DNA from: Limimaricola soesokkakensis
GTDB lineage: Bacteria; Pseudomonadota; Alphaproteobacteria; Rhodobacterales; Rhodobacteraceae
Direction: 5' to 3'
Assembly (NCBI RefSeq): GCF_900172345.1
Contig: NZ_FWFY01000004.1
Coordinates: forward strand, 310,001 to 374,000
DNA: 64,000 nucleotides
Made by a program: the position numbers and the translations under genes
Notes under the pieces: model-generated
What the model saw: the letters and a program-made list of their open reading frames with translations, nothing else
The model's database searches: none
What the model was told of the DNA's origin: nothing
Shown here: one piece after another, positions 1 through 64,000 of the stretch
Layout: each line of letters opens with the position of its first letter
Position numbering within the stretch: position 1 is the first letter of the stretch

Positions 1-2
1 GG

Positions 3-404
3 CTGTCGCTCAAGACCGGTGCCGAGGCGCTGATCGCGGCGATCGCGCGGCTCGGCCTGCCGATGGCGATCGCCACCTCGTCGCGCCGCGCGCCGGGGCT
101 GGCCAAGATCCGCGCCGCCGGGCTCGACGCCCATGTCGAGACCATCGTGACGGTGGAGGATATCGAGAACGCCAAGCCCGCGCCCGACGCCTATCTCGAG
201 GCGGCGCGCCGCCTTGGCGCCGATCCCGCCCGCTGCCTCGTCTTCGAAGACAGCGAGACCGGCGCGCAGGCCGGCCATGCCGCGGGCATGACCGTGGTGC
301 AGGTGCCCGACCTGAACGCCAGCGAGGGCCGCCACGCCACGCATCTCGCCCGTGACCTGATCGAGGGCGCGCGCGCCGCCGGGCTGCTGCCGCTGCCGGC
401 CTGA
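3..404 (+). CDS. HAD family hydrolase, C-terminal part (5' end outside window)
   Basis: The frame is open from base 3, so the gene starts left of the window and only its last 133 codons are seen. The text GAxALIAA...GLPMAIATSSRRAPGLAKIRAAGL, then VEDIENAKPAPDAYLEAARRL and VFEDSETGAQAGHAAGM, matches the phosphoglucomutase-like HAD subfamily: motif II Ser/Thr (ATSS), motif III Lys (the KPAPD segment) and motif IV acidic residues (FEDS). Motif I (DxDxT) would be upstream and is not visible. Family members dephosphorylate small phosphorylated metabolites in the cytoplasm; substrate cannot be assigned. It stops about 50 bp before the SRP RNA gene. Confidence 0.85.
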   Translation: MSLKTGAEALIAAIARLGLPMAIATSSRRAPGLAKIRAAGLDAHVETIVTVEDIENAKPAPDAYLEAARRLGADPARCLVFEDSETGAQAGHAAGMTVVQVPDLNASEGRHATHLARDLIEGARAAGLLPLPA

Positions 405-421
405 GACGCGCCCCGGCGGCC

Positions 422-450
422 TTGCGTCCCGCGCCGCCCTTCCCTATATC
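422..450 (+). promoter_or_regulatory. putative sigma70-type promoter of ffs
   Basis: TTGCGT at 422-427 and TATATC at 445-450 are separated by 17 bp. This places a start of transcription around 456-458, which coincides with the first paired base of the SRP RNA. Seen in sequence; activity is inferred. Confidence 0.5.
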
Positions 451-456
451 GGCCTC

Positions 457-552
457 GAGAGGTTGGCGCGGGCAAGCGCCTCGCCAACCCGGTCAGGTCC
501 GGAAGGAAGCAGCCGCAACGAGCCCCGCTTGGGTCGTGTTCCAGCCTCTCAC
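457..552 (+). ncRNA. ffs: 4.5S signal recognition particle RNA (bacterial small SRP RNA)
   Basis: The universally conserved SRP domain IV core is present: GGTCAGGTCCGGAAGGAAGC at 491-510 followed by AGCC. The outer helix closes by pairing AGAGGTTGG (458-466) with CCAGCCTCT (541-549), allowing one G-U pair. The about 96-nt length fits the small bacterial type without an Alu domain. The RNA binds Ffh and guides co-translational targeting of membrane proteins. A promoter-like TTGCGT-17-TATATC sits directly upstream. Ends are approximate. Confidence 0.93.
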
Positions 553-587
553 CCATTCGATCCCCTACCCGAATGACGGAGGACATC

Positions 588-626
588 ATGGAGATTGTGA
601 TCGCCCTCCGGGCCGGGGCCGCCTGA
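588..626 (+). CDS. possible 12-residue leader peptide MEIVIALRAGAA
   Basis: A GGAGGA Shine-Dalgarno at 578-583 lies four bases before ATG 588, and the frame stops at TGA 624-626 after 12 codons (MEIVIALRAGAA). A GC stem-loop with a T-rich tail begins 25 nt later (652-667). SD, short ORF and hairpin together have the layout of a leader/attenuator or of a free-standing small protein. The Ile/Val/Ile/Ala/Leu run could sense branched-chain amino acids, but the gene downstream is rsgA, not a biosynthetic gene, so that reading is weak. Not recognised as a described family. Confidence 0.35.
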   Translation: MEIVIALRAGAA

Positions 627-651
627 GCCGCCCCTCGCCCGACGCGAAGCT

Positions 652-676
652 GCCCGCTCCGGCGGGCCCGTGTTCT
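652..676 (+). terminator. stem-loop terminator between ffs/leader and rsgA
   Basis: GCCCGC (652-657), loop TCCG, GCGGGC (662-667) form a perfect 6-bp stem followed by CCGTGTTCTTT. It probably ends ffs/leader transcription. It also makes the GTG at 670, which lies in the tail, an unattractive start for rsgA. Confidence 0.5.
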
Positions 677-696
677 TTCGTGACGGGACCAATCCA

Positions 697-1716
697 TTGA
701 CAGACCTCACGCTTTCCGACCTCGGCTGGTCGGACCATTTCGCGCGCCAGCTCGAAGAGGGCGACGCCCCCGCGCGCATCGCCGAGATCCATCGCACGAT
801 CCTCGTGGCGCTCACCCCGGACGGCCCGGTGAAGATCGGCGCCCCCTCCGGTGCCGGCTCCTTCGCCGTCGGCGACTGGGTCGGCATGCGCGACGGGCAG
901 GCGCGGGTGCGGCTCGCCCCGCGCAGCCAGATCGCCCGCAAGGCCGCCGGCCATACCGTCTCGCGCCAGCTCGTCGCCGCCAATGTCGACACGCTCGGCA
1001 TCGTCACCAGCTGCAACGACGACTTCAACCCGGCGCGGCTCGAGCGCTACGTGGCGCTGGCCATGGCGGGCGACTGCCTGCCGCTGGTGATCCTCACCAA
1101 ATCCGACATGGTGAACGACCCCGCCCCCTACCTCGCGCAGGCCCGCGCGATCTCGCCACTCGTCGTGGCGCTGGCGCTCAACGCGCGCGATCTGGACGAC
1201 GCGGCGCGGCTGGAGCCGTGGTGCGGGCCGGGCCAGACCCTGGCCCTCGTCGGCTCCTCGGGCGTCGGCAAGACGACGCTGCAGAACGCGCTCACCGGGG
1301 GTGCCGAGGCCACGGCGGGCATTCGCGAGGACGACGCCAAGGGGCGTCACACCACCACCTACCGGGCGCTCCGGCGCTGCCGCGCCGGCGGCTGGCTGAT
1401 CGACACGCCCGGCATGCGCGAGCTGCAGCTCACCGACACCGCCGAGGGGATCGAAGAGCTGTTCGACGACGTGACCGCGCTGGTGAGCGAGTGCCGGTTC
1501 AGCGACTGCGCGCATGAGACCGAGCCGGGCTGCGCGGTGCGCGCCGCCCTCGATGCGGGCGATCTCGACCCCGACCGCCTTGCGCGCTGGCGCAAGCTGG
1601 AGGCCGAGGACCGGCACAACAGCGAAACCCTCGCTGAGGGCCGCGCGCGGGGCAAGTCCTTCACCAAGAAGATCAAGACGATCCAGCGCGGGGCGCGCCG
1701 CCGCAAGGGCGGTTGA
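697..1716 (+). CDS. rsgA: ribosome small-subunit-dependent GTPase A
   Basis: RsgA (YjeQ/EngC) is a circularly permuted GTPase that checks late maturation of the 30S decoding site. An OB-fold N-terminus is followed by the permuted G motifs: TKSD (G4, near residue 135), GSSGVGKTT (G1, near 187), DTPGMREL (G3, near 236). The C-terminal zinc site is C-x4-C-x-H-x5-C (the CRFSDCAHETEPGC segment). Length (339 aa) is normal. TTG 697 gives the N-terminus MTDLTLSDLGWSDHF; GTG 670 would add nine residues but lies in the tail of a terminator-like hairpin, so TTG is preferred. The gene stands alone between ffs and the DUF202 gene. Confidence 0.92.
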   Translation: MTDLTLSDLGWSDHFARQLEEGDAPARIAEIHRTILVALTPDGPVKIGAPSGAGSFAVGDWVGMRDGQARVRLAPRSQIARKAAGHTVSRQLVAANVDTLGIVTSCNDDFNPARLERYVALAMAGDCLPLVILTKSDMVNDPAPYLAQARAISPLVVALALNARDLDDAARLEPWCGPGQTLALVGSSGVGKTTLQNALTGGAEATAGIREDDAKGRHTTTYRALRRCRAGGWLIDTPGMRELQLTDTAEGIEELFDDVTALVSECRFSDCAHETEPGCAVRAALDAGDLDPDRLARWRKLEAEDRHNSETLAEGRARGKSFTKKIKTIQRGARRRKGG

Positions 1717-1723
1717 CGCCCTG

Positions 1724-1755
1724 CCTCCTGTCGGGCCTGATGGCCCGGCAGGAGG
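1724..1755 (+). promoter_or_regulatory. stem-loop that includes the Shine-Dalgarno of the DUF202 gene
   Basis: CCTCCTGTCGGGCC (1724-1737), loop TGAT, GGCCCGGCAGGAGG (1742-1755) pair over 14 bp with one G-U. The right arm ends in AGGAGG, the SD of the ATG at 1760. In the folded RNA the ribosome site is fully paired. It begins 8 nt after the rsgA stop, so it could also act as a 3' stem for rsgA. Confidence 0.6.
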
Positions 1756-1759
1756 ACCC

Positions 1760-2149
1760 ATGGCCCAGACCGATGGCGACCGGGAGGTCGACCGCAAGAC
1801 CGAATGGGCCGAGGCCCGCACCGACTGGGCCGAGGACCGGACGCTTCTGGCCAACGAGCGGACCTTCGCGGGGTGGATGCGCACCGGCATGGCCGCGCTG
1901 GCCGTGGCGATCGGCCTCAAGGCGGTGTTCGGCGATTTCGATCCCACATGGCTCGCCAAGGCCGTCGCCTCGATCTTCATCGTCATCGCCGTGCTGATCT
2001 TCGCCGCCGCGGCGCATGAGGCGCGCAAGGCCCAGTCGCGGATCACCAGTCACGACGCCGAGGCGCAGGGCGCGCGGCGTATGCTGATCCTCGCACTGCT
2101 GCTGTCGCTCGGCGCGATTGCCACGGGCGCGATCCTGTGGCTGTTGTGA
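1760..2149 (+). CDS. DUF202 (YidH-like) membrane protein
   Basis: 129 residues. The DUF202 signature LANERTFAGWMRTGMA occupies residues about 30-45. Three hydrophobic segments follow (about 42-58, 66-85, 108-128), as expected for this small inner-membrane family, whose function is unknown. ATG 1760 has an AGGAGG four bases upstream; that SD lies inside a 14-bp stem-loop (1724-1755), so translation may depend on RNA structure. The N-terminus is charged (DREVDRKTEWAEARTDWAED). It follows rsgA by 43 nt and precedes dnaX by 71 nt. Confidence 0.85.
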   Translation: MAQTDGDREVDRKTEWAEARTDWAEDRTLLANERTFAGWMRTGMAALAVAIGLKAVFGDFDPTWLAKAVASIFIVIAVLIFAAAAHEARKAQSRITSHDAEAQGARRMLILALLLSLGAIATGAILWLL

Positions 2150-2220
2150 GATCCCGCGAGGTGGACCTCGGCGGCGCCAAGCCCTAGTTTGGCCCGGTCC
2201 CCTCGACCGGAGTCCCACGC

Positions 2221-3987
2221 ATGTCCGACGCCCCCGCCTATCAGGTCCTCGCCCGGAAATACCGGCCCGAGACCTTCGCCGACCTGGTGGGGCAGGACGC
2301 GATGGTGCGCACGCTCAAGAACGCCTTCGCCGCGAACCGCATCGCGCAGGCCTTCATCATGACCGGGATTCGCGGCACCGGGAAAACCACCACCGCGCGG
2401 ATCATCGCCAAGGGCATGAACTGCATCGGCCCCGACGGCAATGGCGGCCCGACGACCGAGCCCTGCGGCCAGTGCGAGCATTGCGTGGCGATCATGGAGG
2501 GCCGCCATGTCGACGTGATGGAGATGGACGCGGCCTCGAACACGGGTGTCGCCAACATCCGCGAGATCATCGACAGCGTGCACTACCGGGCGGCCTCGGC
2601 GCGCTACAAGGTCTACATCATCGACGAGGTCCACATGCTGTCGACGGGGGCGTTCAACGCGCTCCTCAAGACGCTGGAGGAGCCGCCCGCGCATGTGAAG
2701 TTCATCTTCGCTACCACCGAGATCCGCAAGGTGCCGGTGACGGTGCTGTCGCGCTGCCAGCGCTTCGATTTGCGCCGGATCGAGCCCGAGGTGATGATCG
2801 CGATGCTGCGCCGCATCGCGGATGCCGAGGGCGCGCAGATCGCCGATGACGCGCTGGCGCTGATCACCCGCGCCGCCGAAGGCTCGGCGCGCGATGCGAC
2901 ATCGCTGCTGGACCAGGCGATCAGCCATGGCGCGGGCGAAACCACGGCGGAGCAGATCCGCGCCATGCTAGGCCTCGCCGATCGCGGCCGGGTGCTCGAC
3001 CTGTTCGACATGATCCTCAAGGGCGAGGCGGCGGCGGCGCTGACCGAGCTTTCGGCGCAATACGCCGAGGGCGCCGACCCGATGGCGGTGCTGCGCGATC
3101 TGGCGGAGATCGCGCATTGGGTCTCGGTCATCAAGATCACGCCCGAGGCCGCCGACGATCCCACCGTCGGCCCAGACGAGCGGGCGCGCGGCGCGCAGAT
3201 GGCCGAGGCGCTGCCGATGCGGGTGCTGGCCCGGCTGTGGCAGATGCTGCTGAAGGCGCTCGAAGAGGTGGCGCACGCCCCCAACGCGATGATGGCGGCC
3301 GAGATGGCGGTGATCCGGCTCACCCATGTGGCCGATCTGCCAAGCCCCGAGGAGCTCGTGCGCAAGCTGCAGGACGCGCCCGTCCCGCCGCCGCCCCCCG
3401 GTGGCGGCAATGGCGGCGGCGGCGCGCGCCCTGCGCCGGGCGGCCAGGTCCAGGCGCGCGGTACCCCCGCGCCCACCCATGCCGGCCCATCGGGACCCTC
3501 GGCGCGCGGCGCGGCGCAGCCCGCGCTGGCGGTGGCCACGGAAAACGCGCTGGCGCGCTATGCCCGCTTCGAGGACGTGGTCGAGCTCATTCGCACGCAT
3601 CGGGACGTGCACATGCTGATCGAGGTCGAGACGACGCTGCGGCTGGTGCGCTACAGCCCCGGCCGGATCGAGTTCGAGCCGACGGATGACGCGCGCTCCG
3701 ACCTCGCGCAGCGGCTGGGCCAGAAGCTGCAGGCCTGGACCGGCGCGCGCTGGGCGATCAGCGTGGCCAACGAGGGCGGCCAGCCCACCATCGCCGAGAC
3801 CCGTGACGCGGCAGCGCTGGCGCTCCGACAGGAGGCCGAGGCGCACCCGCTGGTGCGCGCCGTCTTCGCGGCCTTTCCCAAGGCGAGGATCACCGAGATC
3901 CGCACCGAGGCCGAGCGCAGCCAGCACGCCGCCGAGGAGGCGCTTGCCGAGGTCGAGGACGAGTGGGACCCGTTCGAGGAAGAGTGA
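2221..3987 (+). CDS. dnaX: DNA polymerase III subunits gamma and tau
   Basis: Clamp-loader ATPase of the replicative polymerase. The AAA+ core has Walker A GTGKTT (near residue 51), a Cys4 zinc site (GMNC near 66 plus CGQCEHC near 81-87), Walker B DEVHM (near 135) and sensor 1 (IFATTE). A Pro/Gly/Ala-rich linker (about 388-430) separates the ATPase from a C-terminal tau domain that should contact the polymerase alpha subunit. At 588 aa it is a full tau-type protein; I see no A-run that would support the E. coli type of frameshift. First gene of a replication/repair trio with ybaB and recR, an arrangement common in bacteria. Confidence 0.96.
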   Translation: MSDAPAYQVLARKYRPETFADLVGQDAMVRTLKNAFAANRIAQAFIMTGIRGTGKTTTARIIAKGMNCIGPDGNGGPTTEPCGQCEHCVAIMEGRHVDVMEMDAASNTGVANIREIIDSVHYRAASARYKVYIIDEVHMLSTGAFNALLKTLEEPPAHVKFIFATTEIRKVPVTVLSRCQRFDLRRIEPEVMIAMLRRIADAEGAQIADDALALITRAAEGSARDATSLLDQAISHGAGETTAEQIRAMLGLADRGRVLDLFDMILKGEAAAALTELSAQYAEGADPMAVLRDLAEIAHWVSVIKITPEAADDPTVGPDERARGAQMAEALPMRVLARLWQMLLKALEEVAHAPNAMMAAEMAVIRLTHVADLPSPEELVRKLQDAPVPPPPPGGGNGGGGARPAPGGQVQARGTPAPTHAGPSGPSARGAAQPALAVATENALARYARFEDVVELIRTHRDVHMLIEVETTLRLVRYSPGRIEFEPTDDARSDLAQRLGQKLQAWTGARWAISVANEGGQPTIAETRDAAALALRQEAEAHPLVRAVFAAFPKARITEIRTEAERSQHAAEEALAEVEDEWDPFEEE

Positions 3988-4064
3988 CGGCTTTCGCGGT
4001 GCCGCCCTTGTGACGGGGCGGCCTCGACCGTATCTCTGGGCGAACGCATTCGAGGAGATCAGCG

Positions 4065-4409
4065 ATGTTCAAGGGGCTCGGCGGCCTGGGCGACATGTCC
4101 AAGATGATGAAGGCCGCGCAGGAGATGCAGGGCAAGATGGCCAAGATCCAGGAGGATCTGGAGACCATCACCGTGACCGGCGAAAGCGGCGCGGGGCTGG
4201 TAAAGGCGACGGCGACCGCCAAGGGCGAGCTCACCGGGCTCGACATCGACCCGTCGATCTTCGTGGCCTCCGAGAAGGAGGTGGTCGAGGACCTGATCCT
4301 CGCCGCGATCAAGGACGCGCAGTCGCGCGCCACCGAGCGGGCGCAGCAGGAGATGAAGAAGATCCAGGAAGAGCTCGGCCTGCCCGCGGGCATGAACCTG
4401 CCGTTCTGA
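4065..4409 (+). CDS. YbaB/EbfC family nucleoid-associated protein
   Basis: 114 residues starting [21 protein letters not shown], typical of the family. A charged helical N-terminus ([17 protein letters not shown]) leads to a central sheet region with [22 protein letters not shown] and a helical tail ([31 protein letters not shown]). Family proteins are dimeric DNA-binding proteins. Position between dnaX and recR is the classical conserved order, and the ATG is preceded by GAGGAGA. No unusual features. Confidence 0.94.
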
Positions 4410-4476
4410 GGCCCGCCCTGCTCCGCTACCCTGCAAATACCCGGCACCGCCCTGCCGCCCCGCGATGGGCCATGGC

Positions 4477-5070
4477 ATGAGCGAGGATCGCGAGGCCATC
4501 GACCGGCTGATCGAGCTGATGTCGCGCCTGCCGGGGCTCGGGCCCCGCTCGGCGCGGCGTGCGGTGCTGCATCTCGTCAAGAAGCGCGGCACGCTGCTCG
4601 CGCCGCTGGCCGAGGCGATGACCGAGGTCGGCGCCACCGCGCGCGAATGCCTCAACTGCGGCAATGTCGGCACCGGCGACATCTGCGGCATCTGCGCTGA
4701 CGAACGCCGGGCGACGGGGCAGATCTGCGTCGTCGAGGACGTGGCCGACCTCTGGGCCATGGAGCGCTCCGGCGTGTTCAAGGGCCGCTACCACGTGCTC
4801 GGTGGCACGCTCTCGGCGCTCGACGCCGTCGGCCCCGAGGAGTTGCGCATTCCGCGTCTCATGGACCGGGTGCGCGCCGAGGCGGTGTCAGAGGTGATCC
4901 TTGCGCTCGGCGCCACGATCGACGGCCAGACCACGGCGCATTACATCGCCGACCAGCTACCGGACGTCTCGGTGACCTCGCTGGCGCAGGGCGTGCCGGT
5001 GGGCGGCGAGCTGGATTATCTCGATGACGGCACGATCAGCGCGGCATTGAGGGCACGGCGCAGCCTGTAA
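4477..5070 (+). CDS. recR: recombination mediator RecR
   Basis: RecR acts with RecF/RecO to load RecA at gaps. Visible parts in order: helix-hairpin-helix ([17 protein letters not shown], near residues 14-30), Cys4 zinc finger ([16 protein letters not shown], near 58-73), Toprim domain beginning [16 protein letters not shown] (near 84), and a C-terminal Walker-like helix region. 197 residues from ATG 4477 (MSEDREAI); an in-frame ATG at 4465 would add MGHG and lacks homology-like content. Third gene of the dnaX-ybaB-recR unit, 67 nt after ybaB. Confidence 0.95.
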
Positions 5071-5200
5071 GCGAACCGCGCCCCCTTGCGGCGCAACAGC
5101 CCCGCAACATATTTCCTGTAACGAGCGAGGACGACCTCCGCCCCGTCCGGGGCCTGAAAGATCGGGACGACCCGACGGACACGGCAAGAGCGGAGATCTC

Positions 5201-5629
5201 ATGCGCACCAAATCCGACCGCATCCGGCAGGCCGTCAGCTTCGAGCTTCTCGGGCTGGCGCTGGTCACGCCCTTCGGGTCGTGGCTCTACGGTTTTCCGC
5301 TGTTCGACATCGGCGCGATCAGCGTGATCTCCTCGTTGGTGGCGACCTGCTGGAACTACGCGTTCAATTTCGCCTTCGACCATGCGTTGAAGCACTGGCG
5401 TGGCACCACCGCCAAGACGATGACGCTCCGGGCGCTGCATGCCACCGCCTTCGAGCTGGGGCTGCTGCTGATCCTGCTGCCGATCTTCTCGTGGTGGCTG
5501 GGGCTGGGCTACGTGGAGTCCTTCGTGGTGCAGCTCAGCTTCGCGCTGTTCTACCTCGTCTACACCTTCGTCTTCACCTGGTGCTACGACCGGGTCTTTC
5601 CCGATCCCGACGGCCGGGTGGCGGCCTGA
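5201..5629 (+). CDS. PACE-family (AceI-like) multidrug efflux protein
   Basis: 142 residues with four predicted membrane helices, arranged as two tandem repeats of the bacterial transmembrane pair (BTP) domain. The first repeat has AVSFELLGLALVTPFGSWL and WNYAFNFAFDHAL; the second AFELGLLLILLPIFSWWLG and FALFYLVYTFVFTWCYD. Glu in the first helix (SFELLG) matches the acidic residue required by AceI of Acinetobacter, which exports chlorhexidine. Substrate here is unknown. The ATG follows GGAGATCTC. A strong hairpin (5636-5666) ends the gene, facing trcR. Confidence 0.85.
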   Translation: MRTKSDRIRQAVSFELLGLALVTPFGSWLYGFPLFDIGAISVISSLVATCWNYAFNFAFDHALKHWRGTTAKTMTLRALHATAFELGLLLILLPIFSWWLGLGYVESFVVQLSFALFYLVYTFVFTWCYDRVFPDPDGRVAA

Positions 5630-5635
5630 GCCGCC

Positions 5636-5666
5636 CGCGCCGGGCGCCCTCAAGGGGCCCGGCGCG
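5636..5666. terminator. bidirectional terminator hairpin between PACE gene and trcR
   Basis: CGCGCCGGGC (5636-5645) pairs perfectly with GCCCGGCGCG (5657-5666), and three more pairs form inside after a one-base bulge; loop TCAA. It lies between the convergent PACE gene (stop 5629) and trcR (stop 5677). No clear U-tract. Confidence 0.6.
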
Positions 5667-5676
5667 GCCTTGGGAC

Positions 5677-6453
5677 TTACTTGTCCTCGTCTTCGTCCTC
5701 GTCGCCGCCCTTGGGCAGGTTGAAGAAGCTGTCGGCATCCGAGACGTCGCGCTCGTCCTGCGGCTCCTCGGCCTCCTCCTCTTCGGAGGCGTTGCTCTCG
5801 GAGAGGGTGAAGCCTTCGAGACCGGTCATCGAGGAGGGCATCTTGGTCTCGGGCGACATGCCGAGGCTCTGCTCGGTCGAGACCAGCTTGCGGCGCTCGT
5901 CGTCGCTCATCGCCGATCCGTCGCGCAGACGCTTGGCATTGGCCTGCTGCACGGCGGCATCGAGCTCGGACTGGCGGCACAGCCCCAGCGCCACCGGGTC
6001 GATCGGGTCGATGTTGCCGATGTTCCAGTGGGTGCGCTCGCGGATCGCCTGGATCGTCGGCTTGGTGGTGCCGACCAGCTTGGAGATCTGCCCGTCCGAC
6101 AGCTCGGGGTGGAACTTGACCAGCCACAGGATCGAGGCGGGCCGATCCTGACGCTTGGACAGCGGCGTGTAGCGCGGGCCCCGGCGCTTCTCCTCGCCGA
6201 CGGCGGAAGCGTTGAACTTGAGCTTCAGCTTGTGCAGCGGGTTCTTCTCCGCCTTCTCGATCTCATCCTGCGTCAGCTGGTTGTTGGCGACCGGGTCGAA
6301 GCCCTTCACGCCCGCGGCCACGTCGCCGTCGGCGATGCCCTGCACCTCGAGCTCGTGCAGCCCGCAGAAATCGCCGATCTGCTTGAAGCTGATCGTCGTG
6401 TTGTCCACCAGCCAGACGGCGGTGGCCTTGGCCATGAGCGGTTTGTCAGCCAT
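5677..6453 (-). CDS. trcR: cell-cycle transcriptional regulator TrcR (DUF1013)
   Basis: 258 residues beginning MADKPLMAKATAVWLVDNTT, the typical start of DUF1013 proteins. These are conserved in Alphaproteobacteria, and the Caulobacter member TrcR is described as an RNA-polymerase-associated cell-cycle regulator. Helix-turn-helix-like segments occur near 14-35 (ISFKQIGDFCGLHELEVQGIA) and about 117-140 (SDGQISKLVGTTKPTIQAIRER). The C-terminus is very acidic, ending GGDEDEDEDK. ATG at 6453 is chosen over an upstream in-frame start (6546) because conservation begins there and AAAGGG lies upstream. Transcribed divergently from the RNase T2 gene. Confidence 0.88.
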   Translation of the reverse strand: MADKPLMAKATAVWLVDNTTISFKQIGDFCGLHELEVQGIADGDVAAGVKGFDPVANNQLTQDEIEKAEKNPLHKLKLKFNASAVGEEKRRGPRYTPLSKRQDRPASILWLVKFHPELSDGQISKLVGTTKPTIQAIRERTHWNIGNIDPIDPVALGLCRQSELDAAVQQANAKRLRDGSAMSDDERRKLVSTEQSLGMSPETKMPSSMTGLEGFTLSESNASEEEEAEEPQDERDVSDADSFFNLPKGGDEDEDEDK

Positions 6454-6550
6454 GTGAACACCCTTTCGAAAAACACGTCTTCCCCCGGCCCCGGCCTGGG
6501 GCGGACCGCCATGGCGATCCTTGGTTTCCATTTTCGGGGAACTCATCGCG

Positions 6551-6577
6551 CTATATAGGGATCACACCGGCTGGAGG
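6551..6577 (+). promoter_or_regulatory. -10-like CTATAT and strong SD of the RNase T2 gene
   Basis: CTATATAGGG at 6551 provides a -10-like hexamer, and GGAGG at 6573-6577 lies 10 nt before ATG 6588. The 134-bp gap also has to carry the divergent trcR promoter. Confidence 0.3.
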
Positions 6578-6587
6578 AAAGACATAA

Positions 6588-7223
6588 ATGACCTTTGCGG
6601 CAAGAGCCTTCGCGGCGCTGGCACTTCTCGCCTCGCCCCTGCGGGCCGAGACGGCGGGCGAATTCGACTACTACGTGCTGGCGCTGAGTTGGTCGCCCGG
6701 CTGGTGCGCCCGCGAGGGAGAGGCGCGCGGCTCCGAGCAATGCGAGGCGCGCCGTAACCATGGCTGGGTGCTGCATGGCCTCTGGCCGCAATACGAGACC
6801 GGCTGGCCAGATTACTGCGCCACGCCCCAGGCGCCGCCCTCGCGCGCCCGTACCGGCGCGATGGCCGACATCATGGGCAGCGGCGGCTCGGCATGGCACC
6901 AGTGGAAGAAGCACGGCACCTGCTCGGGACTGTCGCCGGACGCCTATTTCGAGACCGCCCGCGCGGCCTATGAGCGCGTGACGCGCCCCGAGGAGTTCCG
7001 GCGACTGGAGCGCGAGATCACCCTGCCCGCCAGCCTGGTCGAGGAGGCGTTCCTGCGCGACAACCCGGAGCTCACCGCCGACGGGCTCACCGTGACCTGC
7101 CGCGACGGGATGGTGCAGGAGGTACGGATCTGCCTGTCCCGCGATCTCGAACCGCGCGATTGCGGCGCCGACGTGATCCGCGATTGTGCGCTGTCCGATG
7201 CGCTGATGCTGCCGATCCGCTAG
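6588..7223 (+). CDS. secreted ribonuclease T2 family protein
   Basis: 211 residues. The N-terminus MTFAARAFAALALLASPLRAE is a Sec signal peptide with cleavage likely after LRA, so it should act in the periplasm or outside. Both T2 catalytic segments are present: CAS I HGLWPQ (near residue 63, catalytic His) and CAS II HQWKKHGTC (near 104-112, catalytic Lys/His). T2 RNases cut single-stranded RNA through 2',3'-cyclic phosphates (RNase I in E. coli). Several Cys could form disulfides. Its TAG stop overlaps the stop of the convergent hydrolase gene by 4 nt (CTAG). Confidence 0.92.
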   Translation: MTFAARAFAALALLASPLRAETAGEFDYYVLALSWSPGWCAREGEARGSEQCEARRNHGWVLHGLWPQYETGWPDYCATPQAPPSRARTGAMADIMGSGGSAWHQWKKHGTCSGLSPDAYFETARAAYERVTRPEEFRRLEREITLPASLVEEAFLRDNPELTADGLTVTCRDGMVQEVRICLSRDLEPRDCGADVIRDCALSDALMLPIR

Positions 7224-8254
7224 GGCGCGCCCAGCATGTCGAAGAAAGCCACGGTGGCCGCGACCATCTCGTCGAGCCGCTCCGGCCCCTCGAAGGCGTC
7301 GAAGGCGTGGTCCATCTCCCTGAGCCACAGCTCCTCGCGCCCCTCATGCGCGGAGAGCAGCATCTCGGCCTGGGCCGGGTCGACGGTCGCGTCCTCGGTG
7401 CCCTGCGCCACGAAGAGCGGCCCGTCATAGCCCGCGATCTCGGCCACAGGATCGGCGGCGATGACGCCTTCGAAGAAGGGCTGGCCCAGCGTGATCTCCG
7501 CGCCCCAGGGCAGGGTCAGCTCGGTCGGCTCTTCCGACAGCACGCCCTCGGCCAGCGTCTCGGGGCCGAACAGCGTGGCGAAGGTGATCTGCGGATCGGC
7601 CACCGCCGCCCAGAGCGCCACCGCCTCGACCGGGGCGCCGCGCCCGGCGAGCGAGGCCGCGACCAGCCCGCCCTGGCTCCAGCCGATCAGGTAGAGCGGG
7701 CCACCGGCGCGGTCCTCGCTCTCGAGCCAGTCGAGCGCCGCCTGTGCGTCGGCGATCTGGCTTTCGAAGGTGGTATCGGCGAAGTCGAAGCCCTCCATGC
7801 TTTCGCCGGAGCCGCGGAAATCGATGCGCAGGCTGGCATAGCCCGCCTCGGCCAGAAGCCGGGCCGTGCGGCGGAACACGCCCTCCTCCACCCCCGCGAT
7901 GTCGAGCTCGTTGCGGTCGCCGGTAAAGCCGTGCAGCAGCAGCACCGTGGGCGCGGGGCCCTCGGGGGGCAGCGCCAGCGTGCCGTAGACCGGCGTGCCC
8001 TCGACCTCGAAGGAGACCCGGTCCGATAGCCCGGCGCGCCCGTCCGAAAGCGGCAGCGGGCGCGGCCAAGGCGCGGTGATCATCAGCGTGGAAAGGTCGA
8101 TCCCGGACGCGGCGTCCGCGTCCGGCTCGGCGCTCCCAAGCGGCTCGGACAGCTGCGATTCGGTCGTGTCGGCCTCGGACGTCTCCGCCTCTTGGGCAAT
8201 GAGCGGGGCGGCGAGAAGCGCCGCGCCGATGAGGGCGAGAAACGGCTTGGTCAT
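7220..8254 (-). CDS. secreted alpha/beta hydrolase (dienelactone-hydrolase/acyl-peptidase-like)
   Basis: 344 residues with a signal peptide (MTKPFLALIGAALLAAPLIAQ) and an acidic linker before the fold. Alpha/beta hydrolase landmarks: oxyanion-hole HGFTG (near residue 109), the nucleophile elbow GWSQGG (near 189), an acid loop in VAQGTEDATVDP (near 285), and a late His in MDHAFDAFEG (near 316). The family hydrolyses esters or amides; the substrate cannot be told. A TTGACA-17-CCCTAT promoter-like pair lies 30-60 bp upstream. The stop overlaps the convergent RNase T2 gene, so both ends share CTAG. Confidence 0.85.
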   Translation of the reverse strand: MTKPFLALIGAALLAAPLIAQEAETSEADTTESQLSEPLGSAEPDADAASGIDLSTLMITAPWPRPLPLSDGRAGLSDRVSFEVEGTPVYGTLALPPEGPAPTVLLLHGFTGDRNELDIAGVEEGVFRRTARLLAEAGYASLRIDFRGSGESMEGFDFADTTFESQIADAQAALDWLESEDRAGGPLYLIGWSQGGLVAASLAGRGAPVEAVALWAAVADPQITFATLFGPETLAEGVLSEEPTELTLPWGAEITLGQPFFEGVIAADPVAEIAGYDGPLFVAQGTEDATVDPAQAEMLLSAHEGREELWLREMDHAFDAFEGPERLDEMVAATVAFFDMLGAP

Positions 8255-8286
8255 GGCGGGTCTCCGGGGGGCGCGTCAGCCGCCCG

Positions 8287-8315
8287 ATAGGGCGGCCATG
8301 GCGCCCGGCTGTCAA
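8287..8315 (-). promoter_or_regulatory. putative promoter of the secreted hydrolase gene
   Basis: On the minus strand TTGACA (8315-8310) is followed after 17 bp by CCCTAT (8292-8287). The perfect -35 hexamer sits just after the pckA terminator hairpin. The start codon is at 8254. Confidence 0.4.
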
Positions 8316-8316
8316 G

Positions 8317-8350
8317 CGTTCCGCGGGGGCCTCCCCTCCCCCGCGGAACG
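8317..8350 (-). terminator. pckA terminator stem-loop
   Basis: CGTTCCGCGGGGG (8317-8329) and CCCCCGCGGAACG (8338-8350) form a perfect 13-bp stem with an 8-nt loop, 13 nt past the pckA stop. No T-run follows, so termination may be Rho-assisted or the stem may protect the mRNA 3' end. Confidence 0.65.
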
Positions 8351-8362
8351 GGTGCGCAGGCC

Positions 8363-9961
<1,599 letters not shown>

Positions 9962-10278
9962 CTGACCGGCTCCTTTGATCGGGGTCGCCTTCCGACCCGG
10001 TGCAAAGGGCTTAACACGATGATTTCCAAGGCGGCCATCCAGTTAGCGCAACCAGCCGGACTGTTAGCGCAACCGCCCCACCGCCGCGCCTGCCGCTAGG
10101 GCAGGAGCGCTTTGGAGAGGTCGAAAAGGTGAGGCATTTTAGCCATTGGTTATTCCATTTCGGCACAAATAAGGCGTCTTCAGGGCCACGATTCGCTGTC
10201 CGCCCTTGATCTGCGAGGGTCAAACCGGGATGACAAAGCAAGGTCCAAGAAGAGAATCCGAGCAGGAAAGGGATTTCG
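9962..10278. other. 317-bp divergent regulatory region pckA / chvI
   Basis: No gene seen. It holds two exact copies of GTTAGCGCAACC about 80-115 bp upstream of pckA and an AT-richer stretch (about 10135-10175) suitable for promoters. GGAAAGGG precedes the chvI start. Spacing suggests the repeats serve pckA and the AT-rich part serves chvI, but this is inference. Confidence 0.6.
10042..10074. promoter_or_regulatory. tandem operator-like repeats upstream of pckA
   Basis: GTTAGCGCAACC occurs at 10042-10053 and again at 10063-10074, start-to-start 21 bp (two helical turns), with GTT-N5-AAC partial symmetry. LacI-family operators often have a central CG and flanking TTA/TAA. PckR in Sinorhizobium and CceR in Rhodobacter are LacI-type regulators of pckA, so a CceR-like site is a reasonable guess. 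Confidence 0.45.
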
Positions 10279-10980
10279 ATGTCGAGAATCGCGCTGGTGG
10301 ATGACGATCGAAACATCCTGACTTCGGTGTCGATGACGCTCGAAGCCGAGGGCTTCGAGGTCGAGACCTACAATGACGGCCAGATGGCGCTCGACGCCTT
10401 CAACAAGAAGCTGCCCGACATGGCCGTGCTCGACATCAAGATGCCGCGCATGGACGGCATGGATCTGCTGCAGCGGCTGCGCCAGAAGACGCAGATGCCG
10501 GTGATCTTCCTCACCTCCAAGGATGACGAGATCGACGAGGTGCTCGGCCTGCGCATGGGCGCCGACGACTACGTCAAGAAACCCTTCAGCCAGCGCCTGC
10601 TGGTGGAGCGCATCCGGGCGCTGCTGCGCCGCCAGGAAGCGATCTCGGGCGAGACCGTCGAGGTCACCGAGGAGAACAAGGTGATGGAGCGCGGCCAGCT
10701 CACCATGGACCCGCTGCGCCACGCCGTGACCTGGAAGGGCAAGGACGTGTCGCTCACCGTGACTGAGTTCCTGCTGCTTCAGGCGCTGGCGCAGCGTCCG
10801 GGCTTCGTCAAGAGCCGCGACCAGCTGATGGACGTGGCCTATGACGATCAGGTCTATGTGGATGACCGCACCATCGACAGCCACATCAAGCGGCTGCGCA
10901 AGAAGATGCGCAACGCCGATCCCGACTTCTCGGCTATCGAAACCCTCTATGGCATCGGCTATCGCTACAACGAGGAATAA
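10279..10980 (+). CDS. chvI: response regulator ChvI (OmpR/PhoB family)
   Basis: 233 residues. Receiver domain with the acidic pocket (LVDDDRN near residue 8), phospho-acceptor Asp in [12 protein letters not shown] (near 52), Thr in FLTSKDD and Lys in YVKKPF (near 101). A C-terminal winged helix follows, with [22 protein letters not shown] and [15 protein letters not shown]. ChvI is the essential or near-essential regulator of envelope and acid stress in Rhizobiales (ExoS/ChvG-ChvI) and is usually fed by ChvG. Its neighbours are chvG 29 nt downstream and divergent pckA, the conserved order. Confidence 0.95.
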
Positions 10981-11009
10981 GAGAGGTCGTCCCGGAGCAT
11001 GAGCGCATC

Positions 11010-12746
11010 ATGACCGCCGCCCCCAAGATCGACGTGCGGGACCTGAACTCGGTCCGGCGCGCCGCCCGCGGCGGGTCCGAAACGCGCGAGCGGGTGCTGC
11101 TGGGCGAGGATTGGGTCACGCCCGAAAACGGGGCCGAGCGGCCGCGCCGCCGCCGCAGGCTGGTGCAGCTCAACCGCTCGCCGCTGGCGCGCAAGATCAT
11201 CACCTTCAACCTGATCGCGCTGCTGCTGCTGGTCGCGGGAATGCTCTATCTCGCGCCGTCGCGCGACAACCTCGCGTTCCAGCGTGCCTCGTCGCTGGTG
11301 AGCCAAGCCGAGCTGATCGCCGACCTGTTCGAGGTGCAGCTGCCGGCCGGCGCGCCGGTCAACCTGATCACCGGCGACGGCATCGACGTCGAGGCGAGCC
11401 TCGCGGCGCTCGATCTGCGCGACGGCATCGAGCTGCGGGTCTTCGACGCCTCGGGCCAGCTCGCCGGCGAGACCGCGGCGCAGGGCCGCGAGGCGGTGAG
11501 CGGACTCGACCTTGGGACCGGCGGCACGGTGCTGACAGATCTGCTCAATTCCGGATGGGAGGCGCTGGCCGGGCTGCTGTCACCCGCGAGCGCCCCGCCC
11601 CCCGCCTTCGGCACCGCCGACGCGGCGCGGGCGCTGGTGTCGCCGGCGCTGGCTGGCGGCACCGCGGTGCAGACCCGGACCGACGCGCAGGGCCGCACCA
11701 TCTTCGCGGTGGCGACGCCGATCGAGCAGGGCCGCCGCGCCGTCGGCGTGGTCGCCGTCACCTCGGCGGCGGGCGAGATCGACGCGCTGGTGCGGCGCGA
11801 GCGCGAGCAGGTGCTGCAGATGTTCGTCATCGGCATGCTGGTCTCGATCGGGCTCAGCCTCGTGCTCGCCTCGACCATCGCCAACCCGCTCTCCGAGCTG
11901 GCCGCCGCCGCCGAGACCGGGCGCGACCGCAACGCCCGCAAATTCGCCCCCACCAAGGTGCGAATCCCCGACCTCACCGCCCGGCCCGACGAGATCGGCC
12001 GCCTCTCGGCGGCGCTCAGGGGCATGGTGGCCGCGCTCTACGACCGGATCGAGGGCAACGAGCAGTTCGCCGCCGACGTGGCGCACGAGATCAAGAATCC
12101 GCTGGCCTCGCTGCGCTCGGCCGTGGGAAGCCTGCGCGTGGTCAAGCGCGAGGATCACCGTGAAAAGCTTCTCGACGTCATCGAGCACGACGTGCGCCGG
12201 CTCGACCGGCTGGTCTCGGACATCTCCAACGCCTCGCGGCTCGACGCCGAGCTGGTGAAGGAGGAAGAGGAGAGCTTCGACCTGCTGAAGATGCTGTCGA
12301 ACCTCAACGATTTCCTCGGCCGCGAAGCCGCACTGAAGGGCATCGACTTCATCGCCGACCTGCCGTCGCGACCGATCCACATCCAGGGCCTCGAGGGCCG
12401 TCTGGCGCAGGTCTTCGTCAACCTGATCACCAACGCCATCTCGTTTTGCGAGGATGGCGACGCAATCCGGATCTGGGCCCGCCAGCGCGAGAACCGGGTG
12501 CTCGTCGTGGTCGAGGATACCGGCCCCGGCATCCCCGAGGAGGCGCTGACCAAGATCTTCCAGCGCTTCTATTCGGAGCGCCCCGAGCAGCAGTTCGGCA
12601 ACAATTCCGGCCTCGGCCTCGCCATCTCCAAGCAGATTGTCGAGGCGCATGGCGGCGTGATCTGGGCCGAAAACATCCGGCCGACCGAGGCCGATCCGAC
12701 CTCGGAGCCGCTGGGCGCCCGCTTCGTCGTGGGTCTTCCGATCTGA
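11010..12746 (+). CDS. chvG: sensor histidine kinase ChvG
   Basis: 578 residues. A basic cytoplasmic N-terminus (PRRRRRLVQLNRSP) precedes membrane segment 1 (about 64-83), then a periplasmic sensor (about 84-268), segment 2 (about 270-290), HAMP, and a HisKA box with phospho-His in DVAHEIKNPLASLRS (near 359). The ATPase domain shows an N-box (NLITNAISFC), G1 (VEDTGPGIP), F-box (FQRFY) and G2 (NSGLGLAISKQ). ChvG senses periplasmic stress and phosphorylates ChvI. A five-codon ATG...TGA (10999-11013) overlaps the start, possibly assisting initiation. The stop codon overlaps the presumed CTG start of hprK. Confidence 0.95.
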   Translation: MTAAPKIDVRDLNSVRRAARGGSETRERVLLGEDWVTPENGAERPRRRRRLVQLNRSPLARKIITFNLIALLLLVAGMLYLAPSRDNLAFQRASSLVSQAELIADLFEVQLPAGAPVNLITGDGIDVEASLAALDLRDGIELRVFDASGQLAGETAAQGREAVSGLDLGTGGTVLTDLLNSGWEALAGLLSPASAPPPAFGTADAARALVSPALAGGTAVQTRTDAQGRTIFAVATPIEQGRRAVGVVAVTSAAGEIDALVRREREQVLQMFVIGMLVSIGLSLVLASTIANPLSELAAAAETGRDRNARKFAPTKVRIPDLTARPDEIGRLSAALRGMVAALYDRIEGNEQFAADVAHEIKNPLASLRSAVGSLRVVKREDHREKLLDVIEHDVRRLDRLVSDISNASRLDAELVKEEEESFDLLKMLSNLNDFLGREAALKGIDFIADLPSRPIHIQGLEGRLAQVFVNLITNAISFCEDGDAIRIWARQRENRVLVVVEDTGPGIPEEALTKIFQRFYSERPEQQFGNNSGLGLAISKQIVEAHGGVIWAENIRPTEADPTSEPLGARFVVGLPI

Positions 12747-13177
12747 CCGGGACGGCGCCTCTCTCCCTTCATGCGAGCTGCGTCGCATGGCAGGGGCGTG
12801 GGGTGCTGATCACCGGCCCGTCGGGCAGCGGCAAGTCCGCGCTTGCCCTTGAATTGATGGCCTATGGCTGCGATCTCGTGGCCGACGACCGCACGCTGGT
12901 CTATGTCGGCGCCGATGGCGGTCTGCGCGCCACCTGCCCCGCCGCGATCGCCGGGCTGATCGAGGCGCGCGGCGTCGGGCTGCTCGAGGCGCGGCCCACA
13001 GGCCCCGCAGCGCCGTGCCTCGCGGTGGCGCTCGACCGCCCCGAGACCGAACGTCTCCCCCCGAAACGTTGCGTCACCTATCTGGGCTGTTCCCTCCCTT
13101 TGCTTCACAACATTGGGACAGGCCATTTCGCGCCGGCGATCCTGCAGTATCTCAAGGCAGGACGGAGAGAGCCATGA
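12743..13177 (+). CDS. hprK: short alphaproteobacterial HPr kinase/phosphorylase
   Basis: About 144 residues, equal to only the C-terminal catalytic half of Firmicutes HprK, as usual in Alphaproteobacteria. Walker [11 protein letters not shown] is near residue 26; [10 protein letters not shown] and [13 protein letters not shown] follow the HprK fold. It phosphorylates a Ser of HPr (HPr is encoded downstream). The conserved N-terminus ([20 protein letters not shown]) has no ATG/GTG/TTG before it in frame; CTG 12743, overlapping the chvG TGA as CTGA, is the best start, with GTG 12803 as a shorter alternative that would cut the first strand. The 3' end overlaps rapZ by 4 nt (ATGA). Confidence 0.88.
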
Positions 13178-14133
13178 TACCCGACCCTGCCCTAGCCCTT
13201 GCCCCGGCCGGTTCCCGGTCCCGCGCGCCCGATGAGGGGCGCCAGAACCTCGTGCTGGTCACCGGCCCGTCCGGCGCCGGGCGCACCACCGCGATCAACG
13301 TGCTCGAGGATCTCGGCTTCGAGGTGATCGACAATCTCCCGTTGTCGCTGCTGCCCCGGCTGCTCGAGGGGCCGCCGCTGTCGCATCCGCTCGCGCTCGG
13401 TCTCGACGTGCGCAACCGCGATTTCACGACCGACGCGCTGATCGACGCGATCGACCGGCTGGCGCAGCGCCCGGAGTTGGCGCTCCAGGTGCTCTATCTC
13501 GACTGCGACGAGGACGTGCTGGTACAGCGCTATTCCGAGACGCGGCGCCGCCACCCCCTGGCACCGGCAGACAGCCCGGCGGCCGGCATCGCCCGGGAAC
13601 GCGAATTGCTGGTACCGGTGCGGGCCCGGGCCGACGTGCTGCTCGACAGCTCCGGCCTGTCGCCGCACGATCTGCGAGCCGAGATCGAGCGCTGGTTCGC
13701 GCCGCCGGAGGGACGGACGCTGGCAGTGACGCTGCACAGCTTTTCCTACAAGCGCGGCCTGCCGCGCGGGCTCGACCTGGTGATCGACTGCCGGTTCCTG
13801 CGCAACCCGCATTGGGAGCCGGAACTGCGGCCGCTGGACGGACGCGACGCCGCCGTCGATGCGCATGTCGCGGGCGATCCCCGCTTTGACGACTTCTTCA
13901 CCTCGATGTGCGATTTTCTGATACCGTTGCTTCCCGCCTATCACGCCGAGGGCAAGACGCATCTGTCGATCGGCTTCGGCTGCACGGGCGGGCAACACCG
14001 GTCGGTCGCCGTGACCGAACGGTTGGCCAAGGCCCTTGCGAAGGAGGGATGGCAGGTGTCTAAACGTCACAGGGAGCTGGAACGCCGCGCCGGGACAGGG
14101 AGCCCGACGACCGTACGGGGACAAGTCGCGTGA
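13174..14133 (+). CDS. rapZ: RNase adapter protein RapZ
   Basis: 319 residues. P-loop [18 protein letters not shown] near residue 30, with Arg in place of the Walker Lys, seen in many alphaproteobacterial members. Then [37 protein letters not shown], the [27 protein letters not shown] segment and C-terminal [21 protein letters not shown]. In E. coli RapZ binds glucosamine-6-phosphate and sRNAs; in Alphaproteobacteria its role with the PTS genes is less clear. ATG overlaps the hprK stop (ATGA) and its own stop overlaps the GTG of the EIIA gene. Confidence 0.94.
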
Positions 14134-14549
14134 TCGGAATCGTCATCGTGGCCCATGGTGGGCTCGCACGCGAATATCTCGCCGCCGTGGAACACGTCGT
14201 GGGCCACCAGACCGGCGTCATCGCCATCACCATCCTGCCCGACGACGACCGCGCCGCCAAGCAGGAGGAGATCTGCGTCGCCGCCGACAGCGTCGATACC
14301 GGCGACGGGGTGGTGATCGTGACCGACATGTTCGGCGGCTCGCCTTCGAACCTGTCGCTCAGGGCCTGCTCGGTCTCGGATCGGCGGATTCTCTACGGCG
14401 CCAACCTCCCAATGCTCATCAAGCTCGCCAAGTCGCGCGGCAAGACCGTCCCCGAGGCGGTGCGCGCGGCGCTCACGGCGGGGCGTAAATACATCGACAG
14501 CCTGATCGTCGATGCAGGACTGCAGACGGAGACACGTACCGGAACATGA
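14130..14549 (+). CDS. PTS EIIA component of the mannose type (regulatory PTS)
   Basis: 139 residues. Phosphorylatable His 9 lies in [14 protein letters not shown], the EIIA-Man active site; [19 protein letters not shown] is the second conserved segment. No EIIB, EIIC or EIID genes are nearby, so this is most likely a regulatory phosphate acceptor rather than part of sugar uptake. GTG start overlaps the rapZ stop (GTGA), and the gene's stop overlaps ptsH (ATGA), so the whole hprK-rapZ-EIIA-HPr set should be translationally coupled. Confidence 0.93.
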
Positions 14550-14818
14550 CGACCTCGAGACGCCTGCAGATCATCAACGTAAAGGGCTTGCACGCCCGCG
14601 CCTCCGCCAAGCTCGCTGAAACCGTCGAATCCTTCGACGCCGAGGCGACGGTCAGCCGGGACGGTCTCTCGACCACCGGTGACAGCATCATGGGGCTTCT
14701 CATGCTCGCCGCCTCGCGCGGCACCTGGATCGACGTCGAAACCTCGGGCGCCGAGGCCGAGCGTCTCGCCGATGCGATCGAGGCGCTGGTCGCGGACTGC
14801 TTCGGCGAAGGGGGCTGA
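14546..14818 (+). CDS. ptsH: phosphocarrier protein HPr
   Basis: 90 residues. The EI-dependent phosphorylation site is His 16 in VKGLHARAS; the regulatory Ser is Ser 47 in TGDSIMGLLML, the target of HprK. With HprK three genes upstream, the complete Ser-phosphorylation branch is encoded in one operon, while enzyme I must lie elsewhere. Last gene of the chvI-to-ptsH run; a hairpin formed by AGGGGGCT/AGCCCCCT wraps its stop codon. Confidence 0.95.
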   Translation: MTTSRRLQIINVKGLHARASAKLAETVESFDAEATVSRDGLSTTGDSIMGLLMLAASRGTWIDVETSGAEAERLADAIEALVADCFGEGG

Positions 14819-14826
14819 AGCCCCCT
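14809..14826 (+). terminator. terminator hairpin over the ptsH stop codon
   Basis: AGGGGGCT (14809-14816) and AGCCCCCT (14819-14826) form a compact hairpin that contains the TGA at 14816-14818. It is followed by CCCCTTCC. It likely ends the chvIG-PTS operon. Confidence 0.55.
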
Positions 14827-14862
14827 CCCCTTCCGCATCGAAGACCTCAGACCTTGCCCGCT

Positions 14863-15738
14863 TCAGCGGGTCGGCACCGGCGTTTCGCCGCGATAATCGT
14901 AGAAGCCGCGCTTGGTCTTGCGGCCGAGCCAGCCCGCCTCGACGTATTTCGTCAGCAGCGGACAGGGCCGGTACTTGGTGTCCGCCAACCCGTCATGCAG
15001 CACGTTCATGATCGCGAGGCAGGTGTCGAGCCCGATGAAATCGGCCAGCTCCAGCGGCCCCATCGGGTGATTCGCCCCGAGCTTGAGCGAGGTGTCGATC
15101 GAGGACACCGAGCCCACCCCCTCGTAAAGCGTGTAGACCGCCTCGTTGATCATCGGCATCAGGATGCGGTTGACGATGAAGGCCGGGAAGTCCTCGGAGG
15201 TCGCCGCCGTCTTGCCGAGCCGCTCAACTACATCGAGGCAGGCGCGGAACGTCTCGTCGTCGGTGGCGATGCCACGGATCAGCTCGACCAGCTGCATCAC
15301 CGGCACCGGATTCATGAAGTGGAAGCCCATGAACTTCTCGGGCCGGTCGGTGCGCGAGGCGAGCCGGGTGATCGAGATCGACGAGGTGTTCGAGGTCAGG
15401 ATCGTGTGCGGCGCCAGATGCGGCACCAGCTCCTCGAAGATCGCGGTCTTCACTACCTCGCGCTCGGTCGCGGCCTCGATGATCAGGTCGCAGGGACCCA
15501 GATCGATCAGGGTCTGCGTGGTCGAGATCCGGCCCAGCGCCTCGGACTTCTCGGCCTCGCTCAGCGTCCCCTTGGAAATCTGCCGGTCGAGGTTGCGCCC
15601 GATCAGCGCCACCGCCTGTTGCAGCGCCTCGGCGCTGATGTCGGTCAGCACCACCTCGTAGCCCGCCCGCGCAAAGACATGGGCGATGCCGTTGCCCATC
15701 TGCCCCGCGCCCACAACGCCCACCTTCTCGATCGCCAT
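14863..15738 (-). CDS. 3-hydroxybutyryl-CoA dehydrogenase
   Basis: 291 residues beginning MAIEKVGVVGAGQMGNGIAHVFARAG, a Rossmann GxGxxG at 9-14 for NAD(P). The active-site segment GFHFMNPVPVMQLVELIRG (His near 140), the ENPVPVM-like strand and C-terminal dimer helices (NHPMGPLELADFIGLDTCL, WLGRKTKRGFYDY) are standard. It oxidises (S)-3-hydroxybutyryl-CoA to acetoacetyl-CoA in fatty-acid or butyrate metabolism. AAGGA lies 8 nt before ATG 15738; a longer upstream reading frame is not coding-like. Usually near etfAB in Rhodobacteraceae; that context is not visible here. Confidence 0.94.
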   Translation of the reverse strand: MAIEKVGVVGAGQMGNGIAHVFARAGYEVVLTDISAEALQQAVALIGRNLDRQISKGTLSEAEKSEALGRISTTQTLIDLGPCDLIIEAATEREVVKTAIFEELVPHLAPHTILTSNTSSISITRLASRTDRPEKFMGFHFMNPVPVMQLVELIRGIATDDETFRACLDVVERLGKTAATSEDFPAFIVNRILMPMINEAVYTLYEGVGSVSSIDTSLKLGANHPMGPLELADFIGLDTCLAIMNVLHDGLADTKYRPCPLLTKYVEAGWLGRKTKRGFYDYRGETPVPTR

Positions 15739-15873
15739 CTGCCAGTTCCTTCTCCCGATTCGGCCGCACCATAGGTCCGCAGCCGCCCCGCTCACAAGCG
15801 CCGGAGGGCGCTTAGCGGTCTGGCAAGCCTTTCCTGCTCTGATCCTCGGCGGGAAAATGGGTTGGGGTGCACC

Positions 15874-16623
15874 ATGAGGCACGAAACGATCGGCTTGGCC
15901 GGCCTGCGGATCATGCGCGGCCGCTACGGAAATTCGCGGCTTGAGGTAAGGGCGCCGTTGCGACGGCTCGACCGGGCCTATATCGCCTGCGCGGGCAGCA
16001 CCGAGACCTTCGGTCCGGATCTGGCGCAGCCCTTTCCGGCCCTGCTGGAGCAGGAGCTGAACCTTCCTTGCGTCAATCTCGGGACGTTGAACGCCGGGCC
16101 CGGGGCGCTGTTCGGCGACGCGGCCCTGCTGGCGCTGTGCAACGGCGCCGATCGGGTGGTGCTGCAACTCACCGGGGCGCAGGGGCTGGGCAATCGCTTC
16201 TATACCGTGCACCCGCGCCGCAACGACCGCTTCCTGCGGGCCTCGGCCAAGCTGCGCGCACTCTATCCGGAGATCGACTTCACCGATTTCTGCTTCGTGC
16301 GCCACATGCTCGAAACCCTGCACCGCAAGGATCCGGGGCGGTTCGACGCGGTACGCGACGAACTGCGCGCCGCTTGGACCATGCGGATGCGCGGCCTGTT
16401 CGATCGCATCGAGGTGCCGGTGACACTGGTGGCGCTGCCGCGGCGGTTGGGCCACGGGCGTCTCGGCCGCGACCCGCTCTTCGTGACCCCGGCGATGATC
16501 GACGCCCTGCGCCCGCTGGCGCAGGGCGTCGTGGTGGTGCCCTGCGACGCGGGGACCGAGGCGGCGCAGCACCGGCGGGTCGCTCTAGATCTGGCGCGCA
16601 GCCTCACGGCCAAGGCCGGCTGA
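15874..16623 (+). CDS. DUF6473 family protein (SGNH-like start)
   Basis: 249 residues. The segment DRAYIACAGSTETFGPDLAQPFPALLEQEL resembles the first block of SGNH hydrolase-type folds and the DUF6473 family of Rhodobacteraceae; ASPLL-like and PRRNDRFLRASAKL segments are also family-typical. No clear catalytic His-Asp pair can be assigned, so enzymatic function is not claimed. No membrane segment. ATG 15874 (MRHETIGLAGL) is chosen; an in-frame TTG at 15862 would add four residues. GGGGTG lies just upstream. Divergent from the dehydrogenase gene. Confidence 0.75.
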   Translation: MRHETIGLAGLRIMRGRYGNSRLEVRAPLRRLDRAYIACAGSTETFGPDLAQPFPALLEQELNLPCVNLGTLNAGPGALFGDAALLALCNGADRVVLQLTGAQGLGNRFYTVHPRRNDRFLRASAKLRALYPEIDFTDFCFVRHMLETLHRKDPGRFDAVRDELRAAWTMRMRGLFDRIEVPVTLVALPRRLGHGRLGRDPLFVTPAMIDALRPLAQGVVVVPCDAGTEAAQHRRVALDLARSLTAKAG

Positions 16624-16760
16624 GGGTTGCGCCACGGGACCGCCGCGCAGGGGCCCGGCACTTGCGACAGCGCGCCGGCTCTGCGATCATCTGGCCCAAG
16701 GGGCTCGCGGACGCCTCGTGAGGCTCAGGCCACCGTTTCGCATCCTCGTCACGTTGGACC

Positions 16761-16777
16761 GGCAGGTTCGGCCTGCC
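16761..16777 (+). other. stem-loop in the chrB upstream region
   Basis: GGCAGG (16761-16766), loop TTCGG, CCTGCC (16772-16777), 34 nt before the chrB start. It may end the upstream gene's mRNA or lie in the chrBA leader; nothing else is recognised in 16624-16810. Confidence 0.35.
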
Positions 16778-16810
16778 GCACGGCCGCCCCCGGCCGGGAA
16801 AGGATGCCAG

Positions 16811-17632
16811 ATGCCCTCACCCACCGAAATCACCGTGCCACAGCTTATGCGGCTCGTCGGCACGCCCGACGCGCCCACGCTGATCGACCTGCGCACCGAT
16901 GAGGATTTCGCCGCCGATCCGCGGCTGATCCCGGGCGCGTTCCGGCACCGCTTTGCCGAGGTCGCGACGCTGGTACCGGCGCTGCGCCAGCGCCGCGCCG
17001 TCGTCTATTGCCAGAAGGGCCGCAAGATCTCGCAAGGCGCGGCCGCGCTGCTGCGCATCGAAGGCGTGGCCTGCGAAGTGCTCGAAGGCGGGCAGATCGC
17101 CTGGCGCGACGCCAGTGCCCCGATGGTCGCGGCCACTGCCCTGTCCGCCCCCGACGCCGAGGGGCGCAGCCTCTGGGTCACCCGGCACCGGCCCAAGATC
17201 GACCGCATCGCCTGCCCTTGGCTGGTGCGGCGCTTCGTCGATCCGCGCGCCCGCTTCCTGTTCGTACCGCCGGAGGACGTGGCGCTGGTGGCGGAGAGGT
17301 TCGGCGCCGTCCCATTCGACATCGAAGGGGCGGGGCTGACCCATGCGGGCGAGCGCTGTTCCTTCGACGCCGTTCTCGACGCCTTCGGGCTGCAAAGCGC
17401 GCCGCTGGAGCGGGTCGCGACCATCGTTCGGGGCGCCGACACGAACCGGCACGACCTCGCGCCCGAGGCGGCGGGTCTGCTGGCGCTATCGCTCGGCCTG
17501 TCGCGCATGTATCGCGATGACCTGGCGCAACTCGAGGCCGGGATGACGCTCTACGACGCCCTGTACCGCTGGGCGCGGGACGCGACGGAGGAGGGTCATG
17601 ACTGGCCCGCCGCCGCCGTGCGGCCGTCATGA
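16811..17632 (+). CDS. chrB: rhodanese-ChrB fusion, chromate resistance regulator/accessory
   Basis: 273 residues with two domains. Residues about 8-105 are a rhodanese fold ([21 protein letters not shown], active Cys in [11 protein letters not shown] near 67, [10 protein letters not shown]). Residues about 118-265 are a ChrB C-terminal domain ([45 protein letters not shown]). ChrB proteins accompany ChrA and have been linked to chromate-responsive regulation. The added rhodanese could bind or transfer sulfur. AAAGGA precedes the ATG; the stop overlaps chrA as ATGA, so the pair is an operon. Confidence 0.85.
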
Positions 17633-18969
17633 CGAGCGGGCTATCGCCCGCTTCCGGGGCCCCGGCCTCAGGCGCGGCCCCGACCCTCGCCGAGGCGGCG
17701 CGCGTCTGGTGGCGTATCGGAATCCTCTCCTTCGGCGGGCCGGCGGCGCAGATCGCGCTGATGCACCGGATGGTCGTCGACGAACGGCGCTGGCTCACCG
17801 AGAGGCAGTATCTCGACGCGCTGTCGTTTTGCATGCTGCTGCCCGGCCCCGAGGCGATGCAGCTCGCCACCTATGCGGGCTGGCGCATGCACGGGGTGCG
17901 CGGCGGGCTGATCGCCGGCGGGCTCTTCGTGCTGCCCGGCGCGGTGGTGATCGCCTGCCTCGCGGCGCTCTATGTCCGGTTCGGCGCGCTGCCCGTCACC
18001 GCGGCGCTGTTCATGGGCGTCAAGGCGGCGGTGCTGGTGATCGTGATCGAGGCGCTGCTGCGCGTCGCCCGCCGCGCCCTGATCGGCACGGAGGCCCTCG
18101 TCATCGCGGCGCTGGCCTTCGTCGCGCTCTTCGTCTTCGCGGTGCCCTACCCGCTCGTGATCGCCGCAGCGGCAATCTGGGGCGCGCTGCGCCTGCGGGA
18201 CGGCGAGACGCGGGCCCGCCCGGCCACCGCATCGCCCGGCGGCGGACCCGCCCGGCCGGTCCGCGCCACGATCCGAACCGCGGCCACATGGCTTGCGCTA
18301 TGGGCCGCGCCATTGCTCGCGGTGGCCGCGATCGCCCCGCCGGTCTTCGGCGAGATGGCGCGGTTCTTCTCGGTGCTGGCCACGGTCACCTTCGGCGGCG
18401 CCTATGCGGTGCTCGCCTACATGACCCAGGAGGCGGTCGCCACGCAGGGCTGGCTTACCACCGGCGAGATGCTCGACGCGCTGGGGCTGGCCGAAACCAC
18501 GCCCGGCCCGTTGATCCTCGTGACCGAATTCGTGGGCTTTCTCGCCGGGCACCGGGCCGCGCCCGCGGGTGGCGGGGCGCTGCTTTGGGGGTTGGGCGGA
18601 GCGTTGGTCACGCTCTGGGCGACATTCGCGCCCTGTTTCCTGTGGATCTTCGCCGGCGCGCCGTGGATCGACGCGATCTCGGCCCGGCCAGTGCTGCGCG
18701 CGGCGCTGACGGGGGTGACGGCGGCGGTGGTCGGGGTGATCGCCAACTTGTCGGTCTGGTTCGGCCTGCACGTCCTGTTCGAAAGGATCGGGACGATGCG
18801 TGCCGGGGCGGTCGAACTGGCGCTGCCCGACTGGGCCAGCCTCGATTGGCGCAGCGCCCTGATCGTGCTGGTGGCGGCGCTGCTCCTGCTGCGCTGGCAC
18901 CGGGGCGTGCCGCTGACGCTGGCGGTCTGCTCGGCCTGCGGCATCGCGCTCTCGACCCTCGGGGGATAG
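17629..18969 (+). CDS. chrA: chromate efflux transporter ChrA
   Basis: 446 residues, about 10-12 membrane helices. It is the long bidomain type: the CHR signature [22 protein letters not shown] is at about 36-57, and a second CHR half begins near 245 ([17 protein letters not shown]). Both halves carry PGP motifs (LPGPEAMQ near 84; [15 protein letters not shown] near 290). ChrA exports chromate with a proton or sulfate-linked mechanism in the inner membrane. Coupled by a 4-nt overlap to chrB. Composition matches the surroundings, so there is no sign of recent transfer. Confidence 0.93.
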
Positions 18970-18989
18970 CCGGCGACGGGGCGCGCCGC

Positions 18990-19018
18990 TTTACCCCGGG
19001 GCCGCCCCGGCCCTATAA
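18990..19018 (+). promoter_or_regulatory. putative pyrB promoter
   Basis: TTTACC (18990-18995), 17-bp spacer, CTATAA (19013-19018), located 29 bp before the pyrB ATG. The GC spacer carries the palindrome CCGGGGC/GCCCCGG. Confidence 0.4.
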
Positions 19019-19046
19019 GGCGCGCGCAGCATCCGGAGCCCCTGAC

Positions 19047-20003
19047 ATGACCTTCCGCGCCCGCCACCTGCTCGGGATCGAGCCCCTGCACCCCACCGAG
19101 ATCACCGAGCTTCTCGACACTGCCCAGCATTATGCCGAGCTGAACCGGCAGGGCCGGGCCCCGCGCGACGTGCTGGCGGGGCTGACTCAGATCAACATGT
19201 TCTTCGAGAACTCGACCCGCACCCAAGCCAGCTTCGAGATCGCGGGCAAGCGGCTCGGGGCCGACGTGATGAACATGGCGATGCAGGCCAGCTCGGTGAA
19301 GAAGGGCGAGACGCTGATCGACACGGCGCTGACGCTGAACGCGATGCGCCCCGACCTTCTGGTGGTGCGACACCCGAACTCCGGCGCGGTCGACCTGCTG
19401 GCGCAGAAGGTGAACTGCTCGGTGCTCAACGCGGGCGACGGGCGGCACGAGCACCCGACGCAGGCGCTTCTCGACGCGCTGACGATCCGCCGCGCCAAGG
19501 GACGGCTGCACCGCCTGTCGATCGCGATCTGCGGCGACATCGCCCATAGCCGCGTCGCGCGTTCGAACATCATGCTCTTGGGCAAGATGGAGAACCGCAT
19601 CCGGCTCATCGCGCCCCCCACCCTGATGCCCTCGGGCGTGGCCGAGTTCGGCGTCGAGGTGTTCGATGACATGGAAGAAGGACTTCGGGACGTCGACGTG
19701 GTGATGATGCTCAGGCTCCAGAAGGAGCGCATGGACGGCGGCTTCATCCCGTCGGAGCGCGAGTATTTCCACCGCTACGGGCTCGATGCCGCGAAGCTGG
19801 CGCATGCCAAGCCCGACGCCATCGTGATGCATCCCGGACCGATGAACCGGGGCGTCGAGATCGACGGCACCATCGCCGACGACATCAATCGCAGCGTGAT
19901 CCAGGAACAGGTCGAGATGGGCGTCGCGGTGCGCATGGCGGCGATGGATCTTCTGGCGCGCAACGCGCGCGCGGCGCGGCAAGAGACCGGAGTGATGGCA
20001 TGA
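19047..20003 (+). CDS. pyrB: aspartate carbamoyltransferase catalytic subunit
   Basis: 318 residues. Carbamoyl-phosphate binding loop [13 protein letters not shown] near residue 52; [25 protein letters not shown] (near 131-144), [13 protein letters not shown] and the aspartate-binding [10 protein letters not shown] loop are intact. It makes N-carbamoyl-aspartate in pyrimidine synthesis. The next gene, overlapping by 4 nt, is a DHOase-like protein without the canonical metal ligands, the arrangement known from Pseudomonas where pyrC' stabilises the ATCase. The ATG at 19047 follows CCGGAGCCCC; a frame that happens to stay open far upstream through chrA is not coding. Confidence 0.97.
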
Positions 20004-21274
20004 GCATCCTTTTCACCAATGCCCGGCTGATCGACCCCGAGCGTGGCGAGACGCGCGGTGCGCTGCTGGTCGAGGACGGCCGCATCAAGGCGGTGATCGA
20101 GGGCGGCGAACTGCCCGAGGCGGCCGAGGTGATCGACTGCCGCGGCCATTGCCTCGCCCCGGGCATCGTCGATCTCGGGGTTAAGGTCTCGGAGCCCGGC
20201 GAGCGCCACAAGGAAAGCTTCGCCTCGGCCGGGCGTGCCGCGGCGGCGGGCGGCGTCACCACCATCGTCACCCGCCCCGACACCCTGCCCGCGATCGACA
20301 CGCCCGAGACGCTGGAATTCGTGGTGCGCCGCGCCCGCGAGGACAGCCCGGTGCGGGTGCTGCCTATGGCCGCCCTCACCAAGGGCCGCGAAGGCCGCGA
20401 GATGACCGAGATCGGCTTTCTGCGCGATGCGGGCGCGGTGGCCTTCACCGATTGCGACCGGGTCGTCACCGACACCAAGGTGTTCTCGCGCGCCCTGACC
20501 TATGCGCGTTCGCTGGATGCGCTGGTGATGGCGCATGTGCAGGAGCCGGGCCTGTCGAACGGCGCCGTCGTGACCTCCGGCAAGTTCGCCTCGCTGCGTG
20601 GCCTGCCGGGTGTGTCACCGATGGCGGAGCGCATGGCGCTCGACCGCGACATCGCGCTCTTGGAGATGACGCGGGCGCGCTATCACGCCGACCAGATCAC
20701 CACCGCCCGCGCCCTGCCGGCGCTGGAGCGGGCGAAGAACAACGGCCTCGACATTTCGGCGGGCGTCTCGGTGCATCACCTGACGCTGAACGAGCTCGAC
20801 GTCGCCGACTACCGCAGCTTCTTCAAGCTCAAGCCGCCGCTGCGCGCCGAGGAGGACCGCATGGCGGTGGGCGAGGCGCTGTCCTCCGGCCTCATCGACA
20901 TATTGTGCTCGATGCACACGCCGCAGGACGAGGAAAGCAAGCGCCTGCCCTTCGAGGAAGCGGCCTCGGGTGCAGTGGGGCTGGAAACGCTGCTGCCCGC
21001 CTCGATGCGGCTGGTGCATAATGGCGTGATCGACCTGCCGGGCCTGTTCCGCGCGCTGTCGCTCAACCCGTCGAAACGATTGGAGCTGGAGACAGGTCGG
21101 CTGTCCAAGGGCGCGCCCGCCGACCTCGTCTGGTTCGACCCGGACGCACCCTTCGTGCTCGATCGGGCCACACTCCGCTCGAAATCGCGCAATACCCCCT
21201 TTGATGGCGCCCGGCTCGAGGGCAGGGTCCTCGGGACCTGGGTTGCAGGTCGGAGCGTGACGGAGACCCGCTGA
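20000..21274 (+). CDS. pyrC: dihydroorotase-like protein (PyrC' type), probably non-catalytic partner of PyrB
   Basis: 424 residues of the amidohydrolase fold, class I DHOase type. Expected catalytic motifs are altered: the DxHxHxREPG metal motif reads [15 protein letters not shown] (both metal His replaced), HCED reads HVQEPG, and the DHAPH loop reads CSMHTPQD. Conserved scaffold is kept ([36 protein letters not shown]). Such pseudo-dihydroorotases are known to be structural partners of aspartate transcarbamoylase. I infer a separate true DHOase elsewhere in the genome. ATGA overlap with pyrB and TGATG overlap with plsY. Confidence 0.88.
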
Positions 21275-21879
21275 TGCCGCTTATGGAGACCACGACCGCC
21301 CTGCTGATCCTCTGGGCGGTGATCGGCTACCTCTTGGGCTCCATCCCCTTCGGTCTCATCATCACCCGCGCCATGGGCCTGGGCGACGTGCGGGCCATCG
21401 GCTCGGGCAATATCGGCGCCACCAACGTGCTGCGCACCGGCTCGAAAGCCGCCGCCATCGCGACGCTGCTGCTCGACGCAGGCAAGGCGATCGCAGCCGT
21501 GATCCTCGCGCGGATCTTCGCCGCCGAGGACGCGGCGCAGATCGCCGGGGCCGCGGCCTTCGCCGGGCATTGCTACCCCGTCTGGCTGCGGTTTCGCGGC
21601 GGCAAGGGGGTGGCGACGATCCTCGGTCTGCTGATCGCCCTGAGCTGGCCGGTGGGCCTCGCGGCCTGCGCCACCTGGTTGCTCGTGGCCTTCGCCTTTC
21701 GCTACTCCTCGCTCGCGGCGCTGCTCGCGGCGGGCTTCGCGCCGCTCTACTCGCTGCTTCTGGGCGAAGGGCGGATCGTACTGCTGAGCCTCGTTCTGGC
21801 GATGATCCTCTATGCCCGCCACGCCGCCAACATCGCGCGGCTTCGCGCCGGCACCGAGCCGCGGATCGGCGCGAAATAG
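21274..21879 (+). CDS. plsY: glycerol-3-phosphate acyltransferase PlsY
   Basis: 201 residues with about five membrane helices. PlsY motifs: GSIPFGLIITRAMGLGDVRAIGSGNIGATNVLR (residues about 15-48), GHCYPVWLRFRGGKGVATILG (near 96-116), and the third glycine-rich/charged segment ARHAANIARLRAGTEPRIG at the C-terminus. It transfers acyl from acyl-phosphate to G3P, the first step of phospholipid synthesis. The ATG shares its A with the pyrC stop (TGATG), so translation is probably coupled. A weak hairpin (TTCCC/GGGAA at 21885-21898) follows. Confidence 0.95.
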   Translation: MPLMETTTALLILWAVIGYLLGSIPFGLIITRAMGLGDVRAIGSGNIGATNVLRTGSKAAAIATLLLDAGKAIAAVILARIFAAEDAAQIAGAAAFAGHCYPVWLRFRGGKGVATILGLLIALSWPVGLAACATWLLVAFAFRYSSLAALLAAGFAPLYSLLLGEGRIVLLSLVLAMILYARHAANIARLRAGTEPRIGAK

Positions 21880-21983
21880 CCTGTTTCCCACGCGGGAATT
21901 GCATCTCCCCCACCGAGCGGTGATGGTCGCCGCGGCGCGCCGAGGGCGTCGCCCAAGAATGATGCCTGCGGATCGAGCAAGAG

Positions 21984-22292
21984 ATGACGGACGACGCCCA
22001 GCAAACGGATGCGGAAACCTCTGACGGAACCAAGGCGCTGTCCACGGCGATGCTGCTGGCGCTGTTTCTCGGCCCGTTCGGGGCGCATCGCTTCTACATG
22101 GGCCACAAGGGCTCGGCCGCGATGATGCTGATGCTCGCCGTCACCATCGTCGGCCTGTCGGTCACCGCGATCTGGCTGCTGATCGACCTGCCGCGGCTCC
22201 CGGCCATGATCCGTCGCCACAACGACGCGATCGCGCAGCGCCGCGCCCTCGACCGGCGCAGCGCCACCCACGGCTTTCCGCTTCTTAATTGA
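21984..22292 (+). CDS. TM2 domain-containing small membrane protein
   Basis: 102 residues. A polar N-terminus (about 20 aa) precedes two membrane helices forming the TM2 domain: LLALFLGPFGAHRFYMGHKG (with the conserved G-x-H-R-F-Y-x-G turn) and MLMLAVTIVGLSVTAIWLLIDL. The C-terminus is basic and cytoplasmic. Function of bacterial TM2 proteins is unknown. SD-like AAGAG precedes the ATG. It stands between plsY and convergent gshA (about 30 bp). Confidence 0.85.
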   Translation: MTDDAQQTDAETSDGTKALSTAMLLALFLGPFGAHRFYMGHKGSAAMMLMLAVTIVGLSVTAIWLLIDLPRLPAMIRRHNDAIAQRRALDRRSATHGFPLLN

Positions 22293-22322
22293 GGCCGCCC
22301 CCGAGGGCGCGGCCCACCAGTT

Positions 22323-23693
22323 TCAGTAGGAATGCGCCGCGTAGATCCGGCTCAGATCGCCGCCCCATTCGCCATGATACTCCGCCAGAAGCTCGTCGGC
22401 GGGGGTGCGCCCGGTCTCCACGCTTTCCTTCAGCGCGTTGAGGAAGTGCGTCTCGTCCGGCACCAGACCACCAGCGCCCGGGCGGGCGCGAGCCTTGAGA
22501 CCGGCCTCGGCGATCTCGACCGCCTGCCGCGCCAGATCGTGCATCGAGAGCCCGCCGACCTTCGCCTGCAACCCCTGTTCGGCCGCCGCGACGCGCAGCG
22601 CCTCGCGGGTTTCGGCGTCCCAGCCCTTCACCAGATCCCACGCCGCGTCGAGCGCGCCCTGGTCGTAGGTCAGCCCGACCCAGAAGGCGGGCAGCGCGCA
22701 GAGCCGGCGCCACGGGCCGCCATCGGCGCCGCGCATCTCGATGAACTTCTTGACCCTTGCCTCGGGGAACACCGTGGTCAGGTGATCGGCCCAGTCCGAC
22801 AGGGTCGGCTTCTCGCCCGGCAGCGCCGGCAGTTCGCCCTTGAGAAAATCGCGGAACGACTGGCCCAGCGCGTCGATGTACTTGCCGTCTCGGTAGACGA
22901 AATACATCGGCACATCGAGCACCCACTCGACGTAGCGCTCGAAGCCCATGCCCTCCTCGAAGGCGAAGGGCAGCATGCCGGTCCGTGAATCGTCGAGCCC
23001 ACGCCAGATCCGCGAGCGCCACGATTTCATGCCGTTGGGCCTGCCTTCGAAGAAGGGCGAGTTGGCGAAGAGCGCGGTCGCCACCGGCTGCAGCGCCAGA
23101 GCCACGCGCAGCTTCTTGACCATGTCGGCCTCGGAGGAGAAGTCGAGATTCACCTGCACCGTGCAGGTGCGGTACATCATCTGCTTTCCGTGGGTGCCGA
23201 CGCGGTCCATGTAATCGGTCATCAGCCGGTAGCGGCCCTTCGGCATCATCGGCATCTCGGCCTCGGACCACTCCGGCGCGGCGCCGAGCCCGATGAAACC
23301 GACGCCGATCTCGTCGGCCACGCTCTTCACCTCGGCGAGGTGGCTGTTCACCTCGTCGCAGGTCTGGTGGATCGTCTCGAGCGGCGCGCCGGACAGCTCG
23401 AACTGCCCGCCCGGCTCGAGGCTGATATTGGCGCCGTCGCGCTCCAGCCCGATCAGCTTGCCCTGCTCTTCCACCGGGCTCCAGCCGAAGCGGTCGCGCA
23501 GCCCCTCCAGCATGGCGCGGATCGAGCGCGGACCGTCATAGGGCAGCGGCTTGAGGCTGTCGCGGCAATAGCCGAATTTCTCGTGCTCGGTACCGATGCG
23601 CCAGTCGCTCTTGGGCTTGCAGCCCTTGGCCAGATACTCGGCGAGCTGGGAATGATGCTCGATCGGCCCGCCGCCGGATTGAGGGATGGACAT
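22323..23693 (-). CDS. gshA: glutamate-cysteine ligase (plant/alphaproteobacterial type)
   Basis: 456 residues. First step of glutathione synthesis, joining Glu and Cys with ATP. Family segments: WRIGTEHEKFGY (near 30-41), GANISLEPGGQFELSGAP (near 88-105), MPKGRYRLMTDYMDRVGTHGKQMMYRTCTVQVNLDF (near 155-190) and the C-terminal GEWGGDLSRIYA-like end. The ATG 23693 start MSIPQSGGGPIEHHSQL is typical; an upstream in-frame start at 23747 has no coding character. It runs convergent to the TM2 gene. Confidence 0.95.
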   Translation of the reverse strand: MSIPQSGGGPIEHHSQLAEYLAKGCKPKSDWRIGTEHEKFGYCRDSLKPLPYDGPRSIRAMLEGLRDRFGWSPVEEQGKLIGLERDGANISLEPGGQFELSGAPLETIHQTCDEVNSHLAEVKSVADEIGVGFIGLGAAPEWSEAEMPMMPKGRYRLMTDYMDRVGTHGKQMMYRTCTVQVNLDFSSEADMVKKLRVALALQPVATALFANSPFFEGRPNGMKSWRSRIWRGLDDSRTGMLPFAFEEGMGFERYVEWVLDVPMYFVYRDGKYIDALGQSFRDFLKGELPALPGEKPTLSDWADHLTTVFPEARVKKFIEMRGADGGPWRRLCALPAFWVGLTYDQGALDAAWDLVKGWDAETREALRVAAAEQGLQAKVGGLSMHDLARQAVEIAEAGLKARARPGAGGLVPDETHFLNALKESVETGRTPADELLAEYHGEWGGDLSRIYAAHSY

Positions 23694-23807
23694 GGCGCTG
23701 GCTCCTATCTCGCGAGGCGGGGCTACAGGTGTCGCGCATGGGGCCATAAGTCAATGGAGCCGACACCCGGTTTCGCGCGGGCCGGCCATGCGCGGCCGCA
23801 CAGAAGA

Positions 23808-24323
23808 TCAGACCACGGTCAGCCGCGCCGGCCGAGTCCAGATCGTGACCACGTCGCGCGTCTCGTCATTCAGCATCTCGATCATCCGGCCGCGCTTGAG
23901 CCCCGGCAGCGCCGCAAAGGCGTCGAACAGCGCCTCCGCCCCATCGGCGGTGACCGGGATCGCGAGAACCTCGGTGCCGGTTTCCAACAGCCAATGCGCC
24001 GGCTTCGCGCGCCGGTCGAGCCTGAGCCGCCGGACCTCGTCAAGATCGACCATGCCGCCGGTCAGCGGCCCCATATAGGCGACCCGGCCCTCGTCGATCT
24101 TCAGGAGGCCCGGCCCCCGCCCCTCCTGCCGGAAGCGCCAGCGCTGCACGCCACCGATCACCAGTCCGGCACCCAGCGCGGCAAGCCCCCAGCCCAGCCA
24201 TTGCAGGATGCCGAAGCTCGCGAGCGCCCACCAGAGCCCGAGCCCGGCAAGGACCAGCCCGACGAGCACCTCGCGCCCACGCCACAGCGCCGCGCGCGCC
24301 TCAGGGCGCAGCAGATCAGCCAT
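23808..24323 (-). CDS. conserved membrane protein of unknown function
   Basis: 171 residues. Two adjacent membrane helices (about 20-38 VLVGLVLAGLGLWWALASFG and 41-60 WLGWGLAALGAGLVIGGVQ) are followed by a soluble domain of about 105 residues with beta character (KIDEGRVAYMGPLTGGMVDLDEVRRLRL... LETGTEVLAIPVTADGAEALFDAFAALPGLKRG). No catalytic motif is recognised. It follows rsmE on the same strand; the 69-nt gap contains one copy of the dispersed 3' element (24332-24355), just before this gene's ribosome site. Confidence 0.75.
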   Translation of the reverse strand: MADLLRPEARAALWRGREVLVGLVLAGLGLWWALASFGILQWLGWGLAALGAGLVIGGVQRWRFRQEGRGPGLLKIDEGRVAYMGPLTGGMVDLDEVRRLRLDRRAKPAHWLLETGTEVLAIPVTADGAEALFDAFAALPGLKRGRMIEMLNDETRDVVTIWTRPARLTVV

Positions 24324-24331
24324 CGCCCTGC

Positions 24332-24355
24332 CCGACTTTGTTCTTCAAATACGCA
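24332..24355 (-). repeat. dispersed 3'-end element, copy A (after rsmE)
   Basis: On the minus strand it reads TGCGTATTTGAAGAACAAAG followed by TCGG. It is identical over 24 nt to copy C (61155-61178). A perfect hairpin (CCCGGCC/GGCCGGG, 24358-24373) lies immediately upstream in the sense direction, 20 nt after the rsmE stop. Confidence 0.75.
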
Positions 24356-24392
24356 AACCCGGCCACGGCCGGGCGCCCGGGGTCCGGGCGGC

Positions 24393-25112
24393 TCACCGCC
24401 AGTCCCCGAGCGTGGTCTGCCAGAGCGTCAGGGCCGCGACCGCCGCGGTGTCGGCGCGCAGGATGCGCGGCCCGAGGCTGACGGGATGCGCACCCTCCAG
24501 CCCGCGCAGCCGCGCCCGTTCCTTGTCCGAGAACCCGCCCTCGGGTCCGATCAGCACCGCCCATGGCCCCGGGGCGTCGGGCAACCGCCCGCTTTCCCCC
24601 ACCAGCGTCTCGTCGCAGAACATCAGCCTACGCTCCCCGGGCCAGCCGTCGAGCAGACGCGCCAGCTTTACCGGCTCGGCCACCTGCGGCACGTAGGTGC
24701 CGCCGCATTGTTCGGCCGCTTCGACGGCATGGGCCTGCAACCGGTCGACCCGTACCCGCTCGGAATTGGTGAACTCGGTCAGCACCGGCAGGATTCGCGC
24801 CGCCCCCATCTCGGCCGCCTTCTCGACGATGAAGTCGGTGCGCGCCTTCTTGATCGGCGCGAAGCACAGCCAAAGATCGGGCGGTGGCATGAACGGCTTT
24901 GTCTTCGCGCCGATCTCCAGCGTGCCGCCGCGCTTGCCGGCCTGCGCGATGGTGGCGTCGAACTCGCCCGAGTGCCCGTCGAAAACGGAAATGACGCTGC
25001 CCGGGGGCAGCCGCATCACCCCGGAGAGGTAATGCGCCTGCGCCGCCTCCAGCGGAACGGTTTGCCCTTCGGCCAGAGGGTGATCTACAAACAGCCGGAC
25101 CTTGGATGCCAT
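24393..25112 (-). CDS. rsmE: 16S rRNA (uracil(1498)-N(3))-methyltransferase
   Basis: 239 residues. N-terminal PUA-like domain (VRLFVDHPLAEGQTVPL, HYLSGVMRLPPGSVISVFDG) and C-terminal SPOUT knot with FCDETL, VLIGPEGGFSDKERARL (near 190-206) and SLGPRILRADTAAVAAL (near 213-230). It methylates U1498 of 16S rRNA. The start at 25112 lies only 12 bp from the divergent ubiA start, so the promoter must be inside ubiA or very compact. An in-frame start four codons upstream (MVRP) would overlap the ubiA start. Confidence 0.95.
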   Translation of the reverse strand: MASKVRLFVDHPLAEGQTVPLEAAQAHYLSGVMRLPPGSVISVFDGHSGEFDATIAQAGKRGGTLEIGAKTKPFMPPPDLWLCFAPIKKARTDFIVEKAAEMGAARILPVLTEFTNSERVRVDRLQAHAVEAAEQCGGTYVPQVAEPVKLARLLDGWPGERRLMFCDETLVGESGRLPDAPGPWAVLIGPEGGFSDKERARLRGLEGAHPVSLGPRILRADTAAVAALTLWQTTLGDWR

Positions 25113-25124
25113 GGGGCGGACCAT

Positions 25125-26093
25125 ATGAAAGCGGCGGATCGGATGCCAGAGGCCGAAGAGGGCAGCGTCGCGGATGCGCCGCGCGGCAATTGGGTGGATC
25201 GTCTCGCGCCGCGCCGCACCCGCCCCTATCTGCGGCTGAGCCGCGCCGACCGACCGATCGGCACCTGGCTGCTGCTGCTGCCCTGCTGGTGGGGGCTGCT
25301 GCTGGCGGCGCTCGCGATGGACGGCTTCGGGCTCGAGGGCGCGTGGATCGCCATCGGCTGCGCACTGGGCGCCTTCCTGATGCGCGGCGCGGGCTGCACC
25401 TGGAACGACGTGACCGACCGACATATCGACGGCTCGGTCGCGCGCACCCGCTCTCGCCCGATCCCCTCGGGACAGGTTCGGGTGATGCAGGCGCTGATCT
25501 GGATGGCGACGCAGACGCTGGTGTCGCTGGTGATCCTGCTCACCTTCGACTGGGCCGCGATCTGGCTCGGCGTCGCCTCGCTGGTGCCGGTGGCGATCTA
25601 TCCCTTCGCCAAGCGCTTCACCTGGTGGCCACAGGTATTTCTGGGCCTCGCCTTCAACTGGGGCGCGCTGCTGGCCTGGGCGGCGCTCACCGGGTCGCTG
25701 TCATGGGCGCCGGTGGCGCTCTATCTATCGGGCATCGCCTGGACGCTGTTCTACGACACGATCTACGCGCATCAGGATGCCGAGGACGACGCGCTGATCG
25801 GCGTGAAATCGACCGCCCGCCTGTTCGGCGACCGCTCCCGGATCTGGCTGCGCGGCTTTCTGGTGGCCACGGTGCTGCTGATGGGGCTCGCGGTGCTGCT
25901 GGCCGCGCGAGACCGGTCGGTGCTGTCGCTGGTGGTGGCGCTGGGCGGGCCTTGGGCGATGGGATGGCACATGGTCTGGCAGCTGGCGCGCTTCGATCCT
26001 GCCGACAATGCCGGGCTGCTGCGGCTGTTCCGTTCGAACCGCGATGCCGGGCTCCTGCCCGTGCTGTTTTCCGCCGCCGCCTTGGCGCTGTGA
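25125..26093 (+). CDS. ubiA: 4-hydroxybenzoate octaprenyl/decaprenyl transferase
   Basis: 322 residues, about eight membrane helices. The two Asp-rich prenyl-diphosphate/Mg motifs are present: NDVTDRHID (near 93-101) and YDTIYAHQDAEDD (near 210-222), plus the RSRPIPSG turn. It attaches the polyprenyl tail to 4-hydroxybenzoate in ubiquinone synthesis; the tail would be made by the polyprenyl synthase at 53.4 kb. ATG 25125 gives MKAADRMPEAEEG; ATG 25143 is an alternative. Divergent from rsmE across a 12-bp gap. Confidence 0.94.
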   Translation: MKAADRMPEAEEGSVADAPRGNWVDRLAPRRTRPYLRLSRADRPIGTWLLLLPCWWGLLLAALAMDGFGLEGAWIAIGCALGAFLMRGAGCTWNDVTDRHIDGSVARTRSRPIPSGQVRVMQALIWMATQTLVSLVILLTFDWAAIWLGVASLVPVAIYPFAKRFTWWPQVFLGLAFNWGALLAWAALTGSLSWAPVALYLSGIAWTLFYDTIYAHQDAEDDALIGVKSTARLFGDRSRIWLRGFLVATVLLMGLAVLLAARDRSVLSLVVALGGPWAMGWHMVWQLARFDPADNAGLLRLFRSNRDAGLLPVLFSAAALAL

Positions 26094-26151
26094 TTGATCT
26101 GGCATCCCCTGCGCTCTAGAAGGCGCGGGCCGCCACAGACCCGGACCCCAG

Positions 26152-28170
26152 ATGCGCCTCCCTCCGATAGCCGCCGTCATTTCCGCCTTCGCCCTTGCCG
26201 GCGGAGTCTCGGTCATCGCCGCGCGCACCGCCGTCGCCGTGGTCGAGGATGTCTCGGCCAGCGAGGTTCGCGCCGCGCTCGCCGCGCAGGGCTACGACTG
26301 GGCCAGCGTGCAGGCCGACGGGCTGCAGGTGGTGATCGAAGGCGCCGCTCCGACCGAGGCGATCCGATTCCGGGCGATGTCGGCGGCGGGCGGCGTGGTC
26401 GATGCGAGCCGGGTGATCGACAACATGCGGGTGGTCGAGGCCGAGACGCCGCCGCCGCCCGATTTCGCCGTCGAGATCCTGCGCAACGACAGCGGCGTGT
26501 CGCTGATCGGCCTGATCCCGGCCGGTACCGACCGCGCGGCGCTGATCGCCGAGATGGAGCGCGCCGCCGACGGGCTGCCGGTGACCGACCTGCTCGACGT
26601 CGCGGACCACCCGGTGCCCGAGCACTGGGCTTCGGCGCTGCGCTATGCTGGCCGGGCGTTGCAGACGCTGCCGCATTCCAAGCTCTCGGTGCGGCCCGGC
26701 CGGGTCCGGGTCGAGGCGATCTCGGAAAGCCCCGAGGCGCAGCGCAAGCTGGAGAGCGAGCTGGCGCGGCTCAAGCCCGACACCGTGCGCCTGGCGCTGC
26801 GGATCTCGGCGCCGCGCCCGGTGATTACCCCCTTCACCGCCCGTTTCGTGATCGACGAGGACGGCGCCCGCTTCGACGCCTGCTCGGCCGACACCACCGA
26901 AGCCCAGGCTGCCATCATCGCCGCTGCCGAGGCGGCCGGCGCCTCGGGCGAGATCGACTGCATCCTCGGGCTGGGCGTGCCCTCGGATGAATGGGGCGAG
27001 GCGGTCTCGCGCGCCATCGCCGCGCTGGCCGATATAGGCGGCGGCAGCGTCACCTTCTCGGATGCCGACGTCTCGCTGGTCGCGGCGCAGGGCACCGATG
27101 CCGCCGCTTTCGACCGCGTGGCGGCGCAGCTCGAAACCGAGTTGCCCGATTTCTTCGCGCTCGAGGCGGTGCTGCCGGAGGCGCCCGAGGCGCGTCCCGA
27201 AGGCGCCCCCGAATTCAACGCCGTCCTCGCCGAGGACGGGGCGCTGCGCCTGAGCGGCCGGTTGCCCGACCAGCTGGCCAGCACCACGGTCGAGAACTTC
27301 GCCCGGGCCCGCTTCGGCGGCGACGGCCTCGCCGTGGCGACGCGGGTGACCGATGGGCTGCCGGGCGACTGGTCGGTGCGGGTGCTGACCGGTCTCGATG
27401 CGCTGTCGCTTCTCTCCGAGGGCCGCCTCGCCGTCGGTCCGGACAATGTCGCGGTCAGCGGGCTGACCGGCCGCAAGAGCGCCGCCGCCGACATCGCCGG
27501 GCTGATGGCCGAAAAGCTCGGCCAGGGCGCCAAGTTCGACATCGATGTGAGCTATCGCGAGGAGCTCGACCCGATCGCCGGCCTGCCCTCGCCCGAGGAA
27601 TGCCTGCGCCAGATCGCCTTCGTGACCGCAGATACCAAGATCACTTTCGACGCGGGATCGGCTTCGATCACCGCCGAGGCGCGCCCGGTGATCGACGACA
27701 TCGCCGAGATCGTGCGCCGCTGCCCGGAGCTCGAGATCGAGGTGGCGGGCTATACCGACAGCCAGGGCCGCGATGAGATGAACCTCGAGTTGAGCCAGGA
27801 GCGCGCCGACGCGGTGGTCGAGGCGCTGCGCCGGGCCCGCGTACCGGTGGCGGGTTTCACCGCGGTGGGCTATGGCGAAGCAGATCCGATCGCCGACAAC
27901 GGCACCTCGGCGGGCCGCGAGGCCAACCGCCGTATCGAGTTCCGCCTTTCGGGCGCGCAGGCCGCGACCGAAGACGGGACTGAAGACGAGGCCGCGACCG
28001 AAGACGGGACTGAAGACGAGGCCGAGACCGAAGCCGGGGCGGAGGCGGATGGCGAGGCCGATACGGAAGCCGAGACCGGGACGGACGACGATACGGCCGC
28101 CGGGCCGCAGCCGATGGAAAAGCCCGGAACCGGGCCGAGGGCACGACCCTCAGACGAGGAAGACGAGTAG
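26152..28170 (+). CDS. OmpA-family outer-membrane/peptidoglycan-binding protein with acidic tail
   Basis: 672 residues. Signal peptide or anchor (MRLPPIAAVISAFALAGGVSV), then a long periplasmic region with BON-like repeats (ASEVRAALAAQGYDWASVQADGLQVVIEGAAP and later copies), and an OmpA C-terminal domain about 485-610: ITFDAGSASITAEARPVIDDIAEI, GYTDSQGRDEMNLELSQERADAV, GYGEADPIADNGTSAGREANRRIEF, with the Asp and Arg that bind diaminopimelate. The last 60 residues are extremely acidic and contain a perfect 30-bp tandem duplication. It probably links envelope layers. Followed closely by a small coiled-coil gene. Confidence 0.85.
   Translation: MRLPPIAAVISAFALAGGVSVIAARTAVAVVEDVSASEVRAALAAQGYDWASVQADGLQVVIEGAAPTEAIRFRAMSAAGGVVDASRVIDNMRVVEAETPPPPDFAVEILRNDSGVSLIGLIPAGTDRAALIAEMERAADGLPVTDLLDVADHPVPEHWASALRYAGRALQTLPHSKLSVRPGRVRVEAISESPEAQRKLESELARLKPDTVRLALRISAPRPVITPFTARFVIDEDGARFDACSADTTEAQAAIIAAAEAAGASGEIDCILGLGVPSDEWGEAVSRAIAALADIGGGSVTFSDADVSLVAAQGTDAAAFDRVAAQLETELPDFFALEAVLPEAPEARPEGAPEFNAVLAEDGALRLSGRLPDQLASTTVENFARARFGGDGLAVATRVTDGLPGDWSVRVLTGLDALSLLSEGRLAVGPDNVAVSGLTGRKSAAADIAGLMAEKLGQGAKFDIDVSYREELDPIAGLPSPEECLRQIAFVTADTKITFDAGSASITAEARPVIDDIAEIVRRCPELEIEVAGYTDSQGRDEMNLELSQERADAVVEALRRARVPVAGFTAVGYGEADPIADNGTSAGREANRRIEFRLSGAQAATEDGTEDEAATEDGTEDEAETEAGAEADGEADTEAETGTDDDTAAGPQPMEKPGTGPRARPSDEEDE
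27961..28020 (+). repeat. perfect 30-bp tandem duplication in the OmpA-like gene
   Basis: 27961-27990 and 27991-28020 are identical 30-mers encoding AATEDGTEDE twice; a degraded third unit follows. The in-frame unit lengthens an acidic tail without changing the frame and could vary by slippage. Confidence 0.9.
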
Positions 28171-28180
28171 GGACAGGGAC

Positions 28181-28507
28181 GTGAACAGAACCGAGTTCAT
28201 CATCGCCACGGCGGTCATCCTCTTCGCCGCCTTCGCGCTAGGCTGGTTCGCCAGCTGGCTGGTGAACCGCTTCACCCGCGTCACCCGCGCCGATATCGGT
28301 GAGCTGGACCGAATGGCGCAGGCGCTGCACGAAGCCGAGGAGACGCGCGATCAGGCGATCTCCTATGTGGAGGAGCGCGAGGCCGAGCTGACCGGCCAGC
28401 TCAAGCAGTCCGAGGCCGAGCTGCGCGCCGCCATGGAAGCGCTGCGCGAGGCGCGCCACGAGGCCGAGGATCTGCGCGGCTGGATCGAACGTCACAACGT
28501 CGGCTGA
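28181..28507 (+). CDS. small membrane-anchored coiled-coil protein, unknown function
   Basis: 108 residues. One N-terminal membrane helix (FIIATAVILFAAFALGWFASWLV, about 6-28), a basic stop (NRFTRVTR), then a long charged heptad-type helix (ELDRMAQALHEAEETRDQAISYVEEREAELTGQLKQSEAEL...) to residue about 100. GTG start 28181 is preceded by GGGACAGGG. It lies 10 nt after the OmpA-like gene and is probably co-transcribed, so an envelope scaffold role is plausible but unproven. Confidence 0.75.
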   Translation: MNRTEFIIATAVILFAAFALGWFASWLVNRFTRVTRADIGELDRMAQALHEAEETRDQAISYVEEREAELTGQLKQSEAELRAAMEALREARHEAEDLRGWIERHNVG

Positions 28508-28553
28508 GGCACCCGGAAGGCCGAGCCGGCGCGCCGGCGTCGGGGCGGTCGCC

Positions 28554-28576
28554 ATGCGTATTTGGAGAAAGATGAA
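28554..28576 (+). repeat. dispersed 3'-end element, diverged copy D
   Basis: ATGCGTATTTGGAGAAAGAT then GAA, 47 nt after the stop of the coiled-coil gene and in its sense direction. The palindrome GCCGGCGCGCCGGC (28525-28538) precedes it. It shares GCGTATTT and the AGAA(A)AG purine core with copies A-C. Confidence 0.55.
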
Positions 28577-28650
28577 CAGGGGCGGCGCACCGTTCATCGG
28601 GCCCATTCGCCCCCTGCCATCCCGGCGCGATCCGGCATAGCCTGCGCCCC

Positions 28651-29442
28651 ATGGAATCGGCACTGGATTACTGGAGCGCGCGGGCGCTGCTCGACTGGCA
28701 GATCGAGATGGGGGCGGACGAGGCGATGCTCGACGCGCCGCTCGACCGCTATACGCTCACCGATACCCGCCCTGCCATGACCCCTGCACCCGGCGCGGCT
28801 GCCGCCCCCGGGCCGGTCCGCATCGAGGAGCCGGATCCGGTGGCGCTGGCCCATGCCACCGCCGAGGCCGCGCCCGATCTCGAAGCGCTCGCCGCCGCGA
28901 TGGAGGGATTCGAACCCTGCGACCTGCGGCGCGGCGCGCGCAGCTTCGTCTTCGCGGCCGGCCGGGCCGGTGCCCGCGTGATGTTGCTGCTCGATCCGCC
29001 GCATCGCGAGGAGGACCGCGCCGGCACGCCGGTGGCCGGCCCCGCCGCCGTGCTGCTGGAGCGGATGCTCGCCGCCATCGGCCTCTCCGCCGAGGCGCCC
29101 GACGCGGAGCGCGCGGTCTACATGGCGCCGGTGCTGCCTTGGCGGATCCCGGGCGACCGCGCCCCCGACCCCAAGGATCTCGCGATGATGCGGCCCTTCC
29201 TCGACCGGCATGTCGCGCTGGCCGATCCGGATGTCGTCGTGATCATGGGCTCGGTCGCCTGCGCCGCGCTGATCAAGGGCGGCGGGCTGCACCGTCTGCG
29301 CGGTCGCTGGACCGAGCTTTCGGGCCGACCGGCCCTGCCGATCTTCTCGCCCGCGCATCTGATCGCAAACCCGGTGGCCAAGCGCGAAGCTTGGGCCGAC
29401 CTTCTGGCCCTGAAAACACGGCTCGACGGGGGCATGGCATGA
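28651..29442 (+). CDS. uracil-DNA glycosylase family-4-like protein with degenerate motifs
   Basis: 263 residues. The C-terminal two-thirds follows family-4 UDG (VYMAPVLPWRIPGDRAPDPKDLAMMRPFLDRHV; VIMGSVACAALIKG; LRGRWTEL; NPVAKREAWADLLALKTRL). Key positions differ. Motif A, normally GEAPGxxED, is LLLDPPHREED. GRPFVGxxGxLL is GTPVAGPAAVLL. Motif B HPAYLL is SPAHLI. Of the four Fe-S Cys only one (EPCDLRRG) remains. Some cysteine loss seems common in this bacterial group, but loss of motifs A and B suggests reduced or different activity. ATGA overlap with the LysE-type gene downstream. Confidence 0.75.
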   Translation: MESALDYWSARALLDWQIEMGADEAMLDAPLDRYTLTDTRPAMTPAPGAAAAPGPVRIEEPDPVALAHATAEAAPDLEALAAAMEGFEPCDLRRGARSFVFAAGRAGARVMLLLDPPHREEDRAGTPVAGPAAVLLERMLAAIGLSAEAPDAERAVYMAPVLPWRIPGDRAPDPKDLAMMRPFLDRHVALADPDVVVIMGSVACAALIKGGGLHRLRGRWTELSGRPALPIFSPAHLIANPVAKREAWADLLALKTRLDGGMA

Positions 29443-30056
29443 TCGATCCCCTCGTGCTGCTGGCATTTCTTCCGGCGGCGCTCGCGCTCAACCTGACGCC
29501 GGGCGCCGACATGATGTTCTGTCTGGGCCAGGGCCTGCGCGGCGGGCCGCGCGCGGCGCTGGCCGCCGATGCCGGCATCGGGCTGGCGGTGATGGGTCAC
29601 GTGACGCTGGCGGGGCTCGGGCTCGGCGCCGCCGTGGCGGCGATGCCATGGCTTTTCGACGCGATCCGCTGGATCGGTGTCGGCTATCTTCTCTGGCTCG
29701 CCGCGACGGCCCTGCGGGGCGATGGCGCGGCGACGGAGATCCCGGCCGTGCGCCCGGCGCGCGCCTTTCGACAGGGTCTCGCGGTCAATCTCACCAACCC
29801 CAAGGTGATCCTCTTCGTGCTGGCCTTCCTGCCGCAATTCACCGACCCCGCCCGCCCGGTGCTGCCGCAATTCCTCGCGCTCGGCGCGGTGCTGTCGCTG
29901 GGCGGGCTGGTGGTCAACGGCGCGGTCGGCGTCCTCGCCGGCGGCATCGGCCGCCGCCTCGCCGGGTCGGCGGGGTTCAATCGCTGGCTGGGCCGCGTCT
30001 CGGCCTCGATCTTCGCGGCCCTCGCGCTGCGCCTCGCCCTCCTGCCAAAGGCCTAA
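29439..30056 (+). CDS. LysE/RhtB-family amino-acid exporter
   Basis: 205 residues with about six membrane helices. The family start LLAFLPAALALNLTPGADMMFCLGQGLRGGPRAALAADAGIGLAV (PGP-like NLTPGAD motif near 17-23) and the mid-protein FRQGLAVNLTNPKVILFVLAFLPQF segment are diagnostic. Members export amino acids or homoserine lactones; the substrate is not predictable. ATG overlaps the UDG-like stop (ATGA), and moaB begins 3 nt after its stop, so the three genes likely share a transcript. Confidence 0.92.
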   Translation: MIDPLVLLAFLPAALALNLTPGADMMFCLGQGLRGGPRAALAADAGIGLAVMGHVTLAGLGLGAAVAAMPWLFDAIRWIGVGYLLWLAATALRGDGAATEIPAVRPARAFRQGLAVNLTNPKVILFVLAFLPQFTDPARPVLPQFLALGAVLSLGGLVVNGAVGVLAGGIGRRLAGSAGFNRWLGRVSASIFAALALRLALLPKA

Positions 30057-30058
30057 TC

Positions 30059-30586
30059 ATGGATCGAGATTTCCTGCCCGTCCGCATCGCCATCCTGACG
30101 GTGAGCGACACGCGAGATGCCTCCGACGACCGCTCCGGTGACACGCTGGTCGAACGCCTCGGCGCGGCAGGACACGTGCTGGCGGCGCGCGAGATGCTGC
30201 GCGACGACCGCGCCGCCATCGCCGAGACACTGCGAAAATGGTGCGCCGATCCGCAGATCGACGTGGTGATCTCCACCGGCGGCACCGGGCTGACCGGGCG
30301 CGACGTGACGGTCGAGGCGCATCGCGACGTCTACGAAAAGGAGATCGACGCCTTCGGCACGGTCTTCACCATCGTCTCGATGAACAAGATCGGCACCTCG
30401 GCCGTCCAGAGCCGGGCCACCGGCGGCGTCGCCATGGGCACCTACCTGTTCGCCCTGCCCGGTTCGCCCTCGGCCTGCCGGGACGCTTGGGACGAGATCC
30501 TCGAGCGTCAGCTCGACTACCGCCACCGCCCCTGCAATTTCGTGGAGATTTTGCCGCGGCTCGACGAACATCTGCGGCGCAAGTGA
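30059..30586 (+). CDS. moaB: molybdenum cofactor biosynthesis protein B
   Basis: 175 residues of the MogA/MoaB fold. Segments AILTVSDTRDASDDRSGDTLVERL (near 11-34), VVISTGGTGLTGRDVTVEA (molybdopterin-binding GGTG near 79) and ALPGSPSACRDAWDEIL (PGxP near 138) are intact, which fits adenylyl-transfer to molybdopterin. Other Moco genes of the window are at 46.2 kb (mobA) and 59.7-60.4 kb (moaE, moaD). Confidence 0.93.
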   Translation: MDRDFLPVRIAILTVSDTRDASDDRSGDTLVERLGAAGHVLAAREMLRDDRAAIAETLRKWCADPQIDVVISTGGTGLTGRDVTVEAHRDVYEKEIDAFGTVFTIVSMNKIGTSAVQSRATGGVAMGTYLFALPGSPSACRDAWDEILERQLDYRHRPCNFVEILPRLDEHLRRK

Positions 30587-30593
30587 TCCGGAC

Positions 30594-31400
30594 CTAGGCC
30601 GGGGCGCAGCCCCTGAACTCCACCGCCTCGCCCTCGCCGATCATCGTCAGCACCAGCGCCGAGCGATCGAGCGCCACCGGGGCGCCTGAGACATGGGAAA
30701 TTCGAGTGCTGGCGACGACGGCACCGCCGTCGCGGCGCATCTCGACCGGCGCCACCCAGAGCGCGTCGTCGCCGGTCTCCACCACCACGGCCCGGGCTCC
30801 GGTCATCGCCGGAAGCGTCGCGGTGAGCGACAGCCCCTCGTCGGTCGGCGCGACGCTGCAGCGCGCCGGTCCGATCCCGGCCTCGGCCGGCGTGTGCGCC
30901 CGGTCGGCCAAGGCCAGCGCGAGGGTCGGGTCGCGCTGTTCCGTCCGCGGCAAATCGGCCGCGAAATCGAGCGAGACCGGCACGCAGACCTCCTGGCAGA
31001 CCCCGATCTCCAGACGTCCCTCGATGCGCATCGGCGCGTCCGCCCGCGCGGGCGCGATCTCCACCGGCAGGACCACCTGGTCGGAATAGCCGTAGGTCTC
31101 GTAGCCGCCGATCTCGAACACCTCCGGCACCGGCCATCGGAACGCGGCGCCGGCGACGTTCTCCGAGCCGTTCCAGTCGATCCGGGGCGGGATGCCTGCC
31201 TCGCCCGGGGCGCGCCAATAGGTCTTCCATCCCGGCGCAAGGCTGATCCGAAAGCCGGCCATCTGCGTGCCCTCGGCCGTCCGCCAGCCCGGCAGAAGAT
31301 CCAGCCGGACGATGTCGTCGACCGGCCCGGCGGAGGCCGCCACGGGAATGGACAGGGCAATCAGGACGGCAAGCGGGGAAAGGGGCATTCGGCTGTTCAT
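30594..31400 (-). CDS. periplasmic DsbD N-terminal-domain (DsbC-type interchange) protein
   Basis: 268 residues. Signal peptide [21 protein letters not shown] (after a four-residue extension MNSR from ATG 31400; ATG 31388 is an alternative start). The mature part follows the DsbD alpha-domain: [42 protein letters not shown] and a redox pair in [15 protein letters not shown] (CxxxC near residue 145). In DsbD this domain passes electrons from the membrane domain to periplasmic thiol proteins; here it is a stand-alone protein. Convergent with moaB. Confidence 0.82.
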
Positions 31401-31505
31401 GACAGCAGTGATGCCGTGGCCGCGGGTCGAAGGAAAGTCACGTCGACGCGAGAGCGACGTGTGCCCCCTCTTGATCGCGTGGCCCATGCACCACATTCTG
31501 AAAGC

Positions 31506-32075
31506 ATGAAAGCCCTGAACCCCGATCTGAGCGGCAAGCTCCTCATCGCGATGCCCGGCATGGGCGACCCGCGCTTCGATCACGCGGTGATCTTCATCTG
31601 CGCCCATTCCGATGAAGGGGCGATGGGCCTGATCGTCAACAAGCCCGCCACCGAGGTGCGGTTCAGCGATCTGCTCGAACAGCTGGAGATCACGCCCGAT
31701 CCCGGCCTGCGCGACATCCGCGTGCATCTGGGCGGCCCGGTCGAGGAAAGCCGCGGCTTCGTGCTGCACACGACGGATTACACCTCCGACCAGGGCACGC
31801 TACAGGTCGACGAAGGCACGGCGATGACCGCGACGCTCGACGTGCTCGAGGAGATCGCCCATGGGCGCGGCCCGAAATCATCGCTTTTGGCGCTGGGCTA
31901 TGCCGGCTGGGGCCCCGGCCAGCTCGAGAGCGAGTTGGCGCAGAATGGCTGGCTGATCGGCGAAGCGCAGCACGCCGTGGTGTTCGGTCGCGCCAACGAG
32001 CATAAATGGGCCGCCGCGCTCAAGGGGCTCGGTATCGATCCGCTGAGCCTGTCACCGACCTCCGGCACCGCCTGA
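31506..32075 (+). CDS. YqgE/AlgH family protein (DUF179)
   Basis: 189 residues. Family landmarks: [40 protein letters not shown] (residues about 8-47), [19 protein letters not shown] (near 77-95) and [23 protein letters not shown] (near 128-150). Biochemical function is unknown. Its end carries hairpin CCGGGC/GCCCGG (32091-32105) and a copy of the dispersed 3' element, facing a second copy from the convergent thioredoxin gene. Confidence 0.93.
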
Positions 32076-32110
32076 CCCGAGAACGGCACGCCGGGCCCTG
32101 CCCGGTCGCC

Positions 32111-32131
32111 ATGCGTATTCTCAGAGCAAAG
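32111..32131 (+). repeat. dispersed 3'-end element, copy B1 (after yqgE)
   Basis: ATGCGTATTCTCAGAGCAAA plus G, 35 nt after the yqgE stop and preceded by hairpin CCGGGC-CCT-GCCCGG (32091-32105). It matches copy B2 inverted at 19 of 24 positions when flanks are included. Confidence 0.6.
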
Positions 32132-32156
32132 TGGCCATGTGACGCAGTCCTTGGCT

Positions 32157-32177
32157 ACTTTGTTCTTCAAATACGCA
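32157..32177 (-). repeat. dispersed 3'-end element, copy B2 (after the TlpA-like gene)
   Basis: Minus strand TGCGTATTTGAAGAACAAAG plus T, 12 nt after the stop of the thioredoxin-like gene. It forms an imperfect inverted repeat with B1, spanning 32112-32176. Confidence 0.7.
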
Positions 32178-32189
32178 AATCCCGACGGT

Positions 32190-32747
32190 TCAGCCCTCCT
32201 GCCCTTCGGCAATCAGCGCCTCGACGATGGCGCGCGCGCTGTCCGAGGACCAGTCCGCCTCGCCCTGAAGGCGCCCGATCTCGCGGCCCTCGGCATCGAG
32301 GATCAGCGTCACGGGCAGGCCGAGCACGCCGAAATCGCGCGCCAGAGCCTGTCTCGGATCCTTGTGGCGCGGCAGGGTCTCGGCACCGATCTCGGTGAGA
32401 AACCGCTCCATGCTGGCCGGATCGTTCCGGCCCGTGGCGATGGTGATGACCTCGAAGTCCTCGCCGCCATACTCGTCCTGCAGCGCCGCGAGTTGTGGCA
32501 TCTCGACCCGGCAGGGCGCGCACCACGTGGCCCAGAAGTTCACCAGCACCGGCCTGCCCTCGTATGCGGCCAAGGTGATCTCGCCGCCCTCCTCGCTTTC
32601 GAAGGCGACGTCGGAGCCGCGCTGCGGTTCGGCATGCACCGCGAGCTTGCGCATGTCGCCTTCGCGCAGTGCCTCGATGTCGGCGGGGCCGGCGTTTGCA
32701 AGGCTCGTTGCCGCCATGTAAAGACCGATGAGAACGATGCTGCGCAT
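32190..32747 (-). CDS. TlpA-type periplasmic thioredoxin/disulfide reductase
   Basis: 185 residues. Signal peptide [19 protein letters not shown], then a thioredoxin fold: [36 protein letters not shown] with redox WCAPC near residues 74-78, and cis-Pro in [28 protein letters not shown] (near 145). TlpA/ResA-like proteins keep cytochrome c or other periplasmic thiols reduced. It is divergent from argH (24-bp gap). The DsbD-N-like protein 1 kb away is a possible partner, by proximity only. Confidence 0.92.
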
Positions 32748-32771
32748 GTGACTTCCTTCGAGGACCCAAAG

Positions 32772-34160
32772 ATGACCGAGAGCTCCAACGCGATGTGGGG
32801 CGGCCGTTTCGCCGCCGGGCCGGACGCGATCATGGAGGCGATCAACGCCTCGATCGGCTACGACCGGCGTCTTGCGCCGCAGGACATCGAAGGCTCCCGG
32901 GCCCATGCCGCGATGTTGGCGGCGCAGGGCATCATCGAGCCTAAGGATGCGGAAGAGATCAGGAAAGGCCTTCTCACGGTCTTGTCAGAGATCGAAGGCG
33001 GCAGCTTCGAATTCTCGACCGCGCTCGAGGACATCCACATGAACGTCGAGGCGCGGCTCAAGCAGCTGATCGGCGAGCCTGCCGGCCGGCTGCACACCGC
33101 CCGCTCGCGCAATGACCAAGTCGCGACCGACCTGCGTCTCTGGGTCCGCGACCAGTGCGACGCCGCGCAGGACGCGCTCACCGCGTTGATCGAGGCGCTG
33201 CTCGGGCAAGCCGAGGTCGGAGCCGACTGGGTGATGCCGGGCTTCACCCACCTTCAGACCGCGCAGCCCGTCACCTGGGGTCATCACATGATGGCCTATG
33301 TCGAGATGTTCGGCCGCGACCGCACCCGTTTCGCCAATGCCCGCGCGCTGATGAACGAAAGCCCGCTCGGGGCCGCGGCGCTGGCCGGCACCTCCTTTCC
33401 GATCGACCGCGAGGCGACGGCGCAGGCGCTTGGCTTCGACCGCCCCATGGCCAACAGCCTCGACGCGGTGTCGGACCGCGATTTCGCGCTGGAGTTCCTC
33501 TCGGCCGCGACGATCTGCGCGATGCATCTGTCGCGGCTCTCTGAGGAGCTGGTGATCTGGTCCTCGGCGCAGTTCCGCTTCGTCGCCATGTCCGACCGCT
33601 GGTCGACTGGCTCCTCGATCATGCCGCAAAAGCGCAACCCCGATGCCGCCGAGCTGATCCGCGCCAAGATCGGCCGGATCATGGGCGCAAACGTCGCGCT
33701 GATGACGGTGATGAAGGGGCTACCGCTGGCCTATGGCAAGGACATGCAGGAAGACAAGGAGCAGGTCTTCGACGCTGCCGACAACCTGATGCTGTCGCTC
33801 GCGGCGATGAGCGGCATGGTCGCCGACATGACCGCCCAGCCCGACAATCTGCGTGCCGCCGCGGCCTCGGGCTTTTCCACCGCGACCGATCTGGCCGACT
33901 GGCTGGTGCGCGAGCTCGGCCTGCCCTTCCGCGACGCGCATCACGTCACCGGGTCGCTGGTCGCGCGGGCCGAGGAAAGGGGCTGCGACCTGCCGGAGCT
34001 GACGATCGAGGACATGAAGGCTGTGCACGAGGGCATCACCGAAGACGTGTTCGGCGTGCTGACGGTCGAAAACTCGGTCGCCTCGCGCACCGCCTATGGC
34101 GGCACCGCGCCCGACAACGTGCGCGCGCAGATCGCGCGCTGGCGGGACGCGCTCAAGTGA
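32772..34160 (+). CDS. argH: argininosuccinate lyase
   Basis: 462 residues. Cleaves argininosuccinate to arginine and fumarate. Superfamily signature [20 protein letters not shown] (near 283-302), with [16 protein letters not shown] (near 112-127), [16 protein letters not shown] (near 158-173) and [18 protein letters not shown]-like segments. The stop overlaps the GTG of a 42-residue lipoprotein (GTGA), starting a coupled chain argH-lipoprotein-DUF2834. Confidence 0.97.
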
Positions 34161-34285
34161 AGCTCACGCTGCTGGCGCTGATGTTGCTGGCCGGTTGCGG
34201 TGCGGGCGGCGTGCCCGAGGCGCCCGGCGCGGTGCTGGGCTATGGCGAGACCGGGATCGACCGCCGCCTCGGGGGTGCGCCGTGA
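34157..34285 (+). CDS. 42-residue lipoprotein, LptM (YifL)-like, between argH and lysA
   Basis: GTG 34157 overlaps the argH stop (GTGA); the frame ends at 34285, overlapping the next GTG. Sequence: signal segment [15 protein letters not shown] with lipobox LAGC (Cys 14), then a short mature tail [13 protein letters not shown]. This matches the layout of the LptM/YifL family (short lipoprotein, Gly-rich and Pro just after Cys) and the usual location upstream of lysA in Proteobacteria. LptM assists oxidative maturation of the LPS translocon LptD in E. coli. The Lys/Pro-Leu of CGxKGPL are not kept, so identity is probable, not certain. Confidence 0.7.
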
Positions 34286-34590
34286 GATGGGTCTGGCTGG
34301 CGCTCGCGGTCTGGGGCGCGCTGCATCCGACGCGCTGGTTCATCGCCTGGTTCGCGCAGAACGGCTATTCCTGGTCCGGGCTGTTCGCGGCCTGGCGCGC
34401 CAACCCGGCGACGACCGGGTTGATGTGGGACGCCACCATCGCCGCCGTGGCGCTGACGCTCTGGATCCTCTCCGAGGTACGGGTGCGCCGCAACTGGGAG
34501 GCACTGGCGGCGATCCCCGCCACCTTCCTGATCGGCATCGGCTGCGGATTGCCGCTGTTCTTGTTCCTGCGGACCCGGCCGCTCGGCTGA
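34282..34590 (+). CDS. DUF2834 small membrane protein
   Basis: 102 residues with three hydrophobic helices (about 3-17 plus the following turn, 45-65, 77-97). The start [24 protein letters not shown] and GLMWDATIAAVALTLWILSEVRVRRNW are typical of DUF2834. Function unknown. GTG 34282 overlaps the lipoprotein stop (GTGA). Conserved association with argH/lysA in this group is likely, but there is no functional evidence. Confidence 0.85.
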   Translation: MRWVWLALAVWGALHPTRWFIAWFAQNGYSWSGLFAAWRANPATTGLMWDATIAAVALTLWILSEVRVRRNWEALAAIPATFLIGIGCGLPLFLFLRTRPLG

Positions 34591-34667
34591 GGATGCGGCA
34601 TCGCGGGGCTTGGGATCGCGCCGCGATCTGCTAAGAGGCGGCGCGGAGCAGCAAGCGGAGCGAGACC

Positions 34668-35933
34668 TTGGACCATTTCCTCTATCGTGACGGCCGGCTG
34701 ATGGCCGAGGACGTCGCCGTCTCGGAGATCGTGGCCGAGATCGGAACCCCGGTCTACGTCTACTCCTCCGCCACGCTGCTGCGGCATCTGAAGCTGTTCG
34801 AGGAGGCGCTGGACGGGCTGCCGCATCTGGTCTGCTTCGCGGTCAAGTCGCTGGGCAACGTCGCGGTGCTCAAACTTCTGGGCGAGGCCGGGGCCGGCAT
34901 GGATATTGTCTCCGGCGGCGAATACGCCCGTGCCCGCGCTGCCGGCGTGCCGGGCGAGCGCATCGTCTTCTCCGGTGTCGGCAAGACCCGTGACGAGATG
35001 CGCATGGCGCTCGAGGGCGGCATCCGCCAATTCAACGTCGAGAGCGAGCCCGAGCTTCAGGCGCTCTCCGAGGTGGTGTCGTCGCTGGGCAAGACCGCGC
35101 CCATCACTATCCGCGTCAATCCCGACGTCGACGCCAAGACCCACGCCAAGATCGCCACCGGCAAGTCCGAGAACAAGTTCGGCATCCCGATCGCCCGTGC
35201 CCGCGAGGTCTATGCCATGGCCGCCCGGCTGCCGGGCATCGAAGTGATCGGCATCGACGTGCATATCGGCTCCCAGCTCACCGAACTGGCCCCCTTCGAG
35301 GCGGCCTTCACCAAGGTGGCCGAGCTGACCGAGACGCTGCGCGCCGACGGGCACGACATCCGCCGCCTCGATCTCGGCGGCGGCTTGGGCATTCCCTATG
35401 AGCGGATCAACGAGGCGCCGCCCCTGCCCTTCGACTACGGCGCGCTGATCCGGCGCACGGTCGGCCATCTGGGCTGCGAGATCGAGATCGAGCCGGGGCG
35501 GCTGGTCGCCGGCAATGCCGGGTTGCTGATCAGCCGGGTGATCTACGCCAAGTCCGGGGAGGGCCGCGATTTCCTGATCCTCGACGCGGCGATGAACGAT
35601 CTGGTTCGCCCCTCGATGTATGACGCGCATCACGACATCGTCCCGGTGATCGAGCCCGAGGCCGGGGCCGAGACCAGGCCGTGGGACGTGGTCGGCCCCG
35701 TCTGCGAGACCGGCGACACCTTCGCGCGGGGCCGCGAACTGCCCCCCGTAGGCGAGGGCGACCTCGTCGCGTTCCGTTCCGCCGGGGCTTACGGCGCGGC
35801 GATGGCGAGCGAGTACAACGCCCGGCCGCTGGTGCCGGAGGTGTTGGTCAGGGGCGATCAATTCGCGGTTATCCGCCGTCGGCCTAGCTATGAGGAAATG
35901 ATCGCGCGCGATAGCATCCCCGAATGGCTATGA
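34668..35933 (+). CDS. lysA: diaminopimelate decarboxylase
   Basis: 421 residues. PLP enzyme making lysine from meso-DAP. PLP-binding Lys in LVCFAVKSLGNVAVLKLL (near residue 58), substrate loops HIGSQLTELAPFEAAF (near 201), GGGLGIPY (near 238), EPGRLVAGNAGLL (near 276) and CETGDTFARGRELP (near 347). TTG 34668 (MDHFLYRDG) is the start, with GGAG seven bases upstream; no ATG/GTG fits the conserved N-terminus. The stop overlaps an ATG (TGATG) of a 17-codon ORF that leads to the TIGR02302 gene. Confidence 0.96.
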   Translation: MDHFLYRDGRLMAEDVAVSEIVAEIGTPVYVYSSATLLRHLKLFEEALDGLPHLVCFAVKSLGNVAVLKLLGEAGAGMDIVSGGEYARARAAGVPGERIVFSGVGKTRDEMRMALEGGIRQFNVESEPELQALSEVVSSLGKTAPITIRVNPDVDAKTHAKIATGKSENKFGIPIARAREVYAMAARLPGIEVIGIDVHIGSQLTELAPFEAAFTKVAELTETLRADGHDIRRLDLGGGLGIPYERINEAPPLPFDYGALIRRTVGHLGCEIEIEPGRLVAGNAGLLISRVIYAKSGEGRDFLILDAAMNDLVRPSMYDAHHDIVPVIEPEAGAETRPWDVVGPVCETGDTFARGRELPPVGEGDLVAFRSAGAYGAAMASEYNARPLVPEVLVRGDQFAVIRRRPSYEEMIARDSIPEWL

Positions 35934-35986
35934 TGGAGACGACCCGACCGCGCCACAGACCGCTGCACGGAGCACCGGCACCCTGA
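35933..35986 (+). CDS. possible 17-residue coupling ORF between lysA and the TIGR02302 gene
   Basis: ATG 35933 shares its A with the lysA stop, and the frame (METTRPRHRPLHGAPAP) stops at TGA 35984-35986. That stop overlaps CTG 35983, the proposed start of the next gene. The peptide itself looks random and basic; its role would be to carry terminating ribosomes to the CTG. It could equally be a chance ORF. Confidence 0.25.
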   Translation: METTRPRHRPLHGAPAP

Positions 35987-38547
35987 CCGAGACACGCGAT
36001 CCCCTGTCGCATCTGAAACGCCCCGTCGCGCTGACCCGCGCCGGGATGGTCGCCGAACGCCTGTTACGCGCCTTCTGGCCGCTCTGGACGGTGCTGGCGC
36101 TGGCGCTGGCGCCGCTGATCGCCGGCTGGCAGGATCGGCTGCCGGTCGAGGCATTCTGGGGCTGGGGCGTACTGGCGATCCTCGGCGCGATCGCCGGGCT
36201 GGGTTGGGGGCTGTGGCGGTTTCGCTGGCCCTCCCGCGAGGCGGCGCTCGACCGGCTCGACCGCAGCCTGCCGGGCCGCCCGGTTTCGGCGCTCAGGGAC
36301 GCGCAGGCGACCGGGCGCGGCGATGCGGGCTCCGAGGCGCTCTGGACCGCGCATCTGGCGCGGATGCGGGCGCGCAGCGAAAACGCGCCCCCTGCCCGGC
36401 CGAACCTCAATCTCGCGGCGCGCGATCCCTTCGGCCTGCGCTACATCGCGCTGCTGTTCCTGCTGACGGCGCTGATGTTCGGCTCAGTCTGGCGGCTTGG
36501 CAGCGTTGCCGGCCTGACCCCGGGCGGTGGCGAGGCGCTGGCGCAGGGCCCGGTCTGGGAAGGCTGGGTCGAACCGCCGGCCCATACCGGCCAGCCGGTA
36601 CTCTATCTGCCCGACCAGCCGCCCGGGCCGCTGACCGTCCCGACCGGCAGCACCGTCACCTTGCGGCTATACGGCAAGATCGGCGCGCTGACTCTCTCCG
36701 AGACCGTATCCGGCCGCACCGGCGAGCTGCCCGCCGCCTCCGAGCCGAGCCAGTCCTTCGAAGTCACCCGCGACGGGACGATCGAGATCGACGGGCCGGG
36801 CGGCGCGGCCTGGCAGGTCGAGGCGATCCCCGACGCGCGGCCGCAGGTCTCGGTCGCAGGACCGGTCGAGACCGCTGGGCTGGGGCAGATGACCCTGCCC
36901 TTCCGGGCCAGCGACGACCACGGCGTGGTCTCGGGAAGCGCCACCATCGCGCTTGATGCCGAGGCGGTCGAGCGGCGCCACGGTCTGGATATCGAACCCG
37001 ATCCGCGACCGGCGCTGACCGTCGATCTGCCAATGCCCTTCACCGGTGACCGGGCCGAGATCGAGGAGATCCTCGCGGGTGACTTCTCCGAGCATCCCTT
37101 CGCCAACATGCCAGTGCGGATCACGCTGCAGGTGACCGACGCCGCCGGGCAGACCGGCGCCTCCGAACCCTACCCCACCACCCTGCCGGGCCGCCGCTTC
37201 TTCCAGCCGGTGGCGCGCGCCGTGGCCGAGCAGCGGCGCGACCTGCTGTGGTCGCGCGACAATGCCGGCCGCGTGGTCGATCTGCTGCGCGCCGTGTCGC
37301 ACCGCCCCGGCGAGGTGTTTCCGAACCAAACCACATATCTGCGGCTGCGCGTGGCGCTGCGTCGGCTCGACACGCTGCGCCGCGCGCCGGACGGGCTGTC
37401 CGAGGACGCGCAGGCCGAGATCGCGCAGGCGCTCTGGGAGCTCGCCGTGCAGCTCGAGGACGGCACTCTGGCCGATGCCCGCGAACGGTTGCGCCGGGCG
37501 CAGGAGCGGCTGGCACAGGCGATGCGCGACGGCGCCAGCCCCGACGAGATCGCCGAGCTGATGGACGAGCTGCGGGCCGCCACCGACGAGTATCTGCGCA
37601 TGCTCGCCGAGAACGCCCAGCCGGCCGAGGACGGCATCGACGAGCCGCAGACCGGACAGGGCGAGAGCATGCAGGTCACCCAGGACGAGCTGCAGGCGCT
37701 GATGGACCGGATTCAGGAGTTGATGGAAGAGGGCCGGATGGCCGAGGCCGCCGAGCTGATGGAGCAGCTCAACCGGATGATGGAAAACCTGCAGGTGGCG
37801 CAGGGCGAAGGTGGCAACGGCCCGCGCACCCCGGGTCAGCAATCGATGCAGGATCTGCAGGAGTCTCTGCGCGACCAGCAGGATCTGTCGGACGAGGCGT
37901 TCCGCGACCTGCAGGACCGCTTCAACGGTCGCGAGCCGGGACAGGGTCAGCCCGGTCAGGGCCAACCGGGTCAACCGGGCCAGGGCCAGCCGGGTCAGCC
38001 GGGCCAACCCGGCGACGGCCAGCAGCCGGGAGCCGGACAGCAGCCGGGCGAAGGCAGCCTTGCTGATCGGCAGCGCGCCCTGCGCGACGAGCTGGCGAGG
38101 CAGCGCGGCGCCCTGCCGCGGCTGGAAGGCGAGGCGGCCCGGCGAGCAGGCGAGGCGCTTGACCGCGCCGGTCGCGCCATGGACGAGGCCGAGGATGCGC
38201 TACGCCGCGACGATCTGGCGGGTGCCATCGACAGGCAGGCCGAAGCGACCGAGGCGCTGCGCGGCGCCGCGCGCGATCTCGGCGAGGCGCTCGCGCGTGG
38301 CGAGGAAGGCGAGCCCGGCACGCCCGGCGCCGGCGAAACCCGCGGCGCCGGGGCTGGCCAGCGCGATCCGCTGGGCCGCGACACCGCCGAGCGGGGTGGT
38401 GCGGGCAGCGACGATTCGATGCTCGACGGCACCGATCCGGCGCGCCGGGCCGAGGAGCTCCTTGGCGAGATCCGCCGCCGCGCCGCCGAACGCGAACGCC
38501 CGCAGGCCGAGCGCGACTATCTCGAGCGGCTGCTCGACCTGTTCTGA
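35983..38547 (+). CDS. TIGR02302 (DUF4175) family membrane protein
   Basis: About 854 residues if started at CTG 35983; ATG 36046 gives 833. The segment before the ATG, LTETRDPLSHLKRPVALTRAG, looks like the family's true N-terminus. GGAG lies 10 nt before the CTG, while ATG 36046 has no SD. N-terminal membrane helices are at about 33-50, 54-75 and 150-165. A large periplasmic beta-rich region is followed by a helical, Glu/Ala/Gln-rich domain with many QxLMDxIQELMEEGRMAEAAELMEQL-type units, a Gly-Gln-Pro repeat (about 645-685) and a charged C-terminus. Function unknown; restricted to Alphaproteobacteria as far as I know. Confidence 0.8.
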   Translation: MTETRDPLSHLKRPVALTRAGMVAERLLRAFWPLWTVLALALAPLIAGWQDRLPVEAFWGWGVLAILGAIAGLGWGLWRFRWPSREAALDRLDRSLPGRPVSALRDAQATGRGDAGSEALWTAHLARMRARSENAPPARPNLNLAARDPFGLRYIALLFLLTALMFGSVWRLGSVAGLTPGGGEALAQGPVWEGWVEPPAHTGQPVLYLPDQPPGPLTVPTGSTVTLRLYGKIGALTLSETVSGRTGELPAASEPSQSFEVTRDGTIEIDGPGGAAWQVEAIPDARPQVSVAGPVETAGLGQMTLPFRASDDHGVVSGSATIALDAEAVERRHGLDIEPDPRPALTVDLPMPFTGDRAEIEEILAGDFSEHPFANMPVRITLQVTDAAGQTGASEPYPTTLPGRRFFQPVARAVAEQRRDLLWSRDNAGRVVDLLRAVSHRPGEVFPNQTTYLRLRVALRRLDTLRRAPDGLSEDAQAEIAQALWELAVQLEDGTLADARERLRRAQERLAQAMRDGASPDEIAELMDELRAATDEYLRMLAENAQPAEDGIDEPQTGQGESMQVTQDELQALMDRIQELMEEGRMAEAAELMEQLNRMMENLQVAQGEGGNGPRTPGQQSMQDLQESLRDQQDLSDEAFRDLQDRFNGREPGQGQPGQGQPGQPGQGQPGQPGQPGDGQQPGAGQQPGEGSLADRQRALRDELARQRGALPRLEGEAARRAGEALDRAGRAMDEAEDALRRDDLAGAIDRQAEATEALRGAARDLGEALARGEEGEPGTPGAGETRGAGAGQRDPLGRDTAERGGAGSDDSMLDGTDPARRAEELLGEIRRRAAERERPQAERDYLERLLDLF
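37933..38052 (+). repeat. Gly-Gln-Pro coding repeat in the TIGR02302 gene
   Basis: Tandem GGNCAGCCGGGNCA-type units encode alternating GQPGQ/PGQ blocks (GQGQPGQGQPGQPGQGQ and on). It is low-complexity and probably a flexible linker. Copy number may vary between strains. Confidence 0.75.
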
Positions 38548-38559
38548 TCCTGGTGGGCC

Positions 38560-40515
38560 TCAGCCCAGCGCGTCGATCAGCCCGCGCAGCCAGTTGTCGA
38601 GCCCGACCCGCATCGCGTCGACCGCCCCGGCATAGGCGTCGAGCGCCGGCGCCAGCGGCGGCAGCGCCATGCCGATACGTTCGGCATGGGAGTAGACCAG
38701 CGCCAGCGCCGCTGCGAGGAGCAGCGCCACCCCGAAGCCCAACCTGAAGCCTCGGCCGCGCTGCACGTCCTCGGCCTCGACCGGCCGAGCCGGGCCGCCG
38801 CGCATGGAGGTGCTGCGCAGGCTGGAATTGATCTCCTCGATATCCGGCAGCAGGTCGCGACGCGTCACCGCCCCGGTCGAGGCCGCCGCCAGTGCCGCCC
38901 GTTGCCGGGCCGCCGCATGCGGATCCTCCCATTCGTCCTGAGTATCCGACTCCTCCGGTCGATGCCGGGCATCGTCGGGATCATCGCCGGTCAACGCCTC
39001 GGTTTCCGTCTCGAACGGGTCGCTCCGCGATGCCTCGGGCGACTCGGCGAAGGGATCGCCCTCCGACATCTCGTCCCGCGCATCGAGCGGCCTGTCGGAG
39101 TCGTTCTCCGTGACCTCCGCCAGAACCCGCGCGAAGGGGTCGTCCTCCTCCGCCGCGTCGAAAGCCTCGCGCTCGGTCACAGCCGGCCTCAGGGCGTCGT
39201 GCCCTTCGGACCGCGTGTCCTCGACCGCGTCGTCGTCATATGGAGCGCTCTCGAAAGGATCATCCTCCGGCTCCTCGTCTCGCGACGCGACGGCCCGCCC
39301 GTTACCGCTTCTTGCGGCCTCCGCCATGGCTCGGCCGAAAGGGTCGTCCTCTTCGGTCTCGTCCAAAGCGTCGGTCTCGGTCACGGTCGATCTCGGCGGG
39401 GCCTGCCAGTCCGGCTGCATGTCCTCGACCGGTTCCTCGTCGACATGGGCACTGTCGACGCGGTCGTCGTCCAGCGGCTCATTTGCCGCGAGATCGGCGA
39501 GCCGCTGCGTGCCCCGGTCCTCGGCCGGATGGTCGAAGGGGGGGTCGTCGGCATCCAGATCGTCCCCCTCCTCCTCCGGAAGGCCGGACTCGGTGAGATC
39601 CTCCGCCTCCGGCTCGTTATGGAGGAACGGATCCTGTTCGATCTCGGTGTCGTCGTCGTCCGGATCGTCCACAGCGGCGAAAGGCGTCACCTCATGCTCC
39701 GGATCGTGATCGGTCGAGGTGGGATCGTCCTCCAAACTGCCCTCGTCGAAGGCCGTATCGGACCCGTCATCCTCTAGGTCCTCGTCTTCGGAACTAGGCT
39801 CCTGGGACGCAGCGTCGCCCATCTCCATGTCCGGCCCGCCGAAGACGTCGTCATCCTCATCGAGCCGAGCGTCTTCCGGCACATCGGTCGTGTCGGGTTG
39901 GGCCGCCTCCACCGGCGGTCCATCCGGCGCCGAGACCTCAACGGGCTCTTCAAGTGCCGCATCATCGCCGGCGCCTACCCCTTGCGCTTCCGCCTCGCCG
40001 GACGGCCCGGCCGGTTCGGCGGCTTCGGCTTCAGGGGCGGGTGCGTTCGGCGTGGCCGACTGGGCCGCGGCAAAGCCCGCCCAGTCGAAATCGCCGTCAT
40101 CTTCCTCCTCGTCCCAGATCTCGCGGCTGTCGAGGCGGTGGCCGGCCCCCGCGCCCCTGTTCAGCCCGCCATCATCCGGGGTGAAGTCGATCTCGGTGTC
40201 GTCGTCGTCCTCTTCGAAGGGGCTGGCGCTGGGTTGCGACGGCTGCGCGGTCGCGGGTTGCGCTCCTGCCGTGCCGTCGCGCCGGCGCGCTGCGGCCTCG
40301 CGCTCGGCCTCGGCCCGCAGGATCTCGGCGATCTCCGGCGTGATCGTGCTGCGCGGCGCGGACGGCGACACCGTCCCCTGCGGCTCGGTCGCGGGTTCCG
40401 GCATGGCAAGCCAGGTCACGCCGCAGTTCGAGCACTGCACGTCGCGCCCCTCGGGCGGGACCGCATCGCGGGCCACCTCGTATTGCGCCCCGCAATTCGG
40501 GCAGGTCAGTCGCAT
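38560..40515 (-). CDS. zinc-ribbon (MJ0042-type) membrane protein with long acidic insert
   Basis: 651 residues. Residues 1-37 are an MJ0042-type zinc ribbon (MRLTCPNCGAQYEV ... VQCSNCGVTWLAM; two CxxC pairs). Residues about 100-540 are an extremely acidic Asp/Glu-rich region with degenerate units of the form EEDDPFxRxxAE. A membrane helix follows near 590-608 (GFGVALLLAAALALVYSHA) and a short C-terminus. ATG 40515 is preceded by GAGGGG; starts at 40524 or 40548 are less likely. Divergent from ftsE. Homologues known to me in Rhodobacteraceae are much shorter, so the acidic expansion is notable. Confidence 0.78.
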   Translation of the reverse strand: MRLTCPNCGAQYEVARDAVPPEGRDVQCSNCGVTWLAMPEPATEPQGTVSPSAPRSTITPEIAEILRAEAEREAAARRRDGTAGAQPATAQPSQPSASPFEEDDDDTEIDFTPDDGGLNRGAGAGHRLDSREIWDEEEDDGDFDWAGFAAAQSATPNAPAPEAEAAEPAGPSGEAEAQGVGAGDDAALEEPVEVSAPDGPPVEAAQPDTTDVPEDARLDEDDDVFGGPDMEMGDAASQEPSSEDEDLEDDGSDTAFDEGSLEDDPTSTDHDPEHEVTPFAAVDDPDDDDTEIEQDPFLHNEPEAEDLTESGLPEEEGDDLDADDPPFDHPAEDRGTQRLADLAANEPLDDDRVDSAHVDEEPVEDMQPDWQAPPRSTVTETDALDETEEDDPFGRAMAEAARSGNGRAVASRDEEPEDDPFESAPYDDDAVEDTRSEGHDALRPAVTEREAFDAAEEDDPFARVLAEVTENDSDRPLDARDEMSEGDPFAESPEASRSDPFETETEALTGDDPDDARHRPEESDTQDEWEDPHAAARQRAALAAASTGAVTRRDLLPDIEEINSSLRSTSMRGGPARPVEAEDVQRGRGFRLGFGVALLLAAALALVYSHAERIGMALPPLAPALDAYAGAVDAMRVGLDNWLRGLIDALG

Positions 40516-40681
40516 CCGTCTCATCCCCTCGCGCCCGGGCAGGGCCACTGCCGGTTCAACCTAGCGGCCAAGCGCCGCGCCGCCAAGAACACGCGATCCG
40601 GCCGCCGCCGCATGATGCAGCGCTGCAATTGCAACCCCGGCCCCGGTCGGGCAGAAGGGGGACGCAAACGGGGGACGGCAG

Positions 40682-41356
40682 GTGATCGAGCTTCGGGACG
40701 TGGCCTATAGTTACGGCGGCGGAGAGCTGTTCTCCGGCCTGTCGCTGGCGCTCGCGCCGGGGTCTTTCCACTTTCTCACCGGCCCCTCCGGCGCCGGCAA
40801 GACGACGCTTCTGAAGCTATGCTACGGCGATCTCGTGCCCACATCGGGCGAGGTTGCGCTCTGGGGCGAGCCCACGACCGGCATGGCCCGCGACGGGCTC
40901 GCGCTCAACCGCCGCCGCATCGGCGTGGTGCATCAGGACTGCCAGTTCCTCGACCATCTGCCGCTTGGCGACAACGTGGCGCTGCCGCTGACCGTCGCCG
41001 GACGCCACCACGAGGCTGCGGCCTACCTGCCCGACCTGCTGGCCTGGGTCGGGCTGACGCGCCACGTGGACCGCCGCCCGCCCGAGCTGTCTGGCGGCGA
41101 GCGGCAGCGCGCGGCACTGGCCCGTGCCGTCATCATGTCGCCCGAGGTGATCATCGCCGACGAACCCACCGGCAACATCGACTGGGAGATGTCGCAGCGG
41201 CTGCTGGCGCTGCTGGTGGAGTTGAACCGCATGGGCAAGGCGGTGCTGATCGCCACCCACGACCTGAACCTGATCCGCAGCGCCAAGGCGCAGGTCGCGG
41301 TGCGCACGCTTAGGCTCAAGGACAGGCAACTCCTCGCGGCGGGGGCCGATCTGTGA
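40682..41356 (+). CDS. ftsE: cell division ATP-binding protein FtsE
   Basis: 224 residues of ABC ATPase: Walker A GPSGAGKTT (near 37-45), Q-loop VVHQDCQFLDHLP, signature LSGGERQRAALARA (near 138), Walker B VIIADEPTGNID (near 158), and His-loop in ATHD. FtsE with FtsX activates septal peptidoglycan hydrolases at the divisome. GTG start 40682; stop overlaps ftsX (GTGA). Residues after Walker B are intact, so it should be an active ATPase. Confidence 0.94.
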   Translation: MIELRDVAYSYGGGELFSGLSLALAPGSFHFLTGPSGAGKTTLLKLCYGDLVPTSGEVALWGEPTTGMARDGLALNRRRIGVVHQDCQFLDHLPLGDNVALPLTVAGRHHEAAAYLPDLLAWVGLTRHVDRRPPELSGGERQRAALARAVIMSPEVIIADEPTGNIDWEMSQRLLALLVELNRMGKAVLIATHDLNLIRSAKAQVAVRTLRLKDRQLLAAGADL

Positions 41357-42261
41357 AGCGCGCGATCTGGACCGCGCTGTCGCTGCTCGCCGGAGACGCC
41401 CAGGCCGATCGCAGCGTGCCGCCCACCGGCTTCACCGCGCGGCTGACGCTGTTCACCGCCGCCGCGATGGCGCTGCTCGCCGTCTTCGCTCTGTCGCTGT
41501 CGCTTGCGGCGGGGCGGCTCGCGGTGCGTTGGTCGGACGAGCTGGCGCAGACCTCGACGCTGCGCATCTCGGCCCCGGCCGAGCAGATGGCGGCGCAGAC
41601 CGCCGCCGCATTGGAGGTGCTTCGCACCACGCCGGGCATCGCTTCGGCCCGCGCCCTGACCGAGGAAGAGGAACAGGCCTTGCTGACCCCGTGGTTCGGA
41701 CCCGACCTGCCGCTCGATGCCCTGCCGATCCCCCGGCTGATCGAAATCGAGGCCGAGGGGCGCGGCTACGACGCTACCGGCCTGCGGGCGCGGCTGCAGG
41801 CCGAGGTGCCCGGCGCGGTGCTCGACGATCATACCCGCTGGCGCGAGCCGCTGGTCGCCGCCGCCGGCAAGCTGCGGGGCCTGGGCGCGCTGGCAATCGT
41901 GCTGATCGGCGCCTCGACCGCCGCGATGATCACGCTCGCAGCGCAATCGGCGCTCTCGGCCAACGCGCAGGTGATCCGGGTGCTGCGGCTGGTCGGCGCG
42001 CGCGATGCCTATATCGCCCGCGCCTTCGTGCGCCGCTTCACGCTGCGGGCGCTGTCGGGCGCGGCGGCGGGCACCTTCATCGGCGCGATCCTGGTGGCGC
42101 TGCTGCCCGGCGGGGTCCAGGACGGGGGCAGCGTGCTCACCGGCATCGGCTTTTCCGGAGCCGAATGGCTCTGGCTGCCGCTGATCCCGCCACTGGCCGC
42201 CGCCGTGGCCTTTGCCGCGACGCGCGGCGCGGCGCGGCGCATGCTGGAGCGGCAGTCATGA
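41353..42261 (+). CDS. ftsX: cell division protein FtsX (permease-like)
   Basis: 302 residues. Four membrane helices are expected: near 35-57 (LTLFTAAAMALLAVFALSLSLAAG), 180-200 (LRGLGALAIVLIGASTAAMITLA), 232-255 and 270-292. A periplasmic extracellular loop lies between helix 1 and 2 (about 60-170), as in FtsX. Gene order ftsE-ftsX and 4-nt overlaps support the pair. The following genes (acyltransferase and flavoprotein) overlap too, suggesting a four-gene operon ended by the hairpin at 43617. Confidence 0.9.
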   Translation: MKRAIWTALSLLAGDAQADRSVPPTGFTARLTLFTAAAMALLAVFALSLSLAAGRLAVRWSDELAQTSTLRISAPAEQMAAQTAAALEVLRTTPGIASARALTEEEEQALLTPWFGPDLPLDALPIPRLIEIEAEGRGYDATGLRARLQAEVPGAVLDDHTRWREPLVAAAGKLRGLGALAIVLIGASTAAMITLAAQSALSANAQVIRVLRLVGARDAYIARAFVRRFTLRALSGAAAGTFIGAILVALLPGGVQDGGSVLTGIGFSGAEWLWLPLIPPLAAAVAFAATRGAARRMLERQS

Positions 42262-43010
42262 ACGGCCTGGCCTATGCGTGGCGCTGGCTCAGGAGCCTGC
42301 TGTTCAGCGTGCTGATCTATGCCGCGATGCTGCCGATCGGGCTGGCCTACCTGCCATGGGCCATCGCCAGCCGCGACGGCGCGGTCGCCGCCGCCCATCG
42401 CTGGTGCCGCTTCGTGACCTGGCTGGCGCGGGTGCTCCTGGGGCTGCGCACGCAAGTACGCGGCACGCCCCCCACCGGCGAGGTGATGATCGCGGCCAAG
42501 CACCAGAGCTTCCTCGACATCATCCTGATCTACGGCGCGGTGCCACGCGGCCGCTTCATCATGAAGAAGGAACTGGTCTACGCGCCGATCCTCGGCCAGA
42601 TCGCACTGCGCATGGGCTGCGTACCGGTCGACAGGGGCCGCCGTGGCGCCGCGATCAAGAAGATGATGGAAGAGGTCCGCGCCGGACGGGACGACCCGGG
42701 CCAGCTGATCATATACCCGCAGGGCACCCGCGTCGCACCGGGCGTCGCCGCCCCCTACAAGATGGGCACCGCCGCTCTCTACCGCGAGCTGGACCAGCCC
42801 TGCGTGCCGGTGGCCTGCAATGTCGGCGTGTTCTGGCCCAAGCGCGGCGTGATGCGCCGCCCCGGCACCGCCATCGTCGAGTTCCTGCCCGAGATCCCGG
42901 CGGGCCTGCCCTCGGCCGAGTTCATGTCTCGGATCGAAGCCGAGATCGAAACCCGGTCCGATGCGTTGATGGCCGAGGCCGGGTTTCCCATCGCGGTGAA
43001 GGAGCGCTGA
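42258..43010 (+). CDS. plsC: 1-acyl-sn-glycerol-3-phosphate acyltransferase
   Basis: 250 residues. The catalytic HX4D motif is KHQSFLD (near 78-84); FIMKKELVYAPILGQIALRMGCVPVDRG (near 99-126) and IIYPQGTRVAPG (near 149-160) are acyltransferase motifs II and III. An N-terminal membrane segment (LLFSVLIYAAMLPIGLAYLP) anchors it. It makes phosphatidic acid from lysophosphatidic acid. ATGA overlap with ftsX and a TGATG overlap with the next gene. Confidence 0.93.
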   Translation: MNGLAYAWRWLRSLLFSVLIYAAMLPIGLAYLPWAIASRDGAVAAAHRWCRFVTWLARVLLGLRTQVRGTPPTGEVMIAAKHQSFLDIILIYGAVPRGRFIMKKELVYAPILGQIALRMGCVPVDRGRRGAAIKKMMEEVRAGRDDPGQLIIYPQGTRVAPGVAAPYKMGTAALYRELDQPCVPVACNVGVFWPKRGVMRRPGTAIVEFLPEIPAGLPSAEFMSRIEAEIETRSDALMAEAGFPIAVKER

Positions 43011-43615
43011 TGCGCATCGTCGGATCCATCGAGGCGCTCGAAGCCCTGTATGAACGCCGGCCGTCGGGCGCGGCGCTCGACAAGGTGACCGACCGGCTGA
43101 TGCCTGCGCAGGCACGCTGGATCGCCGCGTCGCGGTTCTGCGTGCTGAGCACCGTCGGCCCCGAGGGCACCGATGCCAGCCCGCGCGGCGATGATGGCCC
43201 GGTGGTGCGGATCGCCGATGAGCGGACGCTGCTGCTGCCCGACTGGCGCGGCAACAACCGCATGGATTCGTTGCGCAACATCGTCCGCGACGGGCGGGTG
43301 AGCCTGATGTTCCTCGTCCCCGGTGCCGCCAGCGTCATACGCGTCAACGGCCGCGCCGTGGTTAGCGACGACCCTGAGCTGACCGCGCGCTTCGACCATG
43401 AAGGCAAGCATCCGCGCTCGGTGATCGTGGTGACGGTCGCCGAGGTCTATCCGCAATGCGCCCGCGCGGTGATGCGATCGGAGCTGTGGAGCCGCGGCAA
43501 TGAGAGCGCAGACCTGCCCAGCATCGGCGAGATGGTGGCCGAGGCAAAGGCGGGCTTCGACGGCGACGCCTATGACGCCGAATGGCCGGAGCGGGCGAAG
43601 ACCAGCATGTGGTGA
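43010..43615 (+). CDS. pyridoxamine 5'-phosphate oxidase-like FMN protein (MSMEG_1061-type)
   Basis: 201 residues of the split-barrel flavin-binding fold: ASRFCVLSTVGPEGTDASPRGDDGPVVRI (near 40-68), LLLPDWRGNNRMDSLRNIVRDGRVSLMFLVPG (near 75-107) and INGRAVV-type strand. The MSMEG_1061-type family is placed from memory of similar Rhodobacteraceae proteins. It likely binds FMN or F420-like flavin; the substrate is unknown. The ATG shares its A with the plsC stop. It is the last gene of the ftsEX-plsC unit. Confidence 0.85.
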   Translation: MRIVGSIEALEALYERRPSGAALDKVTDRLMPAQARWIAASRFCVLSTVGPEGTDASPRGDDGPVVRIADERTLLLPDWRGNNRMDSLRNIVRDGRVSLMFLVPGAASVIRVNGRAVVSDDPELTARFDHEGKHPRSVIVVTVAEVYPQCARAVMRSELWSRGNESADLPSIGEMVAEAKAGFDGDAYDAEWPERAKTSMW

Positions 43616-43616
43616 C

Positions 43617-43636
43617 GCCCGGCTATCTCGCCGGGC
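43617..43636 (+). terminator. terminator hairpin after the ftsEX-plsC operon
   Basis: GCCCGGC (43617-43623), loop TATCTC, GCCGGGC (43630-43636): a perfect 7-bp stem directly behind the stop codon at 43615. Tail CTCCCCTAAATTC. It faces convergent accA and may serve both. Confidence 0.5.
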
Positions 43637-43676
43637 CTCCCCTAAATTCAGGCAAGTTTGGTCAGGGGCGGCGCGC

Positions 43677-44639
43677 TCAGGCGGCCAGCCCCTTTGAGCC
43701 GAGGTCGAGATATTTCTTGCGCCGGTCGGCGCGGATCGCCTTGCCGTCCATGCCCTTCAGCTCGTCGAGCATCTTGCCGATCTCACGGCCCACAGCATCG
43801 ATCGCCGCGCTCGCGTCGCGATGCGCGCCGCCCAGCGGCTCGGCGACGATGCGGTCGCAGACGCCCAGCTCCTTAAGCTCCTGCGCCGTCAGGCGCAGCG
43901 CCTCGGCGGCCTCGCGCATTTTCTCGGCATCCTTCCACAGGATAGAGGCGCAGCCTTCTGGCGAGATCACCGAGTAGATCGAATGCTCCAGCATCGCCAC
44001 GCGGTTCGCCGTGGCGAAGGCCACCGCGCCGCCCGAGCCACCCTCGCCGATGATCACGGAGACCAGCGGTACCTCGATCTGCAGGCATTTCTCGGTCGAG
44101 CGCGCGATCGCCTCGGACTGGCCGCGCTCCTCCGCGCCCTTGCCGGGATAGGCGCCGGGCGTGTCGACCAGCGTCACCACCGGCAGGTTGAAGCGATGCG
44201 CGAGATCCATCAGCCGGATCGCCTTGCGATAGCCCTCGGGCCGGGCCATGCCGAAATTTCGCTCGATGCGGGACTTGGTGTCGTTGCCCTTCTCGTGGCC
44301 GATCACCACCACGGCACGGCCGTTGAGCCGCGCCAGCCCGCCCATCACCGAGTGGTCGTCGGCGAAGTTGCGGTCACCGGCGAGCGGCGTGTACTCGGTA
44401 AAGAGCCGATCGATGTAATCCTTGCAATGCGGCCGCTCGGGATGGCGCGCCACCTGGCATTTGCGCCAGGGCGTCAGGTTGCCATAAAGCTGGGCCAACA
44501 TGTCGTGGCTCTTGCGGTCGAGCGCCGCGGCCTCCTTCTCGACATCCATCTCGGGGCTGCGCCGGGCCAGCGCGCGCAGCTCCTCGGCCTGGCCCTCGAT
44601 CTCGGCGAGCGGCTTCTCGAATTCGAGGTAGATGGTCAT
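43677..44639 (-). CDS. accA: acetyl-CoA carboxylase carboxyltransferase subunit alpha
   Basis: 320 residues. [21 protein letters not shown] start, then the carboxyltransferase core [38 protein letters not shown]-type segment, [26 protein letters not shown] (near 147-172), [25 protein letters not shown] (near 182-206) and [13 protein letters not shown]. Together with AccD it transfers CO2 from biotin to acetyl-CoA for malonyl-CoA synthesis. ATG 44639 is used; a long in-frame upstream extension is not coding. Divergent from the DUF6173 gene. Confidence 0.97.
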
Positions 44640-44766
44640 GCAAAGGCCCCTGCGGTTGCTCGTGAGGCCGTATATGACGCGTCGGGCGAGGCCATGCAAC
44701 TCGCCGCCGCTTGACGCCGCGCCCGGCCGTGCCACCCTTCGGGTGCCGCAGGAGGAAACGACCGTC

Positions 44767-45279
44767 ATGAGCGACGACATCATCGCCACCGCAGCCGAGG
44801 CGCTCGAGGCCGAGGCGCTGCCCCGGCTGCGCGAGGTCCATACGGACGCGACCGAGGATTGCGGCGCCGCCACCGTGTTGCCGCCGGCGCTACGCAAACC
44901 GGCGGAGAGCAAGAGCCCGGCGCGCTGGGCCTATGAGCGGCTGATCCACTACATCAAGCGTTTCGAGGACGGGCTGGAGCCCGGCGAAGAGGTCGCCATG
45001 GCGATGACCGGCGGGCATTCGGGGGTGCTTCGGATCGGTGGGTTGGGCTATTTCGATCCCGACATCGTGACCTTCTACGGCACCGATCCCTCGGGTGCCA
45101 AGACGCAGCTGATCCAGCATGTCACCCAATTGTCGGTGATCCTGCGCGCTCTGCCCCGGCCCCGCCCCGAGACGCCGCCCGAACGGATCGGGTTCCGGCT
45201 CGCGCGCGAGCTCGAGGAGGACGAGGCCGACGAGGAGGGCGCGCCACAGGGACCCGATGCCGCGGCCGAGACATCGTGA
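44767..45279 (+). CDS. DUF6173 family protein
   Basis: 170 residues. The central segment [81 protein letters not shown] is characteristic of a Rhodobacteraceae family (DUF6173). It has no membrane helix, the tail is acidic, and its role is unknown. GCAGGAGGAAA precedes ATG 44767. Next to accA (divergent) and the cytochrome oxidase subunit IV gene. Confidence 0.82.
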
Positions 45280-45337
45280 CAACCGACGGGATTCGGGCTA
45301 ACCCCCGCCCGGATACGCCAGATGCGAGGAGCCCGAG

Positions 45338-45487
45338 ATGGCCGATGACCAGCAGCACCACCACGTCCAGGGCACCATGGACATCACCGATCAGGAACGC
45401 ACCTTCGCGGGGTTCATGACGCTGGTGACCCGTGGCACCATCGCCATCATCGTCGCCCTGATCCTGCTCGCCCTGGTCAACGCCTGA
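45338..45487 (+). CDS. aa3-type cytochrome c oxidase subunit IV
   Basis: 49 residues: MADDQQHHHVQGTMDITDQERTFAG-type N-terminus and a single C-terminal membrane helix (FMTLVTRGTIAIIVALILLALVNA). The MDIxxQExTFxGF motif identifies the small bacterial COX IV subunit seen in Paracoccus and Rhodobacter aa3 oxidases, where it is a structural accessory. The gene is unlinked to ctaCDE, as usual. GAGGAGCCCGAG precedes the ATG. The lipoprotein gene starts 4 nt after its stop. Confidence 0.88.
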   Translation: MADDQQHHHVQGTMDITDQERTFAGFMTLVTRGTIAIIVALILLALVNA

Positions 45488-45490
45488 TCC

Positions 45491-46102
45491 ATGCAGCGGC
45501 GCGTCTTTCTGATGGCCGCGCCGCTGGCGCTGGCCGGTTGCGGCAATGGTGAAGCGGTCTGGGCCCCCGACGCGGCGGTCGAGCGGGCGCGCTACCGCCA
45601 TGCCGGGCCGCCTGCCCTGACGCTCTACACCGTCAACAATCTCGGCACCGGAAACGGCGCGCATTCGTCGCTGCTGATCAATGCGTCCGAGCGGGTGCTG
45701 TTCGACCCGGCCGGAAGCTTCGGCCATGCATCGATCCCCGAGCGCAACGACGTGCTGTTCGGGATGACACCCTCGGTCGTGACCAGCTACGTCTCCTACC
45801 ACTCGCGCGAATCCTACGTGACGGTGGAGCAGTATATCGAGGTGCCGCCCGAAACCGCCGAACGCGCCTATCGGCTCGCCCTCGTCGCGGGTCCGGTGCC
45901 GCAGGCCTACTGCACCCGCGCCATTTCGAAGATTCTGGGCGAGTTGCCCGGTTTCGAGGGTCTCGGCACCACCTGGTTTCCCGACAAGCTTTCGGCGCGT
46001 TTCGACGCCCTGCCCGGCGTGGTCACCACCGAACACAACGAGAATGACAGCGACAGCCTGCGCGACGCACGGCGCGCCATCGCCAGGCAATTGGAAAGCT
46101 GA
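45491..46102 (+). CDS. lipoprotein with permuted papain-like (NlpC/P60 or YiiX-type) features
   Basis: 203 residues. Lipobox MQRRVFLMAAPLALAGCG (Cys 17). The body has His in NGAHSSLLINASERVLFDPAG (near residue 57) before Cys in PQAYCTRAISKILGELPGF (near 140), the His-first/Cys-later order of circularly permuted papain-fold peptidases or acyltransferases, plus VSYHSRESYVTVEQYIEVP between them. Enzymatic activity is inferred only. It follows the oxidase IV gene closely and may be co-transcribed. Confidence 0.72.
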   Translation: MQRRVFLMAAPLALAGCGNGEAVWAPDAAVERARYRHAGPPALTLYTVNNLGTGNGAHSSLLINASERVLFDPAGSFGHASIPERNDVLFGMTPSVVTSYVSYHSRESYVTVEQYIEVPPETAERAYRLALVAGPVPQAYCTRAISKILGELPGFEGLGTTWFPDKLSARFDALPGVVTTEHNENDSDSLRDARRAIARQLES

Positions 46103-46183
46103 ACGCCCCCACGCGGCGCTGGCTCGAAGGCGCGGCGCCCGTTATCTATCGAGATCACGACGATACAGCGCGGGAGCGGGGCG

Positions 46184-46798
46184 ATGCAGCAGCCGATCGA
46201 GGCGCCGCCGGGGGTGATCCTCGCCGGTGGGTTGTCGCGGCGAATGGGCGGCGGCGACAAGGGACTGGTGCCGCTCGCCGGTCGGCCGCTGCTCGGGCAT
46301 GTCATCGACCGTCTGGCGCCGCAGGTCCCTGCCCTCGCGCTCAACGCCAATGGCGATCCCGCGCGCTTCGCGAGGTTCGGCCTTGACGTGATCCCCGACA
46401 CCCTGCCCGACCATCCCGGGCCACTGGCCGGCATTCTGGCGGCGATCGGCTGGGCCAAGACGCGCGGCGCGCCTTGGGTGCTGACCGTGCCGGGCGATAC
46501 GCCATGGCTGCCCGGCGATCTCGTGCCCCGTCTGATCATGGCCGCCGAGGACGCGGATGGCTTGGCGCTGGCCGAATCCGGCGGGCGGCTGCACCCGGTC
46601 TGCGGCCTCTGGCCGGTGGCGCTGGCGGACCGGCTCGCCGCCGACATCGCGGCGGGGGCGCGGCGCGTCGGCGACTGGGCGCTGTCGCAGGGCGCGGCGC
46701 GCGCGCCGTTCCCCAGCGGCGAACCGGATCCCTTTGCCAACCTCAACACGCCGGAGGATTTCGCGCGGGCGGAAACCCTTTCAGGGGGGGCTGCGTGA
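46184..46798 (+). CDS. mobA: molybdenum cofactor guanylyltransferase
   Basis: 204 residues. Nucleotide-binding loop GVILAGGLSRRMGGGDKGLVPLAGRPLL (near 10-37), LALNANGDPARF, DHPGPLAGILAAIGWAK (near 82-98) and metal-binding VLTVPGDTPWLP (near 104-115) match MobA. It attaches GMP to molybdopterin for the DMSO-reductase family of enzymes. The stop overlaps the GTG of a GNAT gene (GTGA). Upstream TATCTATCGAGATC offers weak promoter content. Confidence 0.93.
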   Translation: MQQPIEAPPGVILAGGLSRRMGGGDKGLVPLAGRPLLGHVIDRLAPQVPALALNANGDPARFARFGLDVIPDTLPDHPGPLAGILAAIGWAKTRGAPWVLTVPGDTPWLPGDLVPRLIMAAEDADGLALAESGGRLHPVCGLWPVALADRLAADIAAGARRVGDWALSQGAARAPFPSGEPDPFANLNTPEDFARAETLSGGAA

Positions 46799-47376
46799 AG
46801 ATCGCCCCGGGCTTCGACCAAGCCGAGCGCAAGCGCATTGCGGAGCTTTACTGGGACGCCTTCGGCGCCAAGCTCGGCCGGGTGCTGGGCCCGCGGCGGC
46901 TGGCACTGCGCTTCGTCGAGCGCGCGCTCGATCCCGATCACGCGCTCTGCGCCCGCGACGGCGACGGCACGCTTCTGGGGGTGGCCGGCTTCAAGACCGC
47001 GCAGGGGGCGCTGGTTTCGGGCGGCCTGCGCGGCATGCGCAGCGCCTATGGCGAGGCCGGCGCGCTCTGGCGGGCCGGGCTGCTGACGCTGCTCGAGACC
47101 GACACCGACAATCGCAGGTTCCTGATCGACGGCATCTTCGTCGCCCCCGAGGCGCGCGGTCGCGGAGTCGGCTCGCGCCTGATCGAGGCGCTGGCGCAGG
47201 AGGCGCGACAGCGCGGCTATGTCGAGATCCGCCTCGAAGTGATCGACGAGAACCCTCGTGCGCGTGCGCTCTACGAGCGGCGCGGCTTCACCGCCGCCGG
47301 GCGGCGCCCGCTGGGACCGCTGCGGCTTCTGTTCGGGTTCCGCGCCGCCACAACGATGATTCGCAGGCTCGGCTGA
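46795..47376 (+). CDS. GNAT family N-acetyltransferase
   Basis: 193 residues. The acetyl-CoA binding motif A is IDGIFVAPEARGRGVGSRLIEAL (RGRGVGS, near 118-128), followed by EIRLEVIDENPRARALYERRGF, motif B (near 142-163). The N-terminal half (LYWDAFGAKLGRVLGPRRLALRFVERAL) is typical of a GNAT subgroup in Proteobacteria; the substrate is unknown. GTG start overlaps the mobA stop. Convergent with the 320-residue membrane protein gene. Confidence 0.9.
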   Translation: MKIAPGFDQAERKRIAELYWDAFGAKLGRVLGPRRLALRFVERALDPDHALCARDGDGTLLGVAGFKTAQGALVSGGLRGMRSAYGEAGALWRAGLLTLLETDTDNRRFLIDGIFVAPEARGRGVGSRLIEALAQEARQRGYVEIRLEVIDENPRARALYERRGFTAAGRRPLGPLRLLFGFRAATTMIRRLG

Positions 47377-47379
47377 GTT

Positions 47380-48342
47380 TCAGGAGAAGTTGCCGGCGGC
47401 CGCCCCGAGCAGGCGGAAGGCGCGACCGGTACGGGTTTCCGCCAGAAGCGCGATCTCGTCGTCGTCGGCGCCGTCGCAATACTCGTCGAGCATCCGGTCG
47501 AACAGCCGCAGGAAATGCTGCACCGTGTCGCGGAAGATCGTGTCCGACGAGAGCCGCGACGCGGCGATCCCGGCGAAACCATCCTCGTCGAGTCCGTAGG
47601 CCAACCGCTCTAGCGGCGTGCCGCGCTCCCCGCGGGCTAAGGCGCGCCAGGCTTCGGCCGGCGCCTGTGGCGGCGCGAGATCGTCCATGTAGATGCCGTC
47701 CTGGCTGAGCAGGGTCAGCACGTCCTGGCTCGCCTGGATCAGCTGGCGGGCACGGGTGTCGCGCAGCGCCGCGCGCAGCGCCGCGAAGCCCTCGAGATCC
47801 TGGTCGTTGTCGGGAAAGTTCAGCGCCCGCGCCATCTCGATACGGCTCAGCGCCGGGGCGCTGGGCGCGGCGGGTGCCTCCTCGGCCGGTTCCGGCTCGG
47901 GCTCGGGCTCGGTCGGGCGGCTCACGCCGAACCCCGCCAGGGCGGTCTCGGTCTGCCGCGCCGCGCGCTCGATCGCCGCGAGCCTGCGATCCATCTCGGG
48001 CGGCAGCCCGCCGCGCGACTGGGTGCGCAGGCTGCGCTGCAATGTCTGGATCTCGGCCCGCAGCCGATGTGCCTCCTCGCGGGCGCTGCGCGAGGCGTGG
48101 CTGGCGAACAACCCCATCCAGAGCAACGCCACTGGCACCACGATGACCAGCACCGGCCCGACCAAGGGCTGGCCGCCGATCGCCATGGCGGTGCCGGCGA
48201 TCACGACCCAGCCCAGGCTGACACCGGCGGCGATGCGCTCGGCGCGGCCCATCAACTCCCACGGTGCGGAAGCGTCGGCCTCCGACCCGGTCGCGGGCTC
48301 GGCTGCGGGCCGGATCTCCGGGCTGTCGGGATCGTCGCTCAT
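47380..48342 (-). CDS. conserved membrane protein of unknown function
   Basis: 320 residues. A disordered acidic N-terminus (to about 30) is followed by two close membrane helices (about 39-55 and 61-79: VSLGWVVIAGTAMAIGG and VLVIVVPVALLWMGLFA), a coiled-coil segment (EEAHRLRAEIQTLQRSLRTQ), a repetitive EPEPEPEPAEEAPAAPSAP linker (near 147-165) and a helical C-terminal domain (LTLLSQDGIYMDDLAPPQAPAEAWRALARGERGTPLERLAYGLDEDGF...). No catalytic motif is recognised. Downstream of greA on the same strand, 28 nt apart, so possibly co-transcribed. Confidence 0.75.
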   Translation of the reverse strand: MSDDPDSPEIRPAAEPATGSEADASAPWELMGRAERIAAGVSLGWVVIAGTAMAIGGQPLVGPVLVIVVPVALLWMGLFASHASRSAREEAHRLRAEIQTLQRSLRTQSRGGLPPEMDRRLAAIERAARQTETALAGFGVSRPTEPEPEPEPAEEAPAAPSAPALSRIEMARALNFPDNDQDLEGFAALRAALRDTRARQLIQASQDVLTLLSQDGIYMDDLAPPQAPAEAWRALARGERGTPLERLAYGLDEDGFAGIAASRLSSDTIFRDTVQHFLRLFDRMLDEYCDGADDDEIALLAETRTGRAFRLLGAAAGNFS

Positions 48343-48370
48343 ACCGCCCCCTGGGGCCGCGTCCGCGGCC

Positions 48371-48841
48371 TCACGAATAGCTGACGCTCAGGATCTCGTA
48401 GGATTTCTCGCCGCCCGGGGTCCGGACCTCGACGCTGTCGCCCTCGTCCTTGCCGATCAGCGCCCGCGCCAGCGGCGATTTGATGTTGAGACGGCCCGCC
48501 TCGATGTCGGCCTCGTATTCGCCGACGATCTGGTAGGTCTTTTCCTCGTCGGTGTCCTCGTCGACCAGCTTCACGGTGGCGCCAAACTTGATCGAGCCCG
48601 ACATCTTCGACGGGTCGATCACGTCGGCAAGACCGATCACGCCTTCGAGCTCCTTGATCCGGCCTTCGATGAAGCTCTGCTTTTCCTTAGCCGAATGGTA
48701 CTCGGCGTTCTCGGAGAGGTCGCCATGCGCGCGTGCCTCCGAGATCGCCGCGATGATCGCCGGGCGCTCGACCGTCTTCAGGTGCTTCAGCTCCGCGTCG
48801 ATCTTGGCGAAACCGGCGCGCGTCAGCGGGATCTTTTCCAT
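48371..48841 (-). CDS. greA: transcription elongation factor GreA
   Basis: 156 residues. N-terminal antiparallel coiled coil with the acidic tip [28 protein letters not shown] (the D/E residues near 41-44 reach the RNA polymerase active site) and a C-terminal FKBP-like domain ([48 protein letters not shown]). It rescues backtracked polymerase by stimulating transcript cleavage. The ATG is preceded by AAGGCTGTAG, a weak SD. Length is normal. Confidence 0.96.
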
Positions 48842-49064
48842 TTTCTACAGCCTTTCCCCCGGTCTCGGGGCCCGTGCAACACCGGACGTTCTAACCCCGC
48901 CCGGCGGGCCGAAGTCAAGCCCGCCCCCCGGCCTTCCCGCTCCCGTACAAAGAGCCCACCGGTCACGTCGGCGCCTGACGCCGTGTCACCCGGCCGCGAT
49001 TGTGCCGCCGCAGCGCATGCGCTAGCCATTGGCCCGCAGCAGGAGAGCCAGCAGGGACCATAAC

Positions 49065-50735
49065 ATGAGCGATACCGCCAGCCAGACCGAGAACCGCCCC
49101 GAGCGCGAGGCGATGGAATACGACGTGGTGATCGTCGGCGCGGGCCCCGCAGGGCTGTCGGCGGCGATCCGCCTGAAGCAGCTCGACCCCGAGATCTCGG
49201 TGGTGGTGCTGGAGAAGGGCTCCGAGGTCGGCGCGCATATCCTGTCAGGCGCCGTGCTCGATCCCTGCGGCCTCGACCGGCTGCTGCCCGACTGGCGCGA
49301 AATGGGCGCGCCGATCACGGTACCGGTGCGCGACGACCGCTTCTACATGCTGGGCGAGAGCGGCTCGATGCGCCTGCCCAACGCGATCATGCCGCCGCTG
49401 ATGAACAACCACGGCAACTACATCGTCTCGATGGGCAATGTTTGCCGCTGGATGGCCGAAAAGGCAGAGGAGCTGGGCGTCGAAGTGTTCCCCGGCATGT
49501 CCTGCTCGGAGATCGTCTGGGGCGAGGATGGCCGCGTCGCCGGCGTGGTTGCGGGCGAGTTTGGCAAAAACCCCGACGGCACCCCAGGGCCGGGCTACGA
49601 GCCGGGCATGGAGCTCTTGGGCAAATACGTCTTCCTCGGTGAGGGCGTGCGCGGATCGCTGTCGAAGCAGGTGATCGAGCGCTTCGCGCTGGGCGAGGGC
49701 CGCGAGCCGCAGAAATACGGCCTCGGCATGAAGGAGATCTGGGAGATCGACCCGGCCAAGCACAGCGAGGGCCGCGTCGTCCATACCATGGGATGGCCGC
49801 TCGAGAAGAACGCCGGCGGCGGCTCGTTTATCTACCACCTCGACAACAACCAGGTCTATGTCGGCTTCGTCGTGCATCTGGGCTACAAGAACCCCTATCT
49901 GCGCCCCTATCAGGAGTTTCAGCGCTTCAAGCACCACCCGATGGTAGCCGAGCTGTTGAAGGGCGGCAAGCGCGTGGCCTATGGCGCGCGCGCAATCACC
50001 GAGGGCGGCTGGCAGTCGCTGCCGAAAACCGCCTTCCCGGGCGGCGCGCTGCTGGGCTGTTCGGCTGGCATGGTCAACGTGCCGCGCATCAAGGGCAATC
50101 ACAACGCTATGCTCTCGGGCATCCACGCCGCCGAAGCCGCCTTCGAGGCGATCGGGGCGGGCCGTGCCGGCGACGTGCTGGAAAGCTACGACACGGCGGT
50201 GCGCGAGGGTGCGATCGGCAAGGACCTCAAGAAGGTGCGTAACGTGAAGCCGATCTGGTCGCGCTGGGGCCTCACCGCCTCCATGGCGCTGGGCGGCTTC
50301 GACATGTGGACCAACACGCTGGGCTTCTCGCTTCTGGGCACCCTCGGCCATGGCAAATCCGATGCCGAGGCGACCGAGCCCGCGAAGGATCACGTGGAGA
50401 TTGTTTACCCGAAGCCCGACGGCGTGCTGAGCTTCGACCGACTCACCAACGTGAGTTTTTCGGGCACAAATCACGAAGAAAGTCAGCCTTGTCACCTAAA
50501 ATTGAAGGATCCAAACGTCCCCATCGCTCACAACCTGCCGGTCTATGCCGAACCGGCGCAGCGCTACTGCCCCGCAGGTGTGTACGAAGTGGTTGAAAAA
50601 GAAGGTGGACCCGAGTTCGTGATCAACTTCCAGAACTGCGTTCACTGCAAGACCTGCGACATCAAAGACCCCACTCAGAACATCGTCTGGACGGTTCCGC
50701 AGGGTGGCGACGGGCCCAATTACCCGAATATGTGA
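49065..50735 (+). CDS. electron transfer flavoprotein-ubiquinone oxidoreductase
   Basis: 556 residues. FAD Rossmann motif VVIVGAGPAGLSAAIRL (near 21-37), ubiquinone-binding hydrophobic region, PQKYGLGMKEIWEI (near 221), and a C-terminal 4Fe-4S domain with CPAGVYEV (near 502) and NCVHCKTCDI (near 525-534), all four Cys present. It passes electrons from ETF (fatty-acid and amino-acid oxidation) to ubiquinone at the inner membrane. Odd: within 50451-50640 GC falls to about 47-48% in two 60-bp blocks (28/60 and 29/60), against about two-thirds in the surroundings, while the protein stays normal. Codons such as AAA, TTG, CTA and ACA appear there. Confidence 0.95.
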   Translation: MSDTASQTENRPEREAMEYDVVIVGAGPAGLSAAIRLKQLDPEISVVVLEKGSEVGAHILSGAVLDPCGLDRLLPDWREMGAPITVPVRDDRFYMLGESGSMRLPNAIMPPLMNNHGNYIVSMGNVCRWMAEKAEELGVEVFPGMSCSEIVWGEDGRVAGVVAGEFGKNPDGTPGPGYEPGMELLGKYVFLGEGVRGSLSKQVIERFALGEGREPQKYGLGMKEIWEIDPAKHSEGRVVHTMGWPLEKNAGGGSFIYHLDNNQVYVGFVVHLGYKNPYLRPYQEFQRFKHHPMVAELLKGGKRVAYGARAITEGGWQSLPKTAFPGGALLGCSAGMVNVPRIKGNHNAMLSGIHAAEAAFEAIGAGRAGDVLESYDTAVREGAIGKDLKKVRNVKPIWSRWGLTASMALGGFDMWTNTLGFSLLGTLGHGKSDAEATEPAKDHVEIVYPKPDGVLSFDRLTNVSFSGTNHEESQPCHLKLKDPNVPIAHNLPVYAEPAQRYCPAGVYEVVEKEGGPEFVINFQNCVHCKTCDIKDPTQNIVWTVPQGGDGPNYPNM

Positions 50736-50837
50736 TCGCGGATATCCGCCGGTCATCCGGAACTCACATTGCGCGATCACGTTACGATCACTAGCGTGCC
50801 CGCCAATGTGAGCACCGGAAACGGCAGGAGCAAATCT

Positions 50838-52532
50838 ATGGTGATCCAAAGACTGCGAGCCTTGGCCATTGTGACCGGGCTCGTCGCAGCCACGCCCGTG
50901 GCCGCGCAAACGAGCCACACCGAGGCGGGTCCCTATCTCGCCGCCCGCGCCGCCGCAGCCGCACAGGATTACTCCGCAGCCGCAGATTGGTTCCAGACCG
51001 CGCTAGGCGCGGATCCCAGAAATCCCATCCTCCTCGAAGGTACCATCGCCGGGCTGCTCGCCGCGGGCGACGTGTCCGAAGCGCTGCCCTTGGCGCAGCG
51101 CATGCGCGAGACCGGGGCCGCGAGCCAGGTCGCCAACATGGTGCTCCAGCTTGACGCCGCCGAACGCGGCGCCTGGGGCGAGATCTTCGAACTGCTCGAA
51201 GCCGATCGGGGCGTCGGCCCCCTCGTGGACGGGCTGACCCGGGTCTGGGCCCGGATCGGCCAGGGCCGCATGGATCAGGCGCTCTCGGCGCTCGACGAAG
51301 TGATCGAGACCCCGGGCCTGCGCGGCTTCGGCCTCTATCACAAGGCGCTGGCGCTGGCCTCGGCCGGTGATTTCGAGGGCGCCGACACCGTGCTCGCCGC
51401 CGCTCCTGAAAACGGCCTGCCGGTGAGCGAGCCGGTGCTTCTGGCGCATGCGCAGGTGCTGTCGCAACTCGACCGCCGCGACGATGCGCTGGCGCTTCTC
51501 GACGAAGCCGGTCGCGGGTCGCCGGTGCTCGATGCGATGCGCGACAAGATCGCATCCGGCGCGCCGGTCGATTGGGATTGCGTGACCGCTCCCGCCGATG
51601 GCCTGTCGGAACTCTACATCTCCGTCGCGGGCGCGCTCAGCAACGAGGTGCCCGACTCCTACGTCCTTCTCTACGCCCGTGCTGCGCTGGAACTCGACCC
51701 GGACCGGGTCGACGGGCTGCTTCTCGCGGCCGGACTGCTCGAGCGGTCGCAGCGTCACGACCTCGCGCAGTCGGTCTATGAGCGCGTGCCCGCCACGCAT
51801 CCCGCCCATGTCACCGCCGAACTCGGCCGAGCCGAGGTGCTGCGCCGCGCCGGCCAGCCGGAACGCGCGCTTGCCGTGCTCGAAGAGCTGGCCCGCACCG
51901 CCCCCGGCCTCGCCGAGGTGCAGGTGGCACTGGGCGATCTGCGTCGCTCCGAGAGCGCGCCTGCAGAGGCCGAGGCCGCCTATGGCCGCGCCATCGACAT
52001 CGCCGGTGCCGATGCGGCCTGGTGGCTCTACTACATGCGCGGCGTCACCCGCCATGCGCAGGATGACTGGGCCGGTGCCGAAGCCGATTTCCGCGCCGCG
52101 CTCGAAGTCGATGCCGACCGCGCCGAAGTGCTGAACTTCCTCGGCTACTCCCTGGTCGAACGCGGCGAGAAGCTGGAAGAGGCGCTCGAGATGATCGAGC
52201 GCGCCGTGCGCGCCCAGCCCGACAACGGCGCGATCGTCGACAGCCTCGGCTGGGCCCAGTTCAAGCTTGGCCACTACCGCGAGGCGGTCGACAATCTCGA
52301 ACGCGCCGCCGAACTCGAACCGGTCGACCCGATCGTCAACGACCATCTCGGCGACGGCTACTGGGCCGTGGGCCGCATGACCGAGGCCCGCTTCCAATGG
52401 CAGCGCGCCCTGTCATTCGGACCGACGCCGGAAAACGCCGAGCGCTTGCGCCGCAAGCTCGCCGAAGGGCTCGACGCCGTGCTCGCCTCCGAAGGCGGCA
52501 CCCCCCTCAGGCAGGTCGCGGAGCACCGTTGA
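50838..52532 (+). CDS. periplasmic tetratricopeptide-repeat protein
   Basis: 564 residues. Signal peptide MVIQRLRALAIVTGLVAATPVAAQ, then a helical array with many TPR units (for example AAQDYSAAADWFQTALGADPRNP, DRRDDALALLDEAG, DDWAGAEADFRAALEVDADRAEVLNFLGYSLVERG, GHYREAVDNLERAAELEPVDPIVNDHLGDGYW). It likely scaffolds an envelope complex. CAGGAGC precedes ATG 50838; upstream in-frame codons before it are not signal-like. The stop overlaps the ispE start (TGATG). Confidence 0.85.
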   Translation: MVIQRLRALAIVTGLVAATPVAAQTSHTEAGPYLAARAAAAAQDYSAAADWFQTALGADPRNPILLEGTIAGLLAAGDVSEALPLAQRMRETGAASQVANMVLQLDAAERGAWGEIFELLEADRGVGPLVDGLTRVWARIGQGRMDQALSALDEVIETPGLRGFGLYHKALALASAGDFEGADTVLAAAPENGLPVSEPVLLAHAQVLSQLDRRDDALALLDEAGRGSPVLDAMRDKIASGAPVDWDCVTAPADGLSELYISVAGALSNEVPDSYVLLYARAALELDPDRVDGLLLAAGLLERSQRHDLAQSVYERVPATHPAHVTAELGRAEVLRRAGQPERALAVLEELARTAPGLAEVQVALGDLRRSESAPAEAEAAYGRAIDIAGADAAWWLYYMRGVTRHAQDDWAGAEADFRAALEVDADRAEVLNFLGYSLVERGEKLEEALEMIERAVRAQPDNGAIVDSLGWAQFKLGHYREAVDNLERAAELEPVDPIVNDHLGDGYWAVGRMTEARFQWQRALSFGPTPENAERLRRKLAEGLDAVLASEGGTPLRQVAEHR

Positions 52533-53392
52533 TGCCGCTCGACAAGGGGCTCGCGCCCGCCAAGATCAACCTCGCGCTTCACGTCACGGGGGTGCGGGCG
52601 GGCGGCTATCACCTGCTCGACAGCATCGTGGCCTTCGCCGGCGTCGGCGATCAGCTCACCGCCCTGCCTGCGGCCGAGCTGTCGCTGGAGGTGACCGGCC
52701 CGTTCTCGCGCGGTGTCCCCGCCGACGAGACCAACTCGGTCATGCGCGCGGCACGGATGCTGCAAGAGGCGCGCGGCGTGGCGCAGGGGGCAAAGCTCAA
52801 GCTGACCAAGACGCTGCCACATGCCGCCGGCATCGGCAGCGGCTCGTCTGATGCGGCGGCAACCCTGCGACTTCTGTCGCAGATCTGGGGGGTCGAGAAC
52901 TTCGCGCCCAATGACCCGGAGGTGCTGGAACTCGGCGCCGACGTCCCGGTCTGCCTGCATGCCCCCGAACCGGCGCGGATGCGCGGCATCGGCGAGGTGC
53001 TCGAGCCGTTGCCCGCCCTGCCCGCCTGCGGCCTCGTGCTGGTCAATCCGGGCGTCGAGGTGCCCACCGGCCGGGTCTTCGACAAGCTGGAACGCTCGGA
53101 CAATGCCGGCATGGACGAGTTGCCCGAGGCGCTCGATTACCCGGGCTTCGTCGAATGGCTGGCCTCGCAGCGCAACGATCTGCAAGCCCCCGCCGAAGCC
53201 ATCGCGCCTGAGATCGCCCGCGCGCTGAAGCGGCTGCGCGCCATGCCCGGCGTCGACTTGGCGCTGATGTCGGGGTCCGGCGCGACCTGCATCGGCCTGA
53301 CCCGCGACATGGGCCGCGCACGGCAGGTTGCCCGCGCGATCCAGCTGTCGGAAATGGGCTGGTGGGTCGCCCCGGCGCCGCTGCTCAGCTGA
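52532..53392 (+). CDS. ispE: 4-diphosphocytidyl-2-C-methyl-D-erythritol kinase
   Basis: 286 residues of the GHMP kinase fold. PAKINLALHVTG (near 9-20), the ATP-binding PHAAGIGSGSSDAAATLRLL (near 94-113), and a C-terminal ALMSGSGATCIGL (near 249-261) are present. It phosphorylates CDP-ME in the MEP isoprenoid pathway, feeding the polyprenyl synthase encoded on the other strand. The stop overlaps the convergent polyprenyl synthase stop by 8 nt. Coupled to the TPR gene by a TGATG overlap. Confidence 0.95.
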   Translation: MPLDKGLAPAKINLALHVTGVRAGGYHLLDSIVAFAGVGDQLTALPAAELSLEVTGPFSRGVPADETNSVMRAARMLQEARGVAQGAKLKLTKTLPHAAGIGSGSSDAAATLRLLSQIWGVENFAPNDPEVLELGADVPVCLHAPEPARMRGIGEVLEPLPALPACGLVLVNPGVEVPTGRVFDKLERSDNAGMDELPEALDYPGFVEWLASQRNDLQAPAEAIAPEIARALKRLRAMPGVDLALMSGSGATCIGLTRDMGRARQVARAIQLSEMGWWVAPAPLLS

Positions 53393-54383
53393 TCCGCTCG
53401 ACCACGTAGTCGGCGAGATCCTCGAGCATCTCGCGCAGTTCATGATCCGGCAGATCCCTCAGGCTCCGGCGCGCGCGCCCGGCCCAGTCGAGCGCCGTCT
53501 GCCGGGTGCTCTCGAGCGTACCATGCTTGGTCAGCAGCGCCTGTGCCTGCGCGAGATCGCCCTCATCGATCCGGCCCCGGCCGATGCAGCGGGTCCAGAA
53601 GGCGCGCTCCGTCTCGTCGGCTTGCGCCACGGCGCGGATCACCGGCAGCGTCAACTTGCCCTCACGGAAATCGTCACCGACTGATTTGCCTATCGCCGCC
53701 GTGCCGCCGTAATCGAGCAGGTCGTCGACGATCTGGAACGCGATGCCGAGCGCATCGCCATAGGCTCTGAGCGCCGCGACGCGCGATTCCGACGCGCCGG
53801 CGATGATGCCGCCAACCTCGGTCGCCGCCGAGAACAACGCCGCGGTCTTGCCGCGCACCACCCGCAGATAAGTATCTTCGGTGGTGTCAAGATTGCGCGA
53901 GGCGGTGAGTTGCAACACCTCGCCCTCGGCGATCGTGGCCGAGGCATTGGCTAGGATGTCGAGCACCCGCAGCGAGCCGGTTTCGACCATCAACTGAAAC
54001 GAGCGCGCGAAGAGGTAGTCTCCGACCAGCACCGAGGAGGTGTTGTCCCACAACAGGTTCGCCGTGGGGCGGCCGCGCCGCTGCTTGCTGTCGTCGACCA
54101 CGTCGTCATGCAGCAGCGTGGCGGTATGGATGAACTCCACCGTCGCGGCGAGATGCACGTGATGGGGCCCGTCATAGCCACACAGCCGCGCGGCGGCGAG
54201 CGTCAGCATCGGCCTGAGCCGCTTGCCCCCCGCCTCTACCAGATGCGCCGTGACCTCGGGAATGCGTGGCGCATGCTCGGAGGCCATGCGCTCGCGGATC
54301 ATCGCGTTCACCGCCCTCATGTCATCCGAGAGAGCCTCGGACAGGCGGTCATGCGGCTTGGCGGTATCGGTGGCGAGATCCAT
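53385..54383 (-). CDS. polyprenyl (octa-/decaprenyl) diphosphate synthase
   Basis: 332 residues from ATG 54383. First Asp-rich motif LLHDDVVDDSKQRRGRPTAN (FARM DDxxD near residues 83-87), preceding GGKRLRPML (IPP-binding, near 54-62), second Asp-rich motif FQIVDDLLDY (near 217-224). This chain-length class fits ubiquinone side-chain synthesis, working with UbiA at 25.1 kb. TTG 54404 would add seven residues (MSRRPPP); neither start has a clear SD. Product length (C40 or C50) cannot be read from the sequence. Confidence 0.93.
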   Translation of the reverse strand: MDLATDTAKPHDRLSEALSDDMRAVNAMIRERMASEHAPRIPEVTAHLVEAGGKRLRPMLTLAAARLCGYDGPHHVHLAATVEFIHTATLLHDDVVDDSKQRRGRPTANLLWDNTSSVLVGDYLFARSFQLMVETGSLRVLDILANASATIAEGEVLQLTASRNLDTTEDTYLRVVRGKTAALFSAATEVGGIIAGASESRVAALRAYGDALGIAFQIVDDLLDYGGTAAIGKSVGDDFREGKLTLPVIRAVAQADETERAFWTRCIGRGRIDEGDLAQAQALLTKHGTLESTRQTALDWAGRARRSLRDLPDHELREMLEDLADYVVERIS

Positions 54384-54433
54384 GGGCGGCGGTCTTCTCG
54401 ACAAGGACGCCGGAACGTCCTAGCTGGTTGCGG

Positions 54434-54646
54434 ATGAAAGAGCTTCTGCGCAGCAACGACCCGACGGTCATCGCCTTTGCCACCGCCCTTCTGAACGGCG
54501 AGGGTATAGACTGCTTCGAGTTGGACGTAAACACGAGCATCCTCGAAGGCTCGATCGGAATCCTGCCCCGCCGCCTGATGGTGCGCGAGGCCGATCTGAC
54601 CGCGGCGCAGCGGGCGATGCGCGACAATGACATCGACCTGGGCTGA
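54434..54646 (+). CDS. DUF2007 domain protein (putative signal transducer)
   Basis: 70 residues: MKELLRSNDPTVIAFATALLNGEGIDCFELDVNTSILEGSIGILPRRLMV..., a complete DUF2007 domain related to the PII-like signal-protein fold. Function unknown. Its last 20 nt overlap the methyltransferase gene start in another frame, so both are likely translated from one mRNA. Divergent from the polyprenyl synthase gene. Confidence 0.85.
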   Translation: MKELLRSNDPTVIAFATALLNGEGIDCFELDVNTSILEGSIGILPRRLMVREADLTAAQRAMRDNDIDLG

Positions 54647-55391
54647 GGAGGCGCTGACCCGAGACGCCTTTCTTGGCGGGCGGGTGGTGCTGCTGCAACC
54701 GCGGCGCGGCTACCGTGCCGGAACCGATCCGGTGCTCCTTGCCGCTGCCGTACCGGCCGAGCCGGGTCAAAGCGTGCTCGAACTCGGTTGCGGCGCGGGT
54801 GCGGCGCTGATGTGCCTCGCGGCGCGGGTGCCGGGTCTCGATCTCACCGGCGTCGAGATCCAGCCCCCCTATGCGGATCTGGCACGGCGCAACGCGGCGC
54901 TGAACGGTTCGGCGGCGGCGATTCACACCGCCGATCTGCGCGGGTTGCCGCCCGAGATCCGTGCCAGGCGATACGACCATGTCATCGCCAACCCGCCCTA
55001 TTTCGACCGCGCCCATTCCCGCCCCGCCCCCGATGCGACGAAGGAGACCGCCTTCGGAGCGCCGCTGCCGCTCGCGGACTGGATCGACGCCATGGCGCGC
55101 CGGGTGGCGCCCTTGGGGCGCCTGACGCTGATCCAGCGCGCGGAGCGATTGCCCGAGATCGTGGCGGCGCTGCATGGCCGCATGGGCGGGCTCGCGGTGC
55201 GACCGCTGGTGTCGCGGGCGGGGCGCGATTCTGAACGGGTGCTTGTCACGGCGCGCCAGAGCGGCCGCGCGGCGTTCCGGCTGGCAGCGCCGCTGGTGCT
55301 CCATGCTGGATCGCGGCACCTGTCCGACTCGGCCGATTTCACCCCCGAGGCCGAAGCAATTCTTCGGCATGGGAAAAAATTGCGCCTTTGA
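54627..55391 (+). CDS. tRNA1(Val) (adenine-N6)-methyltransferase-like (TrmN6 family)
   Basis: 254 residues. Class I SAM-binding motif SVLELGCGAGAALMCLAAR (near 49-67), acidic loop LTGVEIQPPYADLARRN, and the N6-adenine/amino methyltransferase catalytic NPPYF motif (near 128). E. coli YfiC modifies A37 of tRNA1(Val); this family is also common in Alphaproteobacteria. It overlaps the DUF2007 gene by 20 nt. Confidence 0.87.
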   Translation: MTSTWAEEALTRDAFLGGRVVLLQPRRGYRAGTDPVLLAAAVPAEPGQSVLELGCGAGAALMCLAARVPGLDLTGVEIQPPYADLARRNAALNGSAAAIHTADLRGLPPEIRARRYDHVIANPPYFDRAHSRPAPDATKETAFGAPLPLADWIDAMARRVAPLGRLTLIQRAERLPEIVAALHGRMGGLAVRPLVSRAGRDSERVLVTARQSGRAAFRLAAPLVLHAGSRHLSDSADFTPEAEAILRHGKKLRL

Positions 55392-55418
55392 CCGCTGGAG
55401 ATACGCAAAATTTCGCCA

Positions 55419-55461
55419 GTCACCTGAACATTGGTTCAATCCGTCGCATCTCGCAGGTGAC
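55419..55461 (+). promoter_or_regulatory. inverted repeat in the ydcH-like upstream region
   Basis: GTCACCTG (55419-55426) and CAGGTGAC (55454-55461) are a perfect inverted repeat spaced by 27 nt, and the smaller TGAACATTGGTTCA sits between the arms. It could be an operator pair or an mRNA leader hairpin for the gene at 55519. The region (55392-55518) is AT-richer than its surroundings. Confidence 0.4.
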
Positions 55462-55518
55462 AGAAATGTAAAACCATGCTCGACTGAGAGGGTCGAAACC
55501 AGACACGGGAGTACGTCC

Positions 55519-55686
55519 ATGAGCCTGACATCGCATCTGGAAGAACTTCGCCGGAAACATCAAACCCTGTCACAGGAAGTGGAGATGGCGCAGAGGTCGC
55601 CCGCAACCAGCGACTTCGAGATCGCTCAGATGAAGAAGCGCAAGCTCATGCTTAAGGAAGAAATCACGCGGCTTAGCCCGCACTAG
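55519..55686 (+). CDS. YdcH/DUF465 family small helical protein
   Basis: 55 residues (MSLTSHLEELRRKHQTLSQEVEMAQRSPATSDFEIAQMKKRKLMLKEEITRL...), a helical hairpin of the DUF465 type with the family's HLEELRRKHxxL start and QMKKRKLMLKEEI end. Function unknown; other small DUF465 proteins are abundant under changing growth conditions. CACGGGAGTACG precedes the ATG. Two strong hairpins follow (55694-55718 and 55773-55803), the second with a T-tract. Confidence 0.85.
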   Translation: MSLTSHLEELRRKHQTLSQEVEMAQRSPATSDFEIAQMKKRKLMLKEEITRLSPH

Positions 55687-55693
55687 CGCTACC

Positions 55694-55718
55694 GCGCGGC
55701 GGCGACGCCCCGCCGCGC
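55694..55718 (+). other. stem-loop just after the ydcH-like gene
   Basis: GCGCGGCGG (55694-55702), 7-nt loop, CCGCCGCGC (55710-55718): perfect 9-bp stem starting 8 nt after the stop codon. No T-tract. Confidence 0.5.
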
Positions 55719-55772
55719 ATCCTCCCCACGATCGGATGGCCTGTACTGGATATCCGGCCAATCCACGTATCA

Positions 55773-55812
55773 ACGGGTGCCCGCGGCAGAGCAACGGGTG
55801 CCCGTTTTTCTT
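55773..55812 (+). terminator. rho-independent terminator
   Basis: Two copies of CGGGTGCCCG (55773-55782, 55794-55803) pair with each other over 10 bp (two G-U pairs) and are followed by TTTTTCTTT. It is the best U-tract terminator in the window, ending the ydcH-like transcript or a small RNA from 55690 onward. Confidence 0.75.
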
Positions 55813-55916
55813 TGGAGGGGTGAACTCGTTGGTCGGCCTGCTTTGCCTGTCAGGAACGAGTGCGGGCCATGCGAAGCGTGGTGAACTCTGGCAGGCAACG
55901 TTGTGCGCATCTGCGC

Positions 55917-55945
55917 TCAGGCGGGCGCCGACGGCGCCCGCCTGA
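55917..55945 (-). terminator. phaB terminator stem-loop
   Basis: TCAGGCGGGCGCC (55917-55929), loop GAC, GGCGCCCGCCTGA (55933-55945): a perfect 13-bp stem, 20 nt past the phaB stop on the minus strand. No T-tract on either side. Confidence 0.6.
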
Positions 55946-55964
55946 TGTCCCAGCCGGCAGGATC

Positions 55965-56690
55965 TTAGGCCAGGTACTGACCGCCATTCGCCGAGAGCGT
56001 CGAACCGGTGATGAAGCCCGCCTGATCCGAGGCAAGGAACACCACGCAGCGCGCGATTTCCTCGGCTTCGCCAAGACGGCCCACCGGGATCTGCGGCAGG
56101 ATCACCTCGTTCATCACCTTTTCAGGAATGGTGCTCATCATCTCGGTGTTGATGTAGCCCGGGCAGATCGCGTTCACGGTGATGCCGGCGCGCGCGCCCT
56201 CCTGCGCCAACGCCTTGGTAAAGCCGATGTCGCCGGCCTTAGCGGCGGCGTAATTGGCCTGCGCGAACTGACCCTTCTGGCCGTTGATCGAGGAGATGTT
56301 GACGATGCGACCGAACTTGCGCTCGCGCAGACCTGGCCAGACGCAATGCGTCATGTTGAACAGCCCCGTCAGGTTGGTGTCGATCACCTCGCGCCATTGC
56401 TGTGGCGACATCTTGTGGAATGGCGCGTCGCGGGTGATGCCGGCGTTGTTCACCAGAATGTCGACCGGACCGTGCTCTTCCTCGACATGGGCGATGCCAG
56501 CCTTGCAGGCCTCGTAGTCGCCGACATCCCATCTGTAGGTGGCAATGCCGGTCTCGTCGGTAAAGGCACGCGCCTTTTCGTCGTTGCCCGCGTAGGTTGC
56601 GACGACATTATATCCTTCCGCCTTGAGCGCTTTCGAGATGGCGGCGCCGATTCCCCGGCTGCCCCCTGTCACCAATGCCGTGCGTGCCAT
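55965..56690 (-). CDS. phaB: acetoacetyl-CoA reductase (PHB synthesis)
   Basis: 241 residues of an SDR. NADPH site TGGSRGIGAAI (near 8-18), NNAG, catalytic Ser in NISSINGQKGQFAQANYAAAKAG with Tyr-x3-Lys (near 148-152) and typical C-terminal GYINTEMM and SANGGQYLA. Reduces acetoacetyl-CoA to (R)-3-hydroxybutyryl-CoA for polyhydroxybutyrate. In this window phaA lies upstream on the same strand, separated by a patatin gene. Confidence 0.94.
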   Translation of the reverse strand: MARTALVTGGSRGIGAAISKALKAEGYNVVATYAGNDEKARAFTDETGIATYRWDVGDYEACKAGIAHVEEEHGPVDILVNNAGITRDAPFHKMSPQQWREVIDTNLTGLFNMTHCVWPGLRERKFGRIVNISSINGQKGQFAQANYAAAKAGDIGFTKALAQEGARAGITVNAICPGYINTEMMSTIPEKVMNEVILPQIPVGRLGEAEEIARCVVFLASDQAGFITGSTLSANGGQYLA

Positions 56691-56748
56691 GTCCGCTCTC
56701 CCTCGCCTTGCAAAGTGGTCTATATTGACCCTCTCGTATCACGCTGGG

Positions 56749-57576
56749 TCAAGCAAGCCCAAGCTCGTCGCAAAAGGCCTCGGCGTCGCGCATTCCCTGA
56801 TCCCAGGTGCGGCGCAGCTTCTCGGGATCGGTGAAATCGATCTTGTCGGCCGGCGTTTCGTCGGTGGGCATCACGTAGCGCCGCCCCGGCACATCCGGCA
56901 ACCTGCGGTAGTGGCGGGTGAGGAGCACAAGGGTCTCGCCCTCATCGGGTTCCGGCATCGGCGCTTGGTCGGCCATGCCACCATCGACGACCGGGCGGCC
57001 ATCCCAATCGGGCGGCTCGAAAATCGGCGGAATCACCGCCGCGGCGCAGACCAGATCGACCAGTCGCCCGTCGCGCGCGGCCGCCCGCGCATCGACGAGC
57101 CCGTGTTCGAGACCAAGCTTCGCGGCCCATGAAAAATGCGGTGAATTGATCAGGTGCAGCTCCGCCTCATAGGCGGCGGTCGCCGCGACGCCGCTGATCT
57201 TGGGCAACCCGCCCGCCGGCGGATGCGCGATCAGGATCTGCAGCTGCGGCCCCTCCGCCACCTTCCGCGCGGCCTCGTCGTCGAGCACCTTGGAGACGAC
57301 CTTGCAGTAAATTCGTTGATGCGGGCTGATGCCGCCCGCCTCGCGATCGAACAGATTGCTGTCCTGCTCTTCGAACGCCTTGCACATCGCGTCGAGCAGA
57401 ACCCTTTCGCGTCCCGCGACATGGCAGGCCGCCGAGAGGGCGCCGCCCGAGACGCCGGCGATACGCTCCGGCGCGATGCTGGCATGGCGGCCGAGGACCT
57501 CCATGAAGCCCCCCTGCCAGAAGCAGCGCAGACCGCCCCCCGAGAAAACAAGCTGCCGGGGGGCGGTCCAGGGCAT
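56749..57576 (-). CDS. patatin-like phospholipase between phaA and phaB
   Basis: 275 residues. Patatin features: oxyanion-hole glycine run LVFSGGGLRCFWQGGFMEVL (near 9-28), catalytic Ser in IAGVSGGALSAACHVAG (GxSxG near 41-45), and catalytic Asp in VVDGGMADQAP (DGG/A near 198). No signal peptide, so it is cytoplasmic. Its ATG shares a base with the phaA stop (TGATG), so it is translated with phaA. Context suggests a role on PHB granules or their phospholipid/protein coat, but there is no direct evidence; a lipid acyl hydrolase is all the sequence shows. Confidence 0.85.
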   Translation of the reverse strand: MPWTAPRQLVFSGGGLRCFWQGGFMEVLGRHASIAPERIAGVSGGALSAACHVAGRERVLLDAMCKAFEEQDSNLFDREAGGISPHQRIYCKVVSKVLDDEAARKVAEGPQLQILIAHPPAGGLPKISGVAATAAYEAELHLINSPHFSWAAKLGLEHGLVDARAAARDGRLVDLVCAAAVIPPIFEPPDWDGRPVVDGGMADQAPMPEPDEGETLVLLTRHYRRLPDVPGRRYVMPTDETPADKIDFTDPEKLRRTWDQGMRDAEAFCDELGLA

Positions 57577-58751
57577 CAATCGCGCTCGATGCAAAGAGCG
57601 ACGCCCATGCCGCCGCCGATGCAGAGCGTGGCGAGGCCTTTCTTGGCATCGCGTCGCGCCATCTCGTGCAGCAGGGTGACCAGCACCCGGCAACCGCTGG
57701 CGCCGATCGGGTGGCCGATGGCAATCGCGCCGCCATTGACGTTCACCTTCTCGGGATCCCAGCCCATCTCCTTGTTCACGGCGAGGGCCTGCGCGGCGAA
57801 GGCCTCATTGGCCTCGATCAGGTCGAGGTCATCGACCGACCAGCCCGCCTTTTCCAGCGCCTTCTTCGAGGCATAGATCGGACCTTCGCCCATAAAGGCC
57901 GGGTCGAGGCCGGCGGTGGCGTAGGCGGCGATGCGGCCGAGCGGCTTGATGCCGCGCCGGTTCGCCTCGTCAAGCGACATCAGCAGGGTCGCCGCGGCGC
58001 CGTCATTGAGGCCCGAGGCGTTGCCCGCCGTGACCGACCCGTCCTTGGCAAAGGCCGGGCGCAGCTTGGCCATGGCATCGATCGTGGCGCCGTGGCGGAT
58101 GTATTCGTCGGCATCGGTGACGATGTCGCCCTTGCGGGTCTTGACGGTGAAGGGGACGATCTCGTCCTTGAACCGACCGTCCTTCTGCGCCGCCTCGGCC
58201 TTGTTCTGGCTCTTCACCGCGAACTCGTCCTGCATGTCGCGGGTGATCTGGTGACGGCTTGCCACGTTCTCGGCGGTAGTGCCCATGTGGTAGTCGTTGA
58301 AGGCGTCCCAGAGGCCGTCTTTGATCATCGTATCGACGAGCTTCATGTCGCCCATCTTTTGGCCCTGGCGCAGGGTCTGGGCGTGCGGCGCCATCGACAT
58401 GCTCTCCTGGCCGCCTGCGCAGACGATCCCGGCATCGCCGAGCTGGATGTGCTGGGCGCCGAGCGCCACCGCGCGCAGCCCCGAGCCGCAAACTTGGTTC
58501 AGCCCCCAGGCCGCCGACTCCTGCGGCAGGCCGGCGAGGATATGCGCCTGCCGGGCCGGGTTCTGGCCCTGCGCGGCGGTCAGCACCTGCCCCAGGATCG
58601 TCTCGCTCACCTCGGACTTGTCGACGCCGGCGCGCGACACGACCTCCTCAAGCACGGCCGCGCCGAGCTGGTGCGCGGGGGTATTGGCAAAAGCGCCACC
58701 GAAGCTGCCCACCGCGGTGCGAGCGGCCGAGGCGATTACGACATTGGTCAT
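57576..58751 (-). CDS. phaA: acetyl-CoA acetyltransferase (beta-ketothiolase)
   Basis: 391 residues. Thiolase with nucleophilic Cys in [18 protein letters not shown] (near 89), His in [16 protein letters not shown] (near 348) and second Cys in [11 protein letters not shown] (near 378). Condenses two acetyl-CoA to acetoacetyl-CoA. [19 protein letters not shown] start; a longer frame upstream is not coding. First gene of the phaA-patatin-phaB set. Confidence 0.95.
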
Positions 58752-58825
58752 GAAACTCTCCCTGACAGGCGGGGCCGGCTCACGCCGGGGACCCGGATCG
58801 GAGCCGAGCCTACCAGCCTCTGCCG

Positions 58826-59632
58826 TCAGGGCAACGGCATTCGGACCGCCGGGCGGGGCTGCCTGGCAGGGCGGCCCCAGAGATAGCCCTGCAAGCAGTC
58901 CACGCCGATCCGGCCCAGCATCCGTGCCTCCGCTTCGGTTTCGACACCACAGGCGATCGAGGCCATGCCAAGCTGCCGCGCCACGGCGACCAGCGCGCCG
59001 CAAAGCACCTGATTGTCGGTGTCGGCGCCGATGCCACGCACGAAATGCGGATCGATCTTGGCGATATCGAACAGGAAGCCGCGCAGATGCCGGAACGCCG
59101 TGCGGCCCGCTCCGAATTCGTCGAGGGCAAAGCTCACCCCGCGGGGCCGTATCTCGCTCATGAAACGGCCGACCAATTCGGGCAGGATCATCGCCGAGCC
59201 TTCCGAGATCTCAAGGATCAGCCGTTCCCCGATATCGGGGCCGCGGTCGAGCCCGTCCTGCAGCGTCCGCCGCCAGCGCCCATCCCCGATCGAACGGGCA
59301 GACATGTTGATCGAGAGCCTGAGATGCGGGTCGCGGCGCAGCGCCTCGAGCCCCTCTCGCAGCGCCGCGCGATCGAGATCGCGGCCCAGATCCGTCGCCT
59401 CGACCTCGGGCAGGAAATGCCGCGCCGGCAGCAGCCGACCGGCTCCGTCGTGCAGCCGGATCAGCCCCTCGTGAAAGACGGTGGTCCCGGTCTTCGCCAC
59501 GATCACCGGCTGGTAGGCAAGCGCGGTGCGCCGCTCGGTCAGCGCGGCGCGCACGAGCCGCGGGATGTCGGCCGCGTCGAGCGCCATGGCATGGGCGAAG
59601 GGATCGGCGGGCGGGTCGGCCTCGGACGGCAT
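58826..59632 (-). CDS. degenerate EAL-domain protein, probably inactive as c-di-GMP phosphodiesterase
   Basis: 268 residues, essentially one EAL domain with no sensor or GGDEF part. EAL motif is EGL (FHEGLIRL near 53-60); [10 protein letters not shown] and [10 protein letters not shown] keep Asn and Glu; the DDFGTG loop is [11 protein letters not shown] (second Asp to Glu); [11 protein letters not shown] keeps Lys; AEGVET reads ACGVET, losing the catalytic Glu; LQGYLWGRP keeps Gln. Loss of the metal/base residues predicts binding without hydrolysis, or another signalling role. It lies upstream of moaE on the same strand (67 nt). Confidence 0.85.
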
Positions 59633-59699
59633 GGCGGGCCCCTGACTGGGATGGCTCCGCGATCCTGCCGCATTCCGTCCTAATACCGGGTGAACGGTG

Positions 59700-60140
59700 C
59701 TACCAGCGCGACAGCGCGTCCTCGTCCTCGGGCGTGGCCTCGACCCAATGCTCGCCGGTGCGCGTCACCTCCTTCTTCCAGAAAGGCGCGCGGGATTTGA
59801 GATAATCCATCAAGTATTCGGCGGCGTCGAAAGCGGCGCGGCGATGCGCTGCCGCCGTCGCCACCATCATGATCGGCTGGCCCAGCGGCAGCGCCCCGTG
59901 GCGGTGGATCACCAAGAGGTCCGCAAGCTGCCAGCGCGCCTTGGCCTGCTCGGCGATCTCGGCGATCGCCTTCTCGGTCATGCCCGGATAATGCTCGATC
60001 TCCATGCGCACCAGTCCGCCGTCGCGGTCGCGCACGATGCCGGTAAAGCTGACGATGGCCCCGACCTCGTGACGGCCATGGCTGAAGGCATCGAGCTCGG
60101 CGCCCGCGTCGAAAGGCCCCTCCTGCACCGAGATCTTCAT
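59700..60140 (-). CDS. moaE: molybdopterin synthase catalytic subunit MoaE
   Basis: 146 residues. GAIVSFTGIVRDRDGGL (near 27-43), HYPGMTEKAIAEIAEQA, VIHRHGALPLGQPIMMVATAAAHRRAAFDAAEYLMDYLKSRAPFWKKE (near 76-125), with the catalytic Lys pair near the end. It takes sulfur from the MoaD thiocarboxylate and converts cPMP to molybdopterin. It is immediately downstream of moaD (1 nt between stop and start). Confidence 0.95.
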   Translation of the reverse strand: MKISVQEGPFDAGAELDAFSHGRHEVGAIVSFTGIVRDRDGGLVRMEIEHYPGMTEKAIAEIAEQAKARWQLADLLVIHRHGALPLGQPIMMVATAAAHRRAAFDAAEYLMDYLKSRAPFWKKEVTRTGEHWVEATPEDEDALSRW

Positions 60141-60141
60141 C

Positions 60142-60390
60142 TCAGCCCCCGGTCATCGGGGGAAAGAAGGCGACCTCGCGCACGCCGGCGAGGCCCGCGT
60201 CGAACTCCGACAGCTCCTGATCGAGCGCCACCCGCAGCGCCGAGATGTCGGCGAAAGCCGCGGCGTAGCGCTCCTCGCGGCCCCGCAGCTCCTCAACCAG
60301 ATCGGCGACGGTGGCGGCCTCGGTCTCGATCCGCTCGCGCGGCAGGCCGATGCGTTCACGCACCCAGGCGAAATAGACGACGTCGATCAT
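60142..60390 (-). CDS. moaD: molybdopterin synthase sulfur carrier MoaD
   Basis: 82 residues of the ubiquitin-like fold, ending in the essential diglycine (FFPPMTGG), which becomes a thiocarboxylate. MIDVVYFAWVRERIGLPRERI start and EVAFFPP end are family-typical. It overlaps the pgsA stop by 4 nt (ATGA on the minus strand), so pgsA-moaD-moaE is one translation unit. Confidence 0.94.
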   Translation of the reverse strand: MIDVVYFAWVRERIGLPRERIETEAATVADLVEELRGREERYAAAFADISALRVALDQELSEFDAGLAGVREVAFFPPMTGG

Positions 60391-61082
60391 GGCGCATGCC
60401 TCTCGGACGGGTCGGGCTGCGGCGCGTCGCGCAGGAACGGCAGCGCCTTGGAGAAGTAGTCCCAGCCGGTCATCAGCGTCAGGATCGCCGCCAGCCACAA
60501 GAGCACGATGCCGGTCCACCAGCTGATGATCATGCCCCAGTATTTCCAGACCAGCCCGACTTCGTCAGGCGTGCCACCCGACAGGATCGAGTCGACCATG
60601 GTCTCGTCCATGCCGATGCTCTCCATGACGAAATAATGCTCGAAGGCACCGGTAGAGAACAGAACGGCGATGGCCACCATTTGCGCGGTGGTCTTCCACT
60701 TGGCGAGCTTGGTCACCTTCAACAGCCCCGCCTTGGAGCCAAGGAACTCGCGCAGCCCCGAGACGAAGACCTCGCGGAACAGGATCAGCGTCGCGGGCAG
60801 CAGGATCCACGGGTTCATCCCCGAAAAACCGGTGATGACCAGCAGCGCGATGATCACCATCGCCTTGTCGGCGATCGGGTCGAGCATCGCACCGAACTTC
60901 GATTCCTGTTTCCAAGCGCGGGCAAGGTAGCCATCGACGAAATCGGTCACCGCCGCGGTGACGAAGAGCACCAGCGCGAACCAGTCGGCCCAGGGCCGGA
61001 TGAAGAAGAGAAACATCACCGCGACGCCGGGCGCGGCGAACAGGCGAAGCACGGTGAGGATATTGGGCAGGGTCCATGTCAT
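60387..61082 (-). CDS. pgsA: CDP-diacylglycerol-glycerol-3-phosphate 3-phosphatidyltransferase
   Basis: 231 residues, about five membrane helices. The CDP-alcohol phosphatidyltransferase motif DGxxAR...GxxxDxxxD is DFVDGYLARAWKQESKFGAMLDPIADK (the eight catalytic residues near 47-73). First committed step of phosphatidylglycerol synthesis. ATG 61082 follows a very short leader. An intergenic stretch of about 190 bp to uvrC holds copy C of the dispersed element. Confidence 0.95.
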   Translation of the reverse strand: MTWTLPNILTVLRLFAAPGVAVMFLFFIRPWADWFALVLFVTAAVTDFVDGYLARAWKQESKFGAMLDPIADKAMVIIALLVITGFSGMNPWILLPATLILFREVFVSGLREFLGSKAGLLKVTKLAKWKTTAQMVAIAVLFSTGAFEHYFVMESIGMDETMVDSILSGGTPDEVGLVWKYWGMIISWWTGIVLLWLAAILTLMTGWDYFSKALPFLRDAPQPDPSERHAP

Positions 61083-61154
61083 GGGCCAAGAGATAGCGCG
61101 CTCCCCCCGGTCTTGCCATAGCCAGCGGCCGATCGATGTCTGGCGCGCCATGCT

Positions 61155-61178
61155 CCGACTTTGTTCTTCAAATACGCA
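61155..61178 (-). repeat. dispersed 3'-end element, copy C (after uvrC)
   Basis: Identical over 24 nt to copy A; minus strand TGCGTATTTGAAGAACAAAG then TCGG. It is about 90 nt after the uvrC stop and directly preceded, in the sense direction, by the palindrome GGGCGCCC (61179-61186). Confidence 0.75.
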
Positions 61179-61268
61179 GGGCGCCCGGCCGGTCAGGGGC
61201 GTGCCCGTGGTGAGCCGGGTGTCCGCCTCCGGCGGGCGCATTTTCGGAACGAAGTCGCAGCGAAGCGA

Positions 61269-63152
61269 TCAGCCGTTCTCGTGAAAATGGCCGTAGATCT
61301 TTTCCGCGAGGCTTTCCGAGATGCCTTGCACCGCCTTGAGATCGGCAAGGTTGGCGCGGCTCACCGCCTTGGCCGAGCCGAAATGCGCCAGCAGCGCACG
61401 CTTGCGCGTGGCGCCCACGCCGGCGATTTCGTCCAGTGGCGTCGCGCCTACGGATTTGGACCGCTTGGCACGGTGCGTGCCGATGGCGAAACGGTGCGCC
61501 TCGTCGCGCAGCCGCTGGATGAAGTAGAGCACCGGGTCATTGCGCGGCAGCGCGAAGGGCCGCATGCCGGTGCGGTGAAACTCCTCCTTGCCGTGGTCGC
61601 GATCCACCCCCTTGGCGACGCCGATCATCGCCACATCGTCGACACCCAGCTCGTCGAGGATCTGCTGCACCGCGCTGACCTGCCCGGCACCGCCATCGAT
61701 CAGCAGCAGGTCCGGCCAGGACGGGCTCTCGCGGTTCGGATCCTCCTTGAGCAGCCGCGAGAAACGACGCGTCAGCACCTCCTTCATCATGCCGAAATCG
61801 TCGCCCGGCGTAATCTCTGTGCCCTTGATGTTGAACTTGCGGTATTGGCTCTTCTCGAAGCCCTCGGGTCCCGCGACGATCATGCCGCCGACCGCGTCGG
61901 TGCCCATGATGTGAGAGTTGTCGTAGACCTCGATCCGGCGCGGCGCCTCGTCGAGGCCGAAAGCCTCGGCGAGCCCGCGCAGCAGCTTGGCCTGCGTCGC
62001 CGTCTCGGACATACGCCGCGCGAGGCTCTCGCGCGCGTTACGCTGGGCGCCCTCGACAAGCTCGGCCTTTTCGCCCCGCTGCGGCACCAGAACCTCGACC
62101 TTGCGGCCGAGCTTCTCGCTCAGCGCCTCGACCACCAGATCGGGGTCATCGAGCCCATGGCTCAGGATCAGTTGGCGCGGCGGCTCTCGGTCCGCGTAGA
62201 ACTGGCCAACGAAGGCCTGCATCACCTCGGTAGGATCCTCCTCTCCCGAGACGCGGGGATAGTAGTCGCGGTTGCCCCAGTTCTGATTGCCGCGAATGAA
62301 GAACACCTGCACGCAGGCCTGTCCGCCCTCGACATGAAGCGCGATCACGTCGGCCTCGGAAACGCCACGCGGGTTGATGCCCTGCGCGGTCTGCACCTGC
62401 GTCAGCGCCCGGATCCGGTCGCGCAAGGCAGCGGCGCGCTCGAACTCCATGTTCTCCGAGGCCTCGGCCATCTGGCGGCCCAGCACCTCCTGCACCTGCG
62501 TCGACTTGCCCGACAGGAACCGCACCGCGTCATCGACCGAACGCGCGTATTCCTCGGCGCTGATCTCGCCGGTGCAGGGCGCCGAGCAGCGCTTGATCTG
62601 GTGCAGCAGGCACGGTCGGGTGCGGCCCTCGAACACCGAATCCGTGCAATTGCGCAAAAGAAACGCCTTTTGCAGCTGGTTCAGCGTGCGGTTCACCGCG
62701 CCGGCGCTGGCGAAGGGTCCGAAGAACTGCCCCGGCCCCTTGCGGGCGCCGCGATGCTTGCCGATCTGCGGAAACGCGTGATCCGAGATGTGGATATTGG
62801 GGAACGACTTGTCGTCGCGCAAAAGCACGTTGTAGCGCGGCTTGAGCTGCTTGATGAGGTTCTGCTCCAGCAGCAGCGCCTCGGTCTCGGTCCGGGTGGT
62901 GAGGAACATCATCGAGGCGGTCTCGCGGATCATCCGCGCGATCCGGCCCGAATGCCCGGTGGGGCGGGCATAGCTCGACACCCGGGCCCGCAGGTTGCGG
63001 GCCTTGCCGACATAGAGCACCCGGCTTTCGGCATCGAGCATCCGGTAGACGCCGGGCGAGCCGTCGATCAGCCGCAGCTGCGAGCGGATCAGCTCATGTC
63101 CTGTCAATGGCGCCTTCGGGGTATCGGTCTGGGTCTCGGTCATGCGGTCCAT
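61269..63152 (-). CDS. uvrC: UvrABC system protein C
   Basis: 627 residues. N-terminal GIY-YIG nuclease ([28 protein letters not shown], near 34-61, for the 3' incision), Cys-rich FeS-type cluster region ([31 protein letters not shown] near 166-197), UVR helices ([14 protein letters not shown]), an RNase-H-like C-terminal nuclease ([31 protein letters not shown]) for the 5' incision, and C-terminal HhH ([22 protein letters not shown]). Nucleotide excision repair. ATG 63143 is an alternative start three codons in. Confidence 0.96.
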
Positions 63153-63206
63153 ATCGGCATCATGCGCGGGCCCTGCAATCTAGCTGTCCCAGCGCCATGT
63201 GCAAAG

Positions 63207-63241
63207 CTGTCCACCGTTTCTGGGGATAAGCTGGTGGACAG
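63207..63241. other. inverted repeat CTGTCCACC / GGTGGACAG upstream of uvrC
   Basis: CTGTCCACC (63207-63215) and GGTGGACAG (63233-63241), perfect 9-bp arms with a 17-nt spacer, 55-90 bp before the uvrC start. It could be an operator or RNA stem. It shares the GGTGGAC word with the hairpin at 63384-63430. Confidence 0.45.
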
Positions 63242-63383
63242 TGCCGGGAGGGTGTGGATTCGGCTTGGAGAGTCAGGGGGTTGATGGGAGTGCCTGTTTT
63301 TTGGGCGCCGCCAATCCGCTGTTTTCGCAGGGGAAACCCGAGGGGATCGCGAAGATTTCATCCCCACGTCGCGATCGGATGGA

Positions 63384-63430
63384 TTGCGCACAGCCCCGGT
63401 GGACGAACCGGTGGACGGGGCCGTGCGCAA
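63384..63430 (-). terminator. long stem-loop after the SDR gene, with GGTGGAC direct repeat in the loop
   Basis: TTGCGCAC-A-GCCCCG and CGGGGC-C-GTGCGCAA form a 14-bp stem with one A/C mismatch; the loop holds two CCGGTGGACG copies. It begins 2 nt past the SDR stop codon on the minus strand. No T-tract, so it may be a 3' protective stem or Rho-dependent end. Confidence 0.5.
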
Positions 63431-63432
63431 GA

Positions 63433-64000
63433 TCAGTTGTGACCTTGGATATCGGGCGTCTGCCAGCCCAGATGCTGGCCGCCATCGACGCAGAGAAGCT
63501 GCCCGGTGACGCCGGGCGCGTCGAGGAAGTAGCCCAGCGCCGCGCAGATGTCCTCGGGGTTGGAGCCGCGCTGCAGCACGGTGTTGGCGCGCTGCGCGGC
63601 ATAGTGCTCGTCGCTCTGCTTCGCACCTTGCAGCGTCGGGCCGGGGCCGATGGCGTTGACCCGCAGCCGCGGTGCCAGCGCCTGCGCGGCGGTGCGGGTG
63701 AAGGCCCAGAGCCCCATCTTGGCGATGGTGTAGGACATGAAGTCCGGCGTCAGCTTGCGCACCCTCTGGTCAATGATGTTGACGACGAGGCCCTGCGCCA
63801 CCGGTTCACCGCGCGCATCGCGGCCCGGCTCGGTGATCCCTTCGGCGACCCTCTGGGTCAGCACGAAGGGCGCGCGCAGGTTGCTTTCGATGTGGCGGTC
63901 CCAGCTTTCGCGGGTCGCGCTCTCGATGCTGTCATATTCGAAGATCGAGGCGGAGTTGACGAGGCAGGTGATCGGCCCGCCCAGCGCCTCGACGGCGCGC
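63433..64000 (-). CDS. SDR family oxidoreductase, pteridine-reductase-like (5' end outside window)
   Basis: 189 codons are visible; the N-terminal nucleotide-binding part lies right of the window. Visible: LGGPITCLVNSASIFEYDSIESATRESWDRHI, VVNIIDQRVRKLTPDFMSYTIAKMGLWAFTRTAAQAL with catalytic YxxxK, VNAIGPGPTLQG, and GQLLCVDGGQHLGW. The NxASxFEYD stretch resembles FolM/PTR1-type pteridine reductases, but substrate is not proven. A ribbon-like hairpin (63384-63430) ends the gene; uvrC lies downstream on the same strand. Confidence 0.85.
   Translation of the reverse strand, partial: RAVEALGGPITCLVNSASIFEYDSIESATRESWDRHIESNLRAPFVLTQRVAEGITEPGRDARGEPVAQGLVVNIIDQRVRKLTPDFMSYTIAKMGLWAFTRTAAQALAPRLRVNAIGPGPTLQGAKQSDEHYAAQRANTVLQRGSNPEDICAALGYFLDAPGVTGQLLCVDGGQHLGWQTPDIQGHN

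Follow-up and report, generated by a model that had tools for sequence, protein, structure and literature searches.

The 64-kb stretch of DNA analysed here, to which we refer as the window, carries the same 24 nt at 24332-24355 and at 61155-61178, both on the minus strand, and the genes adjoining these copies are rsmE, uvrC and pgsA, the first two as named in a preliminary description of the sequence. Three further copies listed in that description were also re-found, one as an exact 20-mer at 32158-32177 (minus strand) and two as copies with four mismatches that begin at 28555 and 32112 (plus strand), and each of the five lies 3' of a stop codon in the sense direction. The claim that the orientation is always sense fails within the window itself, where a sixth copy at 61235-61254 on the plus strand is antisense to uvrC. 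A chance origin, already doubted in the preliminary description, is countered by two controls: the window contains three matches with at most three mismatches, versus none in 100 shuffled windows, and the reversed pattern has no match in the whole genome.

The element is composed of a head, TGCGTATTT, three loose bases that are variable and purine-leaning, the triplet GAA, and a segment of about 5-7 bases that we call the word. Three words are central to what follows, A (CAAAG), B (AGATG) and C (TGGTG); after word A the sequence usually continues with TNGCC, and after word B with AAC or AAG. The copies in the window are:

24332-24355, minus strand: word-A copy behind rsmE, 12 nt 5' of the next predicted start codon
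28555-28580, plus strand: word-B copy (TGCGTATTTGGAGAAAGATGAACAGG), 47 nt past the stop at 28507
32112-32131, plus strand: between convergent genes; word-A arm of an inverted pair, degenerate, 29.3 bits
32158-32177, minus strand: exact word-A arm, partner of 32112-32131; the pair, 32112-32177, spans 66 nt
43643-43664, plus strand: within the convergent spacer 43615-43677, probably a decayed remnant
61155-61178, minus strand: word-A copy in the uvrC-pgsA spacer, exact 24-mer
61235-61254, plus strand: decayed partner copy (GGCGCATTTTCGGAACGAAG), 6 mismatches, 20.6 bits; outward-facing pair with 61155-61178

A search of the window and 13 loci against Rfam gave no match at an element at the gathering threshold. 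Elsewhere in the window, a bacterial small SRP RNA gene was recognised at 457-553 (65 bits) and a guanidine-II (mini-ykkC) riboswitch at 5123-5175 on the plus strand (38 bits), just 5' of a predicted ORF at 5201-5629, and serC leader RNAs (RF00517) occur at loci of two sister species (G006 L091:6273-6324 and G003 L119:13750-13801). A sigma-70-type promoter was rejected, as window positions 24000-36000 contain no promoter-like site, and so was a phage origin, the 48 and the 2 stretches in viral contigs having given one match each, which we took as background. The preliminary description knew of no published name for the element, and searches of open-licence PubMed Central for the motif, or for the repeats of this family, likewise gave nothing relevant; a word search of a paper on REP families (PMC3733652) for six names from this bacterial group had no match.

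Copy number and spread across the family

The genome that contains the window (G000, 3.94 Mb) has 67 exact matches to TGCGTATTTNNNGAA, 33 forward and 34 reverse, and 41 places that match the element with at most three mismatches. One of the 67 (L056) is coding sequence that resembles the element but has no word, and L024 and L025, which are identical in sequence and lie at two contig ends, are probably one site counted double. Of the 70 places in the fetched loci that match a slightly loosened head, with no filter on the word, 38 carry B, 28 carry A, three carry one-base variants and one, L056, carries neither. The 11 copy-bearing contigs amount to 2,938,077 bases, and the remaining 998,614 of 3,936,691 bases hold none of the 67; ten 20-kb stretches chosen away from listed copies also held none, which by their choice gives no estimate of density. 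When contig C20, on which the window lies, was scanned whole (424 kb), 12 matches scored at least 18 bits and just 2 fell at 5-10 bits, so that copies are either close to the consensus or missing. The weakest three of these 12 copies, at 18-29 bits, each belong to a pair, and the singles on C20 are undecayed.

The element extends beyond this genome and this genus. At the uvrC spacer, displayed for 19 genomes of the family, ten have a recognisable element, one (G002) has a degenerate one and eight have none, and several words are represented. Patterns for genome-wide searches of sister species and other genera were taken from the uvrC and rsmE spacers and were looser than the words seen there; with these, the sister species G005 and G002 have 55 and 19 copies, and the genomes G012 and G013, from other genera, have 134 and 93, with control matches of 0 or 1. 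Spacer-derived predictions were also high-copy in G008 (57) and G009 (46). The same kind of search found no copies in G010 and G014 and, in two attempts, none in G004, which has 11 matches to the head and no recognised word; G017 has eight copies that were not predicted. Words are mixed in G002, and in G005 only 4 of the 55 copies read GAGAGAAG, as in its own spacer, and 25 read GAGTGAAG. Word A is present in many copies in Limimaricola hongkongensis DSM 17492 and in Limimaricola sp. G21655-S1. Across the family, GTATTTNNNGAAMRAWG has at least 7 copies in 14 of 149 genomes and TATTTNNNCCAAGAAG at least 10 copies in 18 of 295, with one genome (G027) carrying both; resting on these two patterns, the shares are lower bounds for the element. 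The part common to all words and genera seen is TATTT. We therefore dropped the reading of a genus-restricted repeat, since other species have the element with other words.

At a number of loci in several genera and with any word (L008, L028, L036, L284, L296, L136 and L230), a GC module with CTCCCCCGG or a similar sequence at its end stands in front of the head. The element may thus be a mosaic, with this module as an independent second part.

Placement, orientation and pairing of the copies

We placed 202 copies relative to predicted genes, 69 from G000, 82 from G006 and 51, about half of its copies, from G003. The gene model was trained on 264 kb of G000, reproduces the reading frames of uvrC and rsmE, and was applied to all three genomes; models trained on G006 and G003 themselves put many copies inside genes, were judged to be locked on the wrong frame and were dropped, a swap that affects the placement counts of these two genomes. 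Codirectional spacers hold 72 copies in sense and 38 in antisense, and divergent spacers hold 18, with 5 copies overlapping genes and 2 at edges. Convergent spacers hold 67 of the 202, versus 72 of 400 background spacers with a minimum length of 40 nt (232 are codirectional and 96 divergent), those of G006 and G003 having been taken from loci selected for carrying copies. The enrichment behind stop codons that the preliminary description anticipated is thus borne out. Its observation that none of the five window copies lies inside a gene has its counterpart in the larger set, where only 5 of 202 overlap predicted genes. Full word-B copies lie antisense within long predicted genes at L053:1531 (G000) and L102:14570 (G006).

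Because pairs count both ways, orientation was tested on single copies only. In codirectional spacers, 52 singles are sense and 18 antisense (p=6e-5, the singles being taken as independent although sister species have sites in common); the ratios in the individual genomes are 24:6, 17:6 and 11:6, the last of which is not significant alone. Most of the sense singles (49/52) lie 7-55 nt from the stop, and this location, together with the sense preference, favours a role in transcript ends. The strand bias proposed in the preliminary description therefore stands as a preference of the singles and not as an absolute, since 38 of the 202 copies are antisense and 18 divergent. Roughly a quarter of the codirectional singles are antisense and 10 singles lie in divergent spacers, which argues against a strictly polar end signal. 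In addition, the next predicted start follows at a distance of just 12-18 nt for 11 of the 52 sense singles and is overlapped by another 5, so that not all of them can be full terminators. At four loci (L035 ~1594-1620 and L048 ~1542-1570, and L103 and L110 of G006) the element and the predicted start of the following gene share 3 nt, and there word B (AAAGATGAA) contains an ATG with which that gene may begin.

Placement behind genes raises the question of an intrinsic terminator. A terminator composed of an upstream hairpin and the element was rejected, as the 34 nt before the element fold no better than base composition predicts: the mean z is -0.42 for 83 sense singles vs -0.12 for 90 controls (p=0.33), and the difference in energy (-13.2 vs -9.6 in controls, p=1.5e-6) is one of base composition. 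The GC palindrome that had been noted beside copies is accordingly no general, sequence-specific feature. The element is like intrinsic terminators in its location behind genes and in the pairs between convergent genes, and unlike them in lacking a hairpin beyond composition and in a conserved sequence that runs well past TATTT.

A further possibility is that the element is an RNA processing or stability site alone, in which the AU-rich head UGCGUAUUU would be an RNase E cut site (or Hfq-type site) in 3' UTRs and the word would be incidental. This reading would account for the sense bias of singles and for TATTT being shared by the words and genera seen, and it agrees with the A/U-enriched cuts of RNase E in the GC-rich genome of R. 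sphaeroides, as described in the available part of PMC6238624. However, RNase E specificity leaves the concerted, genome-specific word unexplained, as well as the 18 antisense singles and the 18 divergent copies, and we regard this explanation as quite improbable.

Neighbouring copies form pairs, 42 of them in G000, G006 and G003, of which 31 face inward, 11 outward and none are in tandem. The span is tightly constrained, with 25 of the 31 inward pairs at 63-67 nt. Pairs that mix A, B and C do not occur in these three genomes, and one pair in G000 combines AGATG with AGGTG. The genome G012, from another genus, uses two words, including different words within pairs. In G005, four alternating copies stand in series at C12:112319-112542, in the manner of a BIME array.

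Such pairs invite comparison with REPINs, which, in the available part of Bertels and Rainey 2011 (PMC3116915), are doublets of fixed spacing, 71 bp in one group, that fall into several sequence groups per genome. A REPIN- or REP-like miniature mobile repeat would consist of inverted doublets spread by a transposase, with the singles as remnants. The narrow span of the inward pairs, the lack of tandem and of mixed-word pairs, the four-copy series in G005 and the finding that the weakest copies on C20 are pair arms all fit this explanation. The REP transposase domain PF01797, on the other hand, is missing from 7 of the 8 genomes of the genus, including G000, G001, G003 and G006, and this led us to reject a RAYT-driven REP. 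The domain is present in G007 only, and 5 of 14 control genomes were positive. At the Y1 locus of G007, the sole GTATTT match lacks one base of the motif and falls within apparent coding sequence. Single halves, moreover, keep an exact core, and orthologous places again have them as singles, which speaks against their being remnants of mobile doublets.

Words at shared sites in sister species

Each genome uses one or two words, and sister species use others at identical sites. Where word-B sites could be paired with an ortholog in G003, the partner carries word C in 17 of 17 cases for G000 and 24 of 24 for G006, two comparisons that have G003 sites in common; none of these partners has B, and none has either of the permitted intermediates, AGGTG and TAGTG. 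The intermediate TAGTG is present in one G003 copy, behind rsmE. Pairing of G000 with G006 gives 31 B-B pairs and six in which the G000 site has A and the G006 site B. In G003, the word-A sites of G000 appear as three C, six A and one CGAAG. The strict pairing let in only copies that have the head and GAA together with one of six words, and identity in these parts is therefore by construction; outside the element, positions agree mostly in 0.2-0.75 of pairs, and the examples aligned are gap-free.

When the 73 G000 copies were matched by their flanks, 45 had a G006 copy within 1 kb of the matched flank and 32 had a counterpart in the part of G003 that was fetched, but since the matched loci had been fetched for carrying copies, these counts express coincidence of position and not retention. 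The G000-G006 distances are mostly within about 60-90 nt, of which 60 is the trimming margin. In the cobM spacer, the single copy has A in G000, B in G006 and C in G003, and the half-site itself is therefore kept.

To place the window copies in this context, about 75 kb of C20 around the window, picked by synteny, was compared with G007, G006 and G003. The stretch has five sites, of which G000 and G007 have four, G003 five and G006 three, each genome with its own word. The order in G000 and G007 is A, B, an A pair, the probable decayed remnant and an A pair, with one arm of each of the two A pairs decayed in G000. In G003 the order is C (one base off), C, an A pair, C and a C pair, which faces inward where the pairs of the other genomes face outward; in G006 it is deleted, B, deleted, B and a B pair. 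Taken site by site, the copy behind rsmE has the identical word in G007 and a different word in G003 and G002, and an orthologous copy is absent from the rsmE spacer of G001, G004, G005 and G006. The copy at 28555-28580 has B in G007 and G006 and C in G003. The arm at 32112-32131 is intact at that place in G007 and G003, its spacer being deleted in G006, and the copy at 61235-61254 is intact in the near relative G007. The spacer equivalent to 43615-43677 has an intact B copy in G006 and an intact C copy in G003, and the stretch at 43643-43664 is probably what remains of an element.

Between G000 and G007, 84 kb aligned at 95.7% identity contain no new site. In the overlap of about 108 kb between G000 and G006, three G006 sites are without an intact G000 copy, and two of the four G000 sites are missing in G006; two of the three lie outside the five sites of the stretch above, one where G000 retains just a head-like stretch, near window position 4430, and one at a break in synteny with nothing in G000. 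Most sites are thus old, with losses through deletion or mutation, and some gain is possible. For a mobile repeat, the G006 sites missing from G000 are favourable evidence, whereas the lack of new sites relative to G007 and the change of word at unchanged places are not, and on balance we find this explanation unlikely.

For words to differ in concert at sites that species share, either a reader must select at every one of them or some drive, for instance preferential exchange of DNA, must be at work. A drive of that kind would make the element a tag comparable to the DNA uptake sequences (DUS) of the Neisseriaceae, with a surface or recombination protein that prefers the word of its own species and so drives one dialect. 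In the available part of Frye et al. 2013 (PMC3630211), the dialects of DUS differ between species while a core stays invariant, one genome can have two of them, inverted pairs occur between genes, positions lie in the conserved genome, copies number about 940 to 5900 per genome, and DUS that diverge by one base outnumber exact ones. Dialects, two words per genome, inverted pairs and positions in the conserved genome match the present element. The contigs of G000 that are free of the 67 copies, 998,614 bases in all, also favour this reading. At G007 C111:119350, a lone word-C copy stands among A and B, and the bases that follow it nearly match those of a G003 copy (L116:10923); judged from this similarity it is possibly an import by recombination, and it resembles the 'peregrine' DUS of that study. 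Against an exchange tag stand the 19 to 134 copies per genome, far from the DUS numbers (PMC3630211), the rarity of near-misses on C20, and the 52:18 sense bias of singles, since by our own expectation orientation should be irrelevant to uptake. We consider it improbable that such exchange underlies the words.

A putative reader at gene ends and its nearest known relatives

We suggest that the element is a site recognised by a putative reader of some kind, a reading that we hold to be probable. In the mechanism that we propose, each genome would keep a short, bipartite and asymmetric site at dozens of its gene ends, where a trans-acting, sequence-specific factor would read it. The specificity of this factor would drift, with the sites following by selection and being rewritten in place. 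Such a reader might act on transcription, as a polar protein road-block or partial terminator, or the element might alternatively be a site for trimming or protection of RNA 3' ends, and inverted pairs between convergent genes would serve both strands. We have committed ourselves to a reader-bound gene-end site because it explains the orientation, the pairs and the concerted words together; its action on transcript ends is the least certain step, and one that we put forward only tentatively, as somewhat short of an even prospect. Its extension to a family-wide system of readers and words, in which every genome would have dozens of gene ends marked by a putative trans factor, strikes us as doubtful.

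Several observations weigh against the reader, among them the antisense copies and those beside a start codon described above. The words are unclean in G012, G002 and G005, and there is a sizeable turnover of sites between G000 and G006. Furthermore, only two of seven positions are the same in words A and B, and for the six sites that have A in G000 and B in G006, stepwise selection through intermediates that would go unread is hard to picture.

If the reader is real, the different words at shared sites amount to a natural experiment in cultivable environmental species, in which the word is the main difference within each of dozens of pairs of orthologous sites, and the joint change of a DNA- or RNA-binding specificity and all of its targets becomes testable. 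The element would then represent a bacterial gene-end code, serving transcript ends or the recognition of own DNA, with dialects that separate sister species, and it may show by what means these bacteria end their transcripts, or uncover a barrier to the exchange of DNA between species.

Of the known systems, DUS dialects come nearest in evolution and REPINs in architecture, and the element fits neither in full. The RNase E sites mapped by TIER-seq in R. sphaeroides (PMC6238624, available part) share with the element an AU-rich target in a GC-rich genome and differ in that they do not predict a genome-specific word. REPINs are alike in their extragenic inverted doublets of fixed span and in their several sequence groups, and unlike in that the element lacks a RAYT in 7 of 8 genus genomes and has a half-site that is not palindromic. 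Relative to DUS, the element is longer and bipartite, with a loose 3-base gap and a sense preference behind genes; what the two have in common is species dialects with an invariant core, which in G002, G005 and G012 are less uniform.
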